Positions 1 through 64,000 of a DNA stretch of 64,000 nt are shown one piece after another (positions within the stretch are counted from its first letter, which is position 1; the number at the start of each line of letters is the position of its first letter). This DNA is from Candidatus Izemoplasma sp. Lineage in GTDB: Bacteria; Bacillota_I; Bacilli_A; Izemoplasmatales; Izemoplasmataceae. Below the pieces are notes generated by a model. It saw nothing but the letters and a program-made list of their open reading frames with translations. It had not been told where the DNA came from and ran no database searches. The DNA is taken from contig SLOP01000009.1 of assembly GCA_007132465.1 (NCBI GenBank), positions 1-64,000 on the forward strand, given 5' to 3'. Position numbers and translations under genes: made by a program.

Positions 1-110
1 CCTTCTGGACCTTGGATGCCTTCGATGTCTTCGCCATTACATGCGGCAATGGTGAACGCGGCACCAATCATTAAAAAGAGCAATAAGAACTTCTTGATGC
101 TAATCTTCAT
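1..110 (-). CDS. Lipoprotein, N-terminal part only (runs off left edge)
   Basis: The reverse strand opens with ATG at 110, preceded by a GAGAGGAG ribosome binding site. The first 36 residues are visible: a basic start (MKISIKKF), a hydrophobic core (LLLLFLMIGAAFT) and a lipobox IAAC with the lipid-accepting Cys at residue 24. So this is an exported lipoprotein that would be anchored on the outer face of the membrane. The mature part begins NGEDIEGIQGPEG, where glycine falls at every third place (GIQ-GPE-G), which may be the start of a collagen-like stretch. That is only a hint, because the gene is cut by the window edge and no functional domain can be seen. Confidence 0.75.
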   Translation of the reverse strand, partial: MKISIKKFLLLFLMIGAAFTIAACNGEDIEGIQGPE

Positions 111-226
111 ACCATTTCTCCTCTCTAATTTGTGGTATCAAGTAACTGGTTTTATCTCATCGCCTTACGGCGCTAAAACCCATGGTTTAGTGAAAAAACA
201 GTGCCTAATCAATGCATTTTAGAGTC

Positions 227-263
227 AAAAAAACACACTAAAAAACAACGGTTCTCTAGTGTG
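227..263 (-). terminator. Rho-independent terminator after the 371-872 gene pair
   Basis: Inverted repeat CACACTA/TAGTGTG (234-240 and 257-263, 16-base loop) followed, reading on the minus strand, by seven T (227-233). It lies about 110 bases past the stop at 371, so it would end the transcript of the two small genes upstream. The loop is long, so the call is moderate. Confidence 0.5.
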
Positions 264-370
264 CTATTAGGTTTTCCGAAACGTTGGATAAAACTTTCGC
301 ACAGGAATCCCTCCCTAGCGTTAATCCTATGTTCATTATACGACAGCACGCCGATGAACGCAAGCGATGT

Positions 371-703
371 CTACTGGGATTCATCAGATATTTTGCTGAG
401 CATCTTATCCAGACACTCGGCCAAATTATCGGCCTCAATCACGTCGGATAGAGTCGGTTTTTCATCGATTGGCATCGGTGCCGACGCATCATGTTGTACC
501 GCGGCATGTAGATGATTGAACAAGGCATCGGGGACGCGCCAAAGCGCCTTCCGCAACCGTTTTTTTGCCTTAAAAACGCGTGCAGTGGGCACGTGGCGAA
601 GCGATCCCTTGTCATCGGCTTCGCGGTTGGCTTCGCGATAACGCAAAGCCATATCACGCGCATGACGAAGGACTCGCTTAATCTTTTTTTGGTCCGCTGA
701 CAA
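371..703 (-). CDS. Hypothetical basic protein, second gene after DUF4250
   Basis: 110 residues if translation begins at the TTG at 703, which I prefer because AAGGAG sits just upstream at a spacing of about 7. In-frame ATGs at 721 and 730 would also be possible but lack a good ribosome binding site. The reading frame overlaps the end of the DUF4250-like gene by 26 bases, so the two are probably co-translated. The N-terminal half is rich in Lys and Arg (QKKIKRVLRHARDM and FKAKKRLRKALW) and looks helical; the C-terminal third is acidic. There are no membrane segments or signal peptide. I do not recognise the family. A small RNA- or ribosome-associated protein would fit the charge pattern, but that is a guess. 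Confidence 0.5.
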   Translation of the reverse strand: MSADQKKIKRVLRHARDMALRYREANREADDKGSLRHVPTARVFKAKKRLRKALWRVPDALFNHLHAAVQHDASAPMPIDEKPTLSDVIEADNLAECLDKMLSKISDESQ

Positions 704-872
704 AGCAATTCTCCTTGGCATCGTAAACATAGCCGATGGCGTCGAGTTTCATTTCGAGTTCCCCGGCATCAATGGCATAGGCGTCGGCGAGTGCCTCTAG
801 CGAGGCGTGGTCGTTGCGAAGCCGGGTGTTAACTAAACTGAGCAACACATGCGCATCCATCTTAAGATCCAT
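678..872 (-). CDS. DUF4250-like small protein
   Basis: 64 residues. The pattern DAHVLLSLVNTRLRNDHASL, then a helix, then IGYVYDAKENCFV matches the small DUF4250 family of Bacillota, in which a short 'LLSxVNTKLRDxYxSL' motif is conserved and no biochemical role is known. The start at ATG 872 is chosen because AAGGGAG (881-887) lies 8 bases upstream; a GTG at 890 would place that site inside the gene. The gene is driven by its own promoter (895-924), back to back with the promoter of the aminomutase gene, and overlaps the next small gene. Helix-turn-helix-like topology is possible. Confidence 0.7.
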   Translation of the reverse strand: MDLKMDAHVLLSLVNTRLRNDHASLEALADAYAIDAGELEMKLDAIGYVYDAKENCFVSGPKKD

Positions 873-894
873 GGCATTCGCTCCCTTCACGTCT

Positions 895-924
895 ATTATA
901 CCAAGGGTTCTTCACCTTAGGCAA
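895..924 (-). promoter_or_regulatory. Promoter of the DUF4250-like gene
   Basis: Reading on the minus strand: TTGCCT (924-919), 18 bases, TATAAT (900-895), with TGG directly before the -10, giving an extended -10. Its -35 lies only 2 bases from the -35 of the divergent aminomutase promoter, so a regulator bound here would affect both. Confidence 0.6.
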
Positions 925-926
925 GG

Positions 927-955
927 TTGATTACCCATCCGTTTTGTACTATAAT
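927..955 (+). promoter_or_regulatory. Sigma-A type promoter of the glutamate 2,3-aminomutase gene
   Basis: TTGATT (927-932), 17-base spacer, perfect TATAAT (950-955), about 40 bases before the start codon at 997. Confidence 0.75.
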
Positions 956-996
956 GGTAATGTTTGTTTAACCCCACGACGAAAGGATGATGCACG

Positions 997-2262
997 ATGA
1001 CAAACAAAGCTCGCGACATCTCCCTCAATCGCGCACGAACGCTAAAACAACGCATCGACGATTACCTTGGTGTGAAAGATTGTATACCGACCGGGTATGA
1101 CCATCAAACTATGCTTGAAAAACGCAAAGCCCATATCTTAAACGTGCTCGGCGGCACCGATACCGATTGGCAAAATTACCAATGGCAACTCAAGCATCGC
1201 ATCAACACCGTTGACACGTTGAAAAAGATGCTTAACCTGGACCCCGATGAAATTGAAGCCATCAAAGAAATATCCAAACTGTATCGCTGGTCGGTGTCTC
1301 CTTACTACCTGTCACTCATCGATCCCGATGAAAAATTTGATCCGATAAAGTTGTTGGCTGTCCCCAACAAACTTGAACTCCTCGATGAGGCCGCGCCGCT
1401 TGACCCGATGGCCGAAGAGTTCACCAACCCGGCTGGCACCATCACGCGCCGCTATCCAGATCGTTTAATTATCAACGTCACCAACGAATGTGCGATGTAC
1501 TGCCGGCATTGCCAACGCCGTCGCAACATCGGTCAGGTCGATCAGATGACCTCAAAACCCTTGCTCGAGGAATCCTTTGATTACGTTCGCCTCAACCCTG
1601 AAATCCGCGACGTCCTCGTGACCGGCGGCGATCCCTTTACCTTATCAGATAAACAGATTGAGTGGATTTTAACACGACTCAAAGCCATTCCTCACGTTGA
1701 GTATGTGCGCTTTGGCAGCCGCACCCTCGTCACGATGCCCCAACGCATCACCGATTCGCTCGTGGCGATTTTAAACAAACACCACCCCGTCTACGTCAAC
1801 ACCCACTTTAACCACCCCATGGAAATCACCGAGGAAGCCAAACAAGCCTGCGAAAAACTCGCCAACGCCGGCGTTCCCTTAGGCAACCAGGCCGTCCTCT
1901 TAAACGGCATCAACAACAACAAGTTCGTCATGCGTAAACTCAACCACGAATTGTTAAAAATCCGTGTCAGACCCTACTACCTCTTCCACGCCAAAACCGT
2001 CAAAGGCACGCATCATTTGAAGACGAGTTTGGACGATGGCATCGAAATCATGGAATACTTACGTGGTTACACCTCAGGCATGGCAATCCCCACCTACATC
2101 GTCAACGCCCCCGGTGGCAAAGGCAAGACCCCGATTTTACCCGAATACCTCATCAGCCGCGGACCAGGGTACTTCACCATCCGCACCTGGGAAGGCGACA
2201 TCCTCAAACACAAAAACGAAGACACCATCCCTATTCAAACCCAGTACGATGCTCTTGACTAA
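997..2262 (+). CDS. eam: Glutamate 2,3-aminomutase (KamA-family radical SAM enzyme)
   Basis: 421 residues, a PLP- and SAM-dependent radical aminomutase of the lysine 2,3-aminomutase family. The iron-sulfur motif CxxxCxxC is at C165, C169 and C172 (CAMYCRHC), followed by the family block QRRRNIG, and the C-terminal half carries the conserved VNAPGGKGKTP loop. In lysine 2,3-aminomutase two aspartates (Asp293 and Asp330 of the clostridial enzyme) hold the lysine side chain. Here the equivalent positions are K333 (in HAKTVKG) and N370 (in VNAPGG). Lys/Asn at these two places is the published signature of glutamate 2,3-aminomutase, which makes beta-glutamate, an osmolyte. ATG 997 is preceded by AAAGGA at a spacing of 9. 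The gene is monocistronic, with its own promoter and terminator. Substrate is inferred from the two residues, not shown. Confidence 0.82.
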   Translation: MTNKARDISLNRARTLKQRIDDYLGVKDCIPTGYDHQTMLEKRKAHILNVLGGTDTDWQNYQWQLKHRINTVDTLKKMLNLDPDEIEAIKEISKLYRWSVSPYYLSLIDPDEKFDPIKLLAVPNKLELLDEAAPLDPMAEEFTNPAGTITRRYPDRLIINVTNECAMYCRHCQRRRNIGQVDQMTSKPLLEESFDYVRLNPEIRDVLVTGGDPFTLSDKQIEWILTRLKAIPHVEYVRFGSRTLVTMPQRITDSLVAILNKHHPVYVNTHFNHPMEITEEAKQACEKLANAGVPLGNQAVLLNGINNNKFVMRKLNHELLKIRVRPYYLFHAKTVKGTHHLKTSLDDGIEIMEYLRGYTSGMAIPTYIVNAPGGKGKTPILPEYLISRGPGYFTIRTWEGDILKHKNEDTIPIQTQYDALD

Positions 2263-2286
2263 AGCCGACGACGTCGGCTTTTCTTT
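2262..2286 (+). terminator. Rho-independent terminator of the aminomutase gene
   Basis: AAGCCGAC-GAC-GTCGGCTT hairpin (2262-2280) followed by TTCTTT. Its first base is the last base of the stop codon, so the stem begins right at the stop. Confidence 0.85.
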
Positions 2287-2288
2287 CA

Positions 2289-2297
2289 TGCTATAAT
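2289..2297 (+). promoter_or_regulatory. Extended -10 promoter of pcm
   Basis: TGC-TATAAT (2289-2297) directly after the preceding terminator and about 20 bases before the pcm start. There is no convincing -35, as expected for an extended -10 promoter. Confidence 0.6.
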
Positions 2298-2317
2298 GGA
2301 TGTGAGGAGGTGTGGTT

Positions 2318-2941
2318 ATGCCGGAATGCAAGCGCATGATCAACGAACAACTTATCCCCCGCGGCATTAAAAACCCGCGCGTGCTTGACGCATTTGCTCA
2401 CGTCAAACGCCACCGTTTTGTCCCTGAACATGTTGCCCGCTATGCCTACGGCGATTTTCCTCTAGACATCGGCTTAGATCAAACCATTAGCCAGCCCTAC
2501 ATCGTCGCCCTCATGAGCGAAGCCATCGATCCTAAACCGACCGATCGCGTGCTTGAAGTCGGCACCGGCTCGGGATACCAAACGGCGATACTCGCGCACC
2601 TTGTTCAGCACGTCCATACCATTGAGCGCATTGAGTCTCTCATGCACCGGGCCCAACGCGCGCTCGACCACGAAGGCTACACCAACGTAACCTTCCATCT
2701 CGGCGATGGCCATCAAGGCGTGAGCGAACACGCCCCATACGACAAAATCCTTGTCACCGCGGCGGCTAAACGCTTACCGACAACCCTGATTGACCAACTG
2801 AACATTGGTGGCATCCTCGTGATTCCCCTTGGCGGCATCTTCTTCCAAGACCTCGTCAAAATCACCAAAACGTCCAAAGGCACCAAAAAAGAAAGCCTTG
2901 GCGGTGTCCGCTTCGTGCCGCTGGTGGCCTCAACATCATAG
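2318..2941 (+). CDS. pcm: Protein-L-isoaspartate O-methyltransferase
   Basis: 207 residues, the usual size of the family. The enzyme methylates L-isoaspartyl residues in aged proteins with S-adenosylmethionine so that they can revert to aspartate; it is cytosolic. Visible family blocks are the N-terminal IxxxRVLDAFxxVxRHxFVP, the SAM-binding motif I LEVGTGSGYQTAIL, and the DKILVTAAA block near residue 145. The start is set at ATG 2318, 7 bases after a strong GAGGAGG (2304-2310); an in-frame GTG at 2312 is too close to that site. The gene is a single transcription unit with an extended -10 promoter and a bidirectional terminator. Proximity to a catalase gene on the facing strand fits a damage-repair role but they are not co-transcribed. 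Confidence 0.9.
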   Translation: MPECKRMINEQLIPRGIKNPRVLDAFAHVKRHRFVPEHVARYAYGDFPLDIGLDQTISQPYIVALMSEAIDPKPTDRVLEVGTGSGYQTAILAHLVQHVHTIERIESLMHRAQRALDHEGYTNVTFHLGDGHQGVSEHAPYDKILVTAAAKRLPTTLIDQLNIGGILVIPLGGIFFQDLVKITKTSKGTKKESLGGVRFVPLVASTS

Positions 2942-2951
2942 CCTGTTCATC

Positions 2952-2981
2952 AAAGGGGTTGCGCCAGCGCAACCCCTTTTT
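2952..2981. terminator. Bidirectional terminator between pcm and the DUF454 gene
   Basis: AAAGGGGTTGCG-CCAG-CGCAACCCCTTTT, a perfect 12-bp stem (2952-2963 and 2968-2979) with T-rich tract on the plus side and A-tract on the other, so it can end both converging transcripts. Confidence 0.88.
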
Positions 2982-2990
2982 GATTGAACG

Positions 2991-3401
2991 TCATCCTTCG
3001 TTTGCCACTTCACGCGCTTTGAGCATCTGCGCGCGGTTTAAGGTTCTTAACAACACCAAGTGCGTCGTCACCCCAACGCCGACCAGCACCAAGAGCCCGC
3101 TGATCCAAGGCGTTTTCATCATCCACATCGAAAACCCGAGGGACACCCAAAGCAAGGTAATCATCCCAACCTTGGTTTTAACGTCAATGGCTTTGTGCGT
3201 GAGGTAGCTGTAAATGTAGATGCCAAACACCCTGTGGTTAATCAGCCACCGGTAAAGCCGCGTCGAACTACGAACATAGAAGTACGCCGCCAAGAGCAAA
3301 AATGGGGTCGTTGGCAACAACGGTAAAAAGATGCCTAGCGCGCCAAGCGCCACCGCCAAGGAGCCGAGTGTGATGTAGGCGATTGTCTTGAATGGACGCA
3401 T
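2991..3401 (-). CDS. DUF454 (YbaN-type) inner membrane protein
   Basis: 136 residues. The N-terminal block LGALGIFLPLLPTTPFLLLAAYFYVRSS is the hallmark of the DUF454/YbaN family, followed by RWLINHRVFG and two further hydrophobic helices, for about three or four membrane segments. The family has no assigned biochemical function. It starts 2 bases after the catalase stop codon and has a GAGG site, so it is translated from the catalase transcript. A second DUF454 member lies at 48178-48552, downstream of a hemerythrin-type stress protein. Both copies therefore sit behind genes for oxidative or nitrosative stress, which may say something about the role. Confidence 0.85.
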   Translation of the reverse strand: MRPFKTIAYITLGSLAVALGALGIFLPLLPTTPFLLLAAYFYVRSSTRLYRWLINHRVFGIYIYSYLTHKAIDVKTKVGMITLLWVSLGFSMWMMKTPWISGLLVLVGVGVTTHLVLLRTLNRAQMLKAREVANEG

Positions 3402-3403
3402 CG

Positions 3404-4867
3404 TTACCTCACGTCTTCTATCGCGATACCTAGCGCTTTAGCGACACCTTCACCGTAGGCTTTATCGGCTTTAAGGCAATGAGTGATGTGGCGAACTTTA
3501 ATTGCCTTGGGGATGTCGCCCATGTGGCGGGCAGTATTCGCAAACAGGCGCGCTTTTTCATCGTCGCCCATCAGTTGAAAAAGTTTCCCTGGCTGCGTGT
3601 AATAATCGTCGTCATCATCGCGAAAATCATGGTTTGTCACGGTTCCCTCAAGCGCGAGAGGCGGTTCTTTCAGGTCGTGTTGATCGTCCCACTCGCCTTC
3701 GCTGTTCGGCCAATAACCGACGCGCGCGCCGGCGTTGTCGTCCACGCGCATTTGTCCATCGCGATGGTAGCTGTTGTGCATCGGGCACTTAGGGGCGTTC
3801 ACGGGAATCTGGTTGTGATTGACCCCGAGGCGATAGCGTTGGGCATCGCCGTAAGAAAACAGCCGGCCCTGAAGCATCTTATCGGGTGATAAGCCGATGC
3901 CCGGGACGATGTTAGCAGGGTTAAAGGCGGCTTGTTCAACGTCGCGAAAATAGTTTTCCGGGTTCTTGTTGAGTTCGAAATAGCCGACCTCAATTAACGG
4001 ATACTCATCCTTGTACCACACTTTGGTCAAATCAAAAGGATTATACGGATGCTTTTTAGCCTGCGCTTCACTCATCACTTGAATGTACATCGTCCAGCGC
4101 GGATAATCCTTTGCTTCAATGCTTGTCAATAGATCGTGTTGATGGCTTTCGCGGTCTTTTCCAATCAGGGCTTCAGCCTCAGCGTCGGTCATGGTCTCAA
4201 TGCCTTGGTTTGTCTTGAGATGGAACTTCACCCAGACGCGTTCGTTTTTGGCGTTGATCATGCTGTATGTGTGTGAACCGTACCCGTTCATGTGGCGGTA
4301 GGATTTGGCGATGCCGCGGTCTCCCATGGTGATGGTGACTTGGTGAAGGCTTTCAGGCAAAAGCGTCCAAAAATCCCAGTTGTTTTTCGCGCTACGTTCA
4401 TTTGTGTAAGGGTCGCGTTTGACGGCGCGGTTTAAATCCGGAAAGCGATGTGGGTCGCGAATGAAGAACACCGGGGTGTTGTTTCCGACCAAGTCCCAGT
4501 TGCCTTCTTCGGTGTAAAACTTCATCGCAAAACCACGGATGTCACGTTCCGCATCGGCGGCGCCGCGTTCGCCGGCGACGGTGGAAAAGCGCACGAACAT
4601 GTCGGTCTGTTTGCCGACCTCGGAAAACACCAACGCTTTGGTGTATTTCGTGATGTCATGGGTGACCACGAACGTGCCAAACGCGCCAGAGCCTTTGGCG
4701 TGCATGCGACGTTCTGGAATCACTTCGCGGTCAAAATGCGCGAGCTTCTCTAAATACCACACATCCTGCAGTACCATCGGCCCTCGAGGCCCGGCGGTCA
4801 TGGCGTTTTCGTTGTCATACACGGGCGCGCCAACAGCGTTGGTGAGTTTCTTTTTTGTTTTGTTCAT
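3404..4867 (-). CDS. katA: Monofunctional haem catalase (small subunit type)
   Basis: 487 residues, matching small-subunit (clade 3) catalases that turn hydrogen peroxide into water and oxygen. The distal His is H56 in [13 protein letters not shown]; the distal Asn lies in [11 protein letters not shown] near residue 130; the proximal haem-ligand Tyr is in [14 protein letters not shown] near residue 340. All key residues are present. The start ATG 4867 has GGAGGA close upstream. A consensus promoter lies at 4940-4968 and the roughly 60-base leader contains a stem-loop (4889-4897 with 4918-4926). The DUF454 gene follows by 2 bases. A haem enzyme means the cell either makes or imports haem; no haem gene is in the window. 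Confidence 0.95.
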
Positions 4868-4939
4868 CGTATCCTCCTTCGTAATGGGCGAAGCCGCAAT
4901 CCTTCAAGAGAACGGTCGCGGCTTCGTTGTCATAGCTTA

Positions 4940-4968
4940 ATTATACGCGATAAGATGGTCGCTGTAAA
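4940..4968 (-). promoter_or_regulatory. Strong promoter of the catalase gene
   Basis: Minus strand TTTACA (4968-4963), 17 bases, TATAAT (4945-4940). The leader downstream holds a 9-bp inverted repeat, CGAAGCCGC at 4889-4897 with GCGGCTTCG at 4918-4926, ending 12 bases before the GGAGGA site. I see no clear PerR box. Confidence 0.75.
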
Positions 4969-5022
4969 TAAACGAATGTTTCGCGCCCAACTCATCCGAT
5001 GACCATCGCGTCGATGAACACC

Positions 5023-5060
5023 AAAAAAAATGAAGCGATAGCTCATAGCTATCGCTTCAT
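5023..5060 (-). terminator. Terminator that includes the last codons of the coiled-coil gene
   Basis: A 14-bp stem, ATGAAGCGATAGCT with its complement (5047-5060 and 5030-5043), 3-base loop, then eight T on the minus strand. The stem contains the final codons and the TAG stop of the gene at 5049-5303. Confidence 0.9.
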
Positions 5061-5303
5061 CGTTTTCAGCCGTTTGATGGCCGCTTTGCGTTTGTGTTTC
5101 ATGTCGTCAATTTGATCTTTGATTTCACGCTTGCGTTCATCGAGCGTTTTCAGTTCATCTTCCAACTCGGTGATTGCGGTTTCAAAGGTATCCATGGCGT
5201 CTTCTAAGGTTTGGGGTTCTGGGTTTTTCTCCACCGTTTCCATGAACCGATCAATCGCCTTTTCGGCGGTCTTCTTCACATTCTCAAACCAATCCAAGGT
5301 CAT
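5049..5303 (-). CDS. Small coiled-coil protein, function unknown
   Basis: 84 residues with no hydrophobic segment. From about residue 30 to the end the sequence is one long charged helix (TFETAITELEDELKTLDERK and so on) with heptad spacing of Leu/Ile, ending in a basic tail KRKAAIKRLKTMKR. It looks like a dimeric coiled coil. It lies 18 bases after the PH-domain membrane protein gene, with AGGAGAGAT-type sequence before its start, so both are one operon. I do not recognise a family. A partner or tether of the preceding membrane protein is possible but only suggested by position. Confidence 0.7.
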   Translation of the reverse strand: MTLDWFENVKKTAEKAIDRFMETVEKNPEPQTLEDAMDTFETAITELEDELKTLDERKREIKDQIDDMKHKRKAAIKRLKTMKR

Positions 5304-5321
5304 CTCTCCTTTAACGGATGC

Positions 5322-5927
5322 TTATTTTTTCGCCATCGCATGGCGGGCTTTCTCTCGTTGAACGATTTTTTCATGATCGCGTTTGGCGTTGGCGTGATCA
5401 ATCAACGCTTGGCGTGCTTTTTCACAAAACGCGTCGTGATCTTCTACTCCGCGAATGGTGTCGATGTTGACTTCGTCGTCCAGCAAAATGTCGACAAAAC
5501 CGTAATGAAACACATGCCCTAGCGTGGGCGTACGGGGAATGATGTTTAGGATGCGATCAAAGGCGATGTCATAAGCCTTACCCTCGGCTTTCGTCGCCTT
5601 AAACAAGAGCCGTCGATCGGTCAAAATGACCTCGCGCGTCGGCGTGCTCGCAAGCGTCAATCCGACGATGACCACATACGCAATCAGCAAAAGCACAAAG
5701 AGCGATTGAAACGCGGCGTCTTGGACAAACAAAAACCCCACTCCAACAACCAAAGATGCCATCAAAAGCATGTACCATTTGCCGATGATGTGAAAACCAA
5801 AACGCCAGGTCATTTTTGTTTTCGCGATGGTTTTTTCTTTTTCAAAGGTTTGCTTGCTGTCTTTGCCGGGTGTCGGCGTAAAAGGGTCGTCTTGCACAGC
5901 TATTGGCTTAAAGTCGTCTTGCTTCAT
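5322..5927 (-). CDS. Membrane protein with bacterial PH-like domain
   Basis: 201 residues. A hydrophilic N-terminus of about 45 residues is followed by two membrane helices (roughly 50-67 and 73-92) and then a domain with STPTREVILTDRRLLFKATKAEG and DRILNIIPRTPTLG, the pattern of YdbS/bPH_2-type bacterial pleckstrin-like domains ('lTnrRiii ... i.~~~v~~v~~~~'). The C-terminal 35 residues are a charged helix. Start ATG 5927 follows GAGGTGA; a minus-strand TGG-TACACT (5961-5953) is a likely extended -10. A shorter paralogue of the same design is at 51907-52383. Function of such proteins is unknown; they probably work at the cytoplasmic face of the membrane. Confidence 0.7.
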   Translation of the reverse strand: MKQDDFKPIAVQDDPFTPTPGKDSKQTFEKEKTIAKTKMTWRFGFHIIGKWYMLLMASLVVGVGFLFVQDAAFQSLFVLLLIAYVVIVGLTLASTPTREVILTDRRLLFKATKAEGKAYDIAFDRILNIIPRTPTLGHVFHYGFVDILLDDEVNIDTIRGVEDHDAFCEKARQALIDHANAKRDHEKIVQREKARHAMAKK

Positions 5928-5980
5928 CGTCTCACCTCATTCATCCATTACCAGTGTACCATAAAGTCCCTCGCAATGCA

Positions 5981-7306
5981 TTAGGCAACCCGTCGAATCA
6001 AGGCCTTATAAAACCTGAACGCCCGCATGAGTTCATCGAGACGTATCGCCTCGTTGGCGGCGTGAATGCTCGCCCAATCACGCTCAGTAAACCGATACGG
6101 ACTAAAACGGTAGACATGCTCACTGATGTCGTGGTGATAGCGAGCATCGGTGCCGGCCATCATCAGGTAAGGCACCACCTTAACCTCACCAAACACATCG
6201 TTAATCACATCGGACACGGCATCAAACGTGGCGTCAACGCGGCTCGTCGGTGTGGGATCGGCGCCTTTATTGGAGGTCACCTCAACATGAAAGCGGCTGA
6301 CCCGTGCTTTGACTTTCGCCACCACCTCTTCAACGGTCTCACCGGGCAAAATACGCACATTCACCCCGGCCGTGGCTTCAGCAGGTAAGACGTTTAACGC
6401 GTCACTTCCCGCGAGCTGCGTAAAGGCCATCGTCGTGTGCAAAAACGACAACAATCGTCCACCTTCTTGTATCGCATGATGGCGAATGAAGGGGAAGTAA
6501 AGCGCCGGTCTGGCAAACGCACGCTTCACGCGTTTTGCCTCGGTGACTGTCGATAGCGCCTGAAACATCATCGACGTGGCGCCGGTTAGTTTCGGCTTAA
6601 ACAGCATGCCCTTATCCAAGGCGTTGATCGCTTTTGCCACCTCCACGACCGCCGTATGTTTTGGCGGCATCGACGCGTGGCCGGCACCGAGCGTTGAACG
6701 GATTGTCAGGTTGGCGTATCCCTTCTCTGCAATCCCGACAACAGCCACTGGAAGGCGTTGCTTAGGCACTAAATCATCCATCACGGCGCCGCCTTCATCC
6801 AACACCAAACCTGGCTTTACGCCACGCTTTTTCAAGTGCTCAACAATCGCCGGCGCGCTTGGACCACGCGTTTCTTCATCACCGGAAAACGCCGCAAACA
6901 CCGTGCGTTTAAAGGCGTATCCTTCTTGAAGCAGATGCTCAAGTGCCTCCATCACACACGCCAAGGTCCCCTTGGTGTCAAGCGTGCCTCGACCCACCAG
7001 CCGGCCATCGACAAGTTTCCCCTCAAAGGGAGGGTGCTCCCACACCCCATTTTCAGGCACCACATCATAGTGGCTCATGAGAACAACCGGGTTATCATCG
7101 GTTTTGCCTTTAATTTCAAACACGACGCCTTTGTCGCCGATGCGCTGCATCGGTGCGCGTTCATTAACCAGGGGATAGCGCGCTTCTAAATAAGCGCGAA
7201 ACCCTTGAAAGGCCTTGGCGTCTTCCTTCGTTGTGTCCTCATGCGACACGGTCTTAAAGCGTACCATGTGCTGTAAGGATTCGATGATGCGATTATCTTT
7301 ATCCAT
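5981..7306 (-). CDS. M20-family metallopeptidase (carboxypeptidase S / aminoacylase-like)
   Basis: 441 residues. The zinc peptidase pattern is clear: VVLMSHYDVVP (zinc His and Asp) near residue 80, GRGTLDTKG (bridging Asp) near 112, GDEETRGPSA (catalytic Glu and zinc Glu) near 145, and AGTDARYHH with the last zinc His near the C-terminus. These enzymes cleave a C-terminal residue from small peptides or deacylate N-acyl amino acids. Size and the PPFEGKLVDGRLVGRG block point to the carboxypeptidase S-like branch. The start is ATG 7306 because AAGAGGAG lies 8 bases upstream; the GTG at 7327 would include that site. The gene stands between two terminators and seems to be its own unit. No signal peptide, so cytosolic. 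Confidence 0.85.
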   Translation of the reverse strand: MDKDNRIIESLQHMVRFKTVSHEDTTKEDAKAFQGFRAYLEARYPLVNERAPMQRIGDKGVVFEIKGKTDDNPVVLMSHYDVVPENGVWEHPPFEGKLVDGRLVGRGTLDTKGTLACVMEALEHLLQEGYAFKRTVFAAFSGDEETRGPSAPAIVEHLKKRGVKPGLVLDEGGAVMDDLVPKQRLPVAVVGIAEKGYANLTIRSTLGAGHASMPPKHTAVVEVAKAINALDKGMLFKPKLTGATSMMFQALSTVTEAKRVKRAFARPALYFPFIRHHAIQEGGRLLSFLHTTMAFTQLAGSDALNVLPAEATAGVNVRILPGETVEEVVAKVKARVSRFHVEVTSNKGADPTPTSRVDATFDAVSDVINDVFGEVKVVPYLMMAGTDARYHHDISEHVYRFSPYRFTERDWASIHAANEAIRLDELMRAFRFYKALIRRVA

Positions 7307-7329
7307 TTCATTCACTCCTCTTGACACAC

Positions 7330-7351
7330 AAAAAGCCCCGTCAAGGGCTTT
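7330..7351 (-). terminator. Terminator after galU
   Basis: Minus strand AAAAGCCC-loop-GGGCTTTT followed by a T-rich tract, directly after the galU stop codon at 7359. Confidence 0.8.
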
Positions 7352-7358
7352 TAGGAAG

Positions 7359-8225
7359 CTATTTGATGATATCTTTTAAGTAGGCTTTAAACACGTCTTT
7401 CAAATCATCGCGACGCAACGCATACTCTACGGTCGCCTCAAGGAACCCCAGTTTGTCTCCCACATCATAACGTCGGCCTTCAAAAACATACGCCAACATT
7501 TCTTCGTGCTTGGCGAGTTCTTTTAAGGCGTCGGTGAGCTGGATTTCATTGCCTGAACCGGGTTTGGTCGTCTCTAAAAGCGGGAATATCGCCGGGGTAA
7601 TCACGTAGCGTCCTAAAATGGCGATGGTGCTCGGTGCGCTTTCTTTCGCTGGTTTTTCCACAAGGTCTTCCACTTTATACGTGCGTTCATCAAGCCTCAT
7701 GCCTTTGACAATACCGTACTTCGATACGTCATCTTCAGCCACGGCTTGCACCCCGAGCACGCTCGCTTTCGATGATTCATAAACATCGATTAACTGCTTT
7801 AAGCATGGGGTTGTATCATGATAAACCACATCGTCCCCCAACAACACCGCAAACGGCTCGTCGCCGATAAAGTGTTTAGCACATAAGATTGCGTGGCCAA
7901 GACCCTTGGGTTCGTGTTGGCGCACAGCGTGAATGCGGACCATGTTTGTTATCTTTCGAACCATCGCAAGGTCTTCAAGCTTGCCTTTTGATGCTAAGAG
8001 CGTCTCAAGTTCGACCGCCCGGTCGAAATGATCTTCAATCGCCGCTTTGTTTTTCGCCGTCACAATCACAATGTCTTCAATGCCCGAGGCAACCGCTTCT
8101 TCGACAATGTATTGCAGCGTCGGCGTATCGACAATTGGTAGCATTTCCTTAGGCATCGCTTTGGTCGCCGGTAAAAACCGAGTGCCTAAGCCTGCGGCGG
8201 GTATCACTGCTTTACGTACGCGCAT
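7359..8225 (-). CDS. galU: UTP-glucose-1-phosphate uridylyltransferase
   Basis: 288 residues, the normal GalU length. The N-terminal nucleotide-binding block KAVIPAAGLGTRFLPATKAMPKE, the block EEAVASGIEDIVIVT, FAVLLGDDV with the metal-binding Asp, and VEKP are all present. It makes UDP-glucose from UTP and glucose-1-phosphate, the sugar donor for glycolipids and exopolysaccharide. The start is ATG 8225, 6 bases after AAGGAGG; the upstream in-frame ATG at 8231 would touch that site. Several surface polysaccharide genes (10855-14434 and 33208-33915) lie in the same window but not in this operon. Confidence 0.93.
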   Translation of the reverse strand: MRVRKAVIPAAGLGTRFLPATKAMPKEMLPIVDTPTLQYIVEEAVASGIEDIVIVTAKNKAAIEDHFDRAVELETLLASKGKLEDLAMVRKITNMVRIHAVRQHEPKGLGHAILCAKHFIGDEPFAVLLGDDVVYHDTTPCLKQLIDVYESSKASVLGVQAVAEDDVSKYGIVKGMRLDERTYKVEDLVEKPAKESAPSTIAILGRYVITPAIFPLLETTKPGSGNEIQLTDALKELAKHEEMLAYVFEGRRYDVGDKLGFLEATVEYALRRDDLKDVFKAYLKDIIK

Positions 8226-8243
8226 CGTCATCCTCCTTCAATT

Positions 8244-8269
8244 GAAAAAAACCGCCCGCTCCCGGGCGG
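8244..8269 (-). terminator. Terminator of the 77-residue membrane protein gene
   Basis: Minus strand CCGCCCG-GGAG-CGGGCGG followed by seven T; begins 3 bases after the stop codon at 8273. Confidence 0.88.
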
Positions 8270-8272
8270 CGG

Positions 8273-8506
8273 TTACACGATAAAATGACGGGTGATTTCG
8301 CTGGTCGCCCAACTGACAACCATCCACATCATAAACGTCAACATGACATGGTGAAACGGCCCAAAAATGATTGAAGCAATGCTGATGAGGGAGGCAATTA
8401 AGAACATGATGCCGACAAACTCGGCCTCACGCTCAATATCGTTGCCGACGACGTAACCGACAAAAGCTCCGAAAAGTGCTTGCACAACATACATAATCCA
8501 AACCAT
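8273..8506 (-). CDS. Small membrane protein, function unknown
   Basis: 77 residues with three hydrophobic stretches (about 1-20, 30-48 and 52-70) and a short charged loop NDIEREAE between the first two. The start ATG 8506 follows GGGAGG at a spacing of 8; an upstream TTG at 8527 would include this site. A TATAAT at 8547-8542 on the minus strand is the likely -10. It is flanked by its own terminator, so it forms a single-gene unit. I do not recognise the family. Confidence 0.65.
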   Translation of the reverse strand: MVWIMYVVQALFGAFVGYVVGNDIEREAEFVGIMFLIASLISIASIIFGPFHHVMLTFMMWMVVSWATSEITRHFIV

Positions 8507-8614
8507 GATTAATACCTCCCGTGTCAAAGCCTTGCAACCCTATTATACACGACTAAAGCACGCTTTTATAGGGGAAAAGTGAAATTCGCAAGAAACAAAG
8601 GGCTGCCTGAAGAC

Positions 8615-9472
8615 CTACTCATCACGTTTCAGTTCGTCCATCAACTTACGTGTCATCGTTTCAAGCCATCGAATAATTGGCTCAAGCCACCGTCTAACCA
8701 AGGTCATCGTCACAACCACCACAATCGCCGCAACCACTAAATCGCTTAAATAATGGTACCCACCCATCAATCGCCCGAGCGCCACCAAACCAAGCCAAGC
8801 TCCGAAAGTCGCCGCGATGACCACACGCACCACAATGCCCGCTTTAAGCTCGCGAGCGGCGACCACAAACACCATCGTCATCGTCGCACTCGTCATGTGG
8901 CCACTTGGAAACGAGGTAAATTGGCCGCCGCCAACAAAAAACCCTTCAGGCACAAACCAATAGCCAACATCCATAGGGTCCACCCCATGCATGAAGCGTT
9001 CACGCATCCACACAAACTTCAGCGTCGCCACAATCAGGTAAGCAATAAAAAACGTGACCACGTAAATCAACGCGTATTCTCGGTAACGACGGTTACGTTC
9101 AGGAAAGAGCACCGCCAACCCCGCCGCACTCACCAGCATCACCAACGTAACCAACGGTACCGTGAAGCCGGGACGATCAAAATACCGCCACACCGTGCCG
9201 ATAAAAAGCGTGACGGCCGCCAGAGAAAAAAGCACCATCATCAGCAGCGTCAGCCGTTTAAACGCGTGGCGGTGCAAGATGGCGTGTTTAAAGAGTACCC
9301 CCACCGCCAAAAACAACATCCAATAATTAGGCATATGCCCAAACCGATGAATAAACACCGTGTAAGGCGTCTGCCCAACATAAAGCATCTCGGATATCGC
9401 ACCGTCAAAAAGCGTCGCCAGCATCAGCAACGCAGTGAAGAGTCCGAATAAACTATAGAACACGACTTTCAT
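8615..9472 (-). CDS. PAP2-superfamily membrane phosphatase
   Basis: 285 residues with about six membrane helices. The three PAP2 motifs are visible in order: KFVWMRERF (motif 1, with RF in place of the usual RP), SFPSGHMTS (motif 2, catalytic His) and GRLMGGYHYLSDLVVA (motif 3, nucleophile His and its Asp partner). Enzymes of this fold remove phosphate from lipid phosphates such as undecaprenyl diphosphate or phosphatidic acid on the outer face of the membrane. The charged C-terminal tail is cytosolic. Start ATG 9472 has a GGTGGTGAT site. The exact lipid cannot be told from the sequence. Neighbouring GalU and polysaccharide genes make recycling of the lipid carrier a fair guess. Confidence 0.82.
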   Translation of the reverse strand: MKVVFYSLFGLFTALLMLATLFDGAISEMLYVGQTPYTVFIHRFGHMPNYWMLFLAVGVLFKHAILHRHAFKRLTLLMMVLFSLAAVTLFIGTVWRYFDRPGFTVPLVTLVMLVSAAGLAVLFPERNRRYREYALIYVVTFFIAYLIVATLKFVWMRERFMHGVDPMDVGYWFVPEGFFVGGGQFTSFPSGHMTSATMTMVFVVAARELKAGIVVRVVIAATFGAWLGLVALGRLMGGYHYLSDLVVAAIVVVVTMTLVRRWLEPIIRWLETMTRKLMDELKRDE

Positions 9473-9496
9473 GCTATCACCACCGTGTACGATAGA

Positions 9497-10165
9497 TTAA
9501 CGACGCTTTGATAGCACCGCTTTCACGCTACCTTGCGTAAAGGTCTGAGGCACATACACGACGTGATCATATCGCGGCCCCTTAAGCCCATAACGGCTAT
9601 GGTAACCAATGACATTGATGTACGCATCAATGTCATGGCTCTCTTGCATCTGCACCAGCAAGTCCCACGTCGCCACCGCATCGGCATGCGCGCGATGCGC
9701 GCTCACATTATCGATGCCGAAACGTTCGAGCGCATTTTCCAATCGATGCGGGTACGGGTGAGTGTCTTTATAGACTGTCATCATGTCCAACACATCACAG
9801 GCAAACTTAAACCCTGCACCAAACCGATGCATCAACGCATCCACAAAGGCGATGTCAAACTGCAAGTTATACGCGACCACCAGCGTGCCTGGTGCGAGCA
9901 AACGCTCCACCGTGCGCGCCAGCTCATGCTGGGCAATGCCCGTGACGCTCATCGCCGTGGTGATGCCGGTGATTTCCACGATTTCTGGGCTGATGGGTCG
10001 TGTCGTTTGAACCAGCGTGTTCACATTCTCGACCACATGCCACACTTCCCCTTTGCGTTCACACACCACGGCACCGAAATCAATAATTTCATCGACTTTC
10101 GGATTCAAGCCGGTGGTTTCAACGTCAAAGACAACTAAGCGCTTGACCTTGTCTATCTGTTTCAC
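9497..10165 (-). CDS. DnaQ-like 3'-5' exonuclease (DEDDh)
   Basis: 222 residues. Exo I is FDVETTGL (D and E), Exo II is YNLQFDIAFVD, and Exo III is HRAHADAVAT, giving the DEDDh set of metal and catalytic residues. This is the proofreading-exonuclease fold, as a free-standing protein of the PolC-exonuclease-like type rather than part of a polymerase. The C-terminal 40 residues (YGLKGPRYDHVVYVPQTF) lie outside the fold. The start is GTG 10165, preceded by AAGGGA at about 8 bases. It follows the HEPN-like gene by about 45 bases on the same strand. Substrate (DNA or RNA) cannot be decided. Confidence 0.8.
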   Translation of the reverse strand: MKQIDKVKRLVVFDVETTGLNPKVDEIIDFGAVVCERKGEVWHVVENVNTLVQTTRPISPEIVEITGITTAMSVTGIAQHELARTVERLLAPGTLVVAYNLQFDIAFVDALMHRFGAGFKFACDVLDMMTVYKDTHPYPHRLENALERFGIDNVSAHRAHADAVATWDLLVQMQESHDIDAYINVIGYHSRYGLKGPRYDHVVYVPQTFTQGSVKAVLSKRR

Positions 10166-10211
10166 ACACCCACGTCCCTTATGGTTAAGTTAGGTCTATT
10201 GTAACACATTC

Positions 10212-10613
10212 TTACACACGCGTCTCAAACCGTGAAAACACGGCGTCAAAAAACGCCTCATACACTGTGCTCACTTCATCCCACGTCTCAATAACGCGCT
10301 GCATTACGGAAACGCTTGCGCCGTGCATGATGCGGTTACGCATCATGCGGTACGTTGACGCATCATGCGTGCCAAACACCGTGCGCACATCATCAAACGA
10401 TAGATTATAATACGCAAGCGTGTTCTCAATGGCGATTACATGCAAGGGAACCCGTGCCGGCACTTCACGGCCGATCGCTTGTAAGTGCTTCTTTCTCAAG
10501 GACACATACACATCTTCAGCGAGCACAAAGGACACTAAAAAAGCCTGCACCGCAGGGTGTTCAAGCAAGCGTTGTTTTTCTCGTAATGCTTTTCTCGCAA
10601 TCCGTCTCATCAT
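10212..10613 (-). CDS. Small HEPN-like protein
   Basis: 133 residues, mainly helical, no membrane segment. Near residue 92 it has MMRNRIMHG, which fits the HEPN RNase signature R-(N/D/H)-x3-H (R92, N93, H97), and the block ENTLAYYNLSFDDVRTVFG before it fits the helix that packs next to the motif. HEPN proteins are often RNases in toxin-antitoxin or defence systems, but others are plain nucleotidyltransferase partners. Here no antitoxin or nucleotidyltransferase is adjacent; the next gene is a DnaQ-like exonuclease on the same strand. Two ATGs (10613 and 10610) follow AAGGTGAGG; either may be used. Identification rests on one motif, so confidence in the family is moderate. Confidence 0.5.
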   Translation of the reverse strand: MMRRIARKALREKQRLLEHPAVQAFLVSFVLAEDVYVSLRKKHLQAIGREVPARVPLHVIAIENTLAYYNLSFDDVRTVFGTHDASTYRMMRNRIMHGASVSVMQRVIETWDEVSTVYEAFFDAVFSRFETRV

Positions 10614-10830
10614 ACCTCACCTTCCTAAAGGCGTTCACTGACGCTTTCGTCACGCCCGTTGATCAGTTCGACCCTGGCCGGCTTCTTTCACAGGCCTTAA
10701 TCCCACGCGCAACACCGTAGCACAGCATAACGAAACCATTGTTTTTCCTCCAGCATGCCTACTAACCGCGCCGTAAAATCGGGTTCATTTCAAGGGTTTC
10801 CTCTTGAACAACCGCCTTCATCTTAATCAA

Positions 10831-10853
10831 AAAGCGGAGAATCATCTCCGCTT
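10831..10853 (-). terminator. Terminator of the capD-like gene
   Basis: Minus strand AAGCGGAGA-TGAT-TCTCCGCTT followed by TTTG, starting right after the TGA stop at 10855-10857. Confidence 0.85.
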
Positions 10854-10854
10854 A

Positions 10855-12720
10855 TCAATGCCCATGATGCGTGTGATAGGATTTGATGATACGCTTTAGC
10901 TGCGCTTTCACATCCAGCACGCCGAGTGACTCAAAGCGTTCCATGATATCGGTGAAAGTTGCTTCATCGAAACGGCTTTCACCGTTACCGGCGGCGTGTT
11001 CGATGAAAATTTTGCGGTTCGGTGTTTTGATGTTGTTGTCAACATCAATGAGCAGTTCTTCAAACAGTTTTTCACCCGGTCGTAATCCGGTATATTCAAC
11101 GTCGATGTCTTTGTAAGGTTTATAGCCGGCGAGTCGAATCATCTTTTCAGCAAGGTCCTTAATCTTGACGGGCTCGCCCATGTCGAGCACGAAAATCTCG
11201 CCGCCCTTGGCATAGACGGCGCTTTGGAGAATCAGGGCCACCGATTCTCGAATCGTCATAAAGAAGCGCGTGATTTCTGGATGCGTGACAGTGACGGGAC
11301 CGCCTTCTTCAATTTGCTTTTTAAAGAGCGGGATAACGCTCCCGTTTGAACCCAGCACATTGCCGAAGCGGACAGCCGAATAGGTGGTCTGTTCGCTTTG
11401 GTTGGCGAAATGTTGCACAATCAGTTCAGCGTACCGTTTGGTGGCACCCATGACGTTGGTTGGACGGACGGCCTTGTCGCTTGAAACAAGGACGAAATGG
11501 TCGGCTTTATACTTATCAGCGAGTTTGGCAGCGTAGTACGTGCCAATCACGTTGGTGCGTATCGCTTCATGCGGAGATGTTTCCATGAGTGGCACGTGTT
11601 TGTGCGCGGCCGCGTGGAAGACGAGATTGAACTGGTATTGTTTATAGACAGACTCGAGGCGTTGGTCGTTATAGACGCTGCCGATAATCACATCAAGGCA
11701 ACCGGTCCGTTTTTGTTTCCGACATCGCCGCTCAATCTCTTGTTGAACGTCGTAGGCGTTGTTTTCATAACTATCGAAGATGACGAGTTTGGCAGGCCGT
11801 AATTCAACAATCTGTCGGGACAGTTCGGATCCAATCGAACCGCCACCGCCGGTCACCAACACGGTTTTGCCTTTGACCATGTTTTTCATTTCCTTGTTGT
11901 CGAGTTCCACAATATCACGGTTCATGAGATCTTCGACGTGCACGTCGATAATTTTCGTCGCGCCGTTGCCTTTGACCTCTTCCATCAACGGTAAGCGTTT
12001 AATGCGGACATGCTGTTCGGTAAACATTCTGAGCATGTCTTGAAGTTTTTTAAAGTTAATGTTTTTTATCGCAATGATGACCTCTTCGATGCGATACTCC
12101 TCGATAAACTCGGGAACCTGTTTAATCGGTCCGAGAATCCGAATACCCGACAGTCGGCTACCAATTTTATCACCATCATCATCGACAAACGCAACGGGGA
12201 TGTTGGGCATCGCTTTGTTTCGGTAAATTTCCTTGAGCACCATCTCGCCGCCATCGCCGGCGCCGATAATCAGTGTTCGGACCCCAAGCGCTTGCCGCCA
12301 GTCCATGTTGGTGCGAAGGAAGTTGACGGCGCGTTTGGCCACGCGAGGAAGCGTTAGAAGCACCATTTCCAGTGGGGCAATGAACACGAAGGCTTGCCAA
12401 CTGACAAAATCAATGCCCGAGAACCCGAAGAAAAACGATAAGAACACATTGGAAATAAGCACCACAGAAAAGATTTTAAACGCATCTTCAAAGCCAAAAT
12501 GGTCAAGCAACATTCGATACAAGCCAAATGCCACGAAGAAGACAATTTTTAACACCACGATAACGGGTAAAATCATCAAAATGTTGCGATAATCGATGGT
12601 GATGTCAAGCGCATGGAAAATAAACACGGTCGCCCCATACGTCAAGGCAATCGAAAAGGCATCAAGCGTCATGAACTGCACTGCGCGAAGCCGTTTTTTC
12701 ATCTTTGCTGATCGATTCAT
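10855..12720 (-). CDS. Membrane-bound nucleoside-diphosphate-sugar 4,6-dehydratase (CapD/EpsC/PglF type)
   Basis: 621 residues. Four hydrophobic helices occupy about residues 13-125. A first nucleotide-binding domain (TLIIGAGDGGEMVLKEI) is followed by the short-chain dehydrogenase domain with VTGGGGSIGSELSRQIV near residue 290. The catalytic stretch is LVSSDKAVRPTNVMGATKRYAE, in which MxxxK replaces the usual YxxxK, as in CapD/WbpM/PglF enzymes. These act on UDP-GlcNAc at the cytosolic face and start synthesis of diamino or deoxy sugars for capsule, glycan or O-antigen. The start ATG 12720 is 7 bases after GGGGAG; an upstream in-frame start at 12777 would include this site. The gene is divergent from wzz and BY-kinase genes, which supports an exopolysaccharide role. 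Confidence 0.9.
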   Translation of the reverse strand: MNRSAKMKKRLRAVQFMTLDAFSIALTYGATVFIFHALDITIDYRNILMILPVIVVLKIVFFVAFGLYRMLLDHFGFEDAFKIFSVVLISNVFLSFFFGFSGIDFVSWQAFVFIAPLEMVLLTLPRVAKRAVNFLRTNMDWRQALGVRTLIIGAGDGGEMVLKEIYRNKAMPNIPVAFVDDDGDKIGSRLSGIRILGPIKQVPEFIEEYRIEEVIIAIKNINFKKLQDMLRMFTEQHVRIKRLPLMEEVKGNGATKIIDVHVEDLMNRDIVELDNKEMKNMVKGKTVLVTGGGGSIGSELSRQIVELRPAKLVIFDSYENNAYDVQQEIERRCRKQKRTGCLDVIIGSVYNDQRLESVYKQYQFNLVFHAAAHKHVPLMETSPHEAIRTNVIGTYYAAKLADKYKADHFVLVSSDKAVRPTNVMGATKRYAELIVQHFANQSEQTTYSAVRFGNVLGSNGSVIPLFKKQIEEGGPVTVTHPEITRFFMTIRESVALILQSAVYAKGGEIFVLDMGEPVKIKDLAEKMIRLAGYKPYKDIDVEYTGLRPGEKLFEELLIDVDNNIKTPNRKIFIEHAAGNGESRFDEATFTDIMERFESLGVLDVKAQLKRIIKSYHTHHGH

Positions 12721-12949
12721 GTGCACACTCCCCTTTTGTCCGTATACAAGAAAACGCAGGTCCGCTCGCCCGGCCATGCGTGGGGGTTTGTTGTTCGCCC
12801 CTTCCCTTGCTCCCTGTTGAATGATGTGTATCGCTATTAATTATACCATAGCAACCCAGAAAAGAAAAAACTTCCTATCACTACACAAGCCGCTCTGTTT
12901 CGTGTATGCTTTTTATGGGAAACAGTTTGGACATAATAGGGCTTTCTTG

Positions 12950-12958
12950 TGATATAAT
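12950..12958 (+). promoter_or_regulatory. Extended -10 promoter of the wzz/BY-kinase operon
   Basis: TGA-TATAAT (12950-12958), about 50 bases before the start codon. A TTGGAC at 12927-12932 lies 20 bases upstream, too far for an ideal -35. A minus-strand TATAAT (12845-12840) probably serves the divergent capD-like gene. Confidence 0.6.
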
Positions 12959-13007
12959 GGACCTGAAATGCTTAACTGACTTTTACTGACTAGAATGGAG
13001 TGTGAGC

Positions 13008-13724
13008 ATGGACCAAGAAGAACGCTACGAACAAGAACTCGATTTAAGCCAGTTGATGCGCATTTTAATCAATCGTTGGTACTTAATACTGATCGCCGTG
13101 ATTGTCATTGGTGGACTAGCGACAGGGTTTGCGGCCACACGAGACGATTACTATGAAGCGCGGACAACCTATGCGATTCAAATTGAGGCCGGCGATGGTT
13201 CGACCATCACCGATGCCGTCAGACTCGTGAATACCTACGTACGCTTTTCAACCAGCGAAGTCGTCATCGATAATTTGGTCGAGACCTTAAACGCCCACCC
13301 TGATACCACGCGCACCTACACGCCACGCGCGCTTCGCACCATGATCAGCGTCCGTGAATCAGGTTCACAATCCATTGCCATTGACATCGTCGTCACATCA
13401 AGCGACCCGGTCGAAGCGGCGCTGGTGGCAAACGAGTTGTTTAATTCTATTGATTACCTGGTCGAAAACGAAATGCAAAACCTTCAAAGCATCGATTCCT
13501 GGGGGATGGCCAAAGTACCCGAGTATCCAAGCGGACCAAACCGCATGCTTTATAGCGTCGTCGGGGTGTTGCTTGGCGGCATGGTCGGTGTGCTCGGTGT
13601 TTTCTTGATTGAGTTTTTCGACAAGACCATCAAATCAACCACCGACATCGAGAAAAAACTACAGCTTCGTGTGCTCGGCATTATCCCCGATTACAACATG
13701 GACGAGGGGGTGTCGGAGGAATGA
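13008..13724 (+). CDS. Wzz-like chain-length / BY-kinase adaptor protein
   Basis: 238 residues with two membrane helices, one near residues 22-42 (LILIAVIVIGGLATGFAATR) and one near 178-200 (VVGVLLGGMVGVLGVFLIEFF), flanking an outer domain. The block ELDLSQLMRILINRWYLI and the proline-rich VPEYPSGPNRMLY just before the second helix are typical of polysaccharide co-polymerases (YveK/CapA/CpsC). In Bacillota this protein activates the separate tyrosine kinase encoded next. It controls the length of the exported polysaccharide. The start is ATG 13008, 7 bases after GGAG; a GTG at 13002 is too close. The stop codon overlaps the start of the kinase gene. Confidence 0.88.
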   Translation: MDQEERYEQELDLSQLMRILINRWYLILIAVIVIGGLATGFAATRDDYYEARTTYAIQIEAGDGSTITDAVRLVNTYVRFSTSEVVIDNLVETLNAHPDTTRTYTPRALRTMISVRESGSQSIAIDIVVTSSDPVEAALVANELFNSIDYLVENEMQNLQSIDSWGMAKVPEYPSGPNRMLYSVVGVLLGGMVGVLGVFLIEFFDKTIKSTTDIEKKLQLRVLGIIPDYNMDEGVSEE

Positions 13725-14434
13725 TGAACAGATTCATTAAAAATAACAACCACAACAAACCATACCACATCATCTCCATGAACGCACCCGACAGTGCCAT
13801 CGCCGAACAGTACCGTAAGCTCCACACCAACATTGATTACTCGAGTTTCAACAAGGAACTTAAGATCATCAACCTGACAAGTTCGTTCCCCGGCGAAGGA
13901 AAAACCGTAACCGTGCTCAACCTTGCCGTGGTCTATAGCCAAGCCAATCAAAAAACGCTGATTATCGACATGGATTTACGCAAGCCCAAAATACACCGTG
14001 CATTTAACTTATCGAACACTCAAGGGCTCACCAGCGTCGCGATTCATGGAAAAGACAAAAGCTCCGTCATTCAACAAATCAGCGAGAACTTGCATGTGTT
14101 GCCTGCAGGCGATAAAATGCCCTTCCCTGTGGAATTTCTCACCAGCAAACAACTTCAAAACGTTATCACCGAACTGAAAGGTGAGTACGATAAAATCATC
14201 ATCGACTGCCCGCCGATGACAGCCGTCACCGATGCCAGCGTCATCTCCAAGTTGACCGATGGGACGATTTTGATTGTTACCTCGCGTAAAACCAACGAGG
14301 ATGTCGCTAAGGCCGTCTTAAAAACGCTTAAAGATAACGGTGCCAACGTCATTGGTAGCGTGCTGACCAAAGTCCACCGGAAAGATCAAAAATATATCTC
14401 CGGCTATTATTACAACAACTACACCGACGAATAA
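13724..14434 (+). CDS. Bacterial tyrosine kinase (BY-kinase, CpsD/CapB/YwqD type)
   Basis: 236 residues. Walker A is SSFPGEGKTVTV, the A' motif is TLIIDMDLRKP, and Walker B is DKIIIDCPP. The C-terminus ends in a tyrosine cluster (YISGYYYNNYTDE) that is the autophosphorylation site in this family. The kinase and its membrane adaptor are separate proteins, the Gram-positive layout. Phosphorylation cycles regulate polymerisation and export of polysaccharide; the matching CpsB-type phosphatase is at 33208-33915. Two ATGs follow GGAGG; the second (13724) has the more normal spacing of 4 bases, while the first (13721) is only 1 base away and overlaps the upstream stop as ATGA. Confidence 0.92.
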   Translation: MNRFIKNNNHNKPYHIISMNAPDSAIAEQYRKLHTNIDYSSFNKELKIINLTSSFPGEGKTVTVLNLAVVYSQANQKTLIIDMDLRKPKIHRAFNLSNTQGLTSVAIHGKDKSSVIQQISENLHVLPAGDKMPFPVEFLTSKQLQNVITELKGEYDKIIIDCPPMTAVTDASVISKLTDGTILIVTSRKTNEDVAKAVLKTLKDNGANVIGSVLTKVHRKDQKYISGYYYNNYTDE

Positions 14435-14449
14435 GCGCACAAAAAACAC

Positions 14450-14487
14450 ACTCCCCATCACCTAACGCGGTGATGGGGAGTTTTTTT
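14450..14487. terminator. Bidirectional terminator between the BY-kinase and CotH genes
   Basis: ACTCCCCATCACC-TAACGC-GGTGATGGGGAGT, a 13-bp stem, followed by seven T on the plus side; on the minus side it is followed by GTGTTTTTTG. It would serve both converging operons. Confidence 0.9.
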
Positions 14488-14525
14488 ATGTGGTGGACGC
14501 GGTGATGATGGCAAAATTATCCCTA

Positions 14526-17500
14526 TTAAGGCGTCACAAAGACCGCAACCACCTCGGTGTCGTGTTCGGTGTTGAGAACGAACGTGCTATCCTCACTAAG
14601 CACCGTGCCGCTGCCATCTTCCCAATGACTGAAAACGTAGCCTTCTTTGGGCTGCGCAACCAGCGTCACGGGGACGTGATTATAATACATGCCTTCCCAC
14701 GTGTCGGCTGCCGGTAAATACTCGCTGTCCGAATTAAACCAAACGGTGTTCACCTTCAGTGAGCCTCGCTCGAGATCGGTCTTGAGGGTAAGGGTGAAAG
14801 CGCCATCTAAGTTAAAGTAATCGATGAGTTGCGCACGGGCGTAATCGGGGCGGCCTGATGCGAAATCATACATCCGGTTGACACGCGAGCGCCACAAACT
14901 CATGCTCGATGGATAACCGTAACGGGCGATGTGTTCAGGCATTTCGACCTCATAGAGCGACACATAACCATCCAAAATGTCATGCACACGTTCAGGGTTG
15001 AAAACGGTGTTGGTCATGTCGGCGAACACGTTGATGAAATAGGTTCGGAATGATTCGTTCGCCAACAGGCTAACGAACAACTCCCCGGTGCGAAAATCAT
15101 CCCCTGTCATCCGCTCAAAACTCTCCATTGATGGGTCTACACCCCCAAAAGAAACCCCAAAGGAGGCGTCGAGATCGTTGACCAACCACCGCCAGCGTCC
15201 ATCGTGACCATACGGCGCATCAGGGTAAAAACGGTCGGTGTTTAAGCGCCAGTAGCGCACGTTGTTTTGCGGCCAATCGGTGTTGATGACGTAAAGTTGC
15301 ATGGCGTAATACGTCGCCAGGTTTTCCATGTCGATGAGCGTGCTCGCATAGTCGTAATGTGCGTTAATGGCCATGTTGTTGTCGAGGACATAATCCCGTG
15401 AATATCGGTAGTGAGCGATGCCTGCAGAGGACCCATCGTCTAAGCGCCCGTTGCCATCGAGGATGGTGACGTTATCGGGGTTGACGCCGTGATGCGCTTC
15501 GAAGTAAAAGCGGTCGACGCGATCGCGAATGTTGCGTATGCCAAAGTATTCGCCGTTAATGAAGACAATGACCGGTTGGTTGTGTTGCCCATCCAACGGA
15601 AGCGGCCGGAAGATGTCGTGCATCGCCGCTTCGCCAAAGAAGGTTCGGTTATAAGCCTGTCCACCGTTTCGCAGTAAGATGCGCCGGAAACTGTTCATGT
15701 CTTTATCGTCGAAGAAAGGGACGTTAAAGGCGTTGACATCATCGTAATCATAGCGTGCGTAAAAACGGTACGATTTGAAAGCGTATTTACGGCTCAACCC
15801 GCCGTGGACACGCATGCCGGCGTTTTGGGAAAACAACAAATCGCCTTGATGACTGTAGTATTCCAAGTGAACGGGGCGTTCCCACTCGGGTCCTCGCTCA
15901 AAGTAGTTGCCGGTGCGGTTGTCGTCGGCTTCGTCAATGGAATCGTCGTAATTCGCCCCGGGCACGTAAATGCCCGTCTCGTAATCAAACAAGTGTTCCA
16001 TGTCGGTGACGATGGAAAGGATTGGGAAGGTATAGCGGGTAGGCATGTCATCATCCACAAAATACGTGTGGGTCACGACGCGGCTTTGATTCCCCGCGTC
16101 ATCAACGGCCATTGCCCGCACCGTGGTGGCCTTGAAGTAAGGCTCAGCCGGTAGATTCCATCGCGTCAGGTAGGAGGTGGTTTTGATGCGGGATAAAGGC
16201 GGCCTCGGGTCGGCCGGCTCAACACCGCGTTGGATGATGATAATGTCGCCTTCGGTGGGTGGATCAATCATCTGGTGGGTGATGGTGATGGCGCCGTCAT
16301 ATACGTCAGAATCGGTCGTCGGGGTTGACCCGTCAAGCGTGTAATATATGGTCGCGTTGGCCTCCGCTTCAAGCATCAAGAAAAAGCTCTCGGTGTAAAA
16401 GCCACCCGCGTGTGAAAATTCCGGGGTAAACTCATGGGGTAGCCGTCCCGGGTTATGATTGGCCTCGCCCGGGCTTGTGTGGTTCGCATCAAAGTATTCC
16501 CAGTTGGCGGTGCCATCCGGATAGCGACCATACGACATGTCACGCGGCACAAAGGTTGCGTCGACGGCGTCGACCACCGTCTCGCCGTCGGTGTAAACAA
16601 GCATGAGCGGTTCGCCCTCGCGAGCGATGGAAAAATTCGTGTGCAAATAACCCAAAGAGTCGGTTGTGTTTTTGCCTGAGGCAAAAATCAGTTTATGCTC
16701 GCCCGCACCGATGTGGCTGCCCGCAGGAAACGTCCATTGCGTTAAGTCCTCAGCGTCATCGGTGAGGTAATAGCCTGACAAATCAATGGGAAACGCGTTG
16801 GGGTTATAAAGCTCAATCCAATCTTCATAATCGCCATCGCCATCGGCGATGGTTGACCCGTTAGAAGCCATGAACTCATTGATGAGAACGCTGCCTGGCA
16901 AGTAGCGGGGTTGACGTTCGCTGATGTTGTGCCAATAGGGACGAAGCACTTCGTAGCCTTGCGCCCCATCGTCAAAGGTGACGGGGTTGTCGCGAAGGTC
17001 CACTGAGGCGAAGATATTTTGTGCCGGGTTGTCCTGCAGGGCTCCTTGGCTCATCAGATTGGCGAGCACGGTGAAGTCGGTCGTGCCGGTATTACGGATG
17101 TTTAAACGCGATAAATTGACGAGGTGAGTGAAGTGTTGCAGGTTATCGCGCATCGGCACGTTACGCATGATTAAGGTGCGAAGTTCGACGAGCGAGGCGA
17201 TGGGCGCAAGGTCAATCAGGTCGATGTTGGAATGGATGTTTAAGTATTCGAGTTGGGTGAACCCGGCGACCACCGCGATGTCGTTGATGCCCGTTTGACG
17301 AATGTTTAAGTGCTTAAGTTGCGTGAGGGGAGCTAAATCTGAAAGCGTGCGGTCTTGAATCGGGTTTAGGCTAATATCTAACTGGCGCAATTTGCTGAGC
17401 GACCCCAGCGGCGCGAGGTCGGTGATGAGGTTGTCGCGTACAATGAGGGTCTCAAGGTTTGTCATCTCCGCCAACAAACTGATGTCTGTCAAACGAATGC

Positions 17501-17960
17501 GCACAGACGGGTTGGTAGGATCGGGGGTTTGGACGTTATGACGCAAGTTTAGTTCTCTCAAAAGCGGCAAGTCAAACAACGCCTCCACGTTAGCGTCCTC
17601 AAGGTTGATGATGGCGTTATCCCTAAGGATTAATACCTCAAGTTTTTCAAGCGACACCAGCGGCGCGAGATCGTTGATGCGATTGCCTTCTAAGTTCAAC
17701 ACCCGAACGTTACGCAAGGCATCAATGCCTTCTAAACTCACGATGTCGTAATACGCGCCTTCAAGGGTACTAATGCGCGCGACTTGCGACGCCAACAAGT
17801 CGCCCTCCGACACGTTGATCGTGTCACGGACGGCTTGTTCGAGGCCGGGGTCGTCAAACGTCACGGTCTCCCACGACCCGCGAAGGGCCACGTAACCGAC
17901 CACGGCGATAATCCCTGTCAACACCAAGGTCAAACTCAGCACCACGGCACGACGAATCAT
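14526..17960 (-). CDS. Large exported LRR / lamin-tail / CotH-kinase protein
   Basis: 1144 residues. An N-terminal signal or anchor helix (about 5-27) leads to leucine-rich repeats of the internalin type (about 60-330; repeated LxxLxxLxLxxNxIxDLxPL). Next is a lamin-tail domain (about 355-450; VLINEFMASNG, DWIELYNP), a chitobiase-type beta domain (about 515-560; IYYTLDGSTPT), then a CotH-type kinase fold (about 640-1040) with RRILLRNGG, FINGEYFGIRNIRDRVD and RWLVNDLDASFG, the last carrying the metal-binding acidic residues. The C-terminus has one InlB-like beta repeat (GYVFSHWEDGSG). CotH proteins phosphorylate secreted partners. The gene overlaps the VTC gene by ATGA and ends the operon DUF4956-VTC-CotH. 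Its substrate is unknown; I see no spore-coat CotB/CotG gene here. Confidence 0.85.
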   Translation of the reverse strand: MIRRAVVLSLTLVLTGIIAVVGYVALRGSWETVTFDDPGLEQAVRDTINVSEGDLLASQVARISTLEGAYYDIVSLEGIDALRNVRVLNLEGNRINDLAPLVSLEKLEVLILRDNAIINLEDANVEALFDLPLLRELNLRHNVQTPDPTNPSVRIRLTDISLLAEMTNLETLIVRDNLITDLAPLGSLSKLRQLDISLNPIQDRTLSDLAPLTQLKHLNIRQTGINDIAVVAGFTQLEYLNIHSNIDLIDLAPIASLVELRTLIMRNVPMRDNLQHFTHLVNLSRLNIRNTGTTDFTVLANLMSQGALQDNPAQNIFASVDLRDNPVTFDDGAQGYEVLRPYWHNISERQPRYLPGSVLINEFMASNGSTIADGDGDYEDWIELYNPNAFPIDLSGYYLTDDAEDLTQWTFPAGSHIGAGEHKLIFASGKNTTDSLGYLHTNFSIAREGEPLMLVYTDGETVVDAVDATFVPRDMSYGRYPDGTANWEYFDANHTSPGEANHNPGRLPHEFTPEFSHAGGFYTESFFLMLEAEANATIYYTLDGSTPTTDSDVYDGAITITHQMIDPPTEGDIIIIQRGVEPADPRPPLSRIKTTSYLTRWNLPAEPYFKATTVRAMAVDDAGNQSRVVTHTYFVDDDMPTRYTFPILSIVTDMEHLFDYETGIYVPGANYDDSIDEADDNRTGNYFERGPEWERPVHLEYYSHQGDLLFSQNAGMRVHGGLSRKYAFKSYRFYARYDYDDVNAFNVPFFDDKDMNSFRRILLRNGGQAYNRTFFGEAAMHDIFRPLPLDGQHNQPVIVFINGEYFGIRNIRDRVDRFYFEAHHGVNPDNVTILDGNGRLDDGSSAGIAHYRYSRDYVLDNNMAINAHYDYASTLIDMENLATYYAMQLYVINTDWPQNNVRYWRLNTDRFYPDAPYGHDGRWRWLVNDLDASFGVSFGGVDPSMESFERMTGDDFRTGELFVSLLANESFRTYFINVFADMTNTVFNPERVHDILDGYVSLYEVEMPEHIARYGYPSSMSLWRSRVNRMYDFASGRPDYARAQLIDYFNLDGAFTLTLKTDLERGSLKVNTVWFNSDSEYLPAADTWEGMYYNHVPVTLVAQPKEGYVFSHWEDGSGTVLSEDSTFVLNTEHDTEVVAVFVTP

Positions 17961-18715
17961 GTCGAATCACCTCGCAGGCGGGCGCGTTTGCGCGGCACTT
18001 CGACGCGTGGGGTGACCATGTTCGGTCTGACCACTTCAATGCCTTGGACGTATTTGGAGTTGGTGACGGGTTTTAAATCATATAATTTCACGATTCGACG
18101 CAACCAGTTGGGTTGCTTCATCGTGCACTTAATTTCGAGGATGATGTTTTTCGGGCGGTGGTACTTAAACAAAAAGTCATTGGAAAAAAGCGTTGTTGCT
18201 CTGGCGCTTGAGACGCCGTGATCGAACGTGACGCGAATGTCTTTTTCAAGCCGCCCACGGTACCCTTCACGGCGGTATTGAACGATGATTTGCGGCGCCA
18301 AATCGCGCACGCGGCGAAGCCGCTCAAACTCATCGACGACGGCGTCGTTTTCGGTCGGAAACCGCCCTGTTTTAAGGAAAACGTTGTAATCCTCCAGCGG
18401 GATGAGCGAGCTATACTTGATCATGGCGCTTCCACGCTTGGTTTTCAACTCGATGCTTACCACCTCGGCGTCGTCCGGCGTCGTGGCATATGCGCGCACG
18501 CGCAACTTGATGCGGCCGTATTGGCCATCGTTGCGTTCGTGAAATGCGCGCAGATCGTGGGTATCGTAATACACGCTTCGAACCAAATACGTGCCCATCT
18601 TTTCTTTGGCCGTGTAATCGTCACGACGAAGAAACGGTCGCATGGCATGCTTAACCGCGTAGTAATTACTCGGGCTCAAAATGTATTTGTATTCAAATCG
18701 TGAAGAGTATCTCAT
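17957..18715 (-). CDS. VTC-domain protein (polyphosphate polymerase-like)
   Basis: 252 residues. Conserved blocks of the VTC tunnel fold are in order: RFEYKYILS at the N-terminus, VRSVYYDTHDLRAFHER, RIKLRVRAY, SIELKTKRGS, YRREGYRGR, DIRVTFDH and ILEIKCTMK near the C-terminus. The basic and acidic residues line the tunnel in which yeast Vtc4 makes polyphosphate. Whether bacterial members make polyphosphate is not settled. Start ATG 18715 lies just beyond the stop of the DUF4956 gene (18717) with no clear ribosome binding site, so translation is probably coupled. The reading frame can be extended upstream to 18790, but those residues are out-of-frame DUF4956 sequence. It overlaps the CotH gene by 4 bases. 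Confidence 0.87.
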   Translation of the reverse strand: MRYSSRFEYKYILSPSNYYAVKHAMRPFLRRDDYTAKEKMGTYLVRSVYYDTHDLRAFHERNDGQYGRIKLRVRAYATTPDDAEVVSIELKTKRGSAMIKYSSLIPLEDYNVFLKTGRFPTENDAVVDEFERLRRVRDLAPQIIVQYRREGYRGRLEKDIRVTFDHGVSSARATTLFSNDFLFKYHRPKNIILEIKCTMKQPNWLRRIVKLYDLKPVTNSKYVQGIEVVRPNMVTPRVEVPRKRARLRGDST

Positions 18716-18716
18716 G

Positions 18717-19391
18717 CTACATCGGCAGCGCCAGCTGCGGTGAGAGGAGCGAGACTTTGTCGACGCTTGCTTGCGCGCGGACGCGCTCAATCATCGCATT
18801 GACTTCGTCGAGGTATGCTTTATCAAAGCGCAGTTCGTAGATGTTTTCAAAACGCTCGCCTTCGGTTTCTTTGGAGCGGATTTGAATGTTGACTTTGTCC
18901 GCCCGGTCTTTGAGTTCGCTTTCATCAAAGCCTTTTTCACCTGACACAACTAAAATATATTCAGCGTGGAGTTGGCGGCCGTACTTGATGAGGTAAAACA
19001 CGGTCACCAGCAACCCTAGGATGATGGTTGCAAACACCGCCATCGTCCAGTTTTGTGTGCCTGTACCGAGGCCAATCGCAATGACCCAAAACAAATACAC
19101 CATGTCGCGTGTGTCTTTGATGGGGGTACGAAAACGAATGATTGAGAGCGAGCCAACCAATCCCAAACTCAACACCAAATCGCCTTGGATAAAAAACATC
19201 ACGAGCGTCACAATCGGCGCTAAGATGGCTAGGGTTGAAAGGAATGAACTCTCGTAGTTCAAGCCGCGATGCGTGTAACGGTAAATCACCGCAATCACAA
19301 GCCCGAGGACTATTGCCAGCAACATCGATACGATGAAGCGCACGATGACCTCGTTGGAAATCAACACAATTTCAATAATATGGTCCCACAT
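18717..19391 (-). CDS. DUF4956 membrane protein
   Basis: 224 residues. About four membrane helices in the first 140 residues include the signature LVGSLSIIRFRTPIKDTRDMVYLF, which defines DUF4956. The C-terminal 80 residues form a soluble alpha/beta domain (EYILVVSGEKGFDE, NIYELRFDKAYLDEVNAMIE) resembling a small ferredoxin-like sensor fold. It is the first gene of the DUF4956-VTC-CotH operon. The start ATG 19391 follows AAGGTGA. The constant partnership with VTC proteins suggests it forms the membrane part of that enzyme, perhaps moving or anchoring its product. This is inference from gene order. Confidence 0.82.
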   Translation of the reverse strand: MWDHIIEIVLISNEVIVRFIVSMLLAIVLGLVIAVIYRYTHRGLNYESSFLSTLAILAPIVTLVMFFIQGDLVLSLGLVGSLSIIRFRTPIKDTRDMVYLFWVIAIGLGTGTQNWTMAVFATIILGLLVTVFYLIKYGRQLHAEYILVVSGEKGFDESELKDRADKVNIQIRSKETEGERFENIYELRFDKAYLDEVNAMIERVRAQASVDKVSLLSPQLALPM

Positions 19392-19439
19392 GTCGTCACC
19401 TTCTTAATTTGTCTTTTGTCATATCTGTTGTAACATACC

Positions 19440-19465
19440 GCCCGCGCCTTTGCAAGGGCACGGGC
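19440..19465 (-). terminator. GC-rich hairpin after the ABC transporter gene
   Basis: Minus strand GCCCGTGCC-loop-GGCGCGGGC, nine pairs with one U-G wobble, 32 bases after the stop at 19497. It lacks a T-tract, so it may be an attenuating or 3'-protecting hairpin rather than a true terminator. Confidence 0.4.
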
Positions 19466-19496
19466 CTGTGTGGTGTTCAAAATAGCGTGAGCTGCA

Positions 19497-21110
19497 TCAC
19501 AACGTGATGGTCTCGTTGATGAGGGATGGGTCAAGGTCGCGGTGTGAAATCACAAACACCGTCTTGCCTTCAAGCGCCGCCACATTGGCTAGCACCTTCG
19601 CTTCGGTCTCGGCATCGAGCGCGCTCGTTGCCTCATCAAACAACAAAACCGATGCCTCACGACATAAACTCCTGGCGATGGCGAGGCGTTGAATCTGTCC
19701 TTCGCTAAAGCCTTTCCCGCGTTCTTTGAGTTCGGTATCATAGCCGTGTTCAAGCGCAAGAATATCGTCGTGAATCGCCGCGGCCTTGGCCGCGGTGATG
19801 ATGAGGTCTTCATCGGCGTCGGTGTTGTAGCGGATGGCGTCTTTGATTGTGCCACTTTGTACCATCAACCCTTGGGGAACATAGCTGAAGCAACGCCGTG
19901 TGGCCGGGCCCACGCGATGCGAATCCCCGTCGATGATAATGTCTACCCTGCCCTCGGTCGGCTCCACCAACCCAAGCAACACCTTAAACAAGGTCGTCTT
20001 CCCAATGCCTGAAGCGCCTTTGATGTGCACCATGTCACCGCGTCTGGCGGTAAAATCGAGGTTGTTAAGGACGTTTCCCTCACCGTAGGTGAAGGTTATG
20101 CCCTGGCCTACCAGTGCGTCAAACGTGCCTTCTGCACGTTGAGCCACCACATCTTTGGGTGCCGCTTCGAGCTTCATCAAACGTTCGGCGCTCGCGGTCA
20201 TGGCGTACACCTTTGGCACCAAAACGGACAAACCGGCAAACGGTGATTGCATGAACTCAACCAACTGAATGATTGCGACCAAACTCCCAAAGGTCAAGGC
20301 GCCAACGCCAATGCGGTACGCCCCGTAGATGATTGCAAAGGCGTATGCCGCCGAGAAAAAACCAGACAACGCCGTCCCCGCAAACACGCTCACACGGTGT
20401 TTGGCCATGCGGGCATGAAAAAAGTTTTGTTGTTGGGTTTCGACAACGGCTTCGGTGTGGGTTTCCGCTTCATATGCTTTAATCACCGTCGTGTGATCCA
20501 AACTTTCTTGTAGCGTGCCACGAAGCGAGGCTTCAGCGTCTTGCATGGCGTGGTGTCTTTGCTTAATCGCGTTACGCACGAGCACGCTCCCCATGAGAAG
20601 CGTCAGGCCAAAGGCCAACATAATCAGCGCAAACGTCGTGTCAAGGATAAAGAGGAGCGCAAAAGCCAACCCAAAGCGTAAAAATAAAAACACAAACCTC
20701 GGCAGCAATTCCACCATCCCCTCGGCCACAGTGCGCACGTCGCTTTGAAGGTGGTTCATCAGTTTGCCGGTGTGGGCGTTTTCAAGCGCAGTGTGCGTCT
20801 GACCAAGCACCTCGTGGAACATGCTCGCTTTAAGGTGTTTATCGGTTTTGGCTCGGTAGTACCCTAACAGATAATGATTTAAGGCGCGCACCACCATCTG
20901 AAACGCAAGCACGCCGATGACGGCAATCGCAAAGCGGATAAACAAGGTGCTTTCACCATCTTGGGCGGCGTCGATGACAAGTTTGGTGGCGTAGGCAAAA
21001 AGCACCGCCGTCACGCTCATGAGCGCCCCGAGGATAACCAACAATACAATCGGTGCTTTTAGGTGAGCGTTGCGTGTCATGAGCCAACGCCCGGTTGTGG
21101 GTTGTGCCAT
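19497..21110 (-). CDS. ABC exporter, fused membrane and ATPase domains
   Basis: 537 residues. Six membrane helices occupy about residues 18-300, then the ATPase domain: Walker A KGASGIGKTTLF near 360, Q-loop FSYVPQG, signature FSEGQIQRLAIARS (SEGQ rather than SGGQ), Walker B SVLLFDEATSALD, and H-loop VFVISHRD. It is a type IV exporter half-transporter, which works as a dimer. There is no peptidase C39 domain, so it does not cut leader peptides itself. Start ATG 21110 is preferred over the in-frame GTG 21119 on ribosome-site spacing. It is divergent, 123 bases away, from the radical SAM operon and is the natural candidate to export that pathway's product, but this is inference from position. 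Confidence 0.85.
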   Translation of the reverse strand: MAQPTTGRWLMTRNAHLKAPIVLLVILGALMSVTAVLFAYATKLVIDAAQDGESTLFIRFAIAVIGVLAFQMVVRALNHYLLGYYRAKTDKHLKASMFHEVLGQTHTALENAHTGKLMNHLQSDVRTVAEGMVELLPRFVFLFLRFGLAFALLFILDTTFALIMLAFGLTLLMGSVLVRNAIKQRHHAMQDAEASLRGTLQESLDHTTVIKAYEAETHTEAVVETQQQNFFHARMAKHRVSVFAGTALSGFFSAAYAFAIIYGAYRIGVGALTFGSLVAIIQLVEFMQSPFAGLSVLVPKVYAMTASAERLMKLEAAPKDVVAQRAEGTFDALVGQGITFTYGEGNVLNNLDFTARRGDMVHIKGASGIGKTTLFKVLLGLVEPTEGRVDIIIDGDSHRVGPATRRCFSYVPQGLMVQSGTIKDAIRYNTDADEDLIITAAKAAAIHDDILALEHGYDTELKERGKGFSEGQIQRLAIARSLCREASVLLFDEATSALDAETEAKVLANVAALEGKTVFVISHRDLDPSLINETITL

Positions 21111-21200
21111 GGAAATCACCGCCTCGTCTTTTATTTTATCACACCCACGCGCGCTTCGAAACGTTTTCTATTAAGACCCGTGGCGCGCGCGGGTAAAAAA

Positions 21201-21209
21201 TGCTATAAT
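21201..21209 (+). promoter_or_regulatory. Extended -10 promoter of the radical SAM/PqqD operon
   Basis: TGC-TATAAT at 21201-21209, 24 bases before the start codon; no good -35. It is identical in form to the pcm promoter. Confidence 0.6.
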
Positions 21210-21233
21210 GGGTAAACAAAGTAGGTGACAACG

Positions 21234-22241
21234 GTGAAATACCACGAGCTACGATCAAAAATAATTCGCCTCGCCGCCAAGGAAAGAACCCCTGTGCTTG
21301 GCGAATTCGAGTTGACCGCACGCTGCAATTTGGCGTGCGCAATGTGTTATGTTGTCGACCAACAGGCCCACGACTTAACCACCGAAACATGGATTGACAT
21401 TTTTGACAGCGCCGTTGACGCCGGGTTGATGTATGCTGTCTTGACCGGTGGAGAAGTCTTTATGCGTGATGATTTCGCCATCCTTTACAATCGCTTATAC
21501 GACATGGGTGTGCGCATCACCGTATTTACAAACGGCACCCACGTGCCTGAACATATCATTGACGTGTTTAAAAAACGCCCGCCTGAAAGCGTCACGTTGA
21601 CGGTGTATGGCGCATCGGACAAAACCTATGAACTCGTGACCGGTAAAAAAGGTGCCTTTTCACGCTTGCTGAACTCCGTGGGTTTGTTAAGCGTCGAGGA
21701 AATACCGTTCACGTTGCGAACTTTGCCGCTTAAACCTATCTACGATGAGCTCAATTACGTTATCGAGTATGCCAAAGCCTGCGAGGTTCCGCTCTTTTTT
21801 GCTTCCTACCTCGGCCCCACCCGTCAAGGTAACTTCGACCACGCCACGATGCGTCTGACGCCGGAAGAACTCATCGATTTTTCCAACCGTATTCGTCATG
21901 CTTTCGGTTTTGATGCCCAACAAAGCCTATCCGCTGACACCAAAACAACCACCTGCGCCGCGTTGAAAAGCGCTTATTTCATTAACTACGAAGGGTTGAT
22001 GACGCCGTGTGCCATGGCAACGAAGCCAGCCCGTAGCGTCTTAGACGATGCCATTTTGCCTGTGTTCCAATCCCTGTCAACCATGTTTTCGGATGTTGAA
22101 GCCTACCACGGCTGTGCATCGTGCGATCTTAAGGAAGCTTGCATGCAATGTTATGCCCGGCGTCTGCTTGAAGGCAACGCCGAAGCGTGCGCGCCTTACC
22201 TTAAAGCCCACGCCACCCTGAAAGGACGTGTTAAATCGTGA
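21234..22241 (+). CDS. Radical SAM protein with SPASM-type C-terminus
   Basis: 335 residues. The SAM cluster motif is C31-x3-C35-x2-C38 (CNLACAMC). The C-terminal region carries seven further cysteines (TTTCAALK, MTPCAMA, GCASCDLKEACMQCYARR, AEACAPY) as in SPASM domains that hold auxiliary iron-sulfur clusters. Such enzymes mostly modify peptides (sactipeptides, PQQ and mycofactocin precursors). The start is taken as GTG 21234, 5 bases after AGGTGA; GTG 21225 is also in frame. It opens a run of five overlapping genes, the next four being HPr-kinase-like, PqqD-like, S24/S26 peptidase-like and nucleotidyltransferase, so a peptide or protein substrate bound by the PqqD-like partner is likely. 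No precursor gene is visible. Confidence 0.85.
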   Translation: MKYHELRSKIIRLAAKERTPVLGEFELTARCNLACAMCYVVDQQAHDLTTETWIDIFDSAVDAGLMYAVLTGGEVFMRDDFAILYNRLYDMGVRITVFTNGTHVPEHIIDVFKKRPPESVTLTVYGASDKTYELVTGKKGAFSRLLNSVGLLSVEEIPFTLRTLPLKPIYDELNYVIEYAKACEVPLFFASYLGPTRQGNFDHATMRLTPEELIDFSNRIRHAFGFDAQQSLSADTKTTTCAALKSAYFINYEGLMTPCAMATKPARSVLDDAILPVFQSLSTMFSDVEAYHGCASCDLKEACMQCYARRLLEGNAEACAPYLKAHATLKGRVKS

Positions 22242-23104
22242 AGAAATACGACATCGCAGGGATAAAAATAGGGTTTACCTACCAATACCGCAGCTACTTC
22301 GAAGACAACATTGAACCTTACCAGATCGACGACGATTCGCCGATTGACACCACCATCACCGTCACCACGGTTAACCACATCGAGCCGCCAGTTTCTAAAC
22401 CCTTATACACCTACAAAAACCGTCATATCCATCACGAAGACGGCTATTTAATTCGCGCCGTGTACGACGACGACGGGTCAGTGAAGATCTTGATGAAGCA
22501 CACCGACGACTATCAAACCAATGACATCTTATTATCGCGCAAACTCAAAAATCGGCTTTCCGAACTCGAATACGTTCTCAGCGGGTTGATGTTCATGGAA
22601 ATCGCCGTATACCATGGTATGTTTCCGCTTCACGCCTCAGCGGTGGGCCACAAGGGCGAAGCGGTGCTTTTCGCCGGCACGAGTGGCACCGGCAAGTCGA
22701 CGCACGCCAACTACTGGCGCCAACTGCTTGATGATGTCACCATTCTCAACGATGACAAGCCTCTTATCTACCAACGCAACAGCCGCTTCTACGCTGCGGG
22801 TACGCCATGGTCGGGAAAAGATCTGGTGAATAAAAATTTAGCGTTGCCGGTAAAAGCGATCGTGTTTTTAGAGAAAGCGAAAGACAACGCTTTTGAAACC
22901 TTACCCAAAGAAACAAAATTAAAAGAATTGCTTAGAAACTGCGTGCGCCCCGGTAACGAAGCGCTCATGAGTAACGTCCTCAGCATCATCGATGCACTCA
23001 TCGACGACGTGCCCATGGGCAAACTCTATGCTCGTCACGATGCCTCAAGCGTCACGTGCGTTTATAAAAAACTCTTCTTGGAGGCCAACGGATGCTCAAA
23101 ATAA
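22238..23104 (+). CDS. HPr-kinase-like P-loop kinase
   Basis: 288 residues. The second half carries LHASAV, then the P-loop AGTSGTGKSTHANYW (G147 to T154), the acidic LNDDKPLIY and GTPWSGKD, which match the HPr kinase/phosphorylase catalytic core. The N-terminal 120 residues are different from true HprK and resemble the N-terminal part of kinases found with PqqD proteins in exosortase-linked and lasso-peptide clusters. In the paeninodin pathway such a kinase phosphorylates a serine of the peptide. It begins at GTG 22238, sharing GTGA with the stop of the radical SAM gene, and overlaps the PqqD gene by 13 bases. A direct role in sugar regulation is unlikely given the neighbours. Confidence 0.82.
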   Translation: MKKYDIAGIKIGFTYQYRSYFEDNIEPYQIDDDSPIDTTITVTTVNHIEPPVSKPLYTYKNRHIHHEDGYLIRAVYDDDGSVKILMKHTDDYQTNDILLSRKLKNRLSELEYVLSGLMFMEIAVYHGMFPLHASAVGHKGEAVLFAGTSGTGKSTHANYWRQLLDDVTILNDDKPLIYQRNSRFYAAGTPWSGKDLVNKNLALPVKAIVFLEKAKDNAFETLPKETKLKELLRNCVRPGNEALMSNVLSIIDALIDDVPMGKLYARHDASSVTCVYKKLFLEANGCSK

Positions 23105-23364
23105 AACCCGGCTACGTGCTTCGCACTGTCGCCAACCAACACATCGTCGTCCCCACGGGCGAAGCCAGCGTGCGTTTTAACGGTGTCATCACCTTAAACG
23201 ACTCAGGCAAAATGCTCTTTGAAGCCTTGAAAAAAGGCGCCACCCAGGCTGATCTGATCACCACCTTAACCAACGCGTATGATGTCGATGAGGCGGAAGC
23301 CAAAAAAGACATCGATGCCTTCTTAAAAACCCTCGAGCAGAAAGATGTCCTTGAACAACGCTAA
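23092..23364 (+). CDS. PqqD-like peptide-binding (RRE) protein
   Basis: 90 residues. The order basic N-terminus, beta strands (GYVLRTVANQHIVVPTG, RFNGVITLNDSG), then three helices with KMLFEALKKGATQADLI and DIDAFLKTLEQKDVLE is the winged-helix layout of PqqD, the RiPP recognition element that presents a peptide leader to a modifying enzyme. ATG 23092 follows GGAGG at a spacing of 7 and overlaps the kinase gene by 13 bases. In this operon it probably presents the substrate to the radical SAM enzyme, the kinase or both. It is a free-standing domain, not fused to the radical SAM protein. Confidence 0.8.
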   Translation: MLKIKPGYVLRTVANQHIVVPTGEASVRFNGVITLNDSGKMLFEALKKGATQADLITTLTNAYDVDEAEAKKDIDAFLKTLEQKDVLEQR

Positions 23365-23791
23365 GTCACGTCGCATCGCCTCGGGTGACCTGGCTCAAAT
23401 CATTGATGAACACATCACGGCCGGCCATGCGTTTACCTTGCTTGTTAAAGGCAACAGCATGCGCCCTTTTTACACGCACAACCAAACGCGTGTCACCTTG
23501 GTCGCGCCGCTTCCACTGAAACGAGGCGATGTCTGCCTGTTTACCTACCGAGACAAGGTTTTTCTCCACCGTCTCATCAACCAGCAAAACGACACGTACA
23601 CCTTCCAAGGCGACGCGCTCATCGCTAAAGAAACCGTGTCGCTGGATGCCATCATCGCCAAGGTATCGCATTACAACCACCATGGCAAAACCATCGACGC
23701 CACAGCGCATTATCATCGCCTTAAGGTTCGCCTGTGGCGTTTGTGCAGACCATTTTATCATCGCTTAAAACGTCGGCGGGTGAAACGATGA
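23345..23791 (+). CDS. S24/S26 signal-peptidase-like protein, Ser-His type
   Basis: 148 residues. The block LLVKGNSMRPFYTHN contains the catalytic Ser of signal peptidase I-like enzymes, and LKRGDVCLFTYRDKVFLHRLI contains the second catalytic position, here His rather than Lys, as in SipW/endoplasmic-reticulum-type peptidases. FQGDAL is the third conserved block. There is no N-terminal membrane helix; the last 25 residues are strongly basic (RLKVRLWRLCRPFYHRLKRR). It could cut the leader of the modified peptide, or have lost activity. The start ATG 23345 overlaps the PqqD-like gene by 20 bases and has only a weak ribosome site, so coupling is likely; TTG 23351 is an alternative. Confidence 0.72.
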   Translation: MSLNNAKSRRIASGDLAQIIDEHITAGHAFTLLVKGNSMRPFYTHNQTRVTLVAPLPLKRGDVCLFTYRDKVFLHRLINQQNDTYTFQGDALIAKETVSLDAIIAKVSHYNHHGKTIDATAHYHRLKVRLWRLCRPFYHRLKRRRVKR

Positions 23792-24960
23792 ACGCCGTTC
23801 AACACAGGCTATGCGAGCTGGTGAAAGCCACCCTCAACAACACCTCCTACACGGTGCCCATCGATGATATACACCGCGTGTACAGCGCGGCACGCGATGC
23901 CGAACTATCAGGCATGGTGTTTGGTGTGTTAGACCATGCAAGTATCCCCCCCGATGTCTATGCGCGTTTTCGGAAGGACGCGCTTTTGTTTCAAGCACAT
24001 CATGAGAAGCAGATTTACCTCATCGACCGTATCAAAACGGTGTTCGATAAAGCCAACATCCCCCATATCTTTTTAAAAGGTGCCGTGTTAAAGGCACGCT
24101 ACCCTGAGCCCTACATGCGTTCGATGGGCGACATCGATGTGCTCGTCAACAAGACGGATCACCACGCCGCCTTAACACAGCTTAAACGCATCGGCTTTAC
24201 CATCACCGGTGATTCACGGGCTCACACCAATTTATTATCTCCAGAGAAAATGCGGGTGGAGTTGCATCCTGAATTGTACAGTTCTATCCACCCAAAATAC
24301 GACGGACTGTTTCATGACGTGTGGTCGCACGCGGTCCTTGTAGACAAGCAAACACACCGTTTCACGCCTGATTTTGAACTCGCCTATTTAACCTACCACA
24401 CCATCAAGCATTTTTATGGCACCGGCGTGGGACTGCGCACGGTGTTAGACATCGGCTTATACGCTAAACACCATGAAAACACCATTGATTCAGCCGCTTT
24501 CCGTTCGTTCCTCAAAGCACATCATCTGCTTACCGTGTTCATGAACATGCTGGAGCTGAGCGAGCGGTGTTTTAGTCTTTCGGCGTTTGATAATTTGCGC
24601 AAAGACCACACCATGACCGATACGCTTTATGACGGCATCATCAAGCATATTTTTGCAAGCGGTGTCCACGGCAAAAGCGCTTCTTACAACCCCTTTATCG
24701 GCCGCGTTGGCGCGGCGCGATTGAAAAAACAAGGCCGGCTGCGCTTTGCGTTGACACTGTTGTTCCCATCCTACGCTGACATGAAAGCCACGCGCGGATG
24801 GCTCAGAAGTCCACTTCTGCTGCCATTTGCCTGGGCGGGACGGTTAATGAGATTGTTGTTTGGGCGGACAAAACGCTCGTTCAAAAAGATTAAGCACCTC
24901 TGCTTCAAACGCGCAAAAGCAGACGAAACCTCAGCGATGTTCCGCGAGTTGGGTTTATAA
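23788..24960 (+). CDS. Nucleotidyltransferase-fold protein (NTP_transf_5-like)
   Basis: 390 residues. Near residue 100 it has IPHIFLKGAVLKARYP followed by RSMGDIDVLVNK, the GS/GD-x-D-hydrophobic-D-hydrophobic pattern of the pol-beta nucleotidyltransferase superfamily, specifically the NTP_transf_5 type often encoded with PqqD and HPr-kinase-like proteins. The rest is helical (TYHTIKHFYGTGVGLRTVLDIG) with a basic C-terminal tail. The start is ATG 23788, sharing ATGA with the stop of the preceding gene; an upstream in-frame ATG at 23734 would overlap 58 bases. It ends the operon. In paeninodin-type clusters a related gene has no proven reaction, so the role here is unknown. Confidence 0.78.
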   Translation: MNAVQHRLCELVKATLNNTSYTVPIDDIHRVYSAARDAELSGMVFGVLDHASIPPDVYARFRKDALLFQAHHEKQIYLIDRIKTVFDKANIPHIFLKGAVLKARYPEPYMRSMGDIDVLVNKTDHHAALTQLKRIGFTITGDSRAHTNLLSPEKMRVELHPELYSSIHPKYDGLFHDVWSHAVLVDKQTHRFTPDFELAYLTYHTIKHFYGTGVGLRTVLDIGLYAKHHENTIDSAAFRSFLKAHHLLTVFMNMLELSERCFSLSAFDNLRKDHTMTDTLYDGIIKHIFASGVHGKSASYNPFIGRVGAARLKKQGRLRFALTLLFPSYADMKATRGWLRSPLLLPFAWAGRLMRLLFGRTKRSFKKIKHLCFKRAKADETSAMFRELGL

Positions 24961-25037
24961 AGACACGGCAAACTCTGTATAACACACTCACCGCTGTGGC
25001 ATGAAGCTTCTTACCGGTAATCTCAATCAACTCATTA

Positions 25038-25043
25038 TATAAT
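25038..25043 (+). promoter_or_regulatory. -10 element before the metallo-beta-lactamase exoprotein gene
   Basis: TATAAT at 25038-25043 in an A/T-rich context, 47 bases before the start codon; no clear -35 at 17 bases. Confidence 0.5.
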
Positions 25044-25090
25044 GGTAGTCTATCGCATTACACACCTCACACCCTTGGAGCCGTGATGAC

Positions 25091-28000
25091 ATGAAAAAAC
25101 TGATGACCCTTTGCCTATCGCTGTTACTGCTGTTCGGCGTCGCTTCCACCTTGGAGGCGAACGTTCCTTTTGATACGATCGATGTGACCATAACACCGTT
25201 GTTCGATGACGATAACGGAGACCCTATTCATCTCAGCACGCTCGATTATGGAGGTGTTATGCGTCTCGATACCGAACTGACTTCGCTCACGGGCTACACG
25301 TTCGCTTTTTGGGTTGTCAACGGTTCGCTGCGCCTTGATTATGCGATGGACCATGCGTTCACCTTAGTCAACGACATGGACATTCAAGCGGTCTTTAGTC
25401 CGGATGACAAGCACGCGGTGTTGTTTATGGACACGAATGGGAAGCTGCTTGACTATGCTTACGTTCACGATGGTGAAGACGCCGCCTTTACTGGAGACTT
25501 GCCGTCTAAACCCGGCATGCAGGTGGCTGATCCGATGTGGGACCAATCGCTCAACATCATCCAACAAGACACCGTCTTTTTAATCCAATACACCCTCACC
25601 GAAGACGCTGAGAATGCTGAGTTTAATGTCAGCGTCATTAATGGCATCGGCGATGGCGTCTATCCATATAACGAGTTTGTGACCGTGGTGGCTGATGAGG
25701 CCCCAATTGGCCAACACTTCACCCACTGGGAAGTTGACGACCGCGTTGTCTCTTATGAATCCGAGTATACCTTTACGCCGTTTAGTGATACCACCATCAG
25801 AGCGGTTTATGATGATGAGCCTTTGCTGCCGATGCCCTTAATCACCATATCCGACGCGTTAACCATCCGCAGTAATCACCATACCTTTAAAGGCCAGTTT
25901 TATGTGCCTGATCATTTTGAACTCATCGAGTATGGCATGCTTGTGTCTGCATCCGGCGACAACCTGCTCTTAGGCAACGAAGACGTCACGGTTAAGCGCA
26001 GTCAAAAACACACGCCGCAGTCTCAAGAATGGCTGATGAGTTTTGAGGATACGCTCTTTGCCGAGGCGGCTCGTGCCTACCTCATCGTTAAAAACACCCA
26101 AGGCGAACTCATGGCCTTTTATTCGGGTGATGAAGCCATGGGCGATGCGATGACCGAGACGTTTGCTTCGTTTAGTGGAAGTGGCACGTCCTATGTCACT
26201 GAAACGTTCACTGGTGACACTGGTGTCGAATGGACCGTCACCGAAACCAGAAAAAATCTTGATACGTATGCCATTGACGATGGTGGGATGATTGTGCGTG
26301 TGCCCGGCACGGTGTATGGCATTATCCCCGGTGGGTTCAATTACATGTCACTCGATCTTCGCATGGCTTTTACCAGCGGTTCCCCTGAACAACGCACCAT
26401 TGAGGTTTACGCCGATGGCGCGTTGATAGGCAGCCATACCTTAACGACAACCAATCAGGTTGAAACCCTCGTCATTGACACCGTCGCGTTCACAGGCGAT
26501 GTCGCCCTTGAATTACGTGCTGTTGGCACCTCCGGGCGTCAAATCACCATCAACAACCTCGCCTGGTCACAAAGCGCGACGTCTACAGGCCACTTCGTTC
26601 AACTCACCAGCGACGAAGACGTCAATCTCACCGTTGACCAAGCCGGCCCCTTTTATCAGCACGGCACCTCGCTGATTGTCGACGCCGAGCCCATGCATGG
26701 GCATGCGGTTACCTGGGTCGATGCCCTCACGGGGCAACCCGTACATGTGGGTGAAAGTTACCGCTTCACCATCACCCAAAACCGGCACTTGCGTGCCCTT
26801 TACACGCCGCTCGATGATGATTATACCCTGACCCTAACCAGCAACCTTCCTGAAGCCGACGTATCCGTGAGGCCAGAAACCGGACTTATCCACGGCACGG
26901 AAATAACGTTGCATGCTCCCGCGGTCGCGGGGCATCGTTTTGAGTATTTTAAAGACCTCGCTTCCGGCATCATCTTCACCAACCAAGCTACGTTCTCCTT
27001 TTACCTCCAAGACGATCATGATTTTCTGGCTTTCTACCTTGAAGAGGGATATTACGATCTTTATCTCTCGACCAACTTAGCCGGAGCCGTAATTGAACGA
27101 GACGTGGAGGGGCCTTACACGATCGATGACACGGTTGAGTTACATGCCCATAGTGTGGAAGGGTATCGCTTTGTCCACTGGTATGATCTGTTTAACGATA
27201 GCGTGCTTGCGAGCGATGACACCTATGTCCATACCATCACCCAAAGCCGTCATGTGGTGGCGGTTTATGAGGGTGTGGCGTCAGAAACGGTTTATGAGAC
27301 CGGTTTTGAAGATGCCACCAAAGGGGCGTACGCCGCTGCTGATGTTGAGATTTCAGATAAACTGTGGCGTTTAGACGATGCCCTTATTGGTTCTTTAGCC
27401 AACGATCAAAAACATGGTTTACAAAGCGTAAGAATTCGTAACGGACACGCGAGAACGCTGTTCGCTGTCGATGCGCTTGATGCCGTCTCCTTCTATTACG
27501 GAAAGTATGGTAATGATGCTAACTCTACCCTGAGTATGAAAGCGTCCGTCGATGGTGAAACCTGGACCACCATCAGCACGTACGATGCCACAGGCAGTTT
27601 CCAACAAGCCACGCTCAACGCAAGCGATGTGTATGGCGCACTTAATGTCGATGTTTCCACGCCGATTTACCTTATGTGGGATGCTTCGCAAAACGATGAA
27701 CGCATCAACATCGACGATGTCGTCATCACTCACAACGTCACAACCGCTCTTTCCATTGACGCGCTCACATTCATCGACGCGATGACGACGCTTGGTCACG
27801 ATGCGACAGACGTGGTGATTCACTACATCGATATTGGCACCGCAGGCGACGCGATGTTGATTCAAATCGGCGACATCGACCTCTTAGTCGATGCGGGACT
27901 AAACCAAGCCACCAGCATCGACAACTTGCTGGATTTTCTCGCAGAACACATCACCGATGGAACCATTGAATACATTATACCGTCCCATGCGCATGCCGAT

Positions 28001-28753
28001 CATATCGGCGGCTATCCGGATGTGTTTGACGCCTATGACATTGGCACAATTTTCAACTATTGTACCGTCGGCACTTCCGCCATCGCCCTGGAGTTTGATG
28101 ATCTCGTCAACGCCCATATGGCTGAGGGCGGCACGGTTTATCGCGTGTGTGAGTTGTTTGATGAGGATGACATCTTTATCTACGAACTGTTTGATAATGT
28201 CTTCTTGGAATTTTATAACACGGGCGATCTCGCGAGTTCCGACCTGAACGAATCCAGTGTCGTCTTCACGCTTGATGCAATGGGCACCCGCGCACTGTTT
28301 AACGGCGATGCCGGCGACGATCAAGAAGCCGTTTACGGACCGCTTGCCGGACATATCGACGTTCTCAAGATGGGCCATCACGGCTCGCGCACCTCCACCT
28401 CCAGCGCCTTGGTGGAAACCATCGACCCAAGCACGGTTATTGTAAACGTGAACAACCTTCTTGGCACACCTTACGGACATCCGCATTACGACGCCGTGGC
28501 AAATGTCTATGCGTATTCCGATCAAATCCCCGTCTACGTCATTGCCGGCGGCCCAGACAGCATGGGCTTTTACCATCAACGCAACGGCACGATCACGGTG
28601 TCCATTGATGAACACGGCTACAGCGTCTCAAGCGAGTACTATGGCGATAACCCCATAGAGCTATCCAAAACCGATTATTGGAAAGACGACACCAACGCGT
28701 ACCGTCACTTAGGCTATGCATACGCTGAAGACACCGGCATCGTCGCGGATTAG
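25091..28753 (+). CDS. Secreted multidomain protein with ComEC-like metallo-beta-lactamase domain
   Basis: 1220 residues. A signal peptide (MKKLMTLCLSLLLLFGVAST, cut near LEA) is followed by InlB/Listeria-type beta repeats (GYTFAFWVVNG, THWEVDD), a jelly-roll-like domain (about 370-495), three more beta repeats (FEYFKDL, FVHWYDL), and a TGFEDATKGAY beta-sandwich module (about 735-880). The C-terminal 300 residues form a metallo-beta-lactamase domain: HYIDIGTAGDAMLIQIG, the zinc motif SHAHADHIGG (H966, H968, D970, H971), FNGDAG and MGHHGSRTS (H1096, H1097). This resembles the ComEC/Rec2 C-terminal nuclease-type domain. The N-terminal 180 residues are duplicated in the next gene, which carries an endonuclease I domain instead. 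TTGGAG precedes ATG 25091 by 9 bases. An extracellular DNase or phosphodiesterase is likely; the substrate is not proven. Confidence 0.82.
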   Translation: MKKLMTLCLSLLLLFGVASTLEANVPFDTIDVTITPLFDDDNGDPIHLSTLDYGGVMRLDTELTSLTGYTFAFWVVNGSLRLDYAMDHAFTLVNDMDIQAVFSPDDKHAVLFMDTNGKLLDYAYVHDGEDAAFTGDLPSKPGMQVADPMWDQSLNIIQQDTVFLIQYTLTEDAENAEFNVSVINGIGDGVYPYNEFVTVVADEAPIGQHFTHWEVDDRVVSYESEYTFTPFSDTTIRAVYDDEPLLPMPLITISDALTIRSNHHTFKGQFYVPDHFELIEYGMLVSASGDNLLLGNEDVTVKRSQKHTPQSQEWLMSFEDTLFAEAARAYLIVKNTQGELMAFYSGDEAMGDAMTETFASFSGSGTSYVTETFTGDTGVEWTVTETRKNLDTYAIDDGGMIVRVPGTVYGIIPGGFNYMSLDLRMAFTSGSPEQRTIEVYADGALIGSHTLTTTNQVETLVIDTVAFTGDVALELRAVGTSGRQITINNLAWSQSATSTGHFVQLTSDEDVNLTVDQAGPFYQHGTSLIVDAEPMHGHAVTWVDALTGQPVHVGESYRFTITQNRHLRALYTPLDDDYTLTLTSNLPEADVSVRPETGLIHGTEITLHAPAVAGHRFEYFKDLASGIIFTNQATFSFYLQDDHDFLAFYLEEGYYDLYLSTNLAGAVIERDVEGPYTIDDTVELHAHSVEGYRFVHWYDLFNDSVLASDDTYVHTITQSRHVVAVYEGVASETVYETGFEDATKGAYAAADVEISDKLWRLDDALIGSLANDQKHGLQSVRIRNGHARTLFAVDALDAVSFYYGKYGNDANSTLSMKASVDGETWTTISTYDATGSFQQATLNASDVYGALNVDVSTPIYLMWDASQNDERINIDDVVITHNVTTALSIDALTFIDAMTTLGHDATDVVIHYIDIGTAGDAMLIQIGDIDLLVDAGLNQATSIDNLLDFLAEHITDGTIEYIIPSHAHADHIGGYPDVFDAYDIGTIFNYCTVGTSAIALEFDDLVNAHMAEGGTVYRVCELFDEDDIFIYELFDNVFLEFYNTGDLASSDLNESSVVFTLDAMGTRALFNGDAGDDQEAVYGPLAGHIDVLKMGHHGSRTSTSSALVETIDPSTVIVNVNNLLGTPYGHPHYDAVANVYAYSDQIPVYVIAGGPDSMGFYHQRNGTITVSIDEHGYSVSSEYYGDNPIELSKTDYWKDDTNAYRHLGYAYAEDTGIVAD

Positions 28754-28777
28754 GTCACAACACCGTTAGCGACCATC

Positions 28778-28803
28778 AAAAAAGCGCTTCGGCGCTTTTT
28801 TTC
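28778..28803 (+). terminator. Terminator of the metallo-beta-lactamase exoprotein gene
   Basis: AAAGCGC-TTCG-GCGCTTT with seven or more T; the TTCG tetraloop makes it very stable. Confidence 0.9.
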
Positions 28804-28865
28804 TTAACATGGTCTACGCAGGCGTCACACGTTGGTGTGATGTCGTGAATTATAAGGTTACTTGC

Positions 28866-28894
28866 TTTTACTCCCAACGGATATGGTGTATAAT
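28866..28894 (+). promoter_or_regulatory. Promoter of the endonuclease I exoprotein gene
   Basis: TTTTAC (28866-28871), 17 bases, TATAAT (28889-28894). Upstream, TCACAC-GTTG-GTGTGA (28825-28840) is an inverted repeat that could be an operator. Confidence 0.55.
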
Positions 28895-28933
28895 CATACG
28901 TACTCATCGCATCCACATGGGAGTTGTGATCTG

Positions 28934-31159
28934 ATGAAAAAACGGATGATGGTGCTGTTGACATTGCTGCTTACTCTTGGTGTCGTTTCGACGTTGGAAG
29001 CGACCGTGTCTTTTAGCACGGTCGATGTCACGTGGACCGCGCTGTTTGATGAACACAACGTCAATCCCGTTGAGGTAAAAACCATTAACGCGGGCCATCG
29101 CTTGCAACTGGCGTCGTCCCTCGCGTCGCTTGAAGGCTATGCGTTTTCGTTTTGGGTTGTCAACGGGGTGGTGGACCCCACGCGTCGATTGGACCATGAA
29201 CTTTCCATCACGCAAGACACACACCTTCAGGCTGTGTTCAGTCCGGCGGATAAACACGCCGCGGTGTTTGTCGATGATGAGGGGGCGTTGCTTGATTATG
29301 CTTATCTCAGCGATGGTGACAACGCGGTCTTTACCGGGGATGTGCCTGCTAAACCTGGGTATACGTTAGCTGATCCGATGTGGGACAATCCCTTGGATAG
29401 CATCCAACAAGACACGCTCTTCACCCTGCAATACGACGCCATTGACGAGGGCGACTATACCCTCGATGTGGATGCCAACATCGCCGGTGAGCCAACCGGC
29501 GTGAGTGAAGAAGGCCCTTATGAACCGAACCAACCCCTTACCTTAACCGCCGAATCCGTCACAGGTTATGACTTCCTTTACTGGCAAGATATGGCCACCC
29601 TGCATGCGCTTGGCACCTCCCCTGTGCTTGAATACACCGTGCATAAAGATGCGCACGTGCGCGCCATCTATCAAGCTGAAGCCACCACCGCTTATGCCAC
29701 CGGGTTTGAGTCGGCCGCCAAGTCGTCGTACGCCATGGGCAGTGTGACGGTCGATGGCGAATCGTGGTTTTTCTATGAAGCGTTGATTGGCTCGCTTTCG
29801 GGTGACCGAAAAACCGGGTCGCAAAGCGTTCGGATTCGAGCAGGGGGCTTCATCCATACCGAATTTTCCGTGCAAAACCCGACGCGTTTATCGTTTGATT
29901 ACGGCACTTACGGCACCGACATCGAGTTGACGTTCCATGTTCAATTTTCCACCAACGCGCTGTCATGGCATACCTTGGACACCGTCATTTCGCCGGCGGG
30001 GTCCGGACTCCATCACTTTAGCTACGATATCGATTTGATGACCCTGCGAGAGACGCACGGCATTGATGAAAACACCGAGATGTATTTCCGCCTTCATCAC
30101 GTGACCCGGATTCCTTCCAGCGGCACGTCAAATGAACGGTTAAACATTGACAACGTACACATAGACACGTACACTGATTTTGTAGGCTTTCCGCTGTTGG
30201 ACACCGAAAGCGACGTCCTTGATTTCAGCTTTGATCGTGCGTTGTTGGCTGTGTACAGTTTGCACGACACCTGGTCGCCAGCGGGATGCGAAGCGTTGGA
30301 CGCTGTGCTCGGTGCACTCACCTGTTCGGTCGATGGTGTTGTCGACACCACCACACGCGGTGTCTATACCATCACCTACACCGCCACCGACCACCACGGC
30401 ACCATGGTGACGTATCAGATTGACAAAACTGTCTTAAACGATGCGTCGCTCCTAGACATGGTGCTTGACGATTACGACGGGTATTACGCAAACCTTGAGG
30501 GACTGTTCGGCGAAGCCTTATTGTTGTCGATGCGCGCGCTGCTTTGGGATGATGTCTTAATGCCGACCTACGATGACATTCGCGATATTCTACAAATCAG
30601 TGACGAAGACCCGTCGAACCCCGACAACGTCTTGCAAATTTATACTGGCCAAAGCGTGATTGCTGATTGGGACTCGCGTCAGTGGGACCGCGAGCACATC
30701 TGGCCAAATTCTCGCCTTGGTGTGATGCGTGCCGCCGGCACGATGCGACACGCTGGCACCGATGCGCACAACTTAAGGCCTATCAACGCAAGCATCAACA
30801 TCGCCCGCGGAAACAAATACTTTGACACAAACACAACCACCGATGGCTACTACCCAGACGATGACCACGGCAACGTTGCGCGCACCTACTTTTACCTAGC
30901 CGTCAAATACGATTGGCTGACGTTGAGTGATGCGTTGCCACCACCCGATTCAACCTACGCGGCTGACGGGGCTTATCAAGGGTATCTGAGCGTGCTCATC
31001 ACCTGGCATTTCGAAGACAGTGTGAGCGCCTTTGAACAACACCGTAACGACGTGATTTACAGTTACCAAAACAACCGCAACCCATTCATCGATTACCCGC
31101 ACTTAGTTGAACTGATTTGGTTCGACCATGACAACATCGAAGAGACACCTGAACCTTGA
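28934..31159 (+). CDS. Secreted multidomain endonuclease I (NucM/EndA-type)
   Basis: 741 residues. The signal peptide MKKRMMVLLTLLLTLGVVST and the next 160 residues closely follow the preceding gene product (shared FWVVNG, AVFSPxDKHA, LLDYAY, PMWD, IQQDT). One InlB-like repeat (YDFLYWQDM) and the TGFESAAKSSY beta-sandwich module (about 255-420) come next, then a short Ig-like domain (about 425-500). The C-terminal 240 residues are endonuclease I: DREHIWPNSRLG with the metal/catalytic His H588, DAHNLRP, and NRNPFIDYP. Such enzymes cut DNA non-specifically. Start ATG 28934 has GGGAG at a spacing of about 10; longer starts in the same frame lack a signal peptide. The next gene overlaps its end region, so the two are co-transcribed. 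An exported DNase is well supported. Confidence 0.88.
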   Translation: MKKRMMVLLTLLLTLGVVSTLEATVSFSTVDVTWTALFDEHNVNPVEVKTINAGHRLQLASSLASLEGYAFSFWVVNGVVDPTRRLDHELSITQDTHLQAVFSPADKHAAVFVDDEGALLDYAYLSDGDNAVFTGDVPAKPGYTLADPMWDNPLDSIQQDTLFTLQYDAIDEGDYTLDVDANIAGEPTGVSEEGPYEPNQPLTLTAESVTGYDFLYWQDMATLHALGTSPVLEYTVHKDAHVRAIYQAEATTAYATGFESAAKSSYAMGSVTVDGESWFFYEALIGSLSGDRKTGSQSVRIRAGGFIHTEFSVQNPTRLSFDYGTYGTDIELTFHVQFSTNALSWHTLDTVISPAGSGLHHFSYDIDLMTLRETHGIDENTEMYFRLHHVTRIPSSGTSNERLNIDNVHIDTYTDFVGFPLLDTESDVLDFSFDRALLAVYSLHDTWSPAGCEALDAVLGALTCSVDGVVDTTTRGVYTITYTATDHHGTMVTYQIDKTVLNDASLLDMVLDDYDGYYANLEGLFGEALLLSMRALLWDDVLMPTYDDIRDILQISDEDPSNPDNVLQIYTGQSVIADWDSRQWDREHIWPNSRLGVMRAAGTMRHAGTDAHNLRPINASINIARGNKYFDTNTTTDGYYPDDDHGNVARTYFYLAVKYDWLTLSDALPPPDSTYAADGAYQGYLSVLITWHFEDSVSAFEQHRNDVIYSYQNNRNPFIDYPHLVELIWFDHDNIEETPEP

Positions 31160-31176
31160 CCACCAGGAGGATAACC

Positions 31177-32721
31177 ATGAAATTATTGATGATGCTCGCC
31201 GTTTTCGCCTTCGCTTTAGCAGGGTGCCGCAGCGGTGAAAAAGCGCAACTTGACGCCCCCCTAAACATCCGCTACCAAGACGACACCATCGCCTGGGACG
31301 CTGTCGCCGAAGCGACGCGCTACTTGGTGCGCATTGAAGGTGTTGAGACAGAGCGGGTCACAACCACAACCTACGATGTGCGTCATCTGGATGATGGCAC
31401 CTACACCGTCCAAGTACGGGCACAACGCGGCGACGATCAATCGCCTTATAGCGACCCCTTGACCTTTACGATTGAACGCGACACCGGCCTTGATTTAACG
31501 ACACCTACCAACCTTCAATATGCCGATGATGACTTAACGTGGGATGCTGTCGATGAAGCGACGACGTACGTCGTTGAGGTTGACGACGTGGAAACCGCGG
31601 TGGTTGAATCCCCAACCTACAGCGTCCTTCACCTCGATAACGGAACCTACACCGTCCGCGTCCGGGCGCAAGCCGGCGACAGCCAATCGCCTTACAGTGA
31701 TCCTTTCACGTTCACGATTGAGCGCGAGGTTAGCGTGGATCTCGACGCGCCAGAAAACCTCCGCTTCGCAGACGACATGGTGATGTGGGATGCGGTTGAT
31801 GGGGCGACACAGTACGTGCTCACCATCGACGATATGACATCGGTCGTGGTTAACAGCCCCTCATACAGCGTAGACCACCTTACAAACGGAACCTACACCG
31901 TCCGCGTCCGGGCCCAAACCGGCGATAAACAATCGCCTTACAGCGATACACTAACGTTTACCATCGATCGCGACATCGTCCCCCCCCTCAATTTGACCTT
32001 TGATGGTGACACGCTCACGTGGACCCACACTGGCGCCGACGCCTTTCACGTCTACTTGAACGATCAACTTCATGACACCGTTGCCACCACATCCATCGAC
32101 CTAGCCGACGTGTTTGCGGACATCGACGCAGTGGGATCCACCCGCATCCATGTGACCGCCCACATCGGTGATGATGCCTCAGGAGCGTCGATGACGATGA
32201 TTTACCGGGTCGCCCGCTTCAGACATGACCTTGAAAGCACCGTCGATCCGCTCATTGCCTTGCGTTATGCAGCCAGCCCCATCGCGTTTACGCGAAACGG
32301 CACCGGCGCTTCCCTTTCGCACGTGATCGTCGATGGCACCTTGCTGACACTCAATCACGATGCGCTCAACACCTTAGGCTTAGGGGAACACGAGCTTATC
32401 GTTCAAACCACGCGTGAGCGCATCCGTGTCGATCTCTCCGTGGTCGATGAAGGCAAACCCTATGTCGCTGGCGACATCAACCATTACTACCGCGACGGCG
32501 AAGACGTGGTCGTGACCATCGAGTTGTTCGACGCCGACATCACCATCCAACTTGATGCGGAGCATTACAGTTTTGACGGTGCGGTGTTAACCGTCTCAAG
32601 CGCCTACTTTGATGGTCGCCTATCCAACACTCCTGACGCCAGCAACCTGCTCTTTTCGTTTTATTTCGAGTATGATAATACCACCGTGTTCTCCTTTGTG
32701 AACGTCCGTGTCATCGAATAG
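31177..32721 (+). CDS. Lipoprotein with tandem fibronectin-III-like repeats
   Basis: 514 residues. A lipobox signal (MKLLMMLAVFAFALAGC, Cys17) is followed by three close repeats of about 80 residues, each beginning LDAPxNLxY-ADDxxxWDAV and ending GTYTVRVRAQxGDxQSPYSDPxTFTI, the fibronectin-III pattern, and a fourth diverged one (PLNLTFDGDTLTWTHTGAD). The remaining 200 residues are beta-rich with no motif I know. It is anchored on the outer face of the membrane. AGGAGG precedes ATG 31177 by 6 bases, and the start is only 17 bases after the endonuclease stop. It may hold the secreted nuclease or bind carbohydrate; there is no enzymatic motif. Confidence 0.82.
   Translation: MKLLMMLAVFAFALAGCRSGEKAQLDAPLNIRYQDDTIAWDAVAEATRYLVRIEGVETERVTTTTYDVRHLDDGTYTVQVRAQRGDDQSPYSDPLTFTIERDTGLDLTTPTNLQYADDDLTWDAVDEATTYVVEVDDVETAVVESPTYSVLHLDNGTYTVRVRAQAGDSQSPYSDPFTFTIEREVSVDLDAPENLRFADDMVMWDAVDGATQYVLTIDDMTSVVVNSPSYSVDHLTNGTYTVRVRAQTGDKQSPYSDTLTFTIDRDIVPPLNLTFDGDTLTWTHTGADAFHVYLNDQLHDTVATTSIDLADVFADIDAVGSTRIHVTAHIGDDASGASMTMIYRVARFRHDLESTVDPLIALRYAASPIAFTRNGTGASLSHVIVDGTLLTLNHDALNTLGLGEHELIVQTTRERIRVDLSVVDEGKPYVAGDINHYYRDGEDVVVTIELFDADITIQLDAEHYSFDGAVLTVSSAYFDGRLSNTPDASNLLFSFYFEYDNTTVFSFVNVRVIE
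31249..31971 (+). repeat. Three tandem Fn3-coding repeats
   Basis: Three units of roughly 240 bases inside the Fn3 lipoprotein gene. The ends of units 2 and 3 are nearly identical in DNA (for example ACCTACACCGTCCGCGTCCG at about 31650 and 31890), more alike than protein selection needs, which points to recent duplication or gene conversion. Unit edges are approximate. Confidence 0.7.
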
Positions 32722-32729
32722 GCCATTCG

Positions 32730-32757
32730 CCTCGACCCTGGGTCGAGGTTTTTTTTG
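32730..32757 (+). terminator. Terminator of the endonuclease/Fn3 operon
   Basis: CCTCGACCC and GGGTCGAGG around a single central base, followed by eight T or more. Confidence 0.88.
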
Positions 32758-32772
32758 CTTACTTGTTTTTAT

Positions 32773-32796
32773 AAAAAAAGGCGCGAATGCGCCTTG
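32773..32796 (-). terminator. Terminator of the CpsB/VanZ operon
   Basis: Minus strand AAGGCGC-ATTC-GCGCCTT followed by seven T, starting 9 bases after the stop at 32805. Confidence 0.85.
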
Positions 32797-32804
32797 AAAA
32801 CAGT

Positions 32805-33224
32805 CTATAGCATGCTGTGCAAAGGGGGTGTGATGTGTTGTTTCAAGGTGAACATCACGGTCGCCCCAACCACAGCGCCGGCGGTGTCAATCATCACATC
32901 CATGAGGGCTCCGACGCGACCGGGAATAAAGTGTTGGACGGTTTCATCAAGGGTAGCGATGAGGATGGCAAGCACCACAGCATAGCACGCTGGTCGCGCG
33001 ATGTGATGATGCATGAGCATATCGACGAAGAGCGCTGCCAAGACGAAATACATCGCCATGTGGGCCGCTTTGCGGACTGGCGTATGAAAAACCTCAGGGT
33101 CAAGGCCGAGGAGGTCCAACACACCGCGGCTTAGCGCGGCGGACTCGGTGCCGGTTTGCGTGGAGAAGGAAAATATGGCACCAATCCACGCAAAGGTTAG
33201 TAAGGGGCTAAGTACGTGTGCCAC
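32805..33224 (-). CDS. VanZ-family membrane protein
   Basis: 139 residues. Pattern LLTFAWIGAIFSFSTQTGTES, then RKAAHMAMYFVLAALF, then DETVQHFIPGRVGALMDVMIDTAGAVVG is the VanZ signature with four membrane helices. VanZ-like proteins occur in cell-envelope clusters and low-level teicoplanin resistance; their reaction is unknown. The start is set at GTG 33224, with AAGGAG about 10 bases upstream, inside the end of the CpsB-like gene (17-base overlap). The frame stays open further upstream to 33428, but those residues come from the CpsB gene read out of frame and have no membrane-protein character. Confidence 0.78.
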   Translation of the reverse strand: MAHVLSPLLTFAWIGAIFSFSTQTGTESAALSRGVLDLLGLDPEVFHTPVRKAAHMAMYFVLAALFVDMLMHHHIARPACYAVVLAILIATLDETVQHFIPGRVGALMDVMIDTAGAVVGATVMFTLKQHITPPLHSML

Positions 33225-33915
33225 CGAAGAGTTTCTCCTTGGCGTTTTCTTTGAATATGGCTTCGGCGTAGAGCGTGCTTGTCTTTTTTTGCACACGCCG
33301 ATAGGCTTTTTTAAGCATGTCACCGGGGGCGAAACGTGCACGGTGGGCATCGGTGGCCACAAAATCGATGAGTTTTTCTTTAAGCATTTTTTTCGCCAGG
33401 GTTTGTGCTTTTTTTGAGCCATGGCCAATCAGATGTGGGGCGGATACTTGCATGAGCACGCCTTGTTTATGCAGCGCTCGGATGGTGTCCATCTTAATGT
33501 AAAAGTAACGCTCTGGGTGGGCGAGGATAACCGTGTAATCCAACAGCGATAGTTCGTAACAAACCTCTGCGATATCGGCTTGTTTCATGCCGAAATCAAT
33601 CAGCACGACGCCGCTGTCGTTCAGCGAAGGTGCGTCTTTGAGCACCTGCTTGAGGTTCGGGTGGTTGTCGACTTCGGCCCCGAGGTAAAGTTCGACGTTG
33701 ATGTGGTGTTGTTGGGCGGCTGTTTTTAGACGGTTCAAGGTTTTTTCTAGCTGTTGGCGGGTGTTGGCGTAGCCGCGTTTGGGCGCCACGTGTGAGGTCG
33801 CAATGACGGCACTGACGCCGGCTGCTTCGTAGTTTTTGAGCATCGTTAAGCTTTCTTCCAGGTCGACAACGCCGTCGTCAACACCGGGAAGAACGTGAGA
33901 ATGGATATCAATCAT
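33208..33915 (-). CDS. CpsB/CapC-type PHP tyrosine-protein phosphatase
   Basis: 235 residues. The PHP-fold metal motif MIDIHSHVLPGVDDG is at the N-terminus, followed by IATSHV, AEVDNHPN, VILAHPERY and ATDAHRA, the metal-binding blocks of the CpsB/CapC/YwqE family. These manganese-dependent enzymes remove phosphate from the BY-kinase and so control capsule or exopolysaccharide assembly. The kinase is 19 kb away (13724-14434), which is unusual since the genes are normally in one operon. Start ATG 33915 follows AGGGGGTGA; GTG 33924 is an alternative. The gene overlaps the VanZ gene and follows the thermonuclease gene by a few bases on the same strand. Confidence 0.87.
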   Translation of the reverse strand: MIDIHSHVLPGVDDGVVDLEESLTMLKNYEAAGVSAVIATSHVAPKRGYANTRQQLEKTLNRLKTAAQQHHINVELYLGAEVDNHPNLKQVLKDAPSLNDSGVVLIDFGMKQADIAEVCYELSLLDYTVILAHPERYFYIKMDTIRALHKQGVLMQVSAPHLIGHGSKKAQTLAKKMLKEKLIDFVATDAHRARFAPGDMLKKAYRRVQKKTSTLYAEAIFKENAKEKLFGGTRT

Positions 33916-33927
33916 GGCCCTCACCCC

Positions 33928-35712
33928 CTAAGAATGCGGATAGAGATTGTTGTCGATTTCGTTGTTTTCGTAATCGTAGTAAAAGTCTGGCATTTCGCCC
34001 CAGATGCCGAGTTCGTCGGCAAAGGCGAGGTCTTCAGCGAGTTCCATCCACTCGATGAACCGCATGCCTTGATCGACCAAAATATCGGTCTCACCTGAAC
34101 CAAAACGGTAACGCACGTCGCCAAGACCGTGACGAACGACCAAGTAGTTAAGCAGCATGTAGTCATCATCGCCCGGCATCCGTACCCAAACCCATGCAAG
34201 CAGCCGTCCGTGAACGTCTAAGAAGCGGTCGCCCGGATCGGATTGCAAGATGATGGATTCGGCTTCGACAAGTAAATGGCATACGTAGACCGTCGCTAAC
34301 GCGCCGAACGGTTCTTGACGGTCACGCGGCCAGGTTTCTGGTGTGTCCATGAGGAAATAGCGGGTTGAGTTGTTGTTGGTTTCAATACGGGTAACGATCT
34401 CGGTGGGGTAGTTAAACACTGTGGTGTCCCCGTCGATGCAGCGGTTATAGGTGACGTGATAGGCACCGCCGGTGCCCATGTAATAGTCTTGGTCAGTCAT
34501 CTCATAGGCGGTGATGCCAAGCCAATCGTCGTCGAACGCCGGCCCGTCATAAGGCAAATAGAGGTTGGGCACGTAGTACTCCGTGGCGTCGACGTCAAAG
34601 CCCATGAAGGCAGAATCAGGTTCCAACAAACGGAGCGCGCCGTCATAAATAAAGGTTGGGTTGTCCGCATCGTGCAAATACGTCACACGGATGGAAACGA
34701 GTTCGCCGCTATGATCATCAAGTTCAAGAAGGCGACTCGATCGCGTCCGCGCATCAATGGTGATGGCCGCGCCGGCCGCTTCAAGACGATACGTGCCATC
34801 AACTGCTTTTTCGATGGTGCCGGTGACGTCAAACGCCTGCCCGCTGAAGCTGGCATCGAGCGTAGCAAGGTCATCGAGTGACGCTTCGTGGATGGTGTCT
34901 TCTGGGTCTTGACGGGTGTCGATGACGGCATGTCTCTCAACGTCGATGAAGCGGAATGATTCGCCGATGGCACCATCAAGACGAACGCGATGTCCGCGGA
35001 TAAAATCGGTGGTGTTTTCCAACGTGACATGCACGTAGCGGATGCCGTCATACAGCATTAATCCTGCTTCGTACACGCTGGTTACAACGCCTTCGATGAT
35101 AACGCGGTCTCCCGCGTGAAAGTCGTTAAAAAGGTCGGAAAAATCGGTGTGCGCAGGAAGTGCCTGAACGACGAACGTGAAAGCGCGACTGACGCTTCTT
35201 TCATTTTCGCTTAAGGTTAACGTCAAGGTTACCTCAACATCGTCAAGCAAGGGGCGAACCACCGTGCCGGTGGCGTCGAGGTGTGCTTCATCGCTCGAAT
35301 GCCATGTGGCGTCAATTTCCTCGCCAAAAGCGATGGGCAAGGTGATGTCATCGGTGAGGGTCGTCTCGTCAAACACGACCGCATCAAGATGGTTATCGAG
35401 GGCGTCGGTGAGGGTTAAGGTGAAACTAAATGGGTGGTCGCGATACGTCCCTTCCATGGCGTACGTGCCAGGTCCGTCAAGGGCGTCGCGGACGCTTGAA
35501 TCTATCATTGATGCCTGAAGCGCCACGCGTTCGGTTGAAAAATCGACGTAGGTCACATACAGGTTGATGTCTTCGTAAGCGAAATCATCGTAGGGAATGG
35601 CACGGTCGATGACGCTGATGTCGCGGATGGCGGGTTGAGGGCGTGAGGTGTCGCAAGCTGTGGTGCTTAAGGCCACAAGCAGTAACGTGAGTGCAAGTAG
35701 GAGTCGTTTCAC
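33928..35712 (-). CDS. Lipoprotein thermonuclease (SNase-like) with N-terminal Ig/OB-type domains
   Basis: 594 residues. Lipobox signal MKRLLLALTLLLVALSTTAC, Cys20. The middle has an Ig-like block (about 115-190; TLPIAFGEEIDATWHSSD) and an OB-like region (about 195-370; GDRVIIEGVVTSVYEAGLML, FDVTGTIEKAVDGTY). The C-terminal 190 residues fit staphylococcal nuclease: CIDGDTTVF (D427 and D429), RYFLMDTPET, EPFGALATVYVCHLL, DRFLDVHGRLLAWVWV and LLNYLVVRHGLGDVRY. The residues that would match the SNase Arg/Glu/Arg set (R in TRYFL, E in QEPFG, R in HGRLL) are present. So it is a membrane-tethered nuclease outside the cell. It sits in an operon with the beta-repeat protein upstream and CpsB/VanZ downstream. 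Confidence 0.83.
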   Translation of the reverse strand: MKRLLLALTLLLVALSTTACDTSRPQPAIRDISVIDRAIPYDDFAYEDINLYVTYVDFSTERVALQASMIDSSVRDALDGPGTYAMEGTYRDHPFSFTLTLTDALDNHLDAVVFDETTLTDDITLPIAFGEEIDATWHSSDEAHLDATGTVVRPLLDDVEVTLTLTLSENERSVSRAFTFVVQALPAHTDFSDLFNDFHAGDRVIIEGVVTSVYEAGLMLYDGIRYVHVTLENTTDFIRGHRVRLDGAIGESFRFIDVERHAVIDTRQDPEDTIHEASLDDLATLDASFSGQAFDVTGTIEKAVDGTYRLEAAGAAITIDARTRSSRLLELDDHSGELVSIRVTYLHDADNPTFIYDGALRLLEPDSAFMGFDVDATEYYVPNLYLPYDGPAFDDDWLGITAYEMTDQDYYMGTGGAYHVTYNRCIDGDTTVFNYPTEIVTRIETNNNSTRYFLMDTPETWPRDRQEPFGALATVYVCHLLVEAESIILQSDPGDRFLDVHGRLLAWVWVRMPGDDDYMLLNYLVVRHGLGDVRYRFGSGETDILVDQGMRFIEWMELAEDLAFADELGIWGEMPDFYYDYENNEIDNNLYPHS

Positions 35713-35741
35713 ATGAAGTCCTTCTTTCTTCTGGAGGTTTT

Positions 35742-37058
35742 TTAGTCGTGGAAATTGTCGTTAATTTGGTACACATAGAGGCGCAAGTCGTCGAGGTTGA
35801 CACGCATGCCGTCCTCTAGAGGGTCGTGGAGAATGCGAATGTACAAGACATCGTCGATGTTTAGATTGAATGCCTCAAGGGTTTCTTCCAACAGCACGGT
35901 TTCATGATAGCTCAACGTGTCGTCGACAGGGATGGTTTTTACCGTGTGCCAGGCCTCACCATCATCGCTCACTTGAACGTGAATGGTGCTTGCTTCATCG
36001 TCGCCGAAGGTGCTGGCATAAAAGGCGATGCGTTCAAGTTCGCTTACCCCGAAGGCGCTTTCCACAAACCCGCCACGCAAACGCACGCTTTGGGCGTCGT
36101 GGTGTTGGTCAAGGTGACTTGAGCCAATGAGCGCCTCGTGGAGTCGCCACGTGCGGCCTTGGGTGGTGATTAGGCCGTCGGCATACGACATCTTTTCGGT
36201 GTCTTCAAAGCCTGTCTGATACACCAAGCGCGCTTCGTTGTAGACGGCGGTAAGCACCTCGGTGCCTTCGACAAGGTAGTCGAAAACGCGCGTTTCGCTC
36301 ACAACGTCGCCGTTGCGATTAATCCAATGCACAAAGCCATAGCCTTCAATGTCGGGCGCTTCAAGCTCAATCGTTTCATCGCCTTCAAAGGGCACGATGT
36401 CATCGTAGGGTTCCTCATCGACGATAAAGGTGATGGCTTCATCGATGTTAGTGGTAAACAGCACGTAATAATAATCCTCGGGTGCATAGACGGCTTTAAT
36501 GTGCATGTCGGTGTTGACGATAAAGGTGTAAATACGGTTGGTTGTCAAGAGCTCACCGGTGGTTTCGTCGCGATAGTGATCAAAGCGGAACCCTTCAATC
36601 TCAGGAGCGATGAGGTTAAGTTGCGTCCCTTCGGTGTAATAGAAGGGATAGGGTTGTTCAGGGGCGCGGTCGATGACGATGTCTTGATTGCTTGAAACGC
36701 TGACGTAAAACTGGCCTTCGCCTTCGTGTGGTTCATAGATGGCACGTAGTGTCATCGATTCGGTGATCACAAACCGTTCGGTCGGTTCTTCGCTGAATAG
36801 GTCGCCGTCGGTCGTTTCCCAACGCACAAAGCGATACCCGGTAAAGACGCTGGCGGTGACCGAAACTTCGCGGTTCCGGTAGACGGTTTCAGGGCGAACG
36901 GTGAGTGTTGGTCCGTCGCCCTCATAATCACTCTCATCCAAGTTGTGCACGAGCGACAGTTCGAGCGGTTCAGCGGGCTGGCTAAGCAATCCTACCAACA
37001 GGATGCCGACCCCCACCACCACAACCATCACGGAAATGGTAATTAACGTGCGTTTCAT
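35742..37058 (-). CDS. Membrane-anchored InlB-type beta-repeat protein
   Basis: 438 residues. One N-terminal membrane helix (ITISVMVVVVGVGILLVGLL) acts as signal anchor. Three or four InlB/Listeria-type repeats follow (GYRFVRWETTDG, FRFDHYRDETTG, GYGFVHWINRNG), then the same TGFEDTEKMSY beta-sandwich module (about 285-435) that lies before the catalytic domains of the proteins at 25091 and 28934. Here nothing follows it, so the protein ends after the module. Start ATG 37058 follows GAGG and shares ATGA with the stop of the pyroglutamyl peptidase gene. A long upstream extension to 37265 in the same frame is out-of-frame peptidase sequence. It probably binds a surface or polymer; no catalytic motif. 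Confidence 0.8.
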   Translation of the reverse strand: MKRTLITISVMVVVVGVGILLVGLLSQPAEPLELSLVHNLDESDYEGDGPTLTVRPETVYRNREVSVTASVFTGYRFVRWETTDGDLFSEEPTERFVITESMTLRAIYEPHEGEGQFYVSVSSNQDIVIDRAPEQPYPFYYTEGTQLNLIAPEIEGFRFDHYRDETTGELLTTNRIYTFIVNTDMHIKAVYAPEDYYYVLFTTNIDEAITFIVDEEPYDDIVPFEGDETIELEAPDIEGYGFVHWINRNGDVVSETRVFDYLVEGTEVLTAVYNEARLVYQTGFEDTEKMSYADGLITTQGRTWRLHEALIGSSHLDQHHDAQSVRLRGGFVESAFGVSELERIAFYASTFGDDEASTIHVQVSDDGEAWHTVKTIPVDDTLSYHETVLLEETLEAFNLNIDDVLYIRILHDPLEDGMRVNLDDLRLYVYQINDNFHD

Positions 37059-37687
37059 GGTTGCCTCACCTCGTTCACAAGCGGGTTCATCACGGTATCG
37101 ATAACGGTCGTGACCGCTTCGATGGTGTGTTTGCGATCCAAGGCTGGCACTCCGGCTTGGGCTGCTGCGTCTTCTGGCAACATCGGCATGTGCACAAACC
37201 CAACGTTGGTGCGCAACCCCTGGTTTTTTACGTGATAGATGACGCGGTAAAACACATCGTTGCACACGTAAGCGCCGGCGGTGTTGGACACGATCGCGGG
37301 CACGTGTTTTTGTTTCAAGCGGGTCATGATGCGTTCGAGTGGAAGCGTCGTGAATAGCCCATCGGGTCCGCCCTCGACAATGCGGTTGAAACGTTTCGTG
37401 GTGCCGGCATTGTCGGCGATGGACGCGTCTTGGGCGTTGATGGCAATGCGTTCGATGGAAACATGAGTTCGGCCTTTGGCCAACCCCAGCATGATAATCA
37501 ACCGGGGGTCGTGTTCCTCAATCAACGACAAAAGCACTTCAAACGCATGCCCATAAACAACAGGCAACGTCACTTTAATGATCCGGGCATCGTACAAAAA
37601 ATCCGGCAGTTCTGCCAGCACGCTTTCAGTAGGATTCACTTTTTCATCATAAAACGGTTCAAACGCGCTCACAATCACAGGTCGCAT
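37055..37687 (-). CDS. pcp: Pyroglutamyl-peptidase I (C15 family)
   Basis: 210 residues, standard size. Catalytic triad blocks: Glu in GLAKGRTHVSIERIAIN, Cys in NTAGAYVCNDVFY, His in GFVHMPMLP. It removes N-terminal pyroglutamate from peptides in the cytosol. The start ATG 37687 follows GAGGTGAT; the in-frame start at 37702 lies upstream of that site. It is the first gene of the operon pcp - beta-repeat protein - thermonuclease - cpsB - vanZ. Two minus-strand TATAAT boxes (37727-37722 and 37737-37732) lie upstream. Its place at the head of an exoprotein operon is unexpected for a cytosolic peptidase. Confidence 0.9.
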   Translation of the reverse strand: MRPVIVSAFEPFYDEKVNPTESVLAELPDFLYDARIIKVTLPVVYGHAFEVLLSLIEEHDPRLIIMLGLAKGRTHVSIERIAINAQDASIADNAGTTKRFNRIVEGGPDGLFTTLPLERIMTRLKQKHVPAIVSNTAGAYVCNDVFYRVIYHVKNQGLRTNVGFVHMPMLPEDAAAQAGVPALDRKHTIEAVTTVIDTVMNPLVNEVRQP

Positions 37688-37796
37688 GGGATCACCTCGC
37701 AAGAATATCCACTAACATAGTATTATAACCGATTATACGCCTTTTTTCACGTCTAATGACATTATATCGCTAGGTTTTCGTCGCGACTTTCAGACG

Positions 37797-37822
37797 CAAA
37801 AAAGGGTGCCGCCGCACCCTTT
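37797..37822 (-). terminator. Terminator of the trypsin-like lipoprotein gene
   Basis: Minus strand AAAGGGTGC-GGCG-GCACCCTTT followed by TTTG; the stem starts inside the TAA stop codon at 37821-37823. Confidence 0.88.
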
Positions 37823-38585
37823 AGTCGCTGTCGTTTGATTCTTCCTCAGAAGCGATGATGCCAGCCTCGCGCAAAAAATCATGCACTTTGGTTAACGGAA
37901 TAGCCAGGCCGTTGTTGTCGGTTTCCGCCCCACCCCACGTGTTGATGCCAACGAGGTTGCCTGATACGTCGACGAGCGCGCCGCCGCTTGAACCGCGATA
38001 AATCAGCGCATCGTGCAATATCACTTCGAAGTCGACGTTGGCGATATCGACCATGCGTTTATAGGTGCCGTAGGTGACAATGCCATCGATTTTTCTCGGG
38101 CTGCCGATGGCGAGCACCATCTCACCGCGACGTAAGGGATCGTCGTAGCGTGCGAAAATATCGATGACATCCCGCGCCACCGCCGAGCGATTCACCCTAA
38201 GGAGTGAGAGATCGTAGGCTTCGTTTTCATGCACCATTTCGGCAATTATATCGCTATCGTCGTCGCGACTTCGGACCGTGTAATCGACGTGTTCGCGGCC
38301 GTCACGATCGGTCACATGGTAGTTGGTCAAGACATACATAAAATCATCGTCTTCAAAGACGACAACGCCGCTGCCTTGTGAATTTGCCAGCACGCTCAGC
38401 CGTGTGGCGCCCATGTATATGGTCGTTTCAACGATGACGTTTGACGTTCGTGCGCGGTCGCGCGATTCAATGAGTGCAAGCTGAAACGCATCGACGTCGT
38501 TGCTAAGGCCGACATCAATCAATGAACATCCGATGAGCTGTGCAGTCAACAACAGTGCAACCGCCAACGTGAGAAACCGTTTCAT
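37821..38585 (-). CDS. Trypsin-like serine protease lipoprotein
   Basis: 254 residues. Lipobox signal MKRFLTLAVALLLTAQLIGC, Cys20. The protease triad is visible: His in YVLTNYHVTD, Asp in NEAYDLSLLRV and Ser in YRGSSGGALVD. It resembles the catalytic domain of HtrA/DegP but lacks a PDZ domain, ending soon after GLAIPLTKVHDFLREAG. It would act outside the cell, anchored to the membrane, perhaps in quality control or processing of the secreted proteins nearby. The start ATG 38585 follows GGGGTGAT; a longer in-frame start at 38699 would bury the signal peptide. It is a single-gene unit with its own terminator. Confidence 0.87.
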   Translation of the reverse strand: MKRFLTLAVALLLTAQLIGCSLIDVGLSNDVDAFQLALIESRDRARTSNVIVETTIYMGATRLSVLANSQGSGVVVFEDDDFMYVLTNYHVTDRDGREHVDYTVRSRDDDSDIIAEMVHENEAYDLSLLRVNRSAVARDVIDIFARYDDPLRRGEMVLAIGSPRKIDGIVTYGTYKRMVDIANVDFEVILHDALIYRGSSGGALVDVSGNLVGINTWGGAETDNNGLAIPLTKVHDFLREAGIIASEEESNDSD

Positions 38586-38753
38586 ATAATCACCCCTTGC
38601 GTGCAAGCGCACGCGGTTTGGTTTGTCGTGTTCGTTGCTGGAATATGCGCCGAGCCCTTGGATAAGGTCACGGTTTGCGAGACAATGTGTTGTTCTCATT
38701 GTACTGCGTCAGTGCGTTTTTGTAAACCACGGTGCGCAATCTCCGCGCGTGCG

Positions 38754-38782
38754 TTTACATCTGCGAGTGCATACGGTATAAT
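38754..38782 (+). promoter_or_regulatory. Consensus promoter of the prenyl operon
   Basis: TTTACA (38754-38759), 17 bases, TATAAT (38777-38782), about 30 bases before the start codon. One of the best promoters in the window. Confidence 0.82.
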
Positions 38783-38811
38783 CAAGGTGAAAAACCAAAG
38801 GTGGGATACAC

Positions 38812-39681
38812 ATGGAAACAACCGACGTGCACGAGCACGTGGAATCAATCATTAAAACACACAGCCAAAGTTTTTATAAGGCGTTTGCGTTGTTGCCCGA
38901 AGCTAAGGCGCGCGCAGTGTTTGCTATTTACGCGTTTTGTCGAACGGCTGACGACGCCATCGATGTCCATCGCGACATCGCTCGGATTGATGAGTTGGAA
39001 AAACACCTGAAAGCGACCTTTGAGGGCAATCCTCCTCAGGATCCGTTGTTTCAGGCGTTGGCAGAAGCCATTGAAGCTTTTCCCTCCAACATCGACCCAT
39101 ACTTGGAATTGCTGGGTGGGCTGCGCGATGATTACAACCCGACGCCGATGAAAACCGACGCCGATTTAGACGACTACTGTTATAACGTCGCCGGCACGGT
39201 CGGGGTGATGCTGCTGCCAGTGTTGGCATCGAAGACCATTAAAAAGAAAAAGAAAAAATTGACCGATGTCGCCATTGAACTCGGCAAAGCAATGCAAATC
39301 ACCAACATCCTCCGCGACGTGCGTGATGACCTTATCAACGATCGCATTTATTTTTCTGAAGAGACCATGGAACAGCATAAACTTGAAATCGAGATTACGC
39401 GCACCGGCCTGGTGACACCCGAATGGATTTCAATGATGGAGCACTACATCGGTCTGGCGAAGGAAAAGTATCGCGTCTTTTACGATCACGTCGATTTGTT
39501 TGATCACGACGCCAGGTACCCGACGATGCTCGCCGCGACCTTGTATGAAGCGATTTTAGACAAAATCGCTCACAAGGGGTACCGTAACCTCAACCGTCGT
39601 TACGATGTCGGTTCGTTGAAGAAATGGATGCTTGCTCGGCGAGTGAGAAAAACACTGCATAAACGAGGATTAGACGAATGA
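38812..39681 (+). CDS. Squalene/phytoene synthase-family prenyl transferase
   Basis: 289 residues. The first aspartate-rich block is YAFCRTADDAID (DxxxD) near residue 45, and the second is ITNILRDVRDDLINDRIYF near 165, together binding the Mg-diphosphate groups of two prenyl diphosphates. NVAGTVGVML lies before it. The enzyme joins two prenyl diphosphates head to head, giving phytoene, diapophytoene (dehydrosqualene) or squalene. It contains an unusual lysine run (IKKKKKKL). The C30 or C40 choice cannot be read from the sequence, and no desaturase is in the window. It begins an operon in which the next two genes overlap it and each other by ATGA. RBS AGGTGG. Confidence 0.88.
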   Translation: METTDVHEHVESIIKTHSQSFYKAFALLPEAKARAVFAIYAFCRTADDAIDVHRDIARIDELEKHLKATFEGNPPQDPLFQALAEAIEAFPSNIDPYLELLGGLRDDYNPTPMKTDADLDDYCYNVAGTVGVMLLPVLASKTIKKKKKKLTDVAIELGKAMQITNILRDVRDDLINDRIYFSEETMEQHKLEIEITRTGLVTPEWISMMEHYIGLAKEKYRVFYDHVDLFDHDARYPTMLAATLYEAILDKIAHKGYRNLNRRYDVGSLKKWMLARRVRKTLHKRGLDE

Positions 39682-40310
39682 TTGGTTTGGCGCTCTCATA
39701 CGGTTTTGTCTTCACCGTCATTGCTTTGAGCGCGGTCCTTCACAATCGCAAGGTGCTTAACGACGAGGGGGCTCGAAAGTTCATCCACATTGGCGTGGCC
39801 AACTGGTGGCTTTTGGCGATGGTTGTCTTTGCGGGCGAACCTTTCTGGATGGCGGCGATTCCCCCCGCCACCTTTATTGTCTTAAATTATCTCTCCTACC
39901 GCTACCACCTCGTGCGTGCCATGGAACGAGAGACCAAAACCACCGGTGATTTAGGCACGGTCTATTATGCCATCAGCTTGTTTATCATTGCCTTCTTCGC
40001 GTTTTACTTTGACATCACACGCATCGGGGCGCTGGCCATTCTTATCATGGGCTATGGCGATGGTTTCGCAGCCATCGTCGGCAAAGCCGTGAACAGTACG
40101 CTCTTACGCCCGGGAAAAACCGTCGCCGGCACCGTAACAATGGTGACGGTGTCTTTAATTATTGGTGTGGTGCTTTTTCCTCCCACCGCGTGGGTATTCA
40201 TCGTGCTCATTGCCTTGGCGGCTGGGCTGGTGGAGTTGCTGACACCGCGTGGCTTTGATAACGTGACGGTGCCATTCGCCGTCTTTATGATGGGAGTGCT
40301 GTTGTTATGA
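39678..40310 (+). CDS. Phytol/dolichol kinase-like membrane protein (VTE5-type)
   Basis: 210 residues with about six or seven membrane helices. The block DEGARKFIHIGVANWW near the N-terminus, KTTGDLGTVYYAIS, IMGYGDGFAAIVGK and GKTVAGTVTM correspond to the CTP-dependent phytol/dolichol/farnesol kinase family (VTE5, SEC59). Such enzymes phosphorylate a free prenyl alcohol at the membrane. The start ATG 39678 shares ATGA with the stop of the synthase gene. Together with the following DUF92/VTE6-type gene it would convert prenyl alcohol to prenyl diphosphate, feeding the synthase. The preferred alcohol chain length is unknown. Confidence 0.82.
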   Translation: MIGLALSYGFVFTVIALSAVLHNRKVLNDEGARKFIHIGVANWWLLAMVVFAGEPFWMAAIPPATFIVLNYLSYRYHLVRAMERETKTTGDLGTVYYAISLFIIAFFAFYFDITRIGALAILIMGYGDGFAAIVGKAVNSTLLRPGKTVAGTVTMVTVSLIIGVVLFPPTAWVFIVLIALAAGLVELLTPRGFDNVTVPFAVFMMGVLLL

Positions 40311-41050
40311 CCACGTTGTTGCTTGGCTTCACCATAAGCACCATCATCGCTCTGTTAGCGTTTGCTAAAAAAAGCTTGAGTGAATCAGGTGCCTTGGCGG
40401 CCATCTTTGTCGGCACGGTTATTTATTTCACGCTCGGCTGGTTTGCTTTCCTTTATTTGATTGTCTTTTTCGGTAGCGCCACCGCACTCAACGTGCTTGA
40501 TGACAACAGTGAACCGAGTCAACGCAATGCGCTTCAGGTGCTCGCCAACGCCTTGTTGGCTACACTCTTCGCCGTGCTATATGCTTTTACCGACCAATCA
40601 ATTTACGTTTTTCTTTACTTTTTAAGCGTTGCCGCCAGCGCCAGCGACACCTGGGCAAGCGATGTTGGTAAACTGTCCAAGCGGCTTCCTAGAAACCTGC
40701 TTACGTGGCGCATGATGCAAACGGGATTGTCTGGGGGTGTGACGTTACTTGGGTTCATCGCCAGCATGTTCGCTTCGGCACTGTTTGCCTTATTAGCGTG
40801 GATTGCCCTTGGCGATGTCACCTTGGTCGTGTATCTGTGGCTGTTCGCTACGCTCGCAAGCATCATTGACAGCGCCTTAGGCGTCGTTCAAGTCAAGTAC
40901 TTGCGAGAAGGGAAAATCACCGAGGACCGTCGCGATGGAGCCAAGCGGCATTCGGGGATTGCTTGGTTAAACAACAACCTCGTCAACATCTTAAGCAACG
41001 CGTTGACCATCGGCCTCTTTGTGGTGTTGTTTGGTTCGCGGTTGTTTTAA
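40307..41050 (+). CDS. DUF92 (VTE6-type) prenyl-phosphate kinase homologue
   Basis: 247 residues, mainly membrane helices. The family blocks SLSESGALAAIFVGTVIYF, AASASDTWASDVGKLS and GLSGGVTLLGFIAS are those of DUF92, the family of plant VTE6, which phosphorylates phytyl phosphate to phytyl diphosphate. It is the third gene of the operon, again overlapping by ATGA. The C-terminal part KRHSGIAWLNNNLVNILSN is also typical. Together the three genes suggest salvage of a prenyl alcohol into its diphosphate and then condensation. The reaction is inferred from the plant homologue. Confidence 0.82.
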   Translation: MTTLLLGFTISTIIALLAFAKKSLSESGALAAIFVGTVIYFTLGWFAFLYLIVFFGSATALNVLDDNSEPSQRNALQVLANALLATLFAVLYAFTDQSIYVFLYFLSVAASASDTWASDVGKLSKRLPRNLLTWRMMQTGLSGGVTLLGFIASMFASALFALLAWIALGDVTLVVYLWLFATLASIIDSALGVVQVKYLREGKITEDRRDGAKRHSGIAWLNNNLVNILSNALTIGLFVVLFGSRLF

Positions 41051-41063
41051 CAACAGACGTAAG

Positions 41064-41102
41064 AAAAAATGGCGGATTTTCCGCCATTTCTTCTTTTTTT
41101 TT
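41064..41102. terminator. Bidirectional terminator after the prenyl operon
   Basis: AAATGGCGG-loop-CCGCCATTT (41067-41075 and 41081-41089) followed by CTTCTTTTTTT; A-rich on the left side so it can also end the PHP gene transcript coming from the right. Confidence 0.88.
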
Positions 41103-41107
41103 GCTAA

Positions 41108-41935
41108 TCATCGGTGTAACGCTGTGAGAAATGCATCTAGTTCATCGCCGCTTAGGGTTGCTTCGCCGAGCGACAAGTGTTGTTTATCGTTGGGAATGCC
41201 GTGGTAATCGCTGCCGGCAGTGATGAGCCACCCGCGGTCGCGAGCGAGGGTTTCGTAGTGCCGCTTTTGGGTTGGGGTGTGTCTGCCGTAGTACGCTTCA
41301 ATGCCGTCAAAATCATACGTCGATAGGACCTTGTCGTGAATGGTTGCTTTCAACAAGCCCGGGTGCGCAAGCACCACGAGGACGTTGTGCTGCCGCAACA
41401 AATCCAAGCCTTCTTGAACGCTCAGTTCGGTGGAGGGCACAAACGACCGACAGTGATCACCAATGAACCGGTTGAAAATGTCATTGTGCGTGTACTGCGG
41501 GTAACGGTTGATGATGGCCTTGGCGATGTGGGGCCGTGCGATGATGCCATCCGATACGGCGAGCACGTCGTCATAGGTGATGTGAATAGCTTCGTGAATT
41601 GCCAGGTTTTTAATGAACGTTTTGGCGCGGTTTTCGCGGCCTTCACGGATCATCGTGTAGTACGCTTTCATCGCCTTGGCATCGTAAGCCTCGTCACGAA
41701 AATACCCAAGCAAATGGACGCTTTTGCCATCTTCAAGGGTTGAGAGTTCAATGCCTGGGATGTAAGCGACGCCGTATTGGTCGCCTAGGGCACGGTTTTG
41801 TTTCACGTTGGTGCATACGTCATGATCGGTGATGGCGATCATGTCGACGCCTCGTTCCTTAGCCAACGCGAACAGTTCTTCGTTGGTGTTACGGCCATCA
41901 GAATCGGTGGTATGCATGTGTAAGTCAGCTTTCAT
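41108..41935 (-). CDS. PHP-domain phosphoesterase (YciV/TrpH-like)
   Basis: 275 residues. PHP metal motifs: MKADLHMHTTDSDGR at the N-terminus, MIAITDHDV, IPGIELST, LAHPGL and TAGSDYHG near the C-terminus. This layout matches the YciV/RnaAM-type 3',5'-nucleoside bisphosphate phosphatase/RNase family, in which the PHP fold is free-standing. It is cytosolic. The start ATG 41935 follows GCGAGGTGAACCC. It is not related closely to the CpsB phosphatase except by fold. Precise substrate is unknown. Confidence 0.82.
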   Translation of the reverse strand: MKADLHMHTTDSDGRNTNEELFALAKERGVDMIAITDHDVCTNVKQNRALGDQYGVAYIPGIELSTLEDGKSVHLLGYFRDEAYDAKAMKAYYTMIREGRENRAKTFIKNLAIHEAIHITYDDVLAVSDGIIARPHIAKAIINRYPQYTHNDIFNRFIGDHCRSFVPSTELSVQEGLDLLRQHNVLVVLAHPGLLKATIHDKVLSTYDFDGIEAYYGRHTPTQKRHYETLARDRGWLITAGSDYHGIPNDKQHLSLGEATLSGDELDAFLTALHR

Positions 41936-42013
41936 GGGTTCACCTCGCTTAGGTCATCATTATCCTAACATGGTTACGTGGTTCTGTCATGATCAGTGCT
42001 TTGATTGAACGGC

Positions 42014-44368
42014 TTAAGCCTTCTCAGTCAGTGTGATGGTGTGGGCGGGAATTGCCAATTGCTTGGCGAGCACGCGCTCGCGGTCGTGACATGTGAACAC
42101 CAGCACTTGCCTAGTGTGGCGCATGATGTGTAAGGTTTTGAGCGCTGCGGTCAGCCTGGCTTCATCGTACGCGACAAACGCATCATCCAAAAGCAACGGC
42201 AGATGTTGCTTGCCAAGCGTATCCAACAAGCCGACGCGCAAGGCGAAATAGATTTGATCGAGCGTCCCGCGCGAGAAGTGTTCGGGTGACTCAAAATCCC
42301 CGCTACGCTTGTCGTAGGCGGTGAACGCCATGGTTTTTTTCACTTTGATGTCGCGGTAGCGTCCGCGCGTAAACGTATGAACATACTCGCCGATTTTTTC
42401 GCTCAACACCGGCGCAAAGTTTTCTTCAATCGCCGCCACCGCCCGTTCGATGATGTCGATGGCGCGTTGGTGGCGTTGACGCTTGGCCATAAGTTCATCG
42501 CGGCGGGTGCGTTGTGCGTCGAGTTCGTGTTCGACGGTTTCAAGTGGCCGGTGCGTCGCTTCGGTAGACTCGATTTGGTGTTTGAGTTTGTCGATGGCCA
42601 CGCGTCGCTCGTTGATCTCTGAGGTCAGCTCGTCGCGCGATTGTTGAACCTCATCGAGGTCATCGAACGCGATGGCCTCGGCGGTCGAATCGACGCGCGC
42701 CGTCAAGGCGTCAACTGTTTCACCGTCTAACAGATCGTCGAGGCGTACCCGCAACGCGTCTATGTCTTTTTTTATGGCGTGGTATTGGCGGTGTTTATCG
42801 CGGATGGTTTTTAACCCTTCAAGCGAGTCGACGTGATGTTGATGATGCAAGGCTTGGAGGGTTTTGCGCGCTGTATCCGCCCGGTCGTCTTGGGTGGTGA
42901 TGGCTGTCGTTTTCGCGTCGATAGCGGTTTTAAGATCGCTTAAGCGCTCGTGATTGGCCAGGGTGCTGAGGGCGGTTTCATAGATTGCCTCAAGGGCCGC
43001 CGCCGAGTCGATGCCATGGTGTGCTTGGATGCGACGCATTGTATCGGCGGGTTCGCACGCCGCGTCGGCTTGGTCGCGCCACGTGTTTAGGCGCGTGGCA
43101 AGCCGCGTTTCACGGTGGCGGCAAACGGCCACCAGCGGCGTTAAGACGAGCCACGCGATCAGCGTTAACCCAGTGTACCAACGGCGTTTGAGCCAGCGTT
43201 TGGTGTGTTCAAGGCACTTGATGCACTCAGCGGTAGCATGGCGTTTTTTAGCGAGGCGATTTCGCATGTGCGTGGCATGCGCGCAAGCCGCTTCATCATG
43301 TTTGGCCGCGGCTTCACGGTAGGCTTGACGATCGGCGATGATGCGCGTTGGATTTTGACGTTCGGATAAGGTTTGCGCCAGGTCACGTTGTTTACGTCGG
43401 AGTTCGTTTAGCTCTTTTTCCAGCGCTTCGCGTTGTTCGAGGGCGTTGGTCATGGTGGTGGTCGCTTGAAGGTATCGATCAACGGCGTCAGCGTCAAACT
43501 CGGCATAAGGAGCGAGGGCGTTGAGGGCGTTGTTGCGTTCGTTGATGGTGTCGTTTAGGGCTTTGACTTTAGCGTGTTTTGCGTTGATGCGGGCTTGGGT
43601 TTTGGCGGCGAGCGCGTGGTCGAGGTCGGCGTGGATGCGCTCGCGCTTCTGTAGTTCTAGGCGCAAGTTCTCGAGCGTCGCTTTCATCTCGAGCGTGTCG
43701 TCATGGGCGCGGTAGATGGCGTCGCGTTCAGCTTCAAGGCGTTGCACGGCATCGATGGTTTTGGCTAGGGGGCGGGTCGGGGCTTTTTCGGTGCCGATGG
43801 CGTCGCGCGCTTTGGTCAGTTCACCGATTGCTTGCGTCGGACTGAACGCTTCTGAGCCTGAGGCAAGGAGGTTACCGGCGCGACGAATGACCTCGTCAGC
43901 GACGGCTTCGTCGGTTTTTCCTTCCAGTTGGCGAACGCTCAAGGTGTTGGTGTAAAGCGTGTAGGGTACATCGAAAAATGCGCCGAGATCTGGCAATTTC
44001 GTGTGGTCGTCTTTGAACAGCCGCTCAGTGATGTCTTCACCGGTGGTGTTGTGGGTTATGGTGATAGGGTTTTTGGCGCCTTTGCGAAGATCGCGACGGA
44101 TGCGGTAGGGTTTGCCTTCGTGGGTCACGACGAGGCTTCCGCCGTAGTCATCGGTGTCTTTAGGGCGATACCGGTCGTGGTCGTCTAACAAAACACGACG
44201 CTTCAATCCGGGCTTGATGAACCCATAGAGCACCGCTTCAATGAAGGCGTGGATGGTGGTTTTTCCGCTTTCGTTTTCCCCTTCGATGACGTTGATGCCG
44301 TCGGAGAGGTCAACGCGGGTTTGCCTGAACTTGCCAAACGCGCGGATGTCAAGCTCGTTGATGATCAT
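42014..44368 (-). CDS. SbcC/Rad50-like ATPase with membrane insertion (YhaN-like)
   Basis: 784 residues. The N-terminal half ATPase has Walker A EGENESGKTT and the C-terminal half has the signature HFSRGTLDQIYFALR and Walker B PLLLDDAFVAYD. Between them run two long charged coiled-coil arms. At the turn of the coils there is C382-I-K-C385, as in the zinc hook of Rad50, but it is followed within 15 residues by a hydrophobic helix (WYTGLTLIAWLVLTPLVAVC). A membrane insertion there is known in YhaN. It pairs with the nuclease encoded upstream, sharing ATGA, so this is a SbcCD/YhaNO-type DNA end-processing complex, possibly membrane-tethered. Confidence 0.82.
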   Translation of the reverse strand: MIINELDIRAFGKFRQTRVDLSDGINVIEGENESGKTTIHAFIEAVLYGFIKPGLKRRVLLDDHDRYRPKDTDDYGGSLVVTHEGKPYRIRRDLRKGAKNPITITHNTTGEDITERLFKDDHTKLPDLGAFFDVPYTLYTNTLSVRQLEGKTDEAVADEVIRRAGNLLASGSEAFSPTQAIGELTKARDAIGTEKAPTRPLAKTIDAVQRLEAERDAIYRAHDDTLEMKATLENLRLELQKRERIHADLDHALAAKTQARINAKHAKVKALNDTINERNNALNALAPYAEFDADAVDRYLQATTTMTNALEQREALEKELNELRRKQRDLAQTLSERQNPTRIIADRQAYREAAAKHDEAACAHATHMRNRLAKKRHATAECIKCLEHTKRWLKRRWYTGLTLIAWLVLTPLVAVCRHRETRLATRLNTWRDQADAACEPADTMRRIQAHHGIDSAAALEAIYETALSTLANHERLSDLKTAIDAKTTAITTQDDRADTARKTLQALHHQHHVDSLEGLKTIRDKHRQYHAIKKDIDALRVRLDDLLDGETVDALTARVDSTAEAIAFDDLDEVQQSRDELTSEINERRVAIDKLKHQIESTEATHRPLETVEHELDAQRTRRDELMAKRQRHQRAIDIIERAVAAIEENFAPVLSEKIGEYVHTFTRGRYRDIKVKKTMAFTAYDKRSGDFESPEHFSRGTLDQIYFALRVGLLDTLGKQHLPLLLDDAFVAYDEARLTAALKTLHIMRHTRQVLVFTCHDRERVLAKQLAIPAHTITLTEKA

Positions 44369-45429
44369 CCTTCATCACCGCTTTCAAGCAAGGCACGGAG
44401 CGCGAGTCTGAGGGCCTCTTCGTCACCTTTATCACGTTCGAATTCGTCGATGACGGCTTCGATGATGGTATCCTTGTGTGCTTTTCTGAGTTGCTTCAGA
44501 TCGAGGTCGACGGTGGTGTTATCAACGCATTCAAGGTGGTAATGCCCTTCGCTTAAAACATCAAAAAAAGCCGAGTCGAGGATGAGGTGTGGGCTGATAT
44601 GGCCTTGAAAGACAAGCCGAAGCATGTCTTTTTTCTTCTCCCGGCGACTGAACGCCGCATCGACTTTTTGACGGATGTCATGGGTGGTATCCTCAGGAGT
44701 TAAGGTGATTGATTTCACCACGAAACGTCGTGTAGCAAAAGGCTCAAAGGTTGCGGTGATGGGTTTTTCAAGCGTCCCGGTGATGTAGCCTTTGGCGTCG
44801 GTTTCAGAAAAATCGATCGGCTCTAGGTTGCCAGCATAGGCAATGTGTGGTGCAAGCAGAGCGTGTTTATGAATGTGTCCGAGCGCAATATAATCAAATG
44901 CCGTGGCTTTGAGGGTTTTTAGGTCAATCAAGTAGTGAGGATCTTTAGGGTTGGTGACATCACCATGCAAGCAGAGCACGTTTATGCGGTCGGGGTTGAG
45001 GTTTTCGTCGATGGTGTGTAACTTGTCGAGGGAAAAATCATCGGTGTTTAATCCGTACACCTCAACGTCACCCACGCGCACCGGTTTCAGCGATCCGTCA
45101 AAGATGTGGACGTGCTCGAGGCGGTTTAAATGTGCGTACGCTTTCGCATGCAACATGTCGTCATGGTTGCCGACGACGACGAACACGGGTTTTCCCGTGG
45201 CGTTCATGCGCGTGAAGACGGCTTCAATTTTCGACACCGGAATACGGGCATGATCAAACAGATCCCCACACACAAAAAGCATGTCCGCGTCGGCTTTGAC
45301 GTGGTCAAGCAAGCGATAGACACTTTCTTCAATCTCGCGCACGCGATCGGCGTGTGCGGTGGCGTTGCTAAATGAGGCATGGGTCATCTTGGTGCCGAGG
45401 TGCCAATCGGCGGTGTGAATAAATCGCAT
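44365..45429 (-). CDS. SbcD/YhaO-like metallophosphatase nuclease
   Basis: 354 residues. Calcineurin-like motifs in order: HTADWHLG (D and H), FVCGDLFDH, VVGNHDD, CLHGDV and LGHIHKH, all needed for the two-metal nuclease centre of SbcD/Mre11. The C-terminal 120 residues would cap the site and bind the ATPase partner. It is translated immediately before, and overlaps by 4 bases, the YhaN-like ATPase. The complex processes double-strand breaks and hairpins. Start ATG 45429 follows GGGGG at a spacing of about 6. Confidence 0.87.
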   Translation of the reverse strand: MRFIHTADWHLGTKMTHASFSNATAHADRVREIEESVYRLLDHVKADADMLFVCGDLFDHARIPVSKIEAVFTRMNATGKPVFVVVGNHDDMLHAKAYAHLNRLEHVHIFDGSLKPVRVGDVEVYGLNTDDFSLDKLHTIDENLNPDRINVLCLHGDVTNPKDPHYLIDLKTLKATAFDYIALGHIHKHALLAPHIAYAGNLEPIDFSETDAKGYITGTLEKPITATFEPFATRRFVVKSITLTPEDTTHDIRQKVDAAFSRREKKKDMLRLVFQGHISPHLILDSAFFDVLSEGHYHLECVDNTTVDLDLKQLRKAHKDTIIEAVIDEFERDKGDEEALRLALRALLESGDEG

Positions 45430-45444
45430 GGGTTTCCCCCTTCG

Positions 45445-46041
45445 TTAAGATAACAAGATGATGGCTTGAACGAAGCCGATGAGCGCGCCGAGCACAAAAC
45501 CGAGCCGTTCGATGTGTCGCAGTTCCTTCTTGACTAACCCTAAAATCAGGGCTTCAAAGGATTGCGTGTCCATGGCGTTGATTTTCGTCTCGACGAGCGA
45601 TGGAATGTCGACGTTGTCGAGGCCCTTGTCTTTCATTGCCGCAAACAAGGTTTCGATTAACGCGTCACCCTCGCGCTCGATGTAGCGGTCAACGGCGTGT
45701 TCCACGTTGGTGCCGAGAATGCTTTTGAACATCGCCGGTAAGATCGCTTCGATGCGGGCGGCGAGTTCTTGTTTAAGGGTGGTTTTAAAGGCGTGTTTGG
45801 TCTCGTCGTTTACAAAGTCATCGTAGAGCGTTTCTTTATCAAGCAGTTCGCGTTCAATGGCTTCGCCAAGAGCGCGGGCGATTTTCGCTTTGCGTTTGGG
45901 GATGACGCCTTGGAAACGAAAAAAGAGCACGCGTCGTGGTCGGTGTGGGCGAAAGAGCATGCGGATGGCGATGGCGTTGGTCATGTAGCCGATGGCGCCG
46001 CCAATCAAGACGACAAAAATGAGCTGAACAGGGGTTGGCAT
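45445..46041 (-). CDS. DUF445-family membrane protein
   Basis: 198 residues. N-terminal helix FVVLIGGAIGYMTNAIAIRMLFRPHRP is the DUF445 signature, followed by FRFQGVIPKRKAKIARALG, a long helical section and a C-terminal helix (LGFVLGALIGFVQAIILL). The family usually runs to about 370 residues; this is a short version, as in B. subtilis YheB-type fragments, but both ends are intact. Function unknown. The gene lies 15 bases before the nuclease gene and 9 bases after the TM2 gene, so four genes (TM2, DUF445, nuclease, ATPase) are likely one transcript. Confidence 0.8.
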   Translation of the reverse strand: MPTPVQLIFVVLIGGAIGYMTNAIAIRMLFRPHRPRRVLFFRFQGVIPKRKAKIARALGEAIERELLDKETLYDDFVNDETKHAFKTTLKQELAARIEAILPAMFKSILGTNVEHAVDRYIEREGDALIETLFAAMKDKGLDNVDIPSLVETKINAMDTQSFEALILGLVKKELRHIERLGFVLGALIGFVQAIILLS

Positions 46042-46050
46042 GATGGACTC

Positions 46051-46608
46051 CTAAAAGCGTAGCAGGCGGCCGTAGCCGTCGGTGCGAATAATGCCCAGCA
46101 ACAACATCACCGCTTCCACCCACGCCCACACCCATGCCACCACAAACAGAAACGATAAGAGCCCGAAGGTTCCTAAGAAAAGTTGCGCGAGGCCGCGTCC
46201 CGAACGCCCTAGGTAAAAATTGTGCACGCCAAAACCCCCGAGGAAAAATGCCAGCACCGCCGCAAGCGTCCGCGACCGCCGGAGTTGGTAGGCGGGTCGA
46301 GGTCTCAGCACGTCTTTAAGGTTGGATGTTTCATAGGTTTCATCAACCTTAATCGACGCCGGTTCAAGTTGCGAGGGATCACGCTCGTAGGGCAAATCAA
46401 ACTCCCGTGGTGTTTGAATGGCGTCTTGGTCTCTCCCACAGTGTTTGCAGGTTCGTTGATGGCGTTTTAATCCACCGCCGCAATAATTGCAGCGGGTGCT
46501 TTTGGACGTCGGTTTATGTGTCTCGCTGTCGCGTTTAAGTGTGACCCCGCAACGCGGGCAGTACCGTCGGTTATCGGTGATTGTTGCACGGCAACTGTGA
46601 CATTGCAT
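46051..46608 (-). CDS. TM2-domain protein with two zinc ribbons
   Basis: 185 residues. Two CxxC zinc-ribbon pairs at the N-terminus (CHSC ... CPRC and CNYC ... CKHC) are followed by an acidic linker, then a TM2 domain with RTLAAVLAFFLGGFGVHNFYLGRSGRGLAQLFL and a second helix pair (about 115-170). TM2 proteins sit in the membrane and often carry N-terminal zinc ribbons in Bacillota; their function is unknown. The start is ATG 46608 after AAAAGAGGGA. A minus-strand TGC-TATAAT (46650-46642) is the likely extended -10 promoter. It leads the TM2-DUF445-nuclease-ATPase group. Confidence 0.85.
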   Translation of the reverse strand: MQCHSCRATITDNRRYCPRCGVTLKRDSETHKPTSKSTRCNYCGGGLKRHQRTCKHCGRDQDAIQTPREFDLPYERDPSQLEPASIKVDETYETSNLKDVLRPRPAYQLRRSRTLAAVLAFFLGGFGVHNFYLGRSGRGLAQLFLGTFGLLSFLFVVAWVWAWVEAVMLLLGIIRTDGYGRLLRF

Positions 46609-46730
46609 CGTATCCCTCTTTTCAGGTCAAAATCCACTTTCATTATAGCACACGGGGCCCTCATCAGAGAATGTTTCGTTTCAACGACCGCGCGGTTGAA
46701 AATGCGGTATAATGGAAACGAGGTGATAGT

Positions 46731-47234
46731 GTGACGTATGCATACAAAACGAAGACCCCACACATCGCGTCATCGGCTCGCGTGTTTGACGGTGCCCGCG
46801 TCGTGGGTGATGTCACGCTCGGCGAGCGCGTCGGCGTGTGGTACAACGCCGTCATCCGCGGCGACATGGCCCCGGTGACCATCGGCGATGAAACCAACGT
46901 ACAAGATGGGGTCATCATTCACACCAACACCGACATGCCTACCATCATCGGTCGCGGTGTGACAATCGGCCATAAAGCGATTATCCACGCCGCCACCGTC
47001 GGCGATGACGCGCTCATCGGCATGGGGTCAATCATCCTTGACGATGCCCATGTCGGCGAACATGCGCTCGTGGCTGCGGGCTGTGTGGTGCCGCCGGGAA
47101 AAAAAGTGCCTGCACGTCACTTGGCCGTGGGTAACCCGATGAAAATCATCCGTGAGTTGAGCGATGAGGAAGTCGAGGGCATTCGACAAAACACTGGGTA
47201 TTACGTGCAGTTGCTGGCTGACTATGCCGAATAA
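46731..47234 (+). CDS. Gamma-carbonic anhydrase-like hexapeptide protein
   Basis: 167 residues. Left-handed beta-helix repeats (IVGDVTLG, VTIGDETNV, TIIGRGVTIGHK, ALIGMGSIILDDAHV) and the metal histidines in DGVIIHTN and GHKAIIHAAT fit the YrdA/PaaY group of gamma-carbonic anhydrase-like proteins. It forms a trimer with metal sites between subunits. Activity as carbonic anhydrase is not certain in this group. The start is GTG 46731 with AGGTGA 4 bases before it; a TATAAT at 46708-46713 is the -10. Single-gene unit ended by a bidirectional terminator. Confidence 0.85.
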   Translation: MTYAYKTKTPHIASSARVFDGARVVGDVTLGERVGVWYNAVIRGDMAPVTIGDETNVQDGVIIHTNTDMPTIIGRGVTIGHKAIIHAATVGDDALIGMGSIILDDAHVGEHALVAAGCVVPPGKKVPARHLAVGNPMKIIRELSDEEVEGIRQNTGYYVQLLADYAE

Positions 47235-47256
47235 AAAGACCGTTCGCGGTCTTTTT
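47233..47256. terminator. Bidirectional terminator between the carbonic anhydrase-like and 47259 genes
   Basis: AAAAAGACCG-TTCG-CGGTCTTTTT, a 10-bp stem with a tetraloop. Confidence 0.9.
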
Positions 47257-47258
47257 AT

Positions 47259-48125
47259 TTACCAGTCCCACCGATCGTCGATGAGGCGTTCGAGGTGGGC
47301 AAGATCGTCTTTTAGGGCCTGCATGCGCGTGCCAATCATCTCGCGAGTGAGGGGGGCTCTGGCGCGGGTAAAAGGGCGTGCGATGGCGAGGATGGTGTGT
47401 GATTCGTTGGATGCAAAATAGACATGTTTGACGCCTGCATCCATCATCGCCTCAAGGGCTTTTTGTTGATGGCGCGGGATTGAGGTTGGCTGGGTGGCGG
47501 TGTACAAACTCAGGCGTCCTTCGGTGTGCGTTTTCTGGTAAGAAACACCTTTGTGACGAGGTTTTCCTTGGCTTCGTATTTGGTAAGTTCCACCGCGAGA
47601 GGGCATGACGATAAAGGCCCCGGAAAACACGGTGCGTGTGCCATACTGACCTTGGTTGACCGAAAGCACACATTCATGAAAGGTGTAAGGGATGTCTGAC
47701 GCCGTCGTGCCTTTAAAGCGGTAGCGCTCACTCACCATGGCGTGGCGCGTAAACAACCCGGATTCGCGATACACTGCTTTGTCGGGTTTTCTCATGGCTT
47801 CGTAAGCGTACACGTTCATGCCCTCCTCGGCAAGCAGCGCAACAACATCGGCTTGCAAAGCGAGAAGGGTTGCCTTCCATGGATGAAAGTGACGATGAAT
47901 CAGCCATCCCGTCAACGCGAGCAGCGCGCTGGTGAGGAAAACAATCCCTAGCGCGATGACCAGCCAGGTTGTTGAAGCATACAGCAAGGGTGTCACGATG
48001 ATGATGGCAATAAGCGTCAGGCCACTCAGCGAGAGAAACCAGACGTTGTTAAACAGTCGTCGTGGTGGATCGTAGGCAGCTTGAAAGCGTGATTGAATGC
48101 GTGCCACACGGGTGTGATTGAGCAT
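47259..48125 (-). CDS. Two-helix membrane protein, DUF3137-like
   Basis: 288 residues. Two membrane helices near residues 28-48 and 53-73 precede a soluble domain. That domain has YRESGLFTRHAMVSERYRFKGT, FHECVLSVNQ and FSGAFIVMPS, an order also seen in the DUF3137 family ('...SglF......~y.G.d...g......~F~F~e~~~...~f~G~f~~~~'). The likeness is by eye and modest. The start ATG 48125 follows GGAGGTG; TTTAAA-17-TACAAT on the minus strand (48172-48144) is a plausible promoter. Function unknown. Confidence 0.6.
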   Translation of the reverse strand: MLNHTRVARIQSRFQAAYDPPRRLFNNVWFLSLSGLTLIAIIIVTPLLYASTTWLVIALGIVFLTSALLALTGWLIHRHFHPWKATLLALQADVVALLAEEGMNVYAYEAMRKPDKAVYRESGLFTRHAMVSERYRFKGTTASDIPYTFHECVLSVNQGQYGTRTVFSGAFIVMPSRGGTYQIRSQGKPRHKGVSYQKTHTEGRLSLYTATQPTSIPRHQQKALEAMMDAGVKHVYFASNESHTILAIARPFTRARAPLTREMIGTRMQALKDDLAHLERLIDDRWDW

Positions 48126-48177
48126 AAAAACACCTCCGTCTTTATTGTACGAGACGTCGGCGTTTTTTTAAAGGGCA

Positions 48178-48552
48178 TTATGCTTGGTGGCGCACGGTTT
48201 TGACGATGAGGAAGAAGTACGCGTACTTTAAAACCACCAGGATGACGATAAGCGGTTTGGCAAAAGCAAACGGCAAGGTGAAGAAGGGAATCACCAGCAT
48301 CGCGTCGACAGTGAGCATTAACGTCCATTTTTGCTTCCGTGTCATGGCATGGGTTTCAGCAAACGTCTTGACGTGCTTTTGGTAAAGCCGGGTGTTTGTG
48401 AGCCAGCGGTGAAATCGTGTGGAGCCTTTAGCGTAGCAGGCCGCCGCCAAAAGCACAAACGGCGTCGTCGGCAAGAGCGGCATCACCACCCCAATACCGC
48501 CGACGATGAGGGCTAGCGTACCAAGAAAAATCATCAGCCCGCGGATAATCAT
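48178..48552 (-). CDS. DUF454 (YbaN-type) membrane protein, second copy
   Basis: 124 residues. The signature LIVGGIGVVMPLLPTTPFVLLAAACYAKGSTRFHRWLTNTRLY is nearly the same as in the copy at 2991-3401. The rest is two hydrophobic helices. It overlaps the end of the DUF438-hemerythrin gene by ATGA and ends the DUF1858-DUF438-DUF454 operon. As with the other copy, it follows a gene for oxidative or nitrosative stress. No clear terminator follows; a weak T-run lies at about 48162-48169. Confidence 0.83.
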   Translation of the reverse strand: MIIRGLMIFLGTLALIVGGIGVVMPLLPTTPFVLLAAACYAKGSTRFHRWLTNTRLYQKHVKTFAETHAMTRKQKWTLMLTVDAMLVIPFFTLPFAFAKPLIVILVVLKYAYFFLIVKTVRHQA

Positions 48553-49748
48553 TTGTCCATCAGCCTTTTTTCTCCTTCGAGTTCGCGAATCGGTTTGATA
48601 TCCTGGGTCATCTCTAGGGTGCCGAGGTAGGTCTCGTCTTTATCGCGAACGGCGAAATAGCGAATGTGCACGAAGCGGTCTCGAAACTGAATCCAAAAAT
48701 CTTCGTGGTCTTTCTTGCCGGTCTTAAAGTTCTCGACGATGGTTTCTACCACGTGCACACTAGCGGGCGGGTGACACATGTTGACATGGCGGCCGAGGAT
48801 GGTAATCGGGCGCTCGAAGATGCGTTCTTCGCCTTGGGTGAAATACCGCACATACCCGTTGGCGTCGACAAACGTCAAATCCAAGGGTAAGGTGTTCATG
48901 ATGGCATTCACGACGTGGCCTTCAAGTTCTCCGGCGTCAAAACGCACGGTGCCCGGGGTGGTGTCTTCAACCGTAATTTCTTCTTCGGTATCCGCACGCC
49001 AAGAGTCTTCGGGTGCTTCGAGGAAATAACCGATCTCATCGCTTGCTTCGGCAATTTGGATAAAATTGTACAGGTTCAACTCCTCGGCGAGCAAGGGGAT
49101 GAGGATGTTGTTTTCTTTAAAGACCATGTCGCGGACTTTTTGCGTCACCGCTTTCACGCGATCATTGACCTCAGCAACCGTGACGTCAGGGTGGTCAAGT
49201 AGGGTGCGTACCGCTTTCATCTCGGTGCGGATTTCATCGTCAACGCCCCACATGACTTGCGGCGGACCGGTGATGCCCTTTTTTTCAAGGTACGGGAAAA
49301 AGAGCGTTTCTTTACGGGCGTAGTGTTTTTCAATCTCTTTTAACCGATCCATGCCCACCCTCAGCATCAACAAAGCCATGTTGCCTTCTTGGGTAAGGTA
49401 GGGGTCGATTTCCTCGTCCAGCAATTTTTCCGCGCGCGTGTTTTCCGTCTTTAACACATGAAGTGGATGCCCGGCTTGCTGCTCGGCATCGTGCTTGTGT
49501 AAATCGCTGACGTTAGTGCCCATAATCGAGGCGTGGACGTCACACAATTTTTGGATTTCTTCAACCGGCAAGCCCTCGCGAATCAGGGCTTGTTCGAGGT
49601 CGGCGATTTCGCTTGTGTCGACCTCGCCGAAATGGTCCTTAAAGTCCTTCTCGACGCTGGCCTTGTCACGTCCTTCGTGCAGTTCGCGTATCAAACGCCG
49701 AAGCTGGTCTCGGCGTTGTTTTTTTTGGTTATCAATCAGTTCACTCAC
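48549..49748 (-). CDS. DUF438 protein with hemerythrin-like and PAS domains
   Basis: 399 residues. Residues 1-70 are the DUF438 helical domain (QLRRLIRELHEG, EIADLEQALIREGLPVEEIQKLCDVHA). A hemerythrin-like HHE domain follows (about 90-235) with metal-type His and Glu in GHPLHVLKTEN, EIEKHYARKETLFFPYLE and KENNILIPLLAEEL. A PAS domain ends the protein (about 285-390; LPLDLTFVDANGYVRYFTQGEERIF). The set is known from anaerobes and acts, by analogy with ScdA/YtfE, in sensing oxygen or nitric oxide or repairing iron-sulfur centres. It shares ATGA with the DUF1858 gene in front and with the DUF454 gene behind. Confidence 0.87.
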   Translation of the reverse strand: MSELIDNQKKQRRDQLRRLIRELHEGRDKASVEKDFKDHFGEVDTSEIADLEQALIREGLPVEEIQKLCDVHASIMGTNVSDLHKHDAEQQAGHPLHVLKTENTRAEKLLDEEIDPYLTQEGNMALLMLRVGMDRLKEIEKHYARKETLFFPYLEKKGITGPPQVMWGVDDEIRTEMKAVRTLLDHPDVTVAEVNDRVKAVTQKVRDMVFKENNILIPLLAEELNLYNFIQIAEASDEIGYFLEAPEDSWRADTEEEITVEDTTPGTVRFDAGELEGHVVNAIMNTLPLDLTFVDANGYVRYFTQGEERIFERPITILGRHVNMCHPPASVHVVETIVENFKTGKKDHEDFWIQFRDRFVHIRYFAVRDKDETYLGTLEMTQDIKPIRELEGEKRLMDK

Positions 49749-49975
49749 GTTATTCCCTCCAGTGTCATGCCGTGTTTGTTGAACACGGCTTGGGCGATTT
49801 CGGGGTCGATATCCCGAGATGCCAATCCCTTCTTAAGTGTCATGACGCGGCCAACGGTGTTGAGGACGGCCGCTTTCTTTATGTGGTCTAAGCCGAGTTC
49901 AACCATGGCGGCGAGCGCCTTCGGGTGAGCGCTCACGATGGCATGCACGGTGTGGGTGGCGTCGACACGCTGCAT
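49745..49975 (-). CDS. DUF1858 protein
   Basis: 76 residues. The pattern TVHAIVSAHPKALAAMVELGLDH, then LKKGLASRDIDPEIAQAVFNKHG is that of DUF1858, a small helical domain fused to the N-terminus of ScdA (hemerythrin) in other bacteria and here encoded as a separate gene directly before the DUF438-hemerythrin gene. The usual 'C' of the DUF1858 'GhxC' motif is replaced here by D-H at the end of GLDH. The start is ATG 49975, 9 bases after AAAGGA; the GTG at 49993 would include that site. Confidence 0.82.
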   Translation of the reverse strand: MQRVDATHTVHAIVSAHPKALAAMVELGLDHIKKAAVLNTVGRVMTLKKGLASRDIDPEIAQAVFNKHGMTLEGIT

Positions 49976-49997
49976 AATGTCACGTCCTTTCACACCT

Positions 49998-50027
49998 ATA
50001 GTCTACGCGATATATCGCTGTTATCAA
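49998..50027 (-). promoter_or_regulatory. Promoter with palindromic spacer before DUF1858 operon
   Basis: Minus strand TTGATA (50027-50022), 18 bases, GACTAT (50003-49998). The spacer contains the perfect 12-base palindrome GCGATATATCGC (50007-50018), placed where a repressor or a MerR-type activator would bind. The -10 is weak, which would suit a regulated promoter. Confidence 0.45.
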
Positions 50028-50041
50028 GCAATATCATCATC

Positions 50042-50070
50042 TTTACAAGCTGTGAACTAAGGGTTATAAT
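50042..50070 (+). promoter_or_regulatory. Consensus promoter with no gene behind it
   Basis: TTTACA (50042-50047), 17 bases, TATAAT (50065-50070) on the plus strand. No plus-strand gene starts before 50661, and the RNA would run into the terminator hairpin at 50091-50108 and then antisense to the gene at 50099-50530. Confidence 0.55.
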
Positions 50071-50083
50071 GTGTCATTTTGTA

Positions 50084-50108
50084 AACAAAAAAAGGCCCTT
50101 AGGCCTTT
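50084..50108 (-). terminator. Terminator of the EIIA-like gene
   Basis: Minus strand AAAGGCC-TAAG-GGCCTTT followed by TTTTGTTT. The TAA stop of the gene lies in its loop. Confidence 0.8.
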
Positions 50109-50530
50109 GATAACAAGCGTTTTTCAAACCAACGCTCCATGCGCTGTTTATCGTACAATCGTTTATCGGCGTACGCTTCGGTAGTAAACTCAACAAGCGT
50201 CCTTAAGAAGGTTAGATAGCCTTCTTCGGTTTGTGCACCGAAGACAAACGCGTTGTTAATCGGACGTTGATAAAAAGTAAAGGGCGCGTCCACTTTAAGG
50301 TATGCCAAGGTGTTTTTACGAACGTGTTCGCATGGTGGTGCGTGCCAAATAACCGTGTCGTCGTTGATGATGAGATGCGTTGTTAAGGCGTCGACTTCAT
50401 CGACGATGTTCTTCAGGTAAATCGCGCCAATGGCGCGTTGTTTATACGCTTCATGCGCGGTTTCATACAATGCGGATTCCCATCCTTCAACGGATTTTCT
50501 TTCGCGATATGTGAAGAGTACGTTCGACAA
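50099..50530 (-). CDS. PTS EIIA-like (fructose/mannitol type) domain protein, tentative
   Basis: 143 residues. An alpha/beta pattern with AIYLKNIVDEVDAL, VIWHAPPCEHVRKNTLAYLKVDAPFTF and NNAFVFGAQTEEGYLTFLRTLVEFT resembles the fold of PTS EIIA type 2 ('iaipH....v.....a...l..pi........vf.la....hl..L..la'), but the phosphorylated His region is not canonical, so the family call is weak. The start is a TTG at 50530, 6 bases after AAAGGGGAG; there is no suitable ATG. A minus-strand TGA-TACAAT (50565-50557) is the extended -10. No other PTS gene is in the window; a regulatory role would be the natural reading if the family is right. Confidence 0.4.
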   Translation of the reverse strand: MSNVLFTYRERKSVEGWESALYETAHEAYKQRAIGAIYLKNIVDEVDALTTHLIINDDTVIWHAPPCEHVRKNTLAYLKVDAPFTFYQRPINNAFVFGAQTEEGYLTFLRTLVEFTTEAYADKRLYDKQRMERWFEKRLLSKA

Positions 50531-50601
50531 GAAAAACTCCCCTTTCTCCCACACCCATTGTATCACATTATTACGTCGGCACAAATCTTATCACACACCA
50601 A

Positions 50602-50630
50602 TTCACTTCAAGCCGTCTTTGGTGTATAAT
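50602..50630 (+). promoter_or_regulatory. Promoter of the CYTH gene
   Basis: TTCACT (50602-50607), 17 bases, TATAAT (50625-50630), about 30 bases before ATG 50661. Confidence 0.68.
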
Positions 50631-50660
50631 GAGACTATAACCACACCGGAGGGATGTATC

Positions 50661-51257
50661 ATGGCTGAAAAAAACCGCGTTCTCGACAAGGAGTTACGCC
50701 ACGCATTGAACGAAGAGGATTGTTACACCATCATGGATTTTTTGATGGTGGAGTTTAGCGATCGTAAAGACTACCATTACAATTACTATTTCGACACCCC
50801 TGAGCGCTCGCTATCTAAACACAATACCACCTTGCGCTTACGCACGGTCGTGAAGGATCACGATATTTCATACCACTTGACGCTGAAAGTGCCGACGATT
50901 GATGAAGATACTCACTTGGAGTACCATGAGCGTTTGGATGAAAAAGAAATGCGGCTCCTTGCTTACAACAACAAACTCCCGCACGGTGAAATTGCCGAGT
51001 TAACGTCGATACACGGCGGCAAGGTTCAACTGGTCAACGTCATTAAAGTCAACCGTGTCTTTGCGATGTACATGGACCAACAAGTCTTCTTCGACCGCAT
51101 CTCACACCGGGGCAGAATCTACTTTGAAATCGGCACGCGCATCGACCAAACGAAAAACGGCGATACCGAACGTCTTATCAATCAGTTTAAAGGGTTGCTA
51201 AATAAGTTTGACATTATCTTCAAACAAGCCGAACGCCGTTCGGTCAAGTTCCGCTAA
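50661..51257 (+). CDS. CYTH-domain protein
   Basis: 198 residues. After a short N-terminus (KNRVLDKELRHAL), the blocks HYNYYFDTPERSLSKHNTTLRLR, YHLTLKVP, EYHERL, and the C-terminal YFEIGTRID match the CYTH (triphosphate tunnel) superfamily, which includes adenylyl cyclases of class IV, thiamine triphosphatase and inorganic triphosphatases. The N-terminal ExExK motif is not in its canonical form (DKELRH), so activity is not certain. Start ATG 50661 is 7 bases after GGAGGG. It is the second tunnel-fold protein in the window beside the VTC protein. Single-gene unit with its own terminator. Confidence 0.8.
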   Translation: MAEKNRVLDKELRHALNEEDCYTIMDFLMVEFSDRKDYHYNYYFDTPERSLSKHNTTLRLRTVVKDHDISYHLTLKVPTIDEDTHLEYHERLDEKEMRLLAYNNKLPHGEIAELTSIHGGKVQLVNVIKVNRVFAMYMDQQVFFDRISHRGRIYFEIGTRIDQTKNGDTERLINQFKGLLNKFDIIFKQAERRSVKFR

Positions 51258-51742
51258 GTTGAAGGAGGCTCGCGCCTCCTTTTTTTTGAAGATAATGGCA
51301 TCGATGTGTCGCGTTTTCACAAAACCACGGTGTTGAAAAACCCTCACGGCCACGTCATTGGCTTCATGGCACACCACCGCAACCGTGTTGGCTTTGCCAA
51401 ATGGAAAGGTTTGAATGTAGGTTATAATGCAATCCAACACGGCGTTGCCGTGGCCTTTGTTTTGATGCTTGGCATCGAGGATCACGGCATCAATCAGGGA
51501 GGCGTCCTCGGTCAAGGCGTACGGTGTGACCGCGTTGGGGACATGACGTTTTTTGTGAAACCAATCAGCGATTCACCATGGTATATCGCCAGGCTAATGT
51601 CCGGATAATCTTCTCGTTGGTTGACGTAAGACCGAGCCATAAAGACGCTGATTGGTTGAACAAACTGTCGTTGGGTGGCTTCGGGAGATAGCGCGATGAC
51701 ATCCCAGAAGGTATCCCACGTGATGTTATCGAGCGTGATCAT
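51198..51742 (-). pseudogene. GNAT acetyltransferase, frameshifted
   Basis: Two reading pieces on the minus strand form one GNAT-type acetyltransferase of about 160 residues. The first (51742-51512) starts MITLDNITWDTFWDVIALSPE and has the N-terminal strand and FVQPISVFMARSYV, as in BltD/spermine acetyltransferase-like proteins. The second (to 51198) has the acetyl-CoA site LDAKHQNKGHGNAVL and VRVFQHRGFVKT. The break is at a run of six A on the minus strand (T6 at 51549-51554). Adding one base there joins the two frames as GFTKKRHVPNAVTPYALTED. The tail past GFVKTRHIDAIIFKKK reads through the CYTH terminator and antisense to that gene's end, so the normal stop also seems lost. Pseudogene is favoured; a sequencing error in the homopolymer is possible. 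Confidence 0.7.
51262..51288 (+). terminator. Terminator of the CYTH gene
   Basis: AAGGAGGC-TCGC-GCCTCCTT followed by TTTTTT. Confidence 0.9.
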
Positions 51743-51889
51743 GATAAGGGGGCTCTCCTTTCACAAAAGTAATCACTTCCATTATCGCGCATGATGGTCC
51801 GTTGTGTTGGTGGACATGAATGCATGCGCTGTTGGGGTGGGTGTTCAGTTTGTTTCGTGTTGGTTGTCATCACAAGCGCCCAGACAAGC

Positions 51890-51919
51890 AAAAAAAAAGA
51901 TGGCCGTTAATCGACCATC
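51890..51919 (-). terminator. Terminator of the PH-domain gene
   Basis: Minus strand GATGGTCG-loop-CGGCCATC (one U-G wobble) then nine T. The TAA stop lies in the loop. Confidence 0.85.
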
Positions 51920-52383
51920 CGCCATTGCTTGGTGAGCTGCAAGTGTATGCCTTCGTGCAAATCTTCAATCTTTGCAAGGCTTGTAAGTTCGACTTTGTGG
52001 CTTGCTGAGGCGTAAATCATAATCGTGCCAAAGCCCAGCCGGCGCCCCATCTTCGTCCGGGTGACCTCATAGATCGACACGTGGTTGAGCGGAATAAAGA
52101 TGGTTTTACGAATCGCACCCGTGCGTCGCTTGACAATGATGCGCTGGTTGGTGAGTTCTACATGTTCTTTGCGCATGCCGAGCAAGAGCGCCAAAAAAAT
52201 CAGCAGGTATACCCCGCCAAGGCCGATGAGGGCATACAGCAAAAGTGGGTCATAGATTAAATACCCCACGCCGCTTGCCACAGCCAGCACCAACAAAATA
52301 ATCATCGGTAATTTTCCCAAGGCCGCAAAAGCCATCCACCGGGACGTTTTCGTCGTTAAAACATTCGCTTCGGTTATCTTCAC
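51907..52383 (-). CDS. Membrane protein with bacterial PH-like domain, second copy
   Basis: 158 residues. Two membrane helices (about 25-45 and 50-72; MIILLVLAVASGVGYLIYD, LLLYALIGLGGVYLLIFLAL) precede EHVELTNQRIIVKRRTGAIRKTIFIPLNHVSIYEVTRTKMGR, the classic YdbS/bPH_2 pattern, more canonical than the copy at 5322-5927. The start is GTG 52383, just after GGGGGTGG; upstream in-frame starts lie beyond the promoter. Extended -10 TGG-TATAAT on the minus strand (52420-52412). It is a single-gene unit ended by its own hairpin. Function unknown. Confidence 0.8.
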   Translation of the reverse strand: MKITEANVLTTKTSRWMAFAALGKLPMIILLVLAVASGVGYLIYDPLLLYALIGLGGVYLLIFLALLLGMRKEHVELTNQRIIVKRRTGAIRKTIFIPLNHVSIYEVTRTKMGRRLGFGTIMIYASASHKVELTSLAKIEDLHEGIHLQLTKQWRMVD

Positions 52384-52440
52384 ATAACCACCCCCGTCGT
52401 TTGTTACCCCCATTATACCACCAAAAAGACATCGGTCCCA

Positions 52441-52472
52441 AAAAAAATAAAATCCGCGTGAACGCGGATTTT
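52441..52472 (-). terminator. Terminator of the mrp operon
   Basis: Minus strand AAAATCCGCG-TTCA-CGCGGATTTT followed by ATTTTTTT, 2 bases past the mrpD stop. Confidence 0.92.
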
Positions 52473-52474
52473 GC

Positions 52475-54082
52475 TTACCACCAGACAAACACCGTAAGCA
52501 GCACGATGATCATGACGACGAAGAGGTAATTGGCTTGTTGGAATGTCATCTTATGCTCGCGGATATAACGCACCGCTTTGGGATCAGGCGCAATCACAAA
52601 GCGATAGAATACGTAGCCAATCGATAAGGCGAGAAAATAATCGAAGAAGTTCGCCCATGTGCCGATGTCAATGGTGCGAACTTGAAAACCGAAGAAACCT
52701 TCGCTGATGGGAATGTAAAAGTTCCCCAGCATGACGCACGCAAACGCCAAACTCATCAGTGTCAAATTTTTTAGCGGTTTGCGAATGCGAATTGTCATTG
52801 TCTTCGGACCGAAAAAGATCTGACTCATCTTAATAAACGACGTCGCTGTGCCGATGTTGACGATGAAGAGAATCCAGTAGCGAACACCCGAATCGATGAC
52901 GCCGTATTTGATGATTGCTTTGGAGATGAAGCCGTTGAAGAACGGCGCTCCCGTAATCGACAACATGCCGACAATCATGAAGATGCTCACAAACGGCATG
53001 GTCCGCATCACGCCACGGATGTCGGTGACTTTTTTCGTGCGGTACGCGCTGATGATTACCCCAGCCCCGAGAAACAACAAACTTTTGAAGAGCGCGTGAT
53101 TGAAAATATGCAAGAACCCGCCGATGAACATGTCGGGATCGTGCAGCTTTGAGAGTCCCATCATCACAATGCCAATCTGGCTGATGGTGTGGTAGGCGAG
53201 GATCTGTTTCATGTCTTTTTGGCTGAGCGCAAACATCACGCCAACCACCGCGGTCAAGGCACCAATCCAATAGAAGAAATCAGTGTAATTGAGGTTGGCA
53301 AATTCATACATTTGGTTCAACCGAATGAACAGGTAAAGCCCGCCTTTGACCACGAGTCCACTCAAGAGTGCGCTGATGCCGCTTTGGGCCACGCCGTGGG
53401 CGCGCGGTAGCCACGCATAGAGTGGCACAAAGGCGCTTTTGACCATTACTGCCACCATGAAAAGGGCGTAAGAGAAGCGCACGACAGTGAGCGAATCGGT
53501 GGCCGCGATGGCGTCGCGAACAAGCAAGATGTTAATCGTGCCGAAGCTGTTGTAAACCAAGATGATCGACAACAAAAACATCATCATCGCGACTTTGCTG
53601 ATCAGCAGATAAAAAAGTCCAGCTCGATAGGCGTCTCCGGTTTTCTTGAAGGCGATCAAAATCGTCACCAAAATGGTGATGAGTTCCATAAAGACAAACA
53701 TATTAAAAAGGTCATTGGTTTGTAAGAGCCCGAGGAAGACCCCTTGTAAAAACATCAAAAAGAAAAGGAAGTTATGGTTGGTGTTGCCTTTTTCAAAGGT
53801 GTAAATGAGGACCATCCACCAACTGAAGACACTTAAAAACATGAACGACACGCTGATTTCGTCGTTCACGAGGCTGATGCCAATCCATTCGTTCCACCCG
53901 CCGAGGACAATCATTGTGTCTTCGTAGTTGCCGGAAAACGCACGGTAATAAAGCACAAGCAACACGGTCATGAGTGCTTGTGCAACCAACGCCAGCCAGT
54001 TCATGTGACGGCTTTTAACCACGTAAAGAAAGAGCGCCGTCAACACGGGAATGAAGATCAAATACACCGGTATAAAATGCAT
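52475..54082 (-). CDS. mrpD: Mrp Na+/H+ antiporter subunit D
   Basis: 535 residues with about 14 membrane helices, of the NuoL/M/N-like antiporter family. The proton-path Glu is in FNMFVFMELITIL (near 135), the central Lys in AVMVKSAFVPLYAWLPRAHG (near 220), and a further Lys in FNHALFKSLLF (near 335). ALLSGLVVKGGLYLFIRL, IGALTAVVGVMFALSQKDMKQILAYHTISQIGIVMMG and NGFISKAIIKYG are typical of MrpD. It is the last gene of the operon E-F-G-MbhD-B-C-D; its ATG overlaps the stop of mrpC by one base (TAATG). The complex exchanges sodium for protons across the membrane. Confidence 0.92.
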   Translation of the reverse strand: MHFIPVYLIFIPVLTALFLYVVKSRHMNWLALVAQALMTVLLVLYYRAFSGNYEDTMIVLGGWNEWIGISLVNDEISVSFMFLSVFSWWMVLIYTFEKGNTNHNFLFFLMFLQGVFLGLLQTNDLFNMFVFMELITILVTILIAFKKTGDAYRAGLFYLLISKVAMMMFLLSIILVYNSFGTINILLVRDAIAATDSLTVVRFSYALFMVAVMVKSAFVPLYAWLPRAHGVAQSGISALLSGLVVKGGLYLFIRLNQMYEFANLNYTDFFYWIGALTAVVGVMFALSQKDMKQILAYHTISQIGIVMMGLSKLHDPDMFIGGFLHIFNHALFKSLLFLGAGVIISAYRTKKVTDIRGVMRTMPFVSIFMIVGMLSITGAPFFNGFISKAIIKYGVIDSGVRYWILFIVNIGTATSFIKMSQIFFGPKTMTIRIRKPLKNLTLMSLAFACVMLGNFYIPISEGFFGFQVRTIDIGTWANFFDYFLALSIGYVFYRFVIAPDPKAVRYIREHKMTFQQANYLFVVMIIVLLTVFVWW

Positions 54083-54417
54083 TATTTACCTTCTCCGCGG
54101 CGCAAAATCTCGCGCCATTCAACGGTTCCATAGTGATGGAACACTTTGATGCAAAGCATGAGCGCCAGCGCTGTCACGGTCGATCCGATGACGATGGTGG
54201 TAATCATCAAGGCTTGTGGAAGCGGGTCAGCGATGATGTCGGCCGCCCCGTTGATGATGGGGATTGAGCCGCCTCGCCAGTTCCCGAGGTTCAAAAACAG
54301 TAAAATCACGCCCGACTCAATGATCGTCACGCTAAAGACGCTCTTGATGATGTTTTTGCTCGTGGAAAGGCCATACATGCCAATGAGAATCACAAGAAAC
54401 GTTAACATCGGATCCAT
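54082..54417 (-). CDS. mrpC: Mrp antiporter subunit C
   Basis: 111 residues with three helices, NuoK-like. The block TFLVILIGMYGLSTSKNIIKSVFSVTIIESGVILLFLNLG and DPLPQALMITTIVIGSTVTALALMLCIKVF are MrpC hallmarks, including the conserved Glu in the second helix and the DPLPQALxLTAIVI motif. It begins right where the preceding mrpB stop ends, and overlaps mrpD by one base. It is a membrane-integral partner needed for ion translocation. Confidence 0.92.
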   Translation of the reverse strand: MDPMLTFLVILIGMYGLSTSKNIIKSVFSVTIIESGVILLFLNLGNWRGGSIPIINGAADIIADPLPQALMITTIVIGSTVTALALMLCIKVFHHYGTVEWREILRRGEGK

Positions 54418-55110
54418 TTAGCGACCCTCCTTCAAAAACGCCGTAAAGATCGCCCATAAGCCTAGCGCGACTTTAAAACCGACGAGGATGTTTAACGTGA
54501 CAAGATAAATGGCTTGGTTCGAACCCCCGTGTGTATCATAAGGAAACACGTTGGTGAAAAAAGTGCCTCGGGTAAAGATGCTCAGCGACGCAATAATCAA
54601 TATGGTTAAGTACAAGAACTTCTCCACGGTCACAATCATGCCGATGTTGGTTTCTTTTTCGGCATCGATGTAATAAAGTATCAAAATTGCCGTCGCCACG
54701 ATGGCGCCACCTTGGAACCCCCCACCGGGAGACACGTGACCGTTGACAATGATGTAAAACCCAAACGCCAGCATCAAGGGATAGACCAGGCGGCTGAAGG
54801 TCACAAACAAGTCAGGGGTTTTAAACTTATCAAGCATGAAACGCGCGTTTTTCTCTTCGATATCGTGTTTGCTAATCCAGATGATGCCTGAAACGGCAAT
54901 CAACAAAATCCCTGCCTCAAACAGACTATCGAACAAGCGATAATCAAGCAGAATCGCCGTCACAAGGTTGTTTGAGCCGGTTTGCTCAGCACCGTACTCG
55001 CGGAAGTAATCGGCGCTCGTCTGATAAAGCTGGTCAAGGTCGCTCAGCGACACGATGAACACCGCGAAAATCGCCAGCAACATCACAATCAAAATGCCCT
55101 GTCTAATCAC
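54418..55110 (-). CDS. mrpB: Mrp antiporter subunit B with MbhE-like N-terminus
   Basis: 230 residues. The N-terminal 100 residues (VTAILLDYRLFDSLFEAGILLIAVSGIIW) match MbhE, the second small piece that in MrpA is part of the C-terminus. The rest (TFSRLVYPLMLAFGFYIIVNGHVSPGGGFQGGAIVATAIL, LYLTILIIASLSIF, LNILVGFKVALGLWAIFTAF) is MrpB. So MbhE is fused to MrpB here. The start is GTG 55110, which overlaps the MbhD-like gene by 8 bases; longer in-frame starts (to 55152) lie deeper in that gene. It directly precedes mrpC. Confidence 0.83.
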   Translation of the reverse strand: MIRQGILIVMLLAIFAVFIVSLSDLDQLYQTSADYFREYGAEQTGSNNLVTAILLDYRLFDSLFEAGILLIAVSGIIWISKHDIEEKNARFMLDKFKTPDLFVTFSRLVYPLMLAFGFYIIVNGHVSPGGGFQGGAIVATAILILYYIDAEKETNIGMIVTVEKFLYLTILIIASLSIFTRGTFFTNVFPYDTHGGSNQAIYLVTLNILVGFKVALGLWAIFTAFLKEGR

Positions 55111-55678
55111 CGAAATCACGATCCTTAAACGTGATGACCTCAATCGCATCATAATCGCGTGCCATTTGTTTCAGTTTGTGCATCAAAATGTTCGACTCTT
55201 TGCCCTTCAGCAAATATTTACCCGTCTCTTCGTCTTTTGAAACAATCAGGTCAACGTTCGTCTCTTCACACAGTTTTTGTTCGCGTCCACGACCGACCGA
55301 ACAAAGCCTGACGTCGTTTGAAATGTTGAGTTCCAAATGGTAAAAATCGGTGAAGCGTTTTAAGAAGATGTAGCCCACGCCCGTAAACGCATCGTCGCTG
55401 ATGATGAAATCATCCATTGCCTTATCGAGCACGATAAACTCACGTTGACGGGAAATGCTGATGACGTAAATCAGCGGGATGATGGCACTTCCAATGGCCA
55501 CTTCGGCAATCGCCACGTCAGGGGCTTTGTTGATGACATAAAGGCTCGCCGTGACAAGGCTGAAGACCGCAATCAGCACGATGATTGTGCCGGTGTTTTT
55601 ATGCGTCACAATGGCAATCGCCATAATAATCAAGAGCACTTGGAGGGCATACGCTGTGATTTCGAGCATATCAGGCAT
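55103..55678 (-). CDS. MbhD-like (DUF4040) subunit with extra C-terminal domain
   Basis: 191 residues. Three membrane helices with IAIVTHKNTGTIIVLIAVFSLVTASLYVINKAPDVAIAEVAIGSAIIPLIYV are the MbhD/DUF4040 core (KAPDVAIAEVAIG is its hallmark), which in standard Mrp is the C-terminal part of MrpA. Then comes a soluble tail of about 100 residues (TDFYHLELNISNDVRLCSVGRGREQ, ILMHKLKQMARDYDAIEVITF) that I do not recognise. It likely faces the cytoplasm. Start ATG 55678 follows GGAGG and overlaps the mrpG stop. With the MbhE piece fused to MrpB this shows that MrpA is split in this operon. Confidence 0.78.
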   Translation of the reverse strand: MPDMLEITAYALQVLLIIMAIAIVTHKNTGTIIVLIAVFSLVTASLYVINKAPDVAIAEVAIGSAIIPLIYVISISRQREFIVLDKAMDDFIISDDAFTGVGYIFLKRFTDFYHLELNISNDVRLCSVGRGREQKLCEETNVDLIVSKDEETGKYLLKGKESNILMHKLKQMARDYDAIEVITFKDRDFGD

Positions 55679-56018
55679 ACAAATCTTCCTCCTCTTCCTT
55701 CCGGCGTTGCTTGGCAGTTTCCGACTCAATGCGGCGTATGTCGACGCCGGTCAAAAAGGCGCTTCGGATGTTCACGTGACTGCTGATTGGGCTCGTGATG
55801 AGCAAGAAACCAATCAGCATAAGAAAACGCAGCACGTAGTCAAACTCCGTGATTCGCGATAACAATAACGCAATGAGCACAGTCAACGAGCCGACTGTAT
55901 CTATGGTCGCCGCCGATAAAATACGTGTGTAAAGGTTTTTTAACCGGAAGATGGCAATCATGCCAAAGATGATGAACAACCACGACATGATGAGCAAGAA
56001 AATAATGGGAACAATCAT
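55671..56018 (-). CDS. mrpG: Mrp antiporter subunit G
   Basis: 115 residues. IFLLIMSWLFIIFGMIAIFRLKNLYTRILSAATIDTVGSLTVLIALLL and LMLIGFLLITSPISSHVNIRSAF are the MrpG pattern, with three helices and a charged C-terminal tail. Start ATG 56018 shares ATGA with the mrpF stop. The reading frame extends upstream to 56126 but that part overlaps mrpF. Confidence 0.88.
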   Translation of the reverse strand: MIVPIIFLLIMSWLFIIFGMIAIFRLKNLYTRILSAATIDTVGSLTVLIALLLSRITEFDYVLRFLMLIGFLLITSPISSHVNIRSAFLTGVDIRRIESETAKQRRKEEEEDLYA

Positions 56019-56290
56019 TTCTCTCGCCCTCCCGTCATGATGTATTTTGACAATAAGGTAATCGTCAAAAAACCAACGATTCCATACGCAATCGCGATGT
56101 CCATGATTGTCAGGCTGTCGACCCAAATTGCGTACACCGCCATGAACATGACGACCTTGGCGCTGATTAAGTTAATCATCAACAGCCGATCCCAAATAAG
56201 CGGCCCCATCACCAGGCGAATGAAACTAACGAGAATCGCCAAGATCAACATGAACATCGTGAACACGACAAACCATTCAAAAACCGTCAT
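56015..56290 (-). CDS. mrpF: Mrp antiporter subunit F
   Basis: 91 residues with three helices; RLVMGPLIWDRLLMINLISAKVVMFMAVYAIWVDSLTIMDIAIAYGIVGFLTITLLSKYI is the MrpF pattern (GPxxxDRxxxxN and DIAIxYAxxGF). It shares ATGA with both mrpE before it and mrpG after it. Confidence 0.92.
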   Translation of the reverse strand: MTVFEWFVVFTMFMLILAILVSFIRLVMGPLIWDRLLMINLISAKVVMFMAVYAIWVDSLTIMDIAIAYGIVGFLTITLLSKYIMTGGREK

Positions 56291-56814
56291 TGGCGATCTC
56301 CTTTCTGCTTAAGCAAGCGCTCAAATTTCTGACGTATCGGTTTTTCCAACGCTTCGGCTGTCGCGCCGGGTGGGGCGATGGTCATCACCGTAATCATGTG
56401 TTTTTCTGTGTCGGTGTCGATGGTGATGGTGCCCGGTGTCAACGTAATCGAGTTGGAAATAATCCCGATCAGCACAGCATCCTCGACATCGAGTTCAATG
56501 TCAAACACGACCGGTTCATAATGATGGGCAAGCAGGTTATACACGTAGATGAAACTCGCCTTATAAATCTCCACGAACAAAAACACGACGTAAACAACAA
56601 TCGTCCGTAACTTGATGGCATGGTACACATACCCATCATCATCGTAGAGCACGTTGTGCGTCATCATCGTCACCACGCCGCATATGAACACGCCAGCCAG
56701 CACCGTCTGCAAGCCGAGGTCCCACATTAAAAGAAACCAGAACACAAGCAGCACGAAAAACAGCTTGTAGCGCAGGCGGATAAAGCGTAGGCTTTTTTGC
56801 ATGAATGGCTTCAC
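56287..56814 (-). CDS. mrpE: Mrp antiporter subunit E
   Basis: 175 residues, with two or three N-terminal helices and a soluble C-terminal domain. LFVEIYKASFIYVYNLL, LTPGTITIDTDTEKHMITVMTIAPPG are MrpE hallmarks (NSITLTPGT is fully kept). First gene of the operon; start GTG 56814 is 8 bases after AAGGAG, and an extended -10 promoter lies about 30 bases upstream. Confidence 0.9.
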   Translation of the reverse strand: MKPFMQKSLRFIRLRYKLFFVLLVFWFLLMWDLGLQTVLAGVFICGVVTMMTHNVLYDDDGYVYHAIKLRTIVVYVVFLFVEIYKASFIYVYNLLAHHYEPVVFDIELDVEDAVLIGIISNSITLTPGTITIDTDTEKHMITVMTIAPPGATAEALEKPIRQKFERLLKQKGDRQ

Positions 56815-56842
56815 GTGACCACTCCTTAGTCTAAACGTCAGT

Positions 56843-56851
56843 ATTATACCA
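56843..56851 (-). promoter_or_regulatory. Extended -10 promoter of the mrp operon
   Basis: Minus strand TGG-TATAAT (56851-56843), about 28 bases before the GTG start of mrpE. Confidence 0.65.
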
Positions 56852-56862
56852 TGAAAACGCTT

Positions 56863-57411
56863 TTAGTCAAACGGATACTGTCGCGCAGCCGCAAGCAGCG
56901 CAACCACCGTTTTGGCGTCTTGAATCTCACCGTTTTCCACGCGTTTTATCGCCTCGGCAAACGGCATAAGCACGACGTCGACAAACTCATCGTCGTCGCC
57001 AATTTGTGGGGTTGTTGTCGGCGTTGCGTGCAAGGCCAAAAAAATCTCGACCCGTTCATCGGAAAACCCAATCGCCGAATAGATGCTGGAAAGCGGCGTC
57101 AGTGTTGGTGCATCATACCCGGTTTCTTCAACCATTTCACGGTGAGCACAACGCATCCCGTGCTCACCCGGAAAATCTTTTTTCCCCGCGGGAATTTCCA
57201 AACTGTCTCGGCCAATAGCGTAGCGGTGTTGGCGTACCAATACCACCTGTCCTTGATCGGTCACAGGCAAGGCCGAGGCGGCGCCGACATGTTTCACCAC
57301 GACGCGCTTGGCTTCCCGCCCATCGGGTAAACGCACATCATCTTCAATGAGTTCTAAAAAGTCGTTTTTATATTTTGACGCGCGCCGTAGGCGCGTTTCT
57401 TTGAAATTCAT
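56863..57411 (-). CDS. nudF: Nudix hydrolase, ADP-ribose pyrophosphatase-like
   Basis: 182 residues. LEIPAGKKDFPGEHGMRCAHREMVEETGYDA is a Nudix box of the G-x-E-x7-REUxEExGU type, with one extra residue between the first Gly and Glu compared with the usual Gx5E. Before it, ALPVTDQGQVVLVRQHRYAIG and, after it, SIYSAIGFSDERVEIFLA match ADP-ribose pyrophosphatases (NudF). They hydrolyse ADP-ribose and similar nucleotides. RBS GGAGGGA precedes ATG 57411. Single-gene unit between the mrp operon and the AmmeMemoRadiSam genes. Confidence 0.87.
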   Translation of the reverse strand: MNFKETRLRRASKYKNDFLELIEDDVRLPDGREAKRVVVKHVGAASALPVTDQGQVVLVRQHRYAIGRDSLEIPAGKKDFPGEHGMRCAHREMVEETGYDAPTLTPLSSIYSAIGFSDERVEIFLALHATPTTTPQIGDDDEFVDVVLMPFAEAIKRVENGEIQDAKTVVALLAAARQYPFD

Positions 57412-57491
57412 ACACTGTCCCTCCGTCCGGTTGTCTTTATTTTACCACATGCACACCCTTGACACGCTAGAAAGAAGAGCGCGTTCAGCGC

Positions 57492-58877
57492 TCACGTGTA
57501 TCGCTTGACTGAAAAACGCGTTAGTTTGACGCTTTCCCCATCCTTGATGCCGGCTTTTTTTCGCGCCACAGCCATTTGCTGCTCGGTCGTGTCAATCCCC
57601 TCGATGTCCGGCAGCAACACCCCACATCGCTTCCCTGCGGTGACGATGATGCCATCGTGTTTAGGATCAAGCGAATCGGTTGATTGAACGGACGTAAACC
57701 CAACTAGCACATCAACCTTAATCTCAAGCCAGGGCAGTTCATCCTCGCGTACCGACGGAAACCGCGCATCGCGGGTCGCCGCCGCCACTGCATTGCGCGC
57801 CACTTCCTCAGCCAGCGAGGGCGTTGAGGGTGAGGTGGTTCCCACGCAACCACGAAGCGCACCAAACAACCTTAATGTCACAAACGCCGGCGCCGGTTTA
57901 CGTAAGTACGCAGGAATCTGCCGACGCAACACATCCCTAGGCTGACGTTGCAACACGTGCGCTTCAATCGCCGCCTTAGCGAGCATCACCGGTGTAGAGG
58001 CTCGCCGCTCACGAGCCGCAAGCCGCTTTTTTTCGGCATCACGCACCCGGTCACCGAAACATCGATGATCGTCGGGTCCCCTCGGCGTGATGGACGCCAC
58101 CGCATACCCTACCCCGAAAGGGCCTTCATAACTCAATACCTCGGTGTCGACGGCGCGACCATCACACACACCGCTGACCATCACCATGCTTTTTAAGCCA
58201 CATTCACCGGCGCGGTGAGCCAAGCCTGAATCTACGGTTAAAAGCGCCGCAAAATCACCGGCTCGCAGCGCGTTAATCACGTAGGCATCAAACCGTGGCC
58301 CCGCCGGGTCAAAGCCGTAAGGACCATCCGCTTTTAGACGATGTGACAAATCGCCGCTCGCCACAAACACCACCCGTTGCGGCGCTTCCCGCAGCGCGTT
58401 GCCGATTGCACATCCAGCCTCGTAATGATCAATCAAACTCATGCCCGACACCGACAACAACACGACCTCAACCCCGGGGTAATGTTGCTCGATGAAGTAA
58501 AGCGGCACCAGCGTGCCGTGGTCTACCTCACCCGGGCGACTCTCCAGCATACCACCGGCAATGTTCGCCCTTTGGTAAGCTTCTTCAATGTGCTGTGCCA
58601 TTGCGTCGTTAAGGGTGATGGGCACACGCACATGCGGTGCACCAAAGGGCGCAAACGTCCCTTCAGTAGGCTTGTTGTGGGCAATGTGAAAATAATCAGC
58701 GTAGGCGGTGGCGTGCGGTGAGACAATCACAACGACGTCCGGCTTCAGCTTTGCGATTCGTCGCGCCACCACCTCAAAGGCATTCAGCGTTGTGTGCATC
58801 TTCTTTTCTTCTCCCCGCCCGATCGCGGGAATCGCAATCGGTGGGTGTGGAAGCACATAAGCGTCTAAGAGCGGCAT
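57492..58877 (-). CDS. AmmeMemoRadiSam fused protein: LigB/Memo-like + AMMECR1 domain
   Basis: 461 residues. The N-terminal 260 residues have the extradiol-dioxygenase-like fold of LigB/Memo (YVLPHPPIAIPAIGRG, VVIVSPHATAY, VDHGTLVPLYF, FVASGDLSHRL) with metal-type His residues. The C-terminal 170 residues form an AMMECR1 domain (FVTLRLFGALRGCVGTTSP, NAVAAATRDARFPSV, IKVDVLVGFTSV). In many genomes AMMECR1, Memo and a radical SAM protein occur together; here the first two are fused and the radical SAM gene lies 16 bases upstream in the same operon. The system's biochemical role is not established to my knowledge. Start ATG 58877 after AAAGGGGG. Confidence 0.83.
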   Translation of the reverse strand: MPLLDAYVLPHPPIAIPAIGRGEEKKMHTTLNAFEVVARRIAKLKPDVVVIVSPHATAYADYFHIAHNKPTEGTFAPFGAPHVRVPITLNDAMAQHIEEAYQRANIAGGMLESRPGEVDHGTLVPLYFIEQHYPGVEVVLLSVSGMSLIDHYEAGCAIGNALREAPQRVVFVASGDLSHRLKADGPYGFDPAGPRFDAYVINALRAGDFAALLTVDSGLAHRAGECGLKSMVMVSGVCDGRAVDTEVLSYEGPFGVGYAVASITPRGPDDHRCFGDRVRDAEKKRLAARERRASTPVMLAKAAIEAHVLQRQPRDVLRRQIPAYLRKPAPAFVTLRLFGALRGCVGTTSPSTPSLAEEVARNAVAAATRDARFPSVREDELPWLEIKVDVLVGFTSVQSTDSLDPKHDGIIVTAGKRCGVLLPDIEGIDTTEQQMAVARKKAGIKDGESVKLTRFSVKRYT

Positions 58878-58893
58878 GGTTATCCCCCTTTCT

Positions 58894-59766
58894 TTACCAC
58901 ACGTTGCCCAAGTATACGTGCTTTAACCCAGCTTGCTCGCCAAAGCGCTGAACCATCGTCAGTGTGGCAAGCGGTGTGGGTTTTGCCTCGCGCATCAAGG
59001 CGCTCGGAAAAAAACGCGAGACGTGCCACGGCACCTCGGTGCCCCACGTGCTTACCATCGTCTCAACCATTTCGCGCAAGGTGGCTTCATCGTCGTTGAC
59101 GCCCGGTACCACGAGCGTCGTGACTTCCACGTGCACGCCCGCCTTGACCATCGTGTCAATGGTTTTTACCACCGGGTCGCCCGGAGCCAACGAAAAGCGA
59201 GCCACATGCCTTGACCCCGGGACTTTATAATCCACGTTCGCTGCGTCCAACCACGGTAAAATCATCGCGAGCGCCTCAGGACTCATCGCTCCGTTGGTGA
59301 CCCACACCGTCTTCAGACCTGCTTCGCGCGCCCGTTGCATCGTTTCAAGGGCGTATTCAACGTAAACGGTCGGTTCCGTGTACGTGCATGCAACCGAGTG
59401 GCATCCGTGTCGCAACGCAGCCTTGATGTGATCCTCAGGCGTTATGTGGGTGCCCTTAACGGGTGCGTTTTCATCGACCCAGGCAATTGCTGCGTTTTGA
59501 CACCACGGGCATCGCAAGTTGCATCCCGCCGCCGCAAACGAGTACGTCCGCGTGCCGGGCATGAATCGATTCAACGGTTTTTTCTCAATAGGGTCAATCG
59601 CTGCCGAGATAGCCAGTGGATAATTCAACGCATACAGCGTGCCATCACGGTTTTCGCGCACACCGCAAAAGCCACGATTCCCCGCGGTGATAAGGCAGCG
59701 ACGAAAACAAAGCCGACACCGCACCGCACGGTGCTTCAACGTGTCATAAAGCATCGCTTCACGCAT
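58894..59766 (-). CDS. amrS: AmmeMemoRadiSam-system radical SAM enzyme
   Basis: 290 residues. An N-terminal cysteine block (CRLCFRRCLITAGNRGFCGVREN) precedes the SAM cluster motif CNLRCPWCQN (CxxxCxxC) near residue 82. NYPLAISAAIDPIEKKPLNRFMPG and ACTYTEPTVYVEYALETM are family blocks of the AmrS/PflA-like group. It is translated first, 16 bases before the fused Memo-AMMECR1 gene. The substrate is unknown. Start ATG 59766 follows AAAGGTGGG; a minus-strand TGA-TAGAAT lies about 35 bases upstream. Confidence 0.87.
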   Translation of the reverse strand: MREAMLYDTLKHRAVRCRLCFRRCLITAGNRGFCGVRENRDGTLYALNYPLAISAAIDPIEKKPLNRFMPGTRTYSFAAAGCNLRCPWCQNAAIAWVDENAPVKGTHITPEDHIKAALRHGCHSVACTYTEPTVYVEYALETMQRAREAGLKTVWVTNGAMSPEALAMILPWLDAANVDYKVPGSRHVARFSLAPGDPVVKTIDTMVKAGVHVEVTTLVVPGVNDDEATLREMVETMVSTWGTEVPWHVSRFFPSALMREAKPTPLATLTMVQRFGEQAGLKHVYLGNVW

Positions 59767-59838
59767 CGCCTACACCCACCTTTCACCTTTATTCTATCAT
59801 GAATGGCACGCCGAACCAACGAGCAATAAGCACGTAAA

Positions 59839-59865
59839 AACCCCTCGCATGCAGCGCAAGGGGTT
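59839..59865 (-). terminator. Terminator of the adenylyltransferase gene
   Basis: Minus strand AACCCCT-loop-AGGGGTT followed by TTTA; the loop has an inner CGC/GCG pair. Confidence 0.72.
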
Positions 59866-59869
59866 GGGC

Positions 59870-60721
59870 TTATCGCACTGGTGGTCCTTTGTGCATCCAC
59901 CGTTTAGCGGCGGTTTCTACGCGCGCGTAATTTCTACGATTGTACGCATAATGTTGCTGTTTAGCGACACGCATAGCGTAGGCCGCAAACAGCTCAAGCA
60001 ATTGATTGAGCGCCAAGGTAACGCTGGCCTTTGAAGCGGTTGGAAACGTCTTGAGGTAGGCAGCGTAGTCGCCCGAATCCAACAACACCGGGTACTTTGC
60101 ATGGTGCTTGCCTGTGCTCAGCGATTGCTTGGCTATCAGCGACCAATCGATCTGTGCTTCTAATCCATGGCGCATCAAACGGAGGTGGTCAATGGCGTAA
60201 GCCCACTGGTGTCGGTATACCCCTTTAGCCACGTAAAGCGTGAGGAAGTAAAACTGCTTAACACAACTTTGAAACATCGCTTCAGTTGGCTTTTTGACGT
60301 GGTATGACACCTCGCTTGGTTCAGCTTGCGTGTCGATGCGATGGTCTTTGTCAATAAGGATTTTTGATAACGAATCGTTAATCACCGATGTTTCAAGCGT
60401 CTCGATCGGCCAAAACGAGATATCCAGTCGTTCGCCCGAAGCAAACTGTATCAAGGCGATGTCACCTTCAAAGTCGTCAGGATCAAACACCTGTTCAGCC
60501 TTGGTTTGTGTGATAAGCACCTCACCATACGCCGTGAAACGCGCGAAATCACAAGGGTAGGTTGGAAAATCGCGGACGTACATCGCCAGATCAATATCCT
60601 GAAACGCATCAGGCATCACAGCGGGGTTGACACGCGAGCCGTTTAAGACGACGGCACGAATGCGCTCATCGGTCTTTGCGATGGCGAGTGCGTGCATTAA
60701 CAAAGGCGGATAATTAGGCAT
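59870..60721 (-). CDS. ANT(6)-like aminoglycoside/nucleotide adenylyltransferase
   Basis: 283 residues. The nucleotidyltransferase motif is VVLNGSRVNPAVMPDAFQDIDLAMYV near residue 35-60, with GSR and DIDL as in AadK/ANT(6). The blocks ISFWPIET, FYFLTLYVAKGVYRHQWAYAIDHLRLMRHGLEA and the C-terminal helices match this family, which adenylylates streptomycin in resistant strains. Chromosomal copies in Bacillota are common and not always linked to resistance. Start ATG 60721 follows GAGGAGG by about 10 bases; a longer frame to 60754 includes this site. It lies between two antiporter blocks on the same strand, apparently as its own unit. Confidence 0.83.
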   Translation of the reverse strand: MPNYPPLLMHALAIAKTDERIRAVVLNGSRVNPAVMPDAFQDIDLAMYVRDFPTYPCDFARFTAYGEVLITQTKAEQVFDPDDFEGDIALIQFASGERLDISFWPIETLETSVINDSLSKILIDKDHRIDTQAEPSEVSYHVKKPTEAMFQSCVKQFYFLTLYVAKGVYRHQWAYAIDHLRLMRHGLEAQIDWSLIAKQSLSTGKHHAKYPVLLDSGDYAAYLKTFPTASKASVTLALNQLLELFAAYAMRVAKQQHYAYNRRNYARVETAAKRWMHKGPPVR

Positions 60722-60772
60722 TATGTACAGGCCTCCTCGGGCGATGGTTCGCACCCCTTGGTTACCAAGAAA

Positions 60773-62920
60773 TTAGACAAGCCGCATCACCAACATCATC
60801 AACAGAACCCCGGTCACAAACACCGTGTAGATAAACGCATCGCTGCGAATGATGCGCTTTTCAAAGCGGGTGTTAAAGACGGTCGCCATAATCTTAAAGC
60901 GGTCAAGAAAACCGATGTCTTTGTTGTCTTTGAGTCGTAGTTTGGTAATGGTTTCATCATTGTATTTGCATTCATCACCGTACATCAATCGGCAAGCATT
61001 TTTAATAATCCAGTTCATCGGATAAAACACAAAATACTCCACGCTCATCCAATAAGGCAACTTCAGATGGAACAGATGCCACCGTTTGCCGCCGATAAAG
61101 ATGATGAAACCAAACACGACAATCCCCAGCATCAACCAAAGATCGGCGGCGGTAAAAAACGTTAATCCTACCACGTAGGTCTGCACAAAATCGGCGCTGT
61201 ACGCCAAGGTATCAAACTGTGGAATGATGAAGGTATCCAACACAAACCGTGGGTTTAACCCGATGTAGACAATGATTAACGCCATCATGGCCATCGCCGT
61301 GTCAAGGTTGTTGTATTCGGGAGTGATGCGACGATAACGCGCAGGCATTTTGCGCAAGAACACATAATAAAACAACTTGATGAACGACGCCACCGTGCCG
61401 GCGCTGATGACAATGAAAATCAGCTCGGCGTAGAAAAAGGTAGGGTGGCCGTACTGATAGGCTTCGACAATGCCGTGGTGCAAAATCGTCTTGGAGATAA
61501 ATCCGTTAAACAGCGGAATACCGGCAATGCCGAGTGAGGCAATCAAACAGACCGTGGCTGTCAGCGGCAATTTCCGCCAAAGCCCACCAAGTTTATACAT
61601 GTCCGACTCGCCGGTGTGGTAAAAGACCACGCCCGCCACCATGAACAACAACGATTTAAAGAGCGCATGGTTGATGATGTGGTAGATTGCCCCAGCGTAA
61701 CCCATCGCGCCAATATGTCCTAGATACATCGCCACACCAATGCCCATGACGATGTAGCCCATCTGTGAGATTGAGTGATAGGCAAGCATGCGTTTGATGT
61801 TCGCTTGCTGAAGGGCGAGAAACACGCCGATGGCCATGGTCACAATGCCAATCCATATCACCGCTGAGCCAATAGTTTGGCTGGTCAGCCACAGCGCATC
61901 ACCTCCATCGGTGCCGACGGGTGGGAAGTAATAGCTGACGGCAATGCGTAAAATACCGTACGCTCCAAGTTTAATCATAATTCCTGAAAGCAGCGCGCTC
62001 GCTGGGGTGGGCGCGACCGGGTGGGCGCGCGGCAGCCACACATGCACTGGCGCCATCCCGGCTTTAATCCCAAAACCAAAGATCAGCAAACCAATAATCC
62101 AATACCGAGCAGAACCATGCTGAGAAAGCGCCGCAATGGCACTATCAAAAGCCAAATCTCCGACCGTAAAATACAGCAAAAGCATGGCAACCAAAATCGC
62201 AAACCCGCCGATGATACCCATGAAAATATAGCTGTAACCGGCGTGGTAGGAATCTTCCTTTTGTCCGTGGATAACCAAAATATAAGACGCAAACGTCATG
62301 ATCTCAAAGAACAAAAACAGCGTCAATAAATCCCCCGCCACAATGGTGCCAAGAACTGCTCCATAGGTTATCCCCATAAAGAAGAAAAAACGGTTGCAGT
62401 TAAATTCTTTTTTCATGTACTCATGGGCATACACCATGACCAAAAACCATATCACCGACGTCACCATCAGCATCGTAAATCCTAGCATGTCGACGTTGAA
62501 ACTCAGCCCCAGCCCAAAAACCCCAGGGATTGAGTAGGCAAACCCACCCTCAAGCGCATGGGGGTAGGTGAATACCGTCAATAAAATCGTCAACGACGTC
62601 ATCGCGATGACAATTGAATCGCGTCCGTTACACGAGTTGCGTCCGAACCAAAGCATCGCCACCGAACCCAAAAACGGCAAACCAATGATAAGGAGCGGCA
62701 ACGCCCTCAGCTCATAGATAAATCGATACACGGCACGCAACACCGCCACTTCACGGACCCACTCAAACACGCCAATGTCACCGTGAACCCCGGCGATAAA
62801 AAGCCCCACAAAGGCGATTGAAAAGAGCACCAGCACGGTTGATACGACCGTGAAACGGCCAATAACACTGCGTTGTTTCAGCTGCGGGTGGTCGCACACG
62901 GTTTTGTTTCGTTTAAACAT
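60773..62920 (-). CDS. Large antiporter-type subunit (NuoL/HyfB/MrpA-N-like)
   Basis: 715 residues with about 17 membrane helices. The antiporter core has Glu in LLTLFLFFEIMTFASYIL (near 205), Lys in FGIKAGMAPVHVWLPRAHP (near 285), Lys in INHALFKSLLFMVAGVVF and GVFLALQQANIKRMLAYHSISQMGYIVMG. NGFISKTILHHG is also family-like. A long C-terminal section (about 560-715) ends with a helix. It is closest in layout to the NuoL-like N-part of MrpA or to hydrogenase-4-type subunits, but lacks MbhD/MbhE, which are in the other mrp operon. RBS AAGGAGG is strong. The preceding gene ends 12 bases upstream. Ion specificity cannot be read. Confidence 0.82.
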   Translation of the reverse strand: MFKRNKTVCDHPQLKQRSVIGRFTVVSTVLVLFSIAFVGLFIAGVHGDIGVFEWVREVAVLRAVYRFIYELRALPLLIIGLPFLGSVAMLWFGRNSCNGRDSIVIAMTSLTILLTVFTYPHALEGGFAYSIPGVFGLGLSFNVDMLGFTMLMVTSVIWFLVMVYAHEYMKKEFNCNRFFFFMGITYGAVLGTIVAGDLLTLFLFFEIMTFASYILVIHGQKEDSYHAGYSYIFMGIIGGFAILVAMLLLYFTVGDLAFDSAIAALSQHGSARYWIIGLLIFGFGIKAGMAPVHVWLPRAHPVAPTPASALLSGIMIKLGAYGILRIAVSYYFPPVGTDGGDALWLTSQTIGSAVIWIGIVTMAIGVFLALQQANIKRMLAYHSISQMGYIVMGIGVAMYLGHIGAMGYAGAIYHIINHALFKSLLFMVAGVVFYHTGESDMYKLGGLWRKLPLTATVCLIASLGIAGIPLFNGFISKTILHHGIVEAYQYGHPTFFYAELIFIVISAGTVASFIKLFYYVFLRKMPARYRRITPEYNNLDTAMAMMALIIVYIGLNPRFVLDTFIIPQFDTLAYSADFVQTYVVGLTFFTAADLWLMLGIVVFGFIIFIGGKRWHLFHLKLPYWMSVEYFVFYPMNWIIKNACRLMYGDECKYNDETITKLRLKDNKDIGFLDRFKIMATVFNTRFEKRIIRSDAFIYTVFVTGVLLMMLVMRLV

Positions 62921-62932
62921 GGTACGACCTCC

Positions 62933-64000
62933 TTACAATAGCGATGCAGCGACTGCTTCGAGCACGCGTATCAACACACCGGGAAACAGTCCGAAATAGA
63001 CTATTAGCGCGCCCAACACCACAAGCGGTCCAAGCATCGTCTTAGGGATTTTTTCGACCCGCATGACACGAATCTGAGAAGGGTTATCCTTCAAAAAGGC
63101 ATTGATGATAATTGGTAAATAATATAGCGCGTTTAAAAACCCGCTTACAATCAACACGAAAACCAACACCGCTTGACCGCCGTCAAGAGCCGCTAGTCCG
63201 AGGTTGAGTTTGCTGATAAAACCGGTTGTCATCGGCACGCCAATCATCCCAAGCGCCGCAATTGTGAACACAACCATCGCCACGGGCATCTCAAAGCCCA
63301 TGCCGTTAAACTCGCTCACCTTGCGTATTTTTTTCTTATAAATGATGGCACCAACCGACAAGAAGAGCGCCGCTTTCATCAGCGCATGAGACACAACATG
63401 AAAGAGCGCCGCCTGAAGCCCTAGCACACTAATCAGGCCAATGCCCATGACAATGTAGCCTACCTGAGCAACCGAAGAATACCCAAGCATGCGTTTGATA
63501 TCCGTCTGCGCCATCGCAAACATCGAGCCCATAATCATGCCGGTTGCTGCCACCGCAATCAATAACGTCGAAACGGGTATCACATCAAGCACGCTTAAGC
63601 CAAAGACGCGGAAAAGCACTTTTATCATGATGAGGATGTAGACTTTGACCACGATTGCCGACAAAATGGCGCTCGAACTCGATGGTGCTGTTGAATGGGC
63701 ATCAGGAAGCCATACGTGGAAAGGGAAGACGGCCGATTTGATGCCCACGCCGACGACCATAAAACCAATTGCTGTGGTCGCGTTTGCCGGGTAAGCGGTC
63801 CAATGCTGGCCGATGCTTTCGGCGACAAGTCCGATGTTCGTGTACCCCGTCACCATGTAAAGCAACGCCACCCCAAACAAGTACGAAAGCGACCCGATCT
63901 CGTTCAACATCACGTATCGGAACGAGGCCGTGTAGTTTTCCTTTTTGCGTTTGATGGAGATGATGCTGACGGTGGTTATCGACAAGATTTCCATAAACAC
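62933..64000 (-). CDS. Antiporter-type subunit (NuoN/MrpD-like), partial at right edge
   Basis: 355 residues visible; the gene continues past 64000, so the true start is not seen. FMEILSITTVSIISI has the proton-path Glu, VVGVGIKSAVFPFHVWLPDAHS the central Lys, MIMGSMFAMAQTDIKRMLGYSSVAQVGYIVMG and VVSHALMKAALFLSVGAI are core blocks, and GVPMTTGFISK closes the family pattern. This looks like MrpD or NuoN. The next gene, 12 bases downstream on the same strand, is another large antiporter subunit, so a second Mrp-like or Mbx/hydrogenase-type operon probably begins outside the window. Confidence 0.85.
   Translation of the reverse strand: MFMEILSITTVSIISIKRKKENYTASFRYVMLNEIGSLSYLFGVALLYMVTGYTNIGLVAESIGQHWTAYPANATTAIGFMVVGVGIKSAVFPFHVWLPDAHSTAPSSSSAILSAIVVKVYILIMIKVLFRVFGLSVLDVIPVSTLLIAVAATGMIMGSMFAMAQTDIKRMLGYSSVAQVGYIVMGIGLISVLGLQAALFHVVSHALMKAALFLSVGAIIYKKKIRKVSEFNGMGFEMPVAMVVFTIAALGMIGVPMTTGFISKLNLGLAALDGGQAVLVFVLIVSGFLNALYYLPIIINAFLKDNPSQIRVMRVEKIPKTMLGPLVVLGALIVYFGLFPGVLIRVLEAVAASLL

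Follow-up and report, generated by a model that had tools for sequence, protein, structure and literature searches.

Gene content, a conserved small leader-bearing gene and a paired secreted protein at a putative peptide-modification cassette of 'Candidatus Izemoplasma'

The window analysed here is a 64,000-nucleotide stretch of contig SLOP01000009.1 from 'Candidatus Izemoplasma', a wall-less bacterium of sediment. All six genes of the original prediction were recovered in place: an ABC exporter on the minus strand (19497..21119; 540 aa with TM and NBD parts, ATG 21110 being the likely start) and, divergent from it on the plus strand, a radical SAM/SPASM enzyme (rSAM; 21225..22241, likely start GTG 21234), a putative HPr-kinase-like peptide kinase (22238..23104), a predicted stand-alone PqqD-like leader-binding protein (RRE; 23092..23364), an S24/S26 peptidase with a Ser38-His75 pair (23345..23791) and NTP5, an NTP_transf_5 nucleotidyltransferase-like protein (23788..24960). 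The five plus-strand genes overlap by 4, 13 and 20 bases, and by 4 more (an ATGA shared with the peptidase gene) if NTP5 starts at ATG 23788, in agreement with the 4 to 20 bases reported before. As for the domain identities, Pfam supported Radical_SAM (3e-15), PqqD (9e-15, over the cut-off), Peptidase_S24 (23.6 bits for a cut-off of 23.3) and NTP_transf_5 (4.2e-43), and matched the exporter to ABC_membrane and ABC_tran alone, the C39 domain being absent as predicted. The kinase is identified by its motifs and by HprK-like NCBIfam matches that all remain below cut-off, the best being ScmC (38.8 bits), followed by the weaker HprK_rel_B and HprK_rel_A; its profile matched the solved HPr kinase 1jb1 weakly (E=0.35).

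Residue conservation was analysed for three of the enzymes. In the rSAM, the CxxxCxxC motif (C31/C35/C38) is invariant among 16 homologues, as are C241, C259, C297, C303, C306 and C319, i.e. six of the seven C-terminal SPASM cysteines that had been pointed out, C294 being the one that varies. The P-loop (SGTGKST) and the NDDKPL motif of the kinase are invariant or almost so in relatives. For the peptidase, G36, S38, M39, P41, H75, R76, G89 and D90 are invariant in 23 homologues, so that the predicted Ser-His pair holds, and the protein displays the S26 signature, with the serine in GxSMxP, His75 as base and an S24/S26 fold. Its AlphaFold2 model (pLDDT 93) has the SpsB signal peptidase and LexA as best PDB matches, at a modest TM-score of ~0.47. 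Hydropathy revealed no TM-like stretch (19-residue maximum of 0.98), and the peptidase is predicted to be soluble.

The cassette order is shared by Izemoplasmatales and further families of their class; a search of the genome contigs with one kinase sequence as query returned four loci only. In family f1 the exporter gene neighbours the cassette, as it does in a number of further families of the class (L177, L179, L180 and L182); in the f2 loci it does not. The rSAM gene is missing from several cassettes that are intact in other respects; cassettes without it are common, and the constant part consists of the kinase and NTP5, the latter being retained in relatives. Natural fusions were also found, linking rSAM and kinase in genome G050 and joining PqqD onto the C-terminal end of the kinase in L179, L180 and L182.

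To the right of the cassette lie three further plus-strand genes. The first (25091..28753) codes for a secreted protein with a signal peptide, a conserved N-terminal domain of ~350 aa, here called N350, and a metallo-beta-lactamase domain (N350 homology; Pfam Flg_new_2 and Lactamase_B), and the second (28862..31159, with its true start downstream of the listed TTG) for a secreted protein with a partial N350 (match C43:28931-29689, E=6e-59) and Endonuclease I (Pfam Endonuclease_1, 3.4e-24). The conserved block is closed by lipoX (31156..32721), a lipoprotein with FN3-like repeats, a lipobox-like AGC and a Pfam fn3 match, whose homologues end the same block in L170, L177, L178, L179, L180, L182 and L187, the last one carrying CBM_X2. 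Naming the N350 fold from the PDB was abandoned, the best matches being partial (TM ~0.2) and none confident over the full length.

The cassette had been described as having no visible precursor. Within the window this stands, for neither a motif scan of short ORFs nor a three-frame reading of the gap 24961-25090, just before the first N350 gene, yielded one; beyond it the statement does not hold, since a copy exists elsewhere in the same genome and adjacent copies in many relatives. Unbiased clustering of the small ORFs around cassettes, in line with the search originally proposed for a conserved small leader-bearing gene, brought out a family of ~40 residues conserved beside the relatives' cassettes (YExPxIEVIEFELExSIAxS and a short core). 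The member of the own genome (G000:C40:472-594, minus strand, E=2.5e-12) reads VEKPAYDPPAITIIEFDIHDSIASSMDHGPNVSCSEAVFE and lies on a separate contig from the cassette. The leader carries YxxP, W/Y/LxxP leaders being a known RRE recognition type (PMC12710340), and is followed by an IA-x-S site; the core is acidic and has no C-terminal Ser. Nine relatives' precursors gave no significant Pfam or NCBIfam match, and one relative's precursor matched StsA weakly (E=0.061).

Identities at the three codon positions of the precursor are 0.69/0.78/0.38, and the median dN/dS is 0.26 (95/325 pairs, those with usable dS); the gene is coding and is conserved at the amino-acid rather than the nucleotide level. 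This, the ties of its presence to the cassette and the association of its cysteine with rSAM (see below) make it scarcely credible that the small ORF is a leader-type uORF regulating N350 translation only, even though it sits immediately upstream of N350, often with a 4-base overlap.

The precursor is present in 19/21 cassette genomes vs. 5/69 without cassette (Fisher P=5e-13), and its co-occurrence with N350 is 21/24 vs. 2/66 (P=3e-15), both P values overstating the significance because genes shared within one order are not independent. Five genomes have a precursor although a cassette was not detected in them; four of these are MAGs with a completeness of 63-91%, and the fifth (G043) reaches 96%; conversely, no precursor was detected in cassette genomes G007 and G036. 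That the cassette always adjoins the precursor was rejected, the two being far apart in G000, G048 and G063. A cysteine in the core goes with the rSAM gene (15/17 vs. 0/11), and G078, nested in an rSAM+/Cys+ clade with support 100/100, has lost both. A strict rule that the core Cys is present exactly when rSAM is was nevertheless discarded, because G034 and G035 are rSAM+ with Cys-less cores.

These data also bear on the possibility that the small ORF is no substrate and that the direct targets of the enzymes are the N350 surface proteins or a surface glycan, as may hold for HPr-rel-A/exosortase groups. The cassette does lie among what appear, from sequence reading only, to be capsule-type genes (Wzz/Wzc-like, 13002-14434; PHP phosphatase, 33208-33924), and N350 adjoins cassettes without a local precursor, the window included. 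But the precursor is a coding gene of strong conservation, with its YxxP leader and IA-x-S site, its core cysteine tracks rSAM, and the enzyme set is cytosolic, hence poorly placed to act on N350 proteins that have Sec-type signal peptides; direct action is thus considered very unlikely.

Within the order, 26 of the 28 readable precursor copies are followed by an N350 gene at about -4 to +15 nt, and outside it 20 of 27 are so paired. Endonuclease I and lipoprotein genes come after N350 in many loci, and the window order matches this block except for the missing precursor. Pairing is not strict, as many N350 genes have no precursor and seven weaker precursor-like copies have no N350. Both this pairing and the rightward extension to secreted nuclease and lipoprotein genes had been missed in the earlier reading.

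With its RiPP gene logic, its ABC exporter and Endonuclease I genes within the block, the locus could also encode a free antimicrobial peptide that kills neighbours, whose DNA the co-encoded secreted nucleases would digest as food, N350 being merely co-expressed. Such a role seems unlikely, as an immunity gene was not recognised, the f2 loci have no adjoining exporter, the core is acidic, and the tight translational coupling of the precursor is with N350 and with neither an exporter nor an immunity gene. Distinctly unlikely is a secreted pheromone with N350 or lipoX as surface receptor or scavenger: a putatively processed short peptide, an exporter and a surface partner gene right behind the precursor would suit it, but among the linked genes neither a regulator nor a two-component system was recognised, and the C-terminal domains of N350 are adhesin-like rather than receptor-like.

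Since the small gene does occur in homologous clusters and the genes of the cassette remain linked, some even fused, the peptide-pathway reading of the original prediction stands, its interpretation as a whole being partly supported. The sequences themselves show which genes are present, that a precursor family exists, and that it co-occurs with the cassette and is paired with N350. The cassette probably encodes the enzymes of a RiPP-type pathway whose substrate is a precursor of ~40 residues encoded in trans, with a product that would work outside the cell together with a surface/nuclease apparatus. The PqqD-like protein would bind the leader motif YxxPxI-x-hydrophobic; the kinase would then phosphorylate Ser or Thr, and NTP5 may place a nucleotidyl or sugar group on the phosphate, as with PsmK/PsmN (kinase and NTP_transf), where a lasso peptide is phosphorylated and then hexosylated (PMC9266682). 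Where present, rSAM would modify the core, a thioether from the core Cys being the simplest outcome. Because cassettes without rSAM are common, the central chemistry may be tailoring through phosphate, with the thioether as an addition to it. The cytosolic Ser-His peptidase would cleave after IA-x-S, a site that fits signal-peptidase specificity, the class to which the enzyme belongs; this fit and its predicted solubility make it plausible that the peptidase stands in for the missing peptidase domain of the exporter. The ABC protein, where present, would export a product of ~12-18 residues, and outside the cell this modified product would work with the N350 protein encoded right behind the precursor, as a ligand or small subunit of a putative surface apparatus to which many loci add endonuclease I and a lipoprotein.

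More tentatively, and rather less probably, the family may constitute a new class of RiPPs. Its peptide, modified by kinase, NTP5 and, where present, rSAM and trimmed by a signal-peptidase-type enzyme, would serve as a small component, structural or prosthetic, of an extracellular surface/nuclease complex that is encoded with it and that captures and digests DNA. The host bacteria have been reported to subsist on extracellular DNA. The precursor and N350 give an orphan HPrK/PqqD/NTP5/S26 gene set a concrete candidate substrate family and a candidate partner, and while most RiPPs are investigated as free antibiotics or signals, the peptide here is linked to a large secreted protein, and often to nucleases. 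In the open-licence literature, no description of the precursor-surface-protein partnership was found, nor any paper on the cassette as PqqD, HPr kinase and signal peptidase or as SynChlorMet, nor, as far as one off-topic match shows, on Izemoplasma and RiPPs.

With respect to known systems, an encoded leader-plus-core precursor co-occurs here with modifying enzymes, and an RRE/PqqD domain is present, as in RiPP pathways. The SynChlorMet (Scm) cassette also groups an HPrK-like ScmC, a PqqD-like ScmD and a radical SAM/SPASM ScmE, and the window kinase and rSAM have ScmC and ScmE among their top NCBIfam matches. Membership was rejected, however: the scores fall far below the cut-offs (38.8 of 125 bits for ScmC, 69.4 of 400 for ScmE, with no ScmD among the matches listed), and SynChlorMet has two rSAM enzymes, ScmE and ScmF, whereas the window locus has one, an extra S26 peptidase and NTP5, and another precursor family. 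HPr-rel-A/exosortase groups, which have NTP5 as a companion, are resembled through weak matches to HprK-like kinase and PqqD_rel_X models; they were likewise set aside (HprK_rel_A 19.9 of 200 bits, PqqD_rel_X 20.4 of 35), and no exosortase was recognised at the window locus. Sactipeptides and ranthipeptides share the SPASM rSAM, the RRE and a Cys-bearing precursor, a combination found here except in G034/G035 and in genomes that lack rSAM; the differences are the single core Cys, the putative nature of the thioether and an rSAM that many homologous cassettes do without. Phosphorylated lasso peptides (paeninodin, pseudomycoidin) share the HPrK-like kinase, the NTP_transf protein, the PqqD-type B1 and the YxxP leader, but the window locus has a Ser-His S26 peptidase instead of the B2 transglutaminase-like protease, and the core lacks their C-terminal Ser. 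The Asn-synthetase-like macrolactam cyclase is absent from the window locus and was recognised in none of the homologous loci, and PqqD scores 38.8 of 70 and 30.1 of 80 bits against lasso-specific (B1) models, so that lasso membership was rejected as well. In the maturation of the QHNDH gamma-subunit, a SPASM rSAM, a serine peptidase and an ABC exporter process a small protein with a leader, which then assembles with large secreted subunits (PMC7876137), and QhpC/QhpD/QhpE/QhpF offer a precedent for a small subunit that is modified, trimmed and exported (PMC7876137). Yet QhpE is subtilisin-like, QhpD builds three thioethers, and neither heme/quinone dehydrogenase subunits nor QhpG occur at the window locus; QHNDH maturation is an analogue of the cassette, not a relative.

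The six genes of the cassette and its divergent exporter lie where the original prediction had placed them. Pfam and NCBIfam back the identities of the radical SAM enzyme (rSAM), PqqD, the S24/S26 peptidase (S26), the NTP_transf_5 protein (NTP5) and an ABC exporter without a C39 domain; the HprK-like matches of the kinase (HPrK) all fall below their cut-offs. The rSAM start at 21234 agrees with the numbering C31/C35/C38, and the likeliest start of NTP5 is ATG 23788, which creates an ATGA overlap with the peptidase gene. The adjacent minus-strand block (14526-19391: CotH-kinase/LRR/LTD protein, VTC-domain protein, DUF4956 membrane protein) was not found beside homologous cassettes. Also on the minus strand are a secreted protein with an atrophied Ig domain (33931-35712), for which Pfam names aBig_2 alone and whose C-terminal stretch looks thermonuclease-like by eye, and a MEMO/AMMECR1-like protein beside a second radical SAM protein (57492-59766), which reads from sequence as an AmmeMemoRadiSam-like pair.

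The same cassette is held by 'Candidatus Izimaplasma' (locus L014; kinase identity 72%). The order rSAM-HPrK-PqqD-S26-NTP5 recurs in three genomes of the window's genus (G034, G035 and G036, the first two cassettes ending at a contig end) and in about ten genomes of a second family of Izemoplasmatales. Some cassettes lack rSAM and are otherwise intact (L021, L023, L050, L052, L057); that of G063 is incomplete, rSAM, S26 and NTP5 standing together with no kinase or PqqD recognised. Both the family of the window and several more in the class have the ABC gene beside the cassette; the second family does not. Since rSAM and kinase form a single 627-residue protein in G050, and kinase and PqqD a single protein in L179, L180 and L182, natural fusions argue strongly that the enzymes share one substrate. 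In genus g3 (G007, G008), a kinase homologue lies apart from the PqqD-S26-NTP5-ABC genes, in another conserved context (L024:10007-10846, L025:11251-12084).

As for that substrate, a conserved short gene beside homologous clusters had been proposed as the mark of a precursor, and clustering of all small ORFs in these loci gave one such family, apart from PqqD and the frame antisense to it. It has 40-50 residues and the consensus M...YExPxIEVIEFELEESIAxSGDFGSxTxCGEExF; nine relatives' sequences matched no Pfam or NCBIfam family. Codon-position identities of 0.69/0.78/0.38 indicate selection on the protein. A search of 90 genomes of the order split cleanly (30 matches at <=1e-11, the next at 1e-3). 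The window's block indeed has no precursor, as predicted, but a copy occurs elsewhere in the same genome (1.43 Mb assembly, 99% complete), on contig C40 (E=2.5e-12), with a GTG start, a GGAGG-type ribosome site and an ATGA overlap into the following gene. The GC content of C40 (0.483 vs. 0.515 for the window) is compatible with one genome, although GC alone does not link C40 to the cassette.

The precursor occurs in 19 of 21 cassette genomes vs. 5 of 69 others (P=5e-13), and tracks N350, a conserved N-terminal domain of secreted proteins, in 21 of 24 against 2 of 66 (P=3e-15); these counts take no account of shared ancestry, which inflates them, or of MAG gaps, which deflate them. The peptide is very probably the substrate of the cassette enzymes. 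Five genomes have a precursor with no cassette detected (G043, G009, G033, G039, G080); G043 is 96% complete, so enzyme loss or reliance on a distant enzyme set is possible there. Among genomes whose cassette is known, 15 of the 17 with rSAM carry a core Cys, against 0 of the 11 without. The distribution of rSAM and Cys on the kinase tree takes about five to six changes to explain; the clearest of them is a joint loss in G078, nested in an rSAM+/Cys+ clade (support 100/100). G034 and G035 genuinely break the pattern: both keep rSAM but have Gly in place of the Cys, which may reflect another rSAM chemistry or a second precursor missing from both assemblies.

Within the order, the downstream gene was readable for 28 of 30 precursor copies (two are at contig ends); the distance from the precursor stop to its start is about -4 to +15 nt, and its product has a signal peptide and, in 26 cases, N350. 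Outside the order, N350 adjoins 20 of 27 copies; the weakest matches are among the other seven, which may come from sister systems. Structure prediction makes N350 an all-beta domain (pLDDT 86.6), which gave no confident full-length match in the PDB; among the domains C-terminal to it are LTD, Big_2, Flg_new, metallo-beta-lactamase (MBL) and endonuclease I (EndoI). Several families of the class have the full block, ABC / HPrK-PqqD-S26-NTP5-precursor-N350-EndoI-lipoprotein. The window keeps this order without precursor (N350 + MBL protein at 25091, N350 + EndoI protein at 28862, lipoprotein at 31156), which puts the true right border at about 32721. As N350 genes without precursor are common, N350 must also work without one beside it. 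Kinase-PqqD-S26-ABC-NTP5 cassettes without a precursor-N350 pair, which belong to other genomes of the class (L184, L185, L186), are apparently sister RiPP systems, and other short YxxP-type peptides lie nearby (L184:17472-17639, L185:14679-14852). Another relative lies outside the class, an Oscillospiraceae locus (L016:7735-10489) in which PqqD and an HPrK-like kinase accompany ABC genes, a 458-aa protein and a small ORF of 60 aa and YVEP type.

Concerning the peptidase, Ser38 and His75 are invariant, as are G36, M39, P41, R76, G89 and D90; its AlphaFold2 model (pLDDT 93) matches SpsB signal peptidase and LexA/UmuD, and no membrane segment was found in it. Type I signal peptidases require small residues at -3/-1. 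The invariant IA of the precursor, with Ser two residues further (IA-x-S), fits this rule and would be the cleavage site.

A RiPP pathway is the most economical reading and, taken as a whole, somewhat more likely than not. PqqD would capture the leader, the kinase would phosphorylate the precursor and NTP5 would add to the phosphate, on the model of the lasso-peptide enzymes PsmK/PsmN (PMC9266682); rSAM might optionally modify Cys; the product would then be trimmed by the cytosolic peptidase, exported, and act outside the cell together with N350. This joint action is slightly favoured, its nearest functional precedent being QhpC, a subunit that is modified by an rSAM enzyme, loses its leader, leaves through an ABC exporter and assembles with large secreted subunits (PMC7876137). 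As nucleases acting outside the cell are well established for this order (PMC8289736), a role in DNA capture is attractive but unproven. By the membership criteria tested, the cassette falls outside the SynChlorMet, lasso, HPr-rel-A and QHNDH systems; gene logic makes it a RiPP pathway, one in which both the set of enzymes and the partner are unusual and the precursor family is covered by no model.
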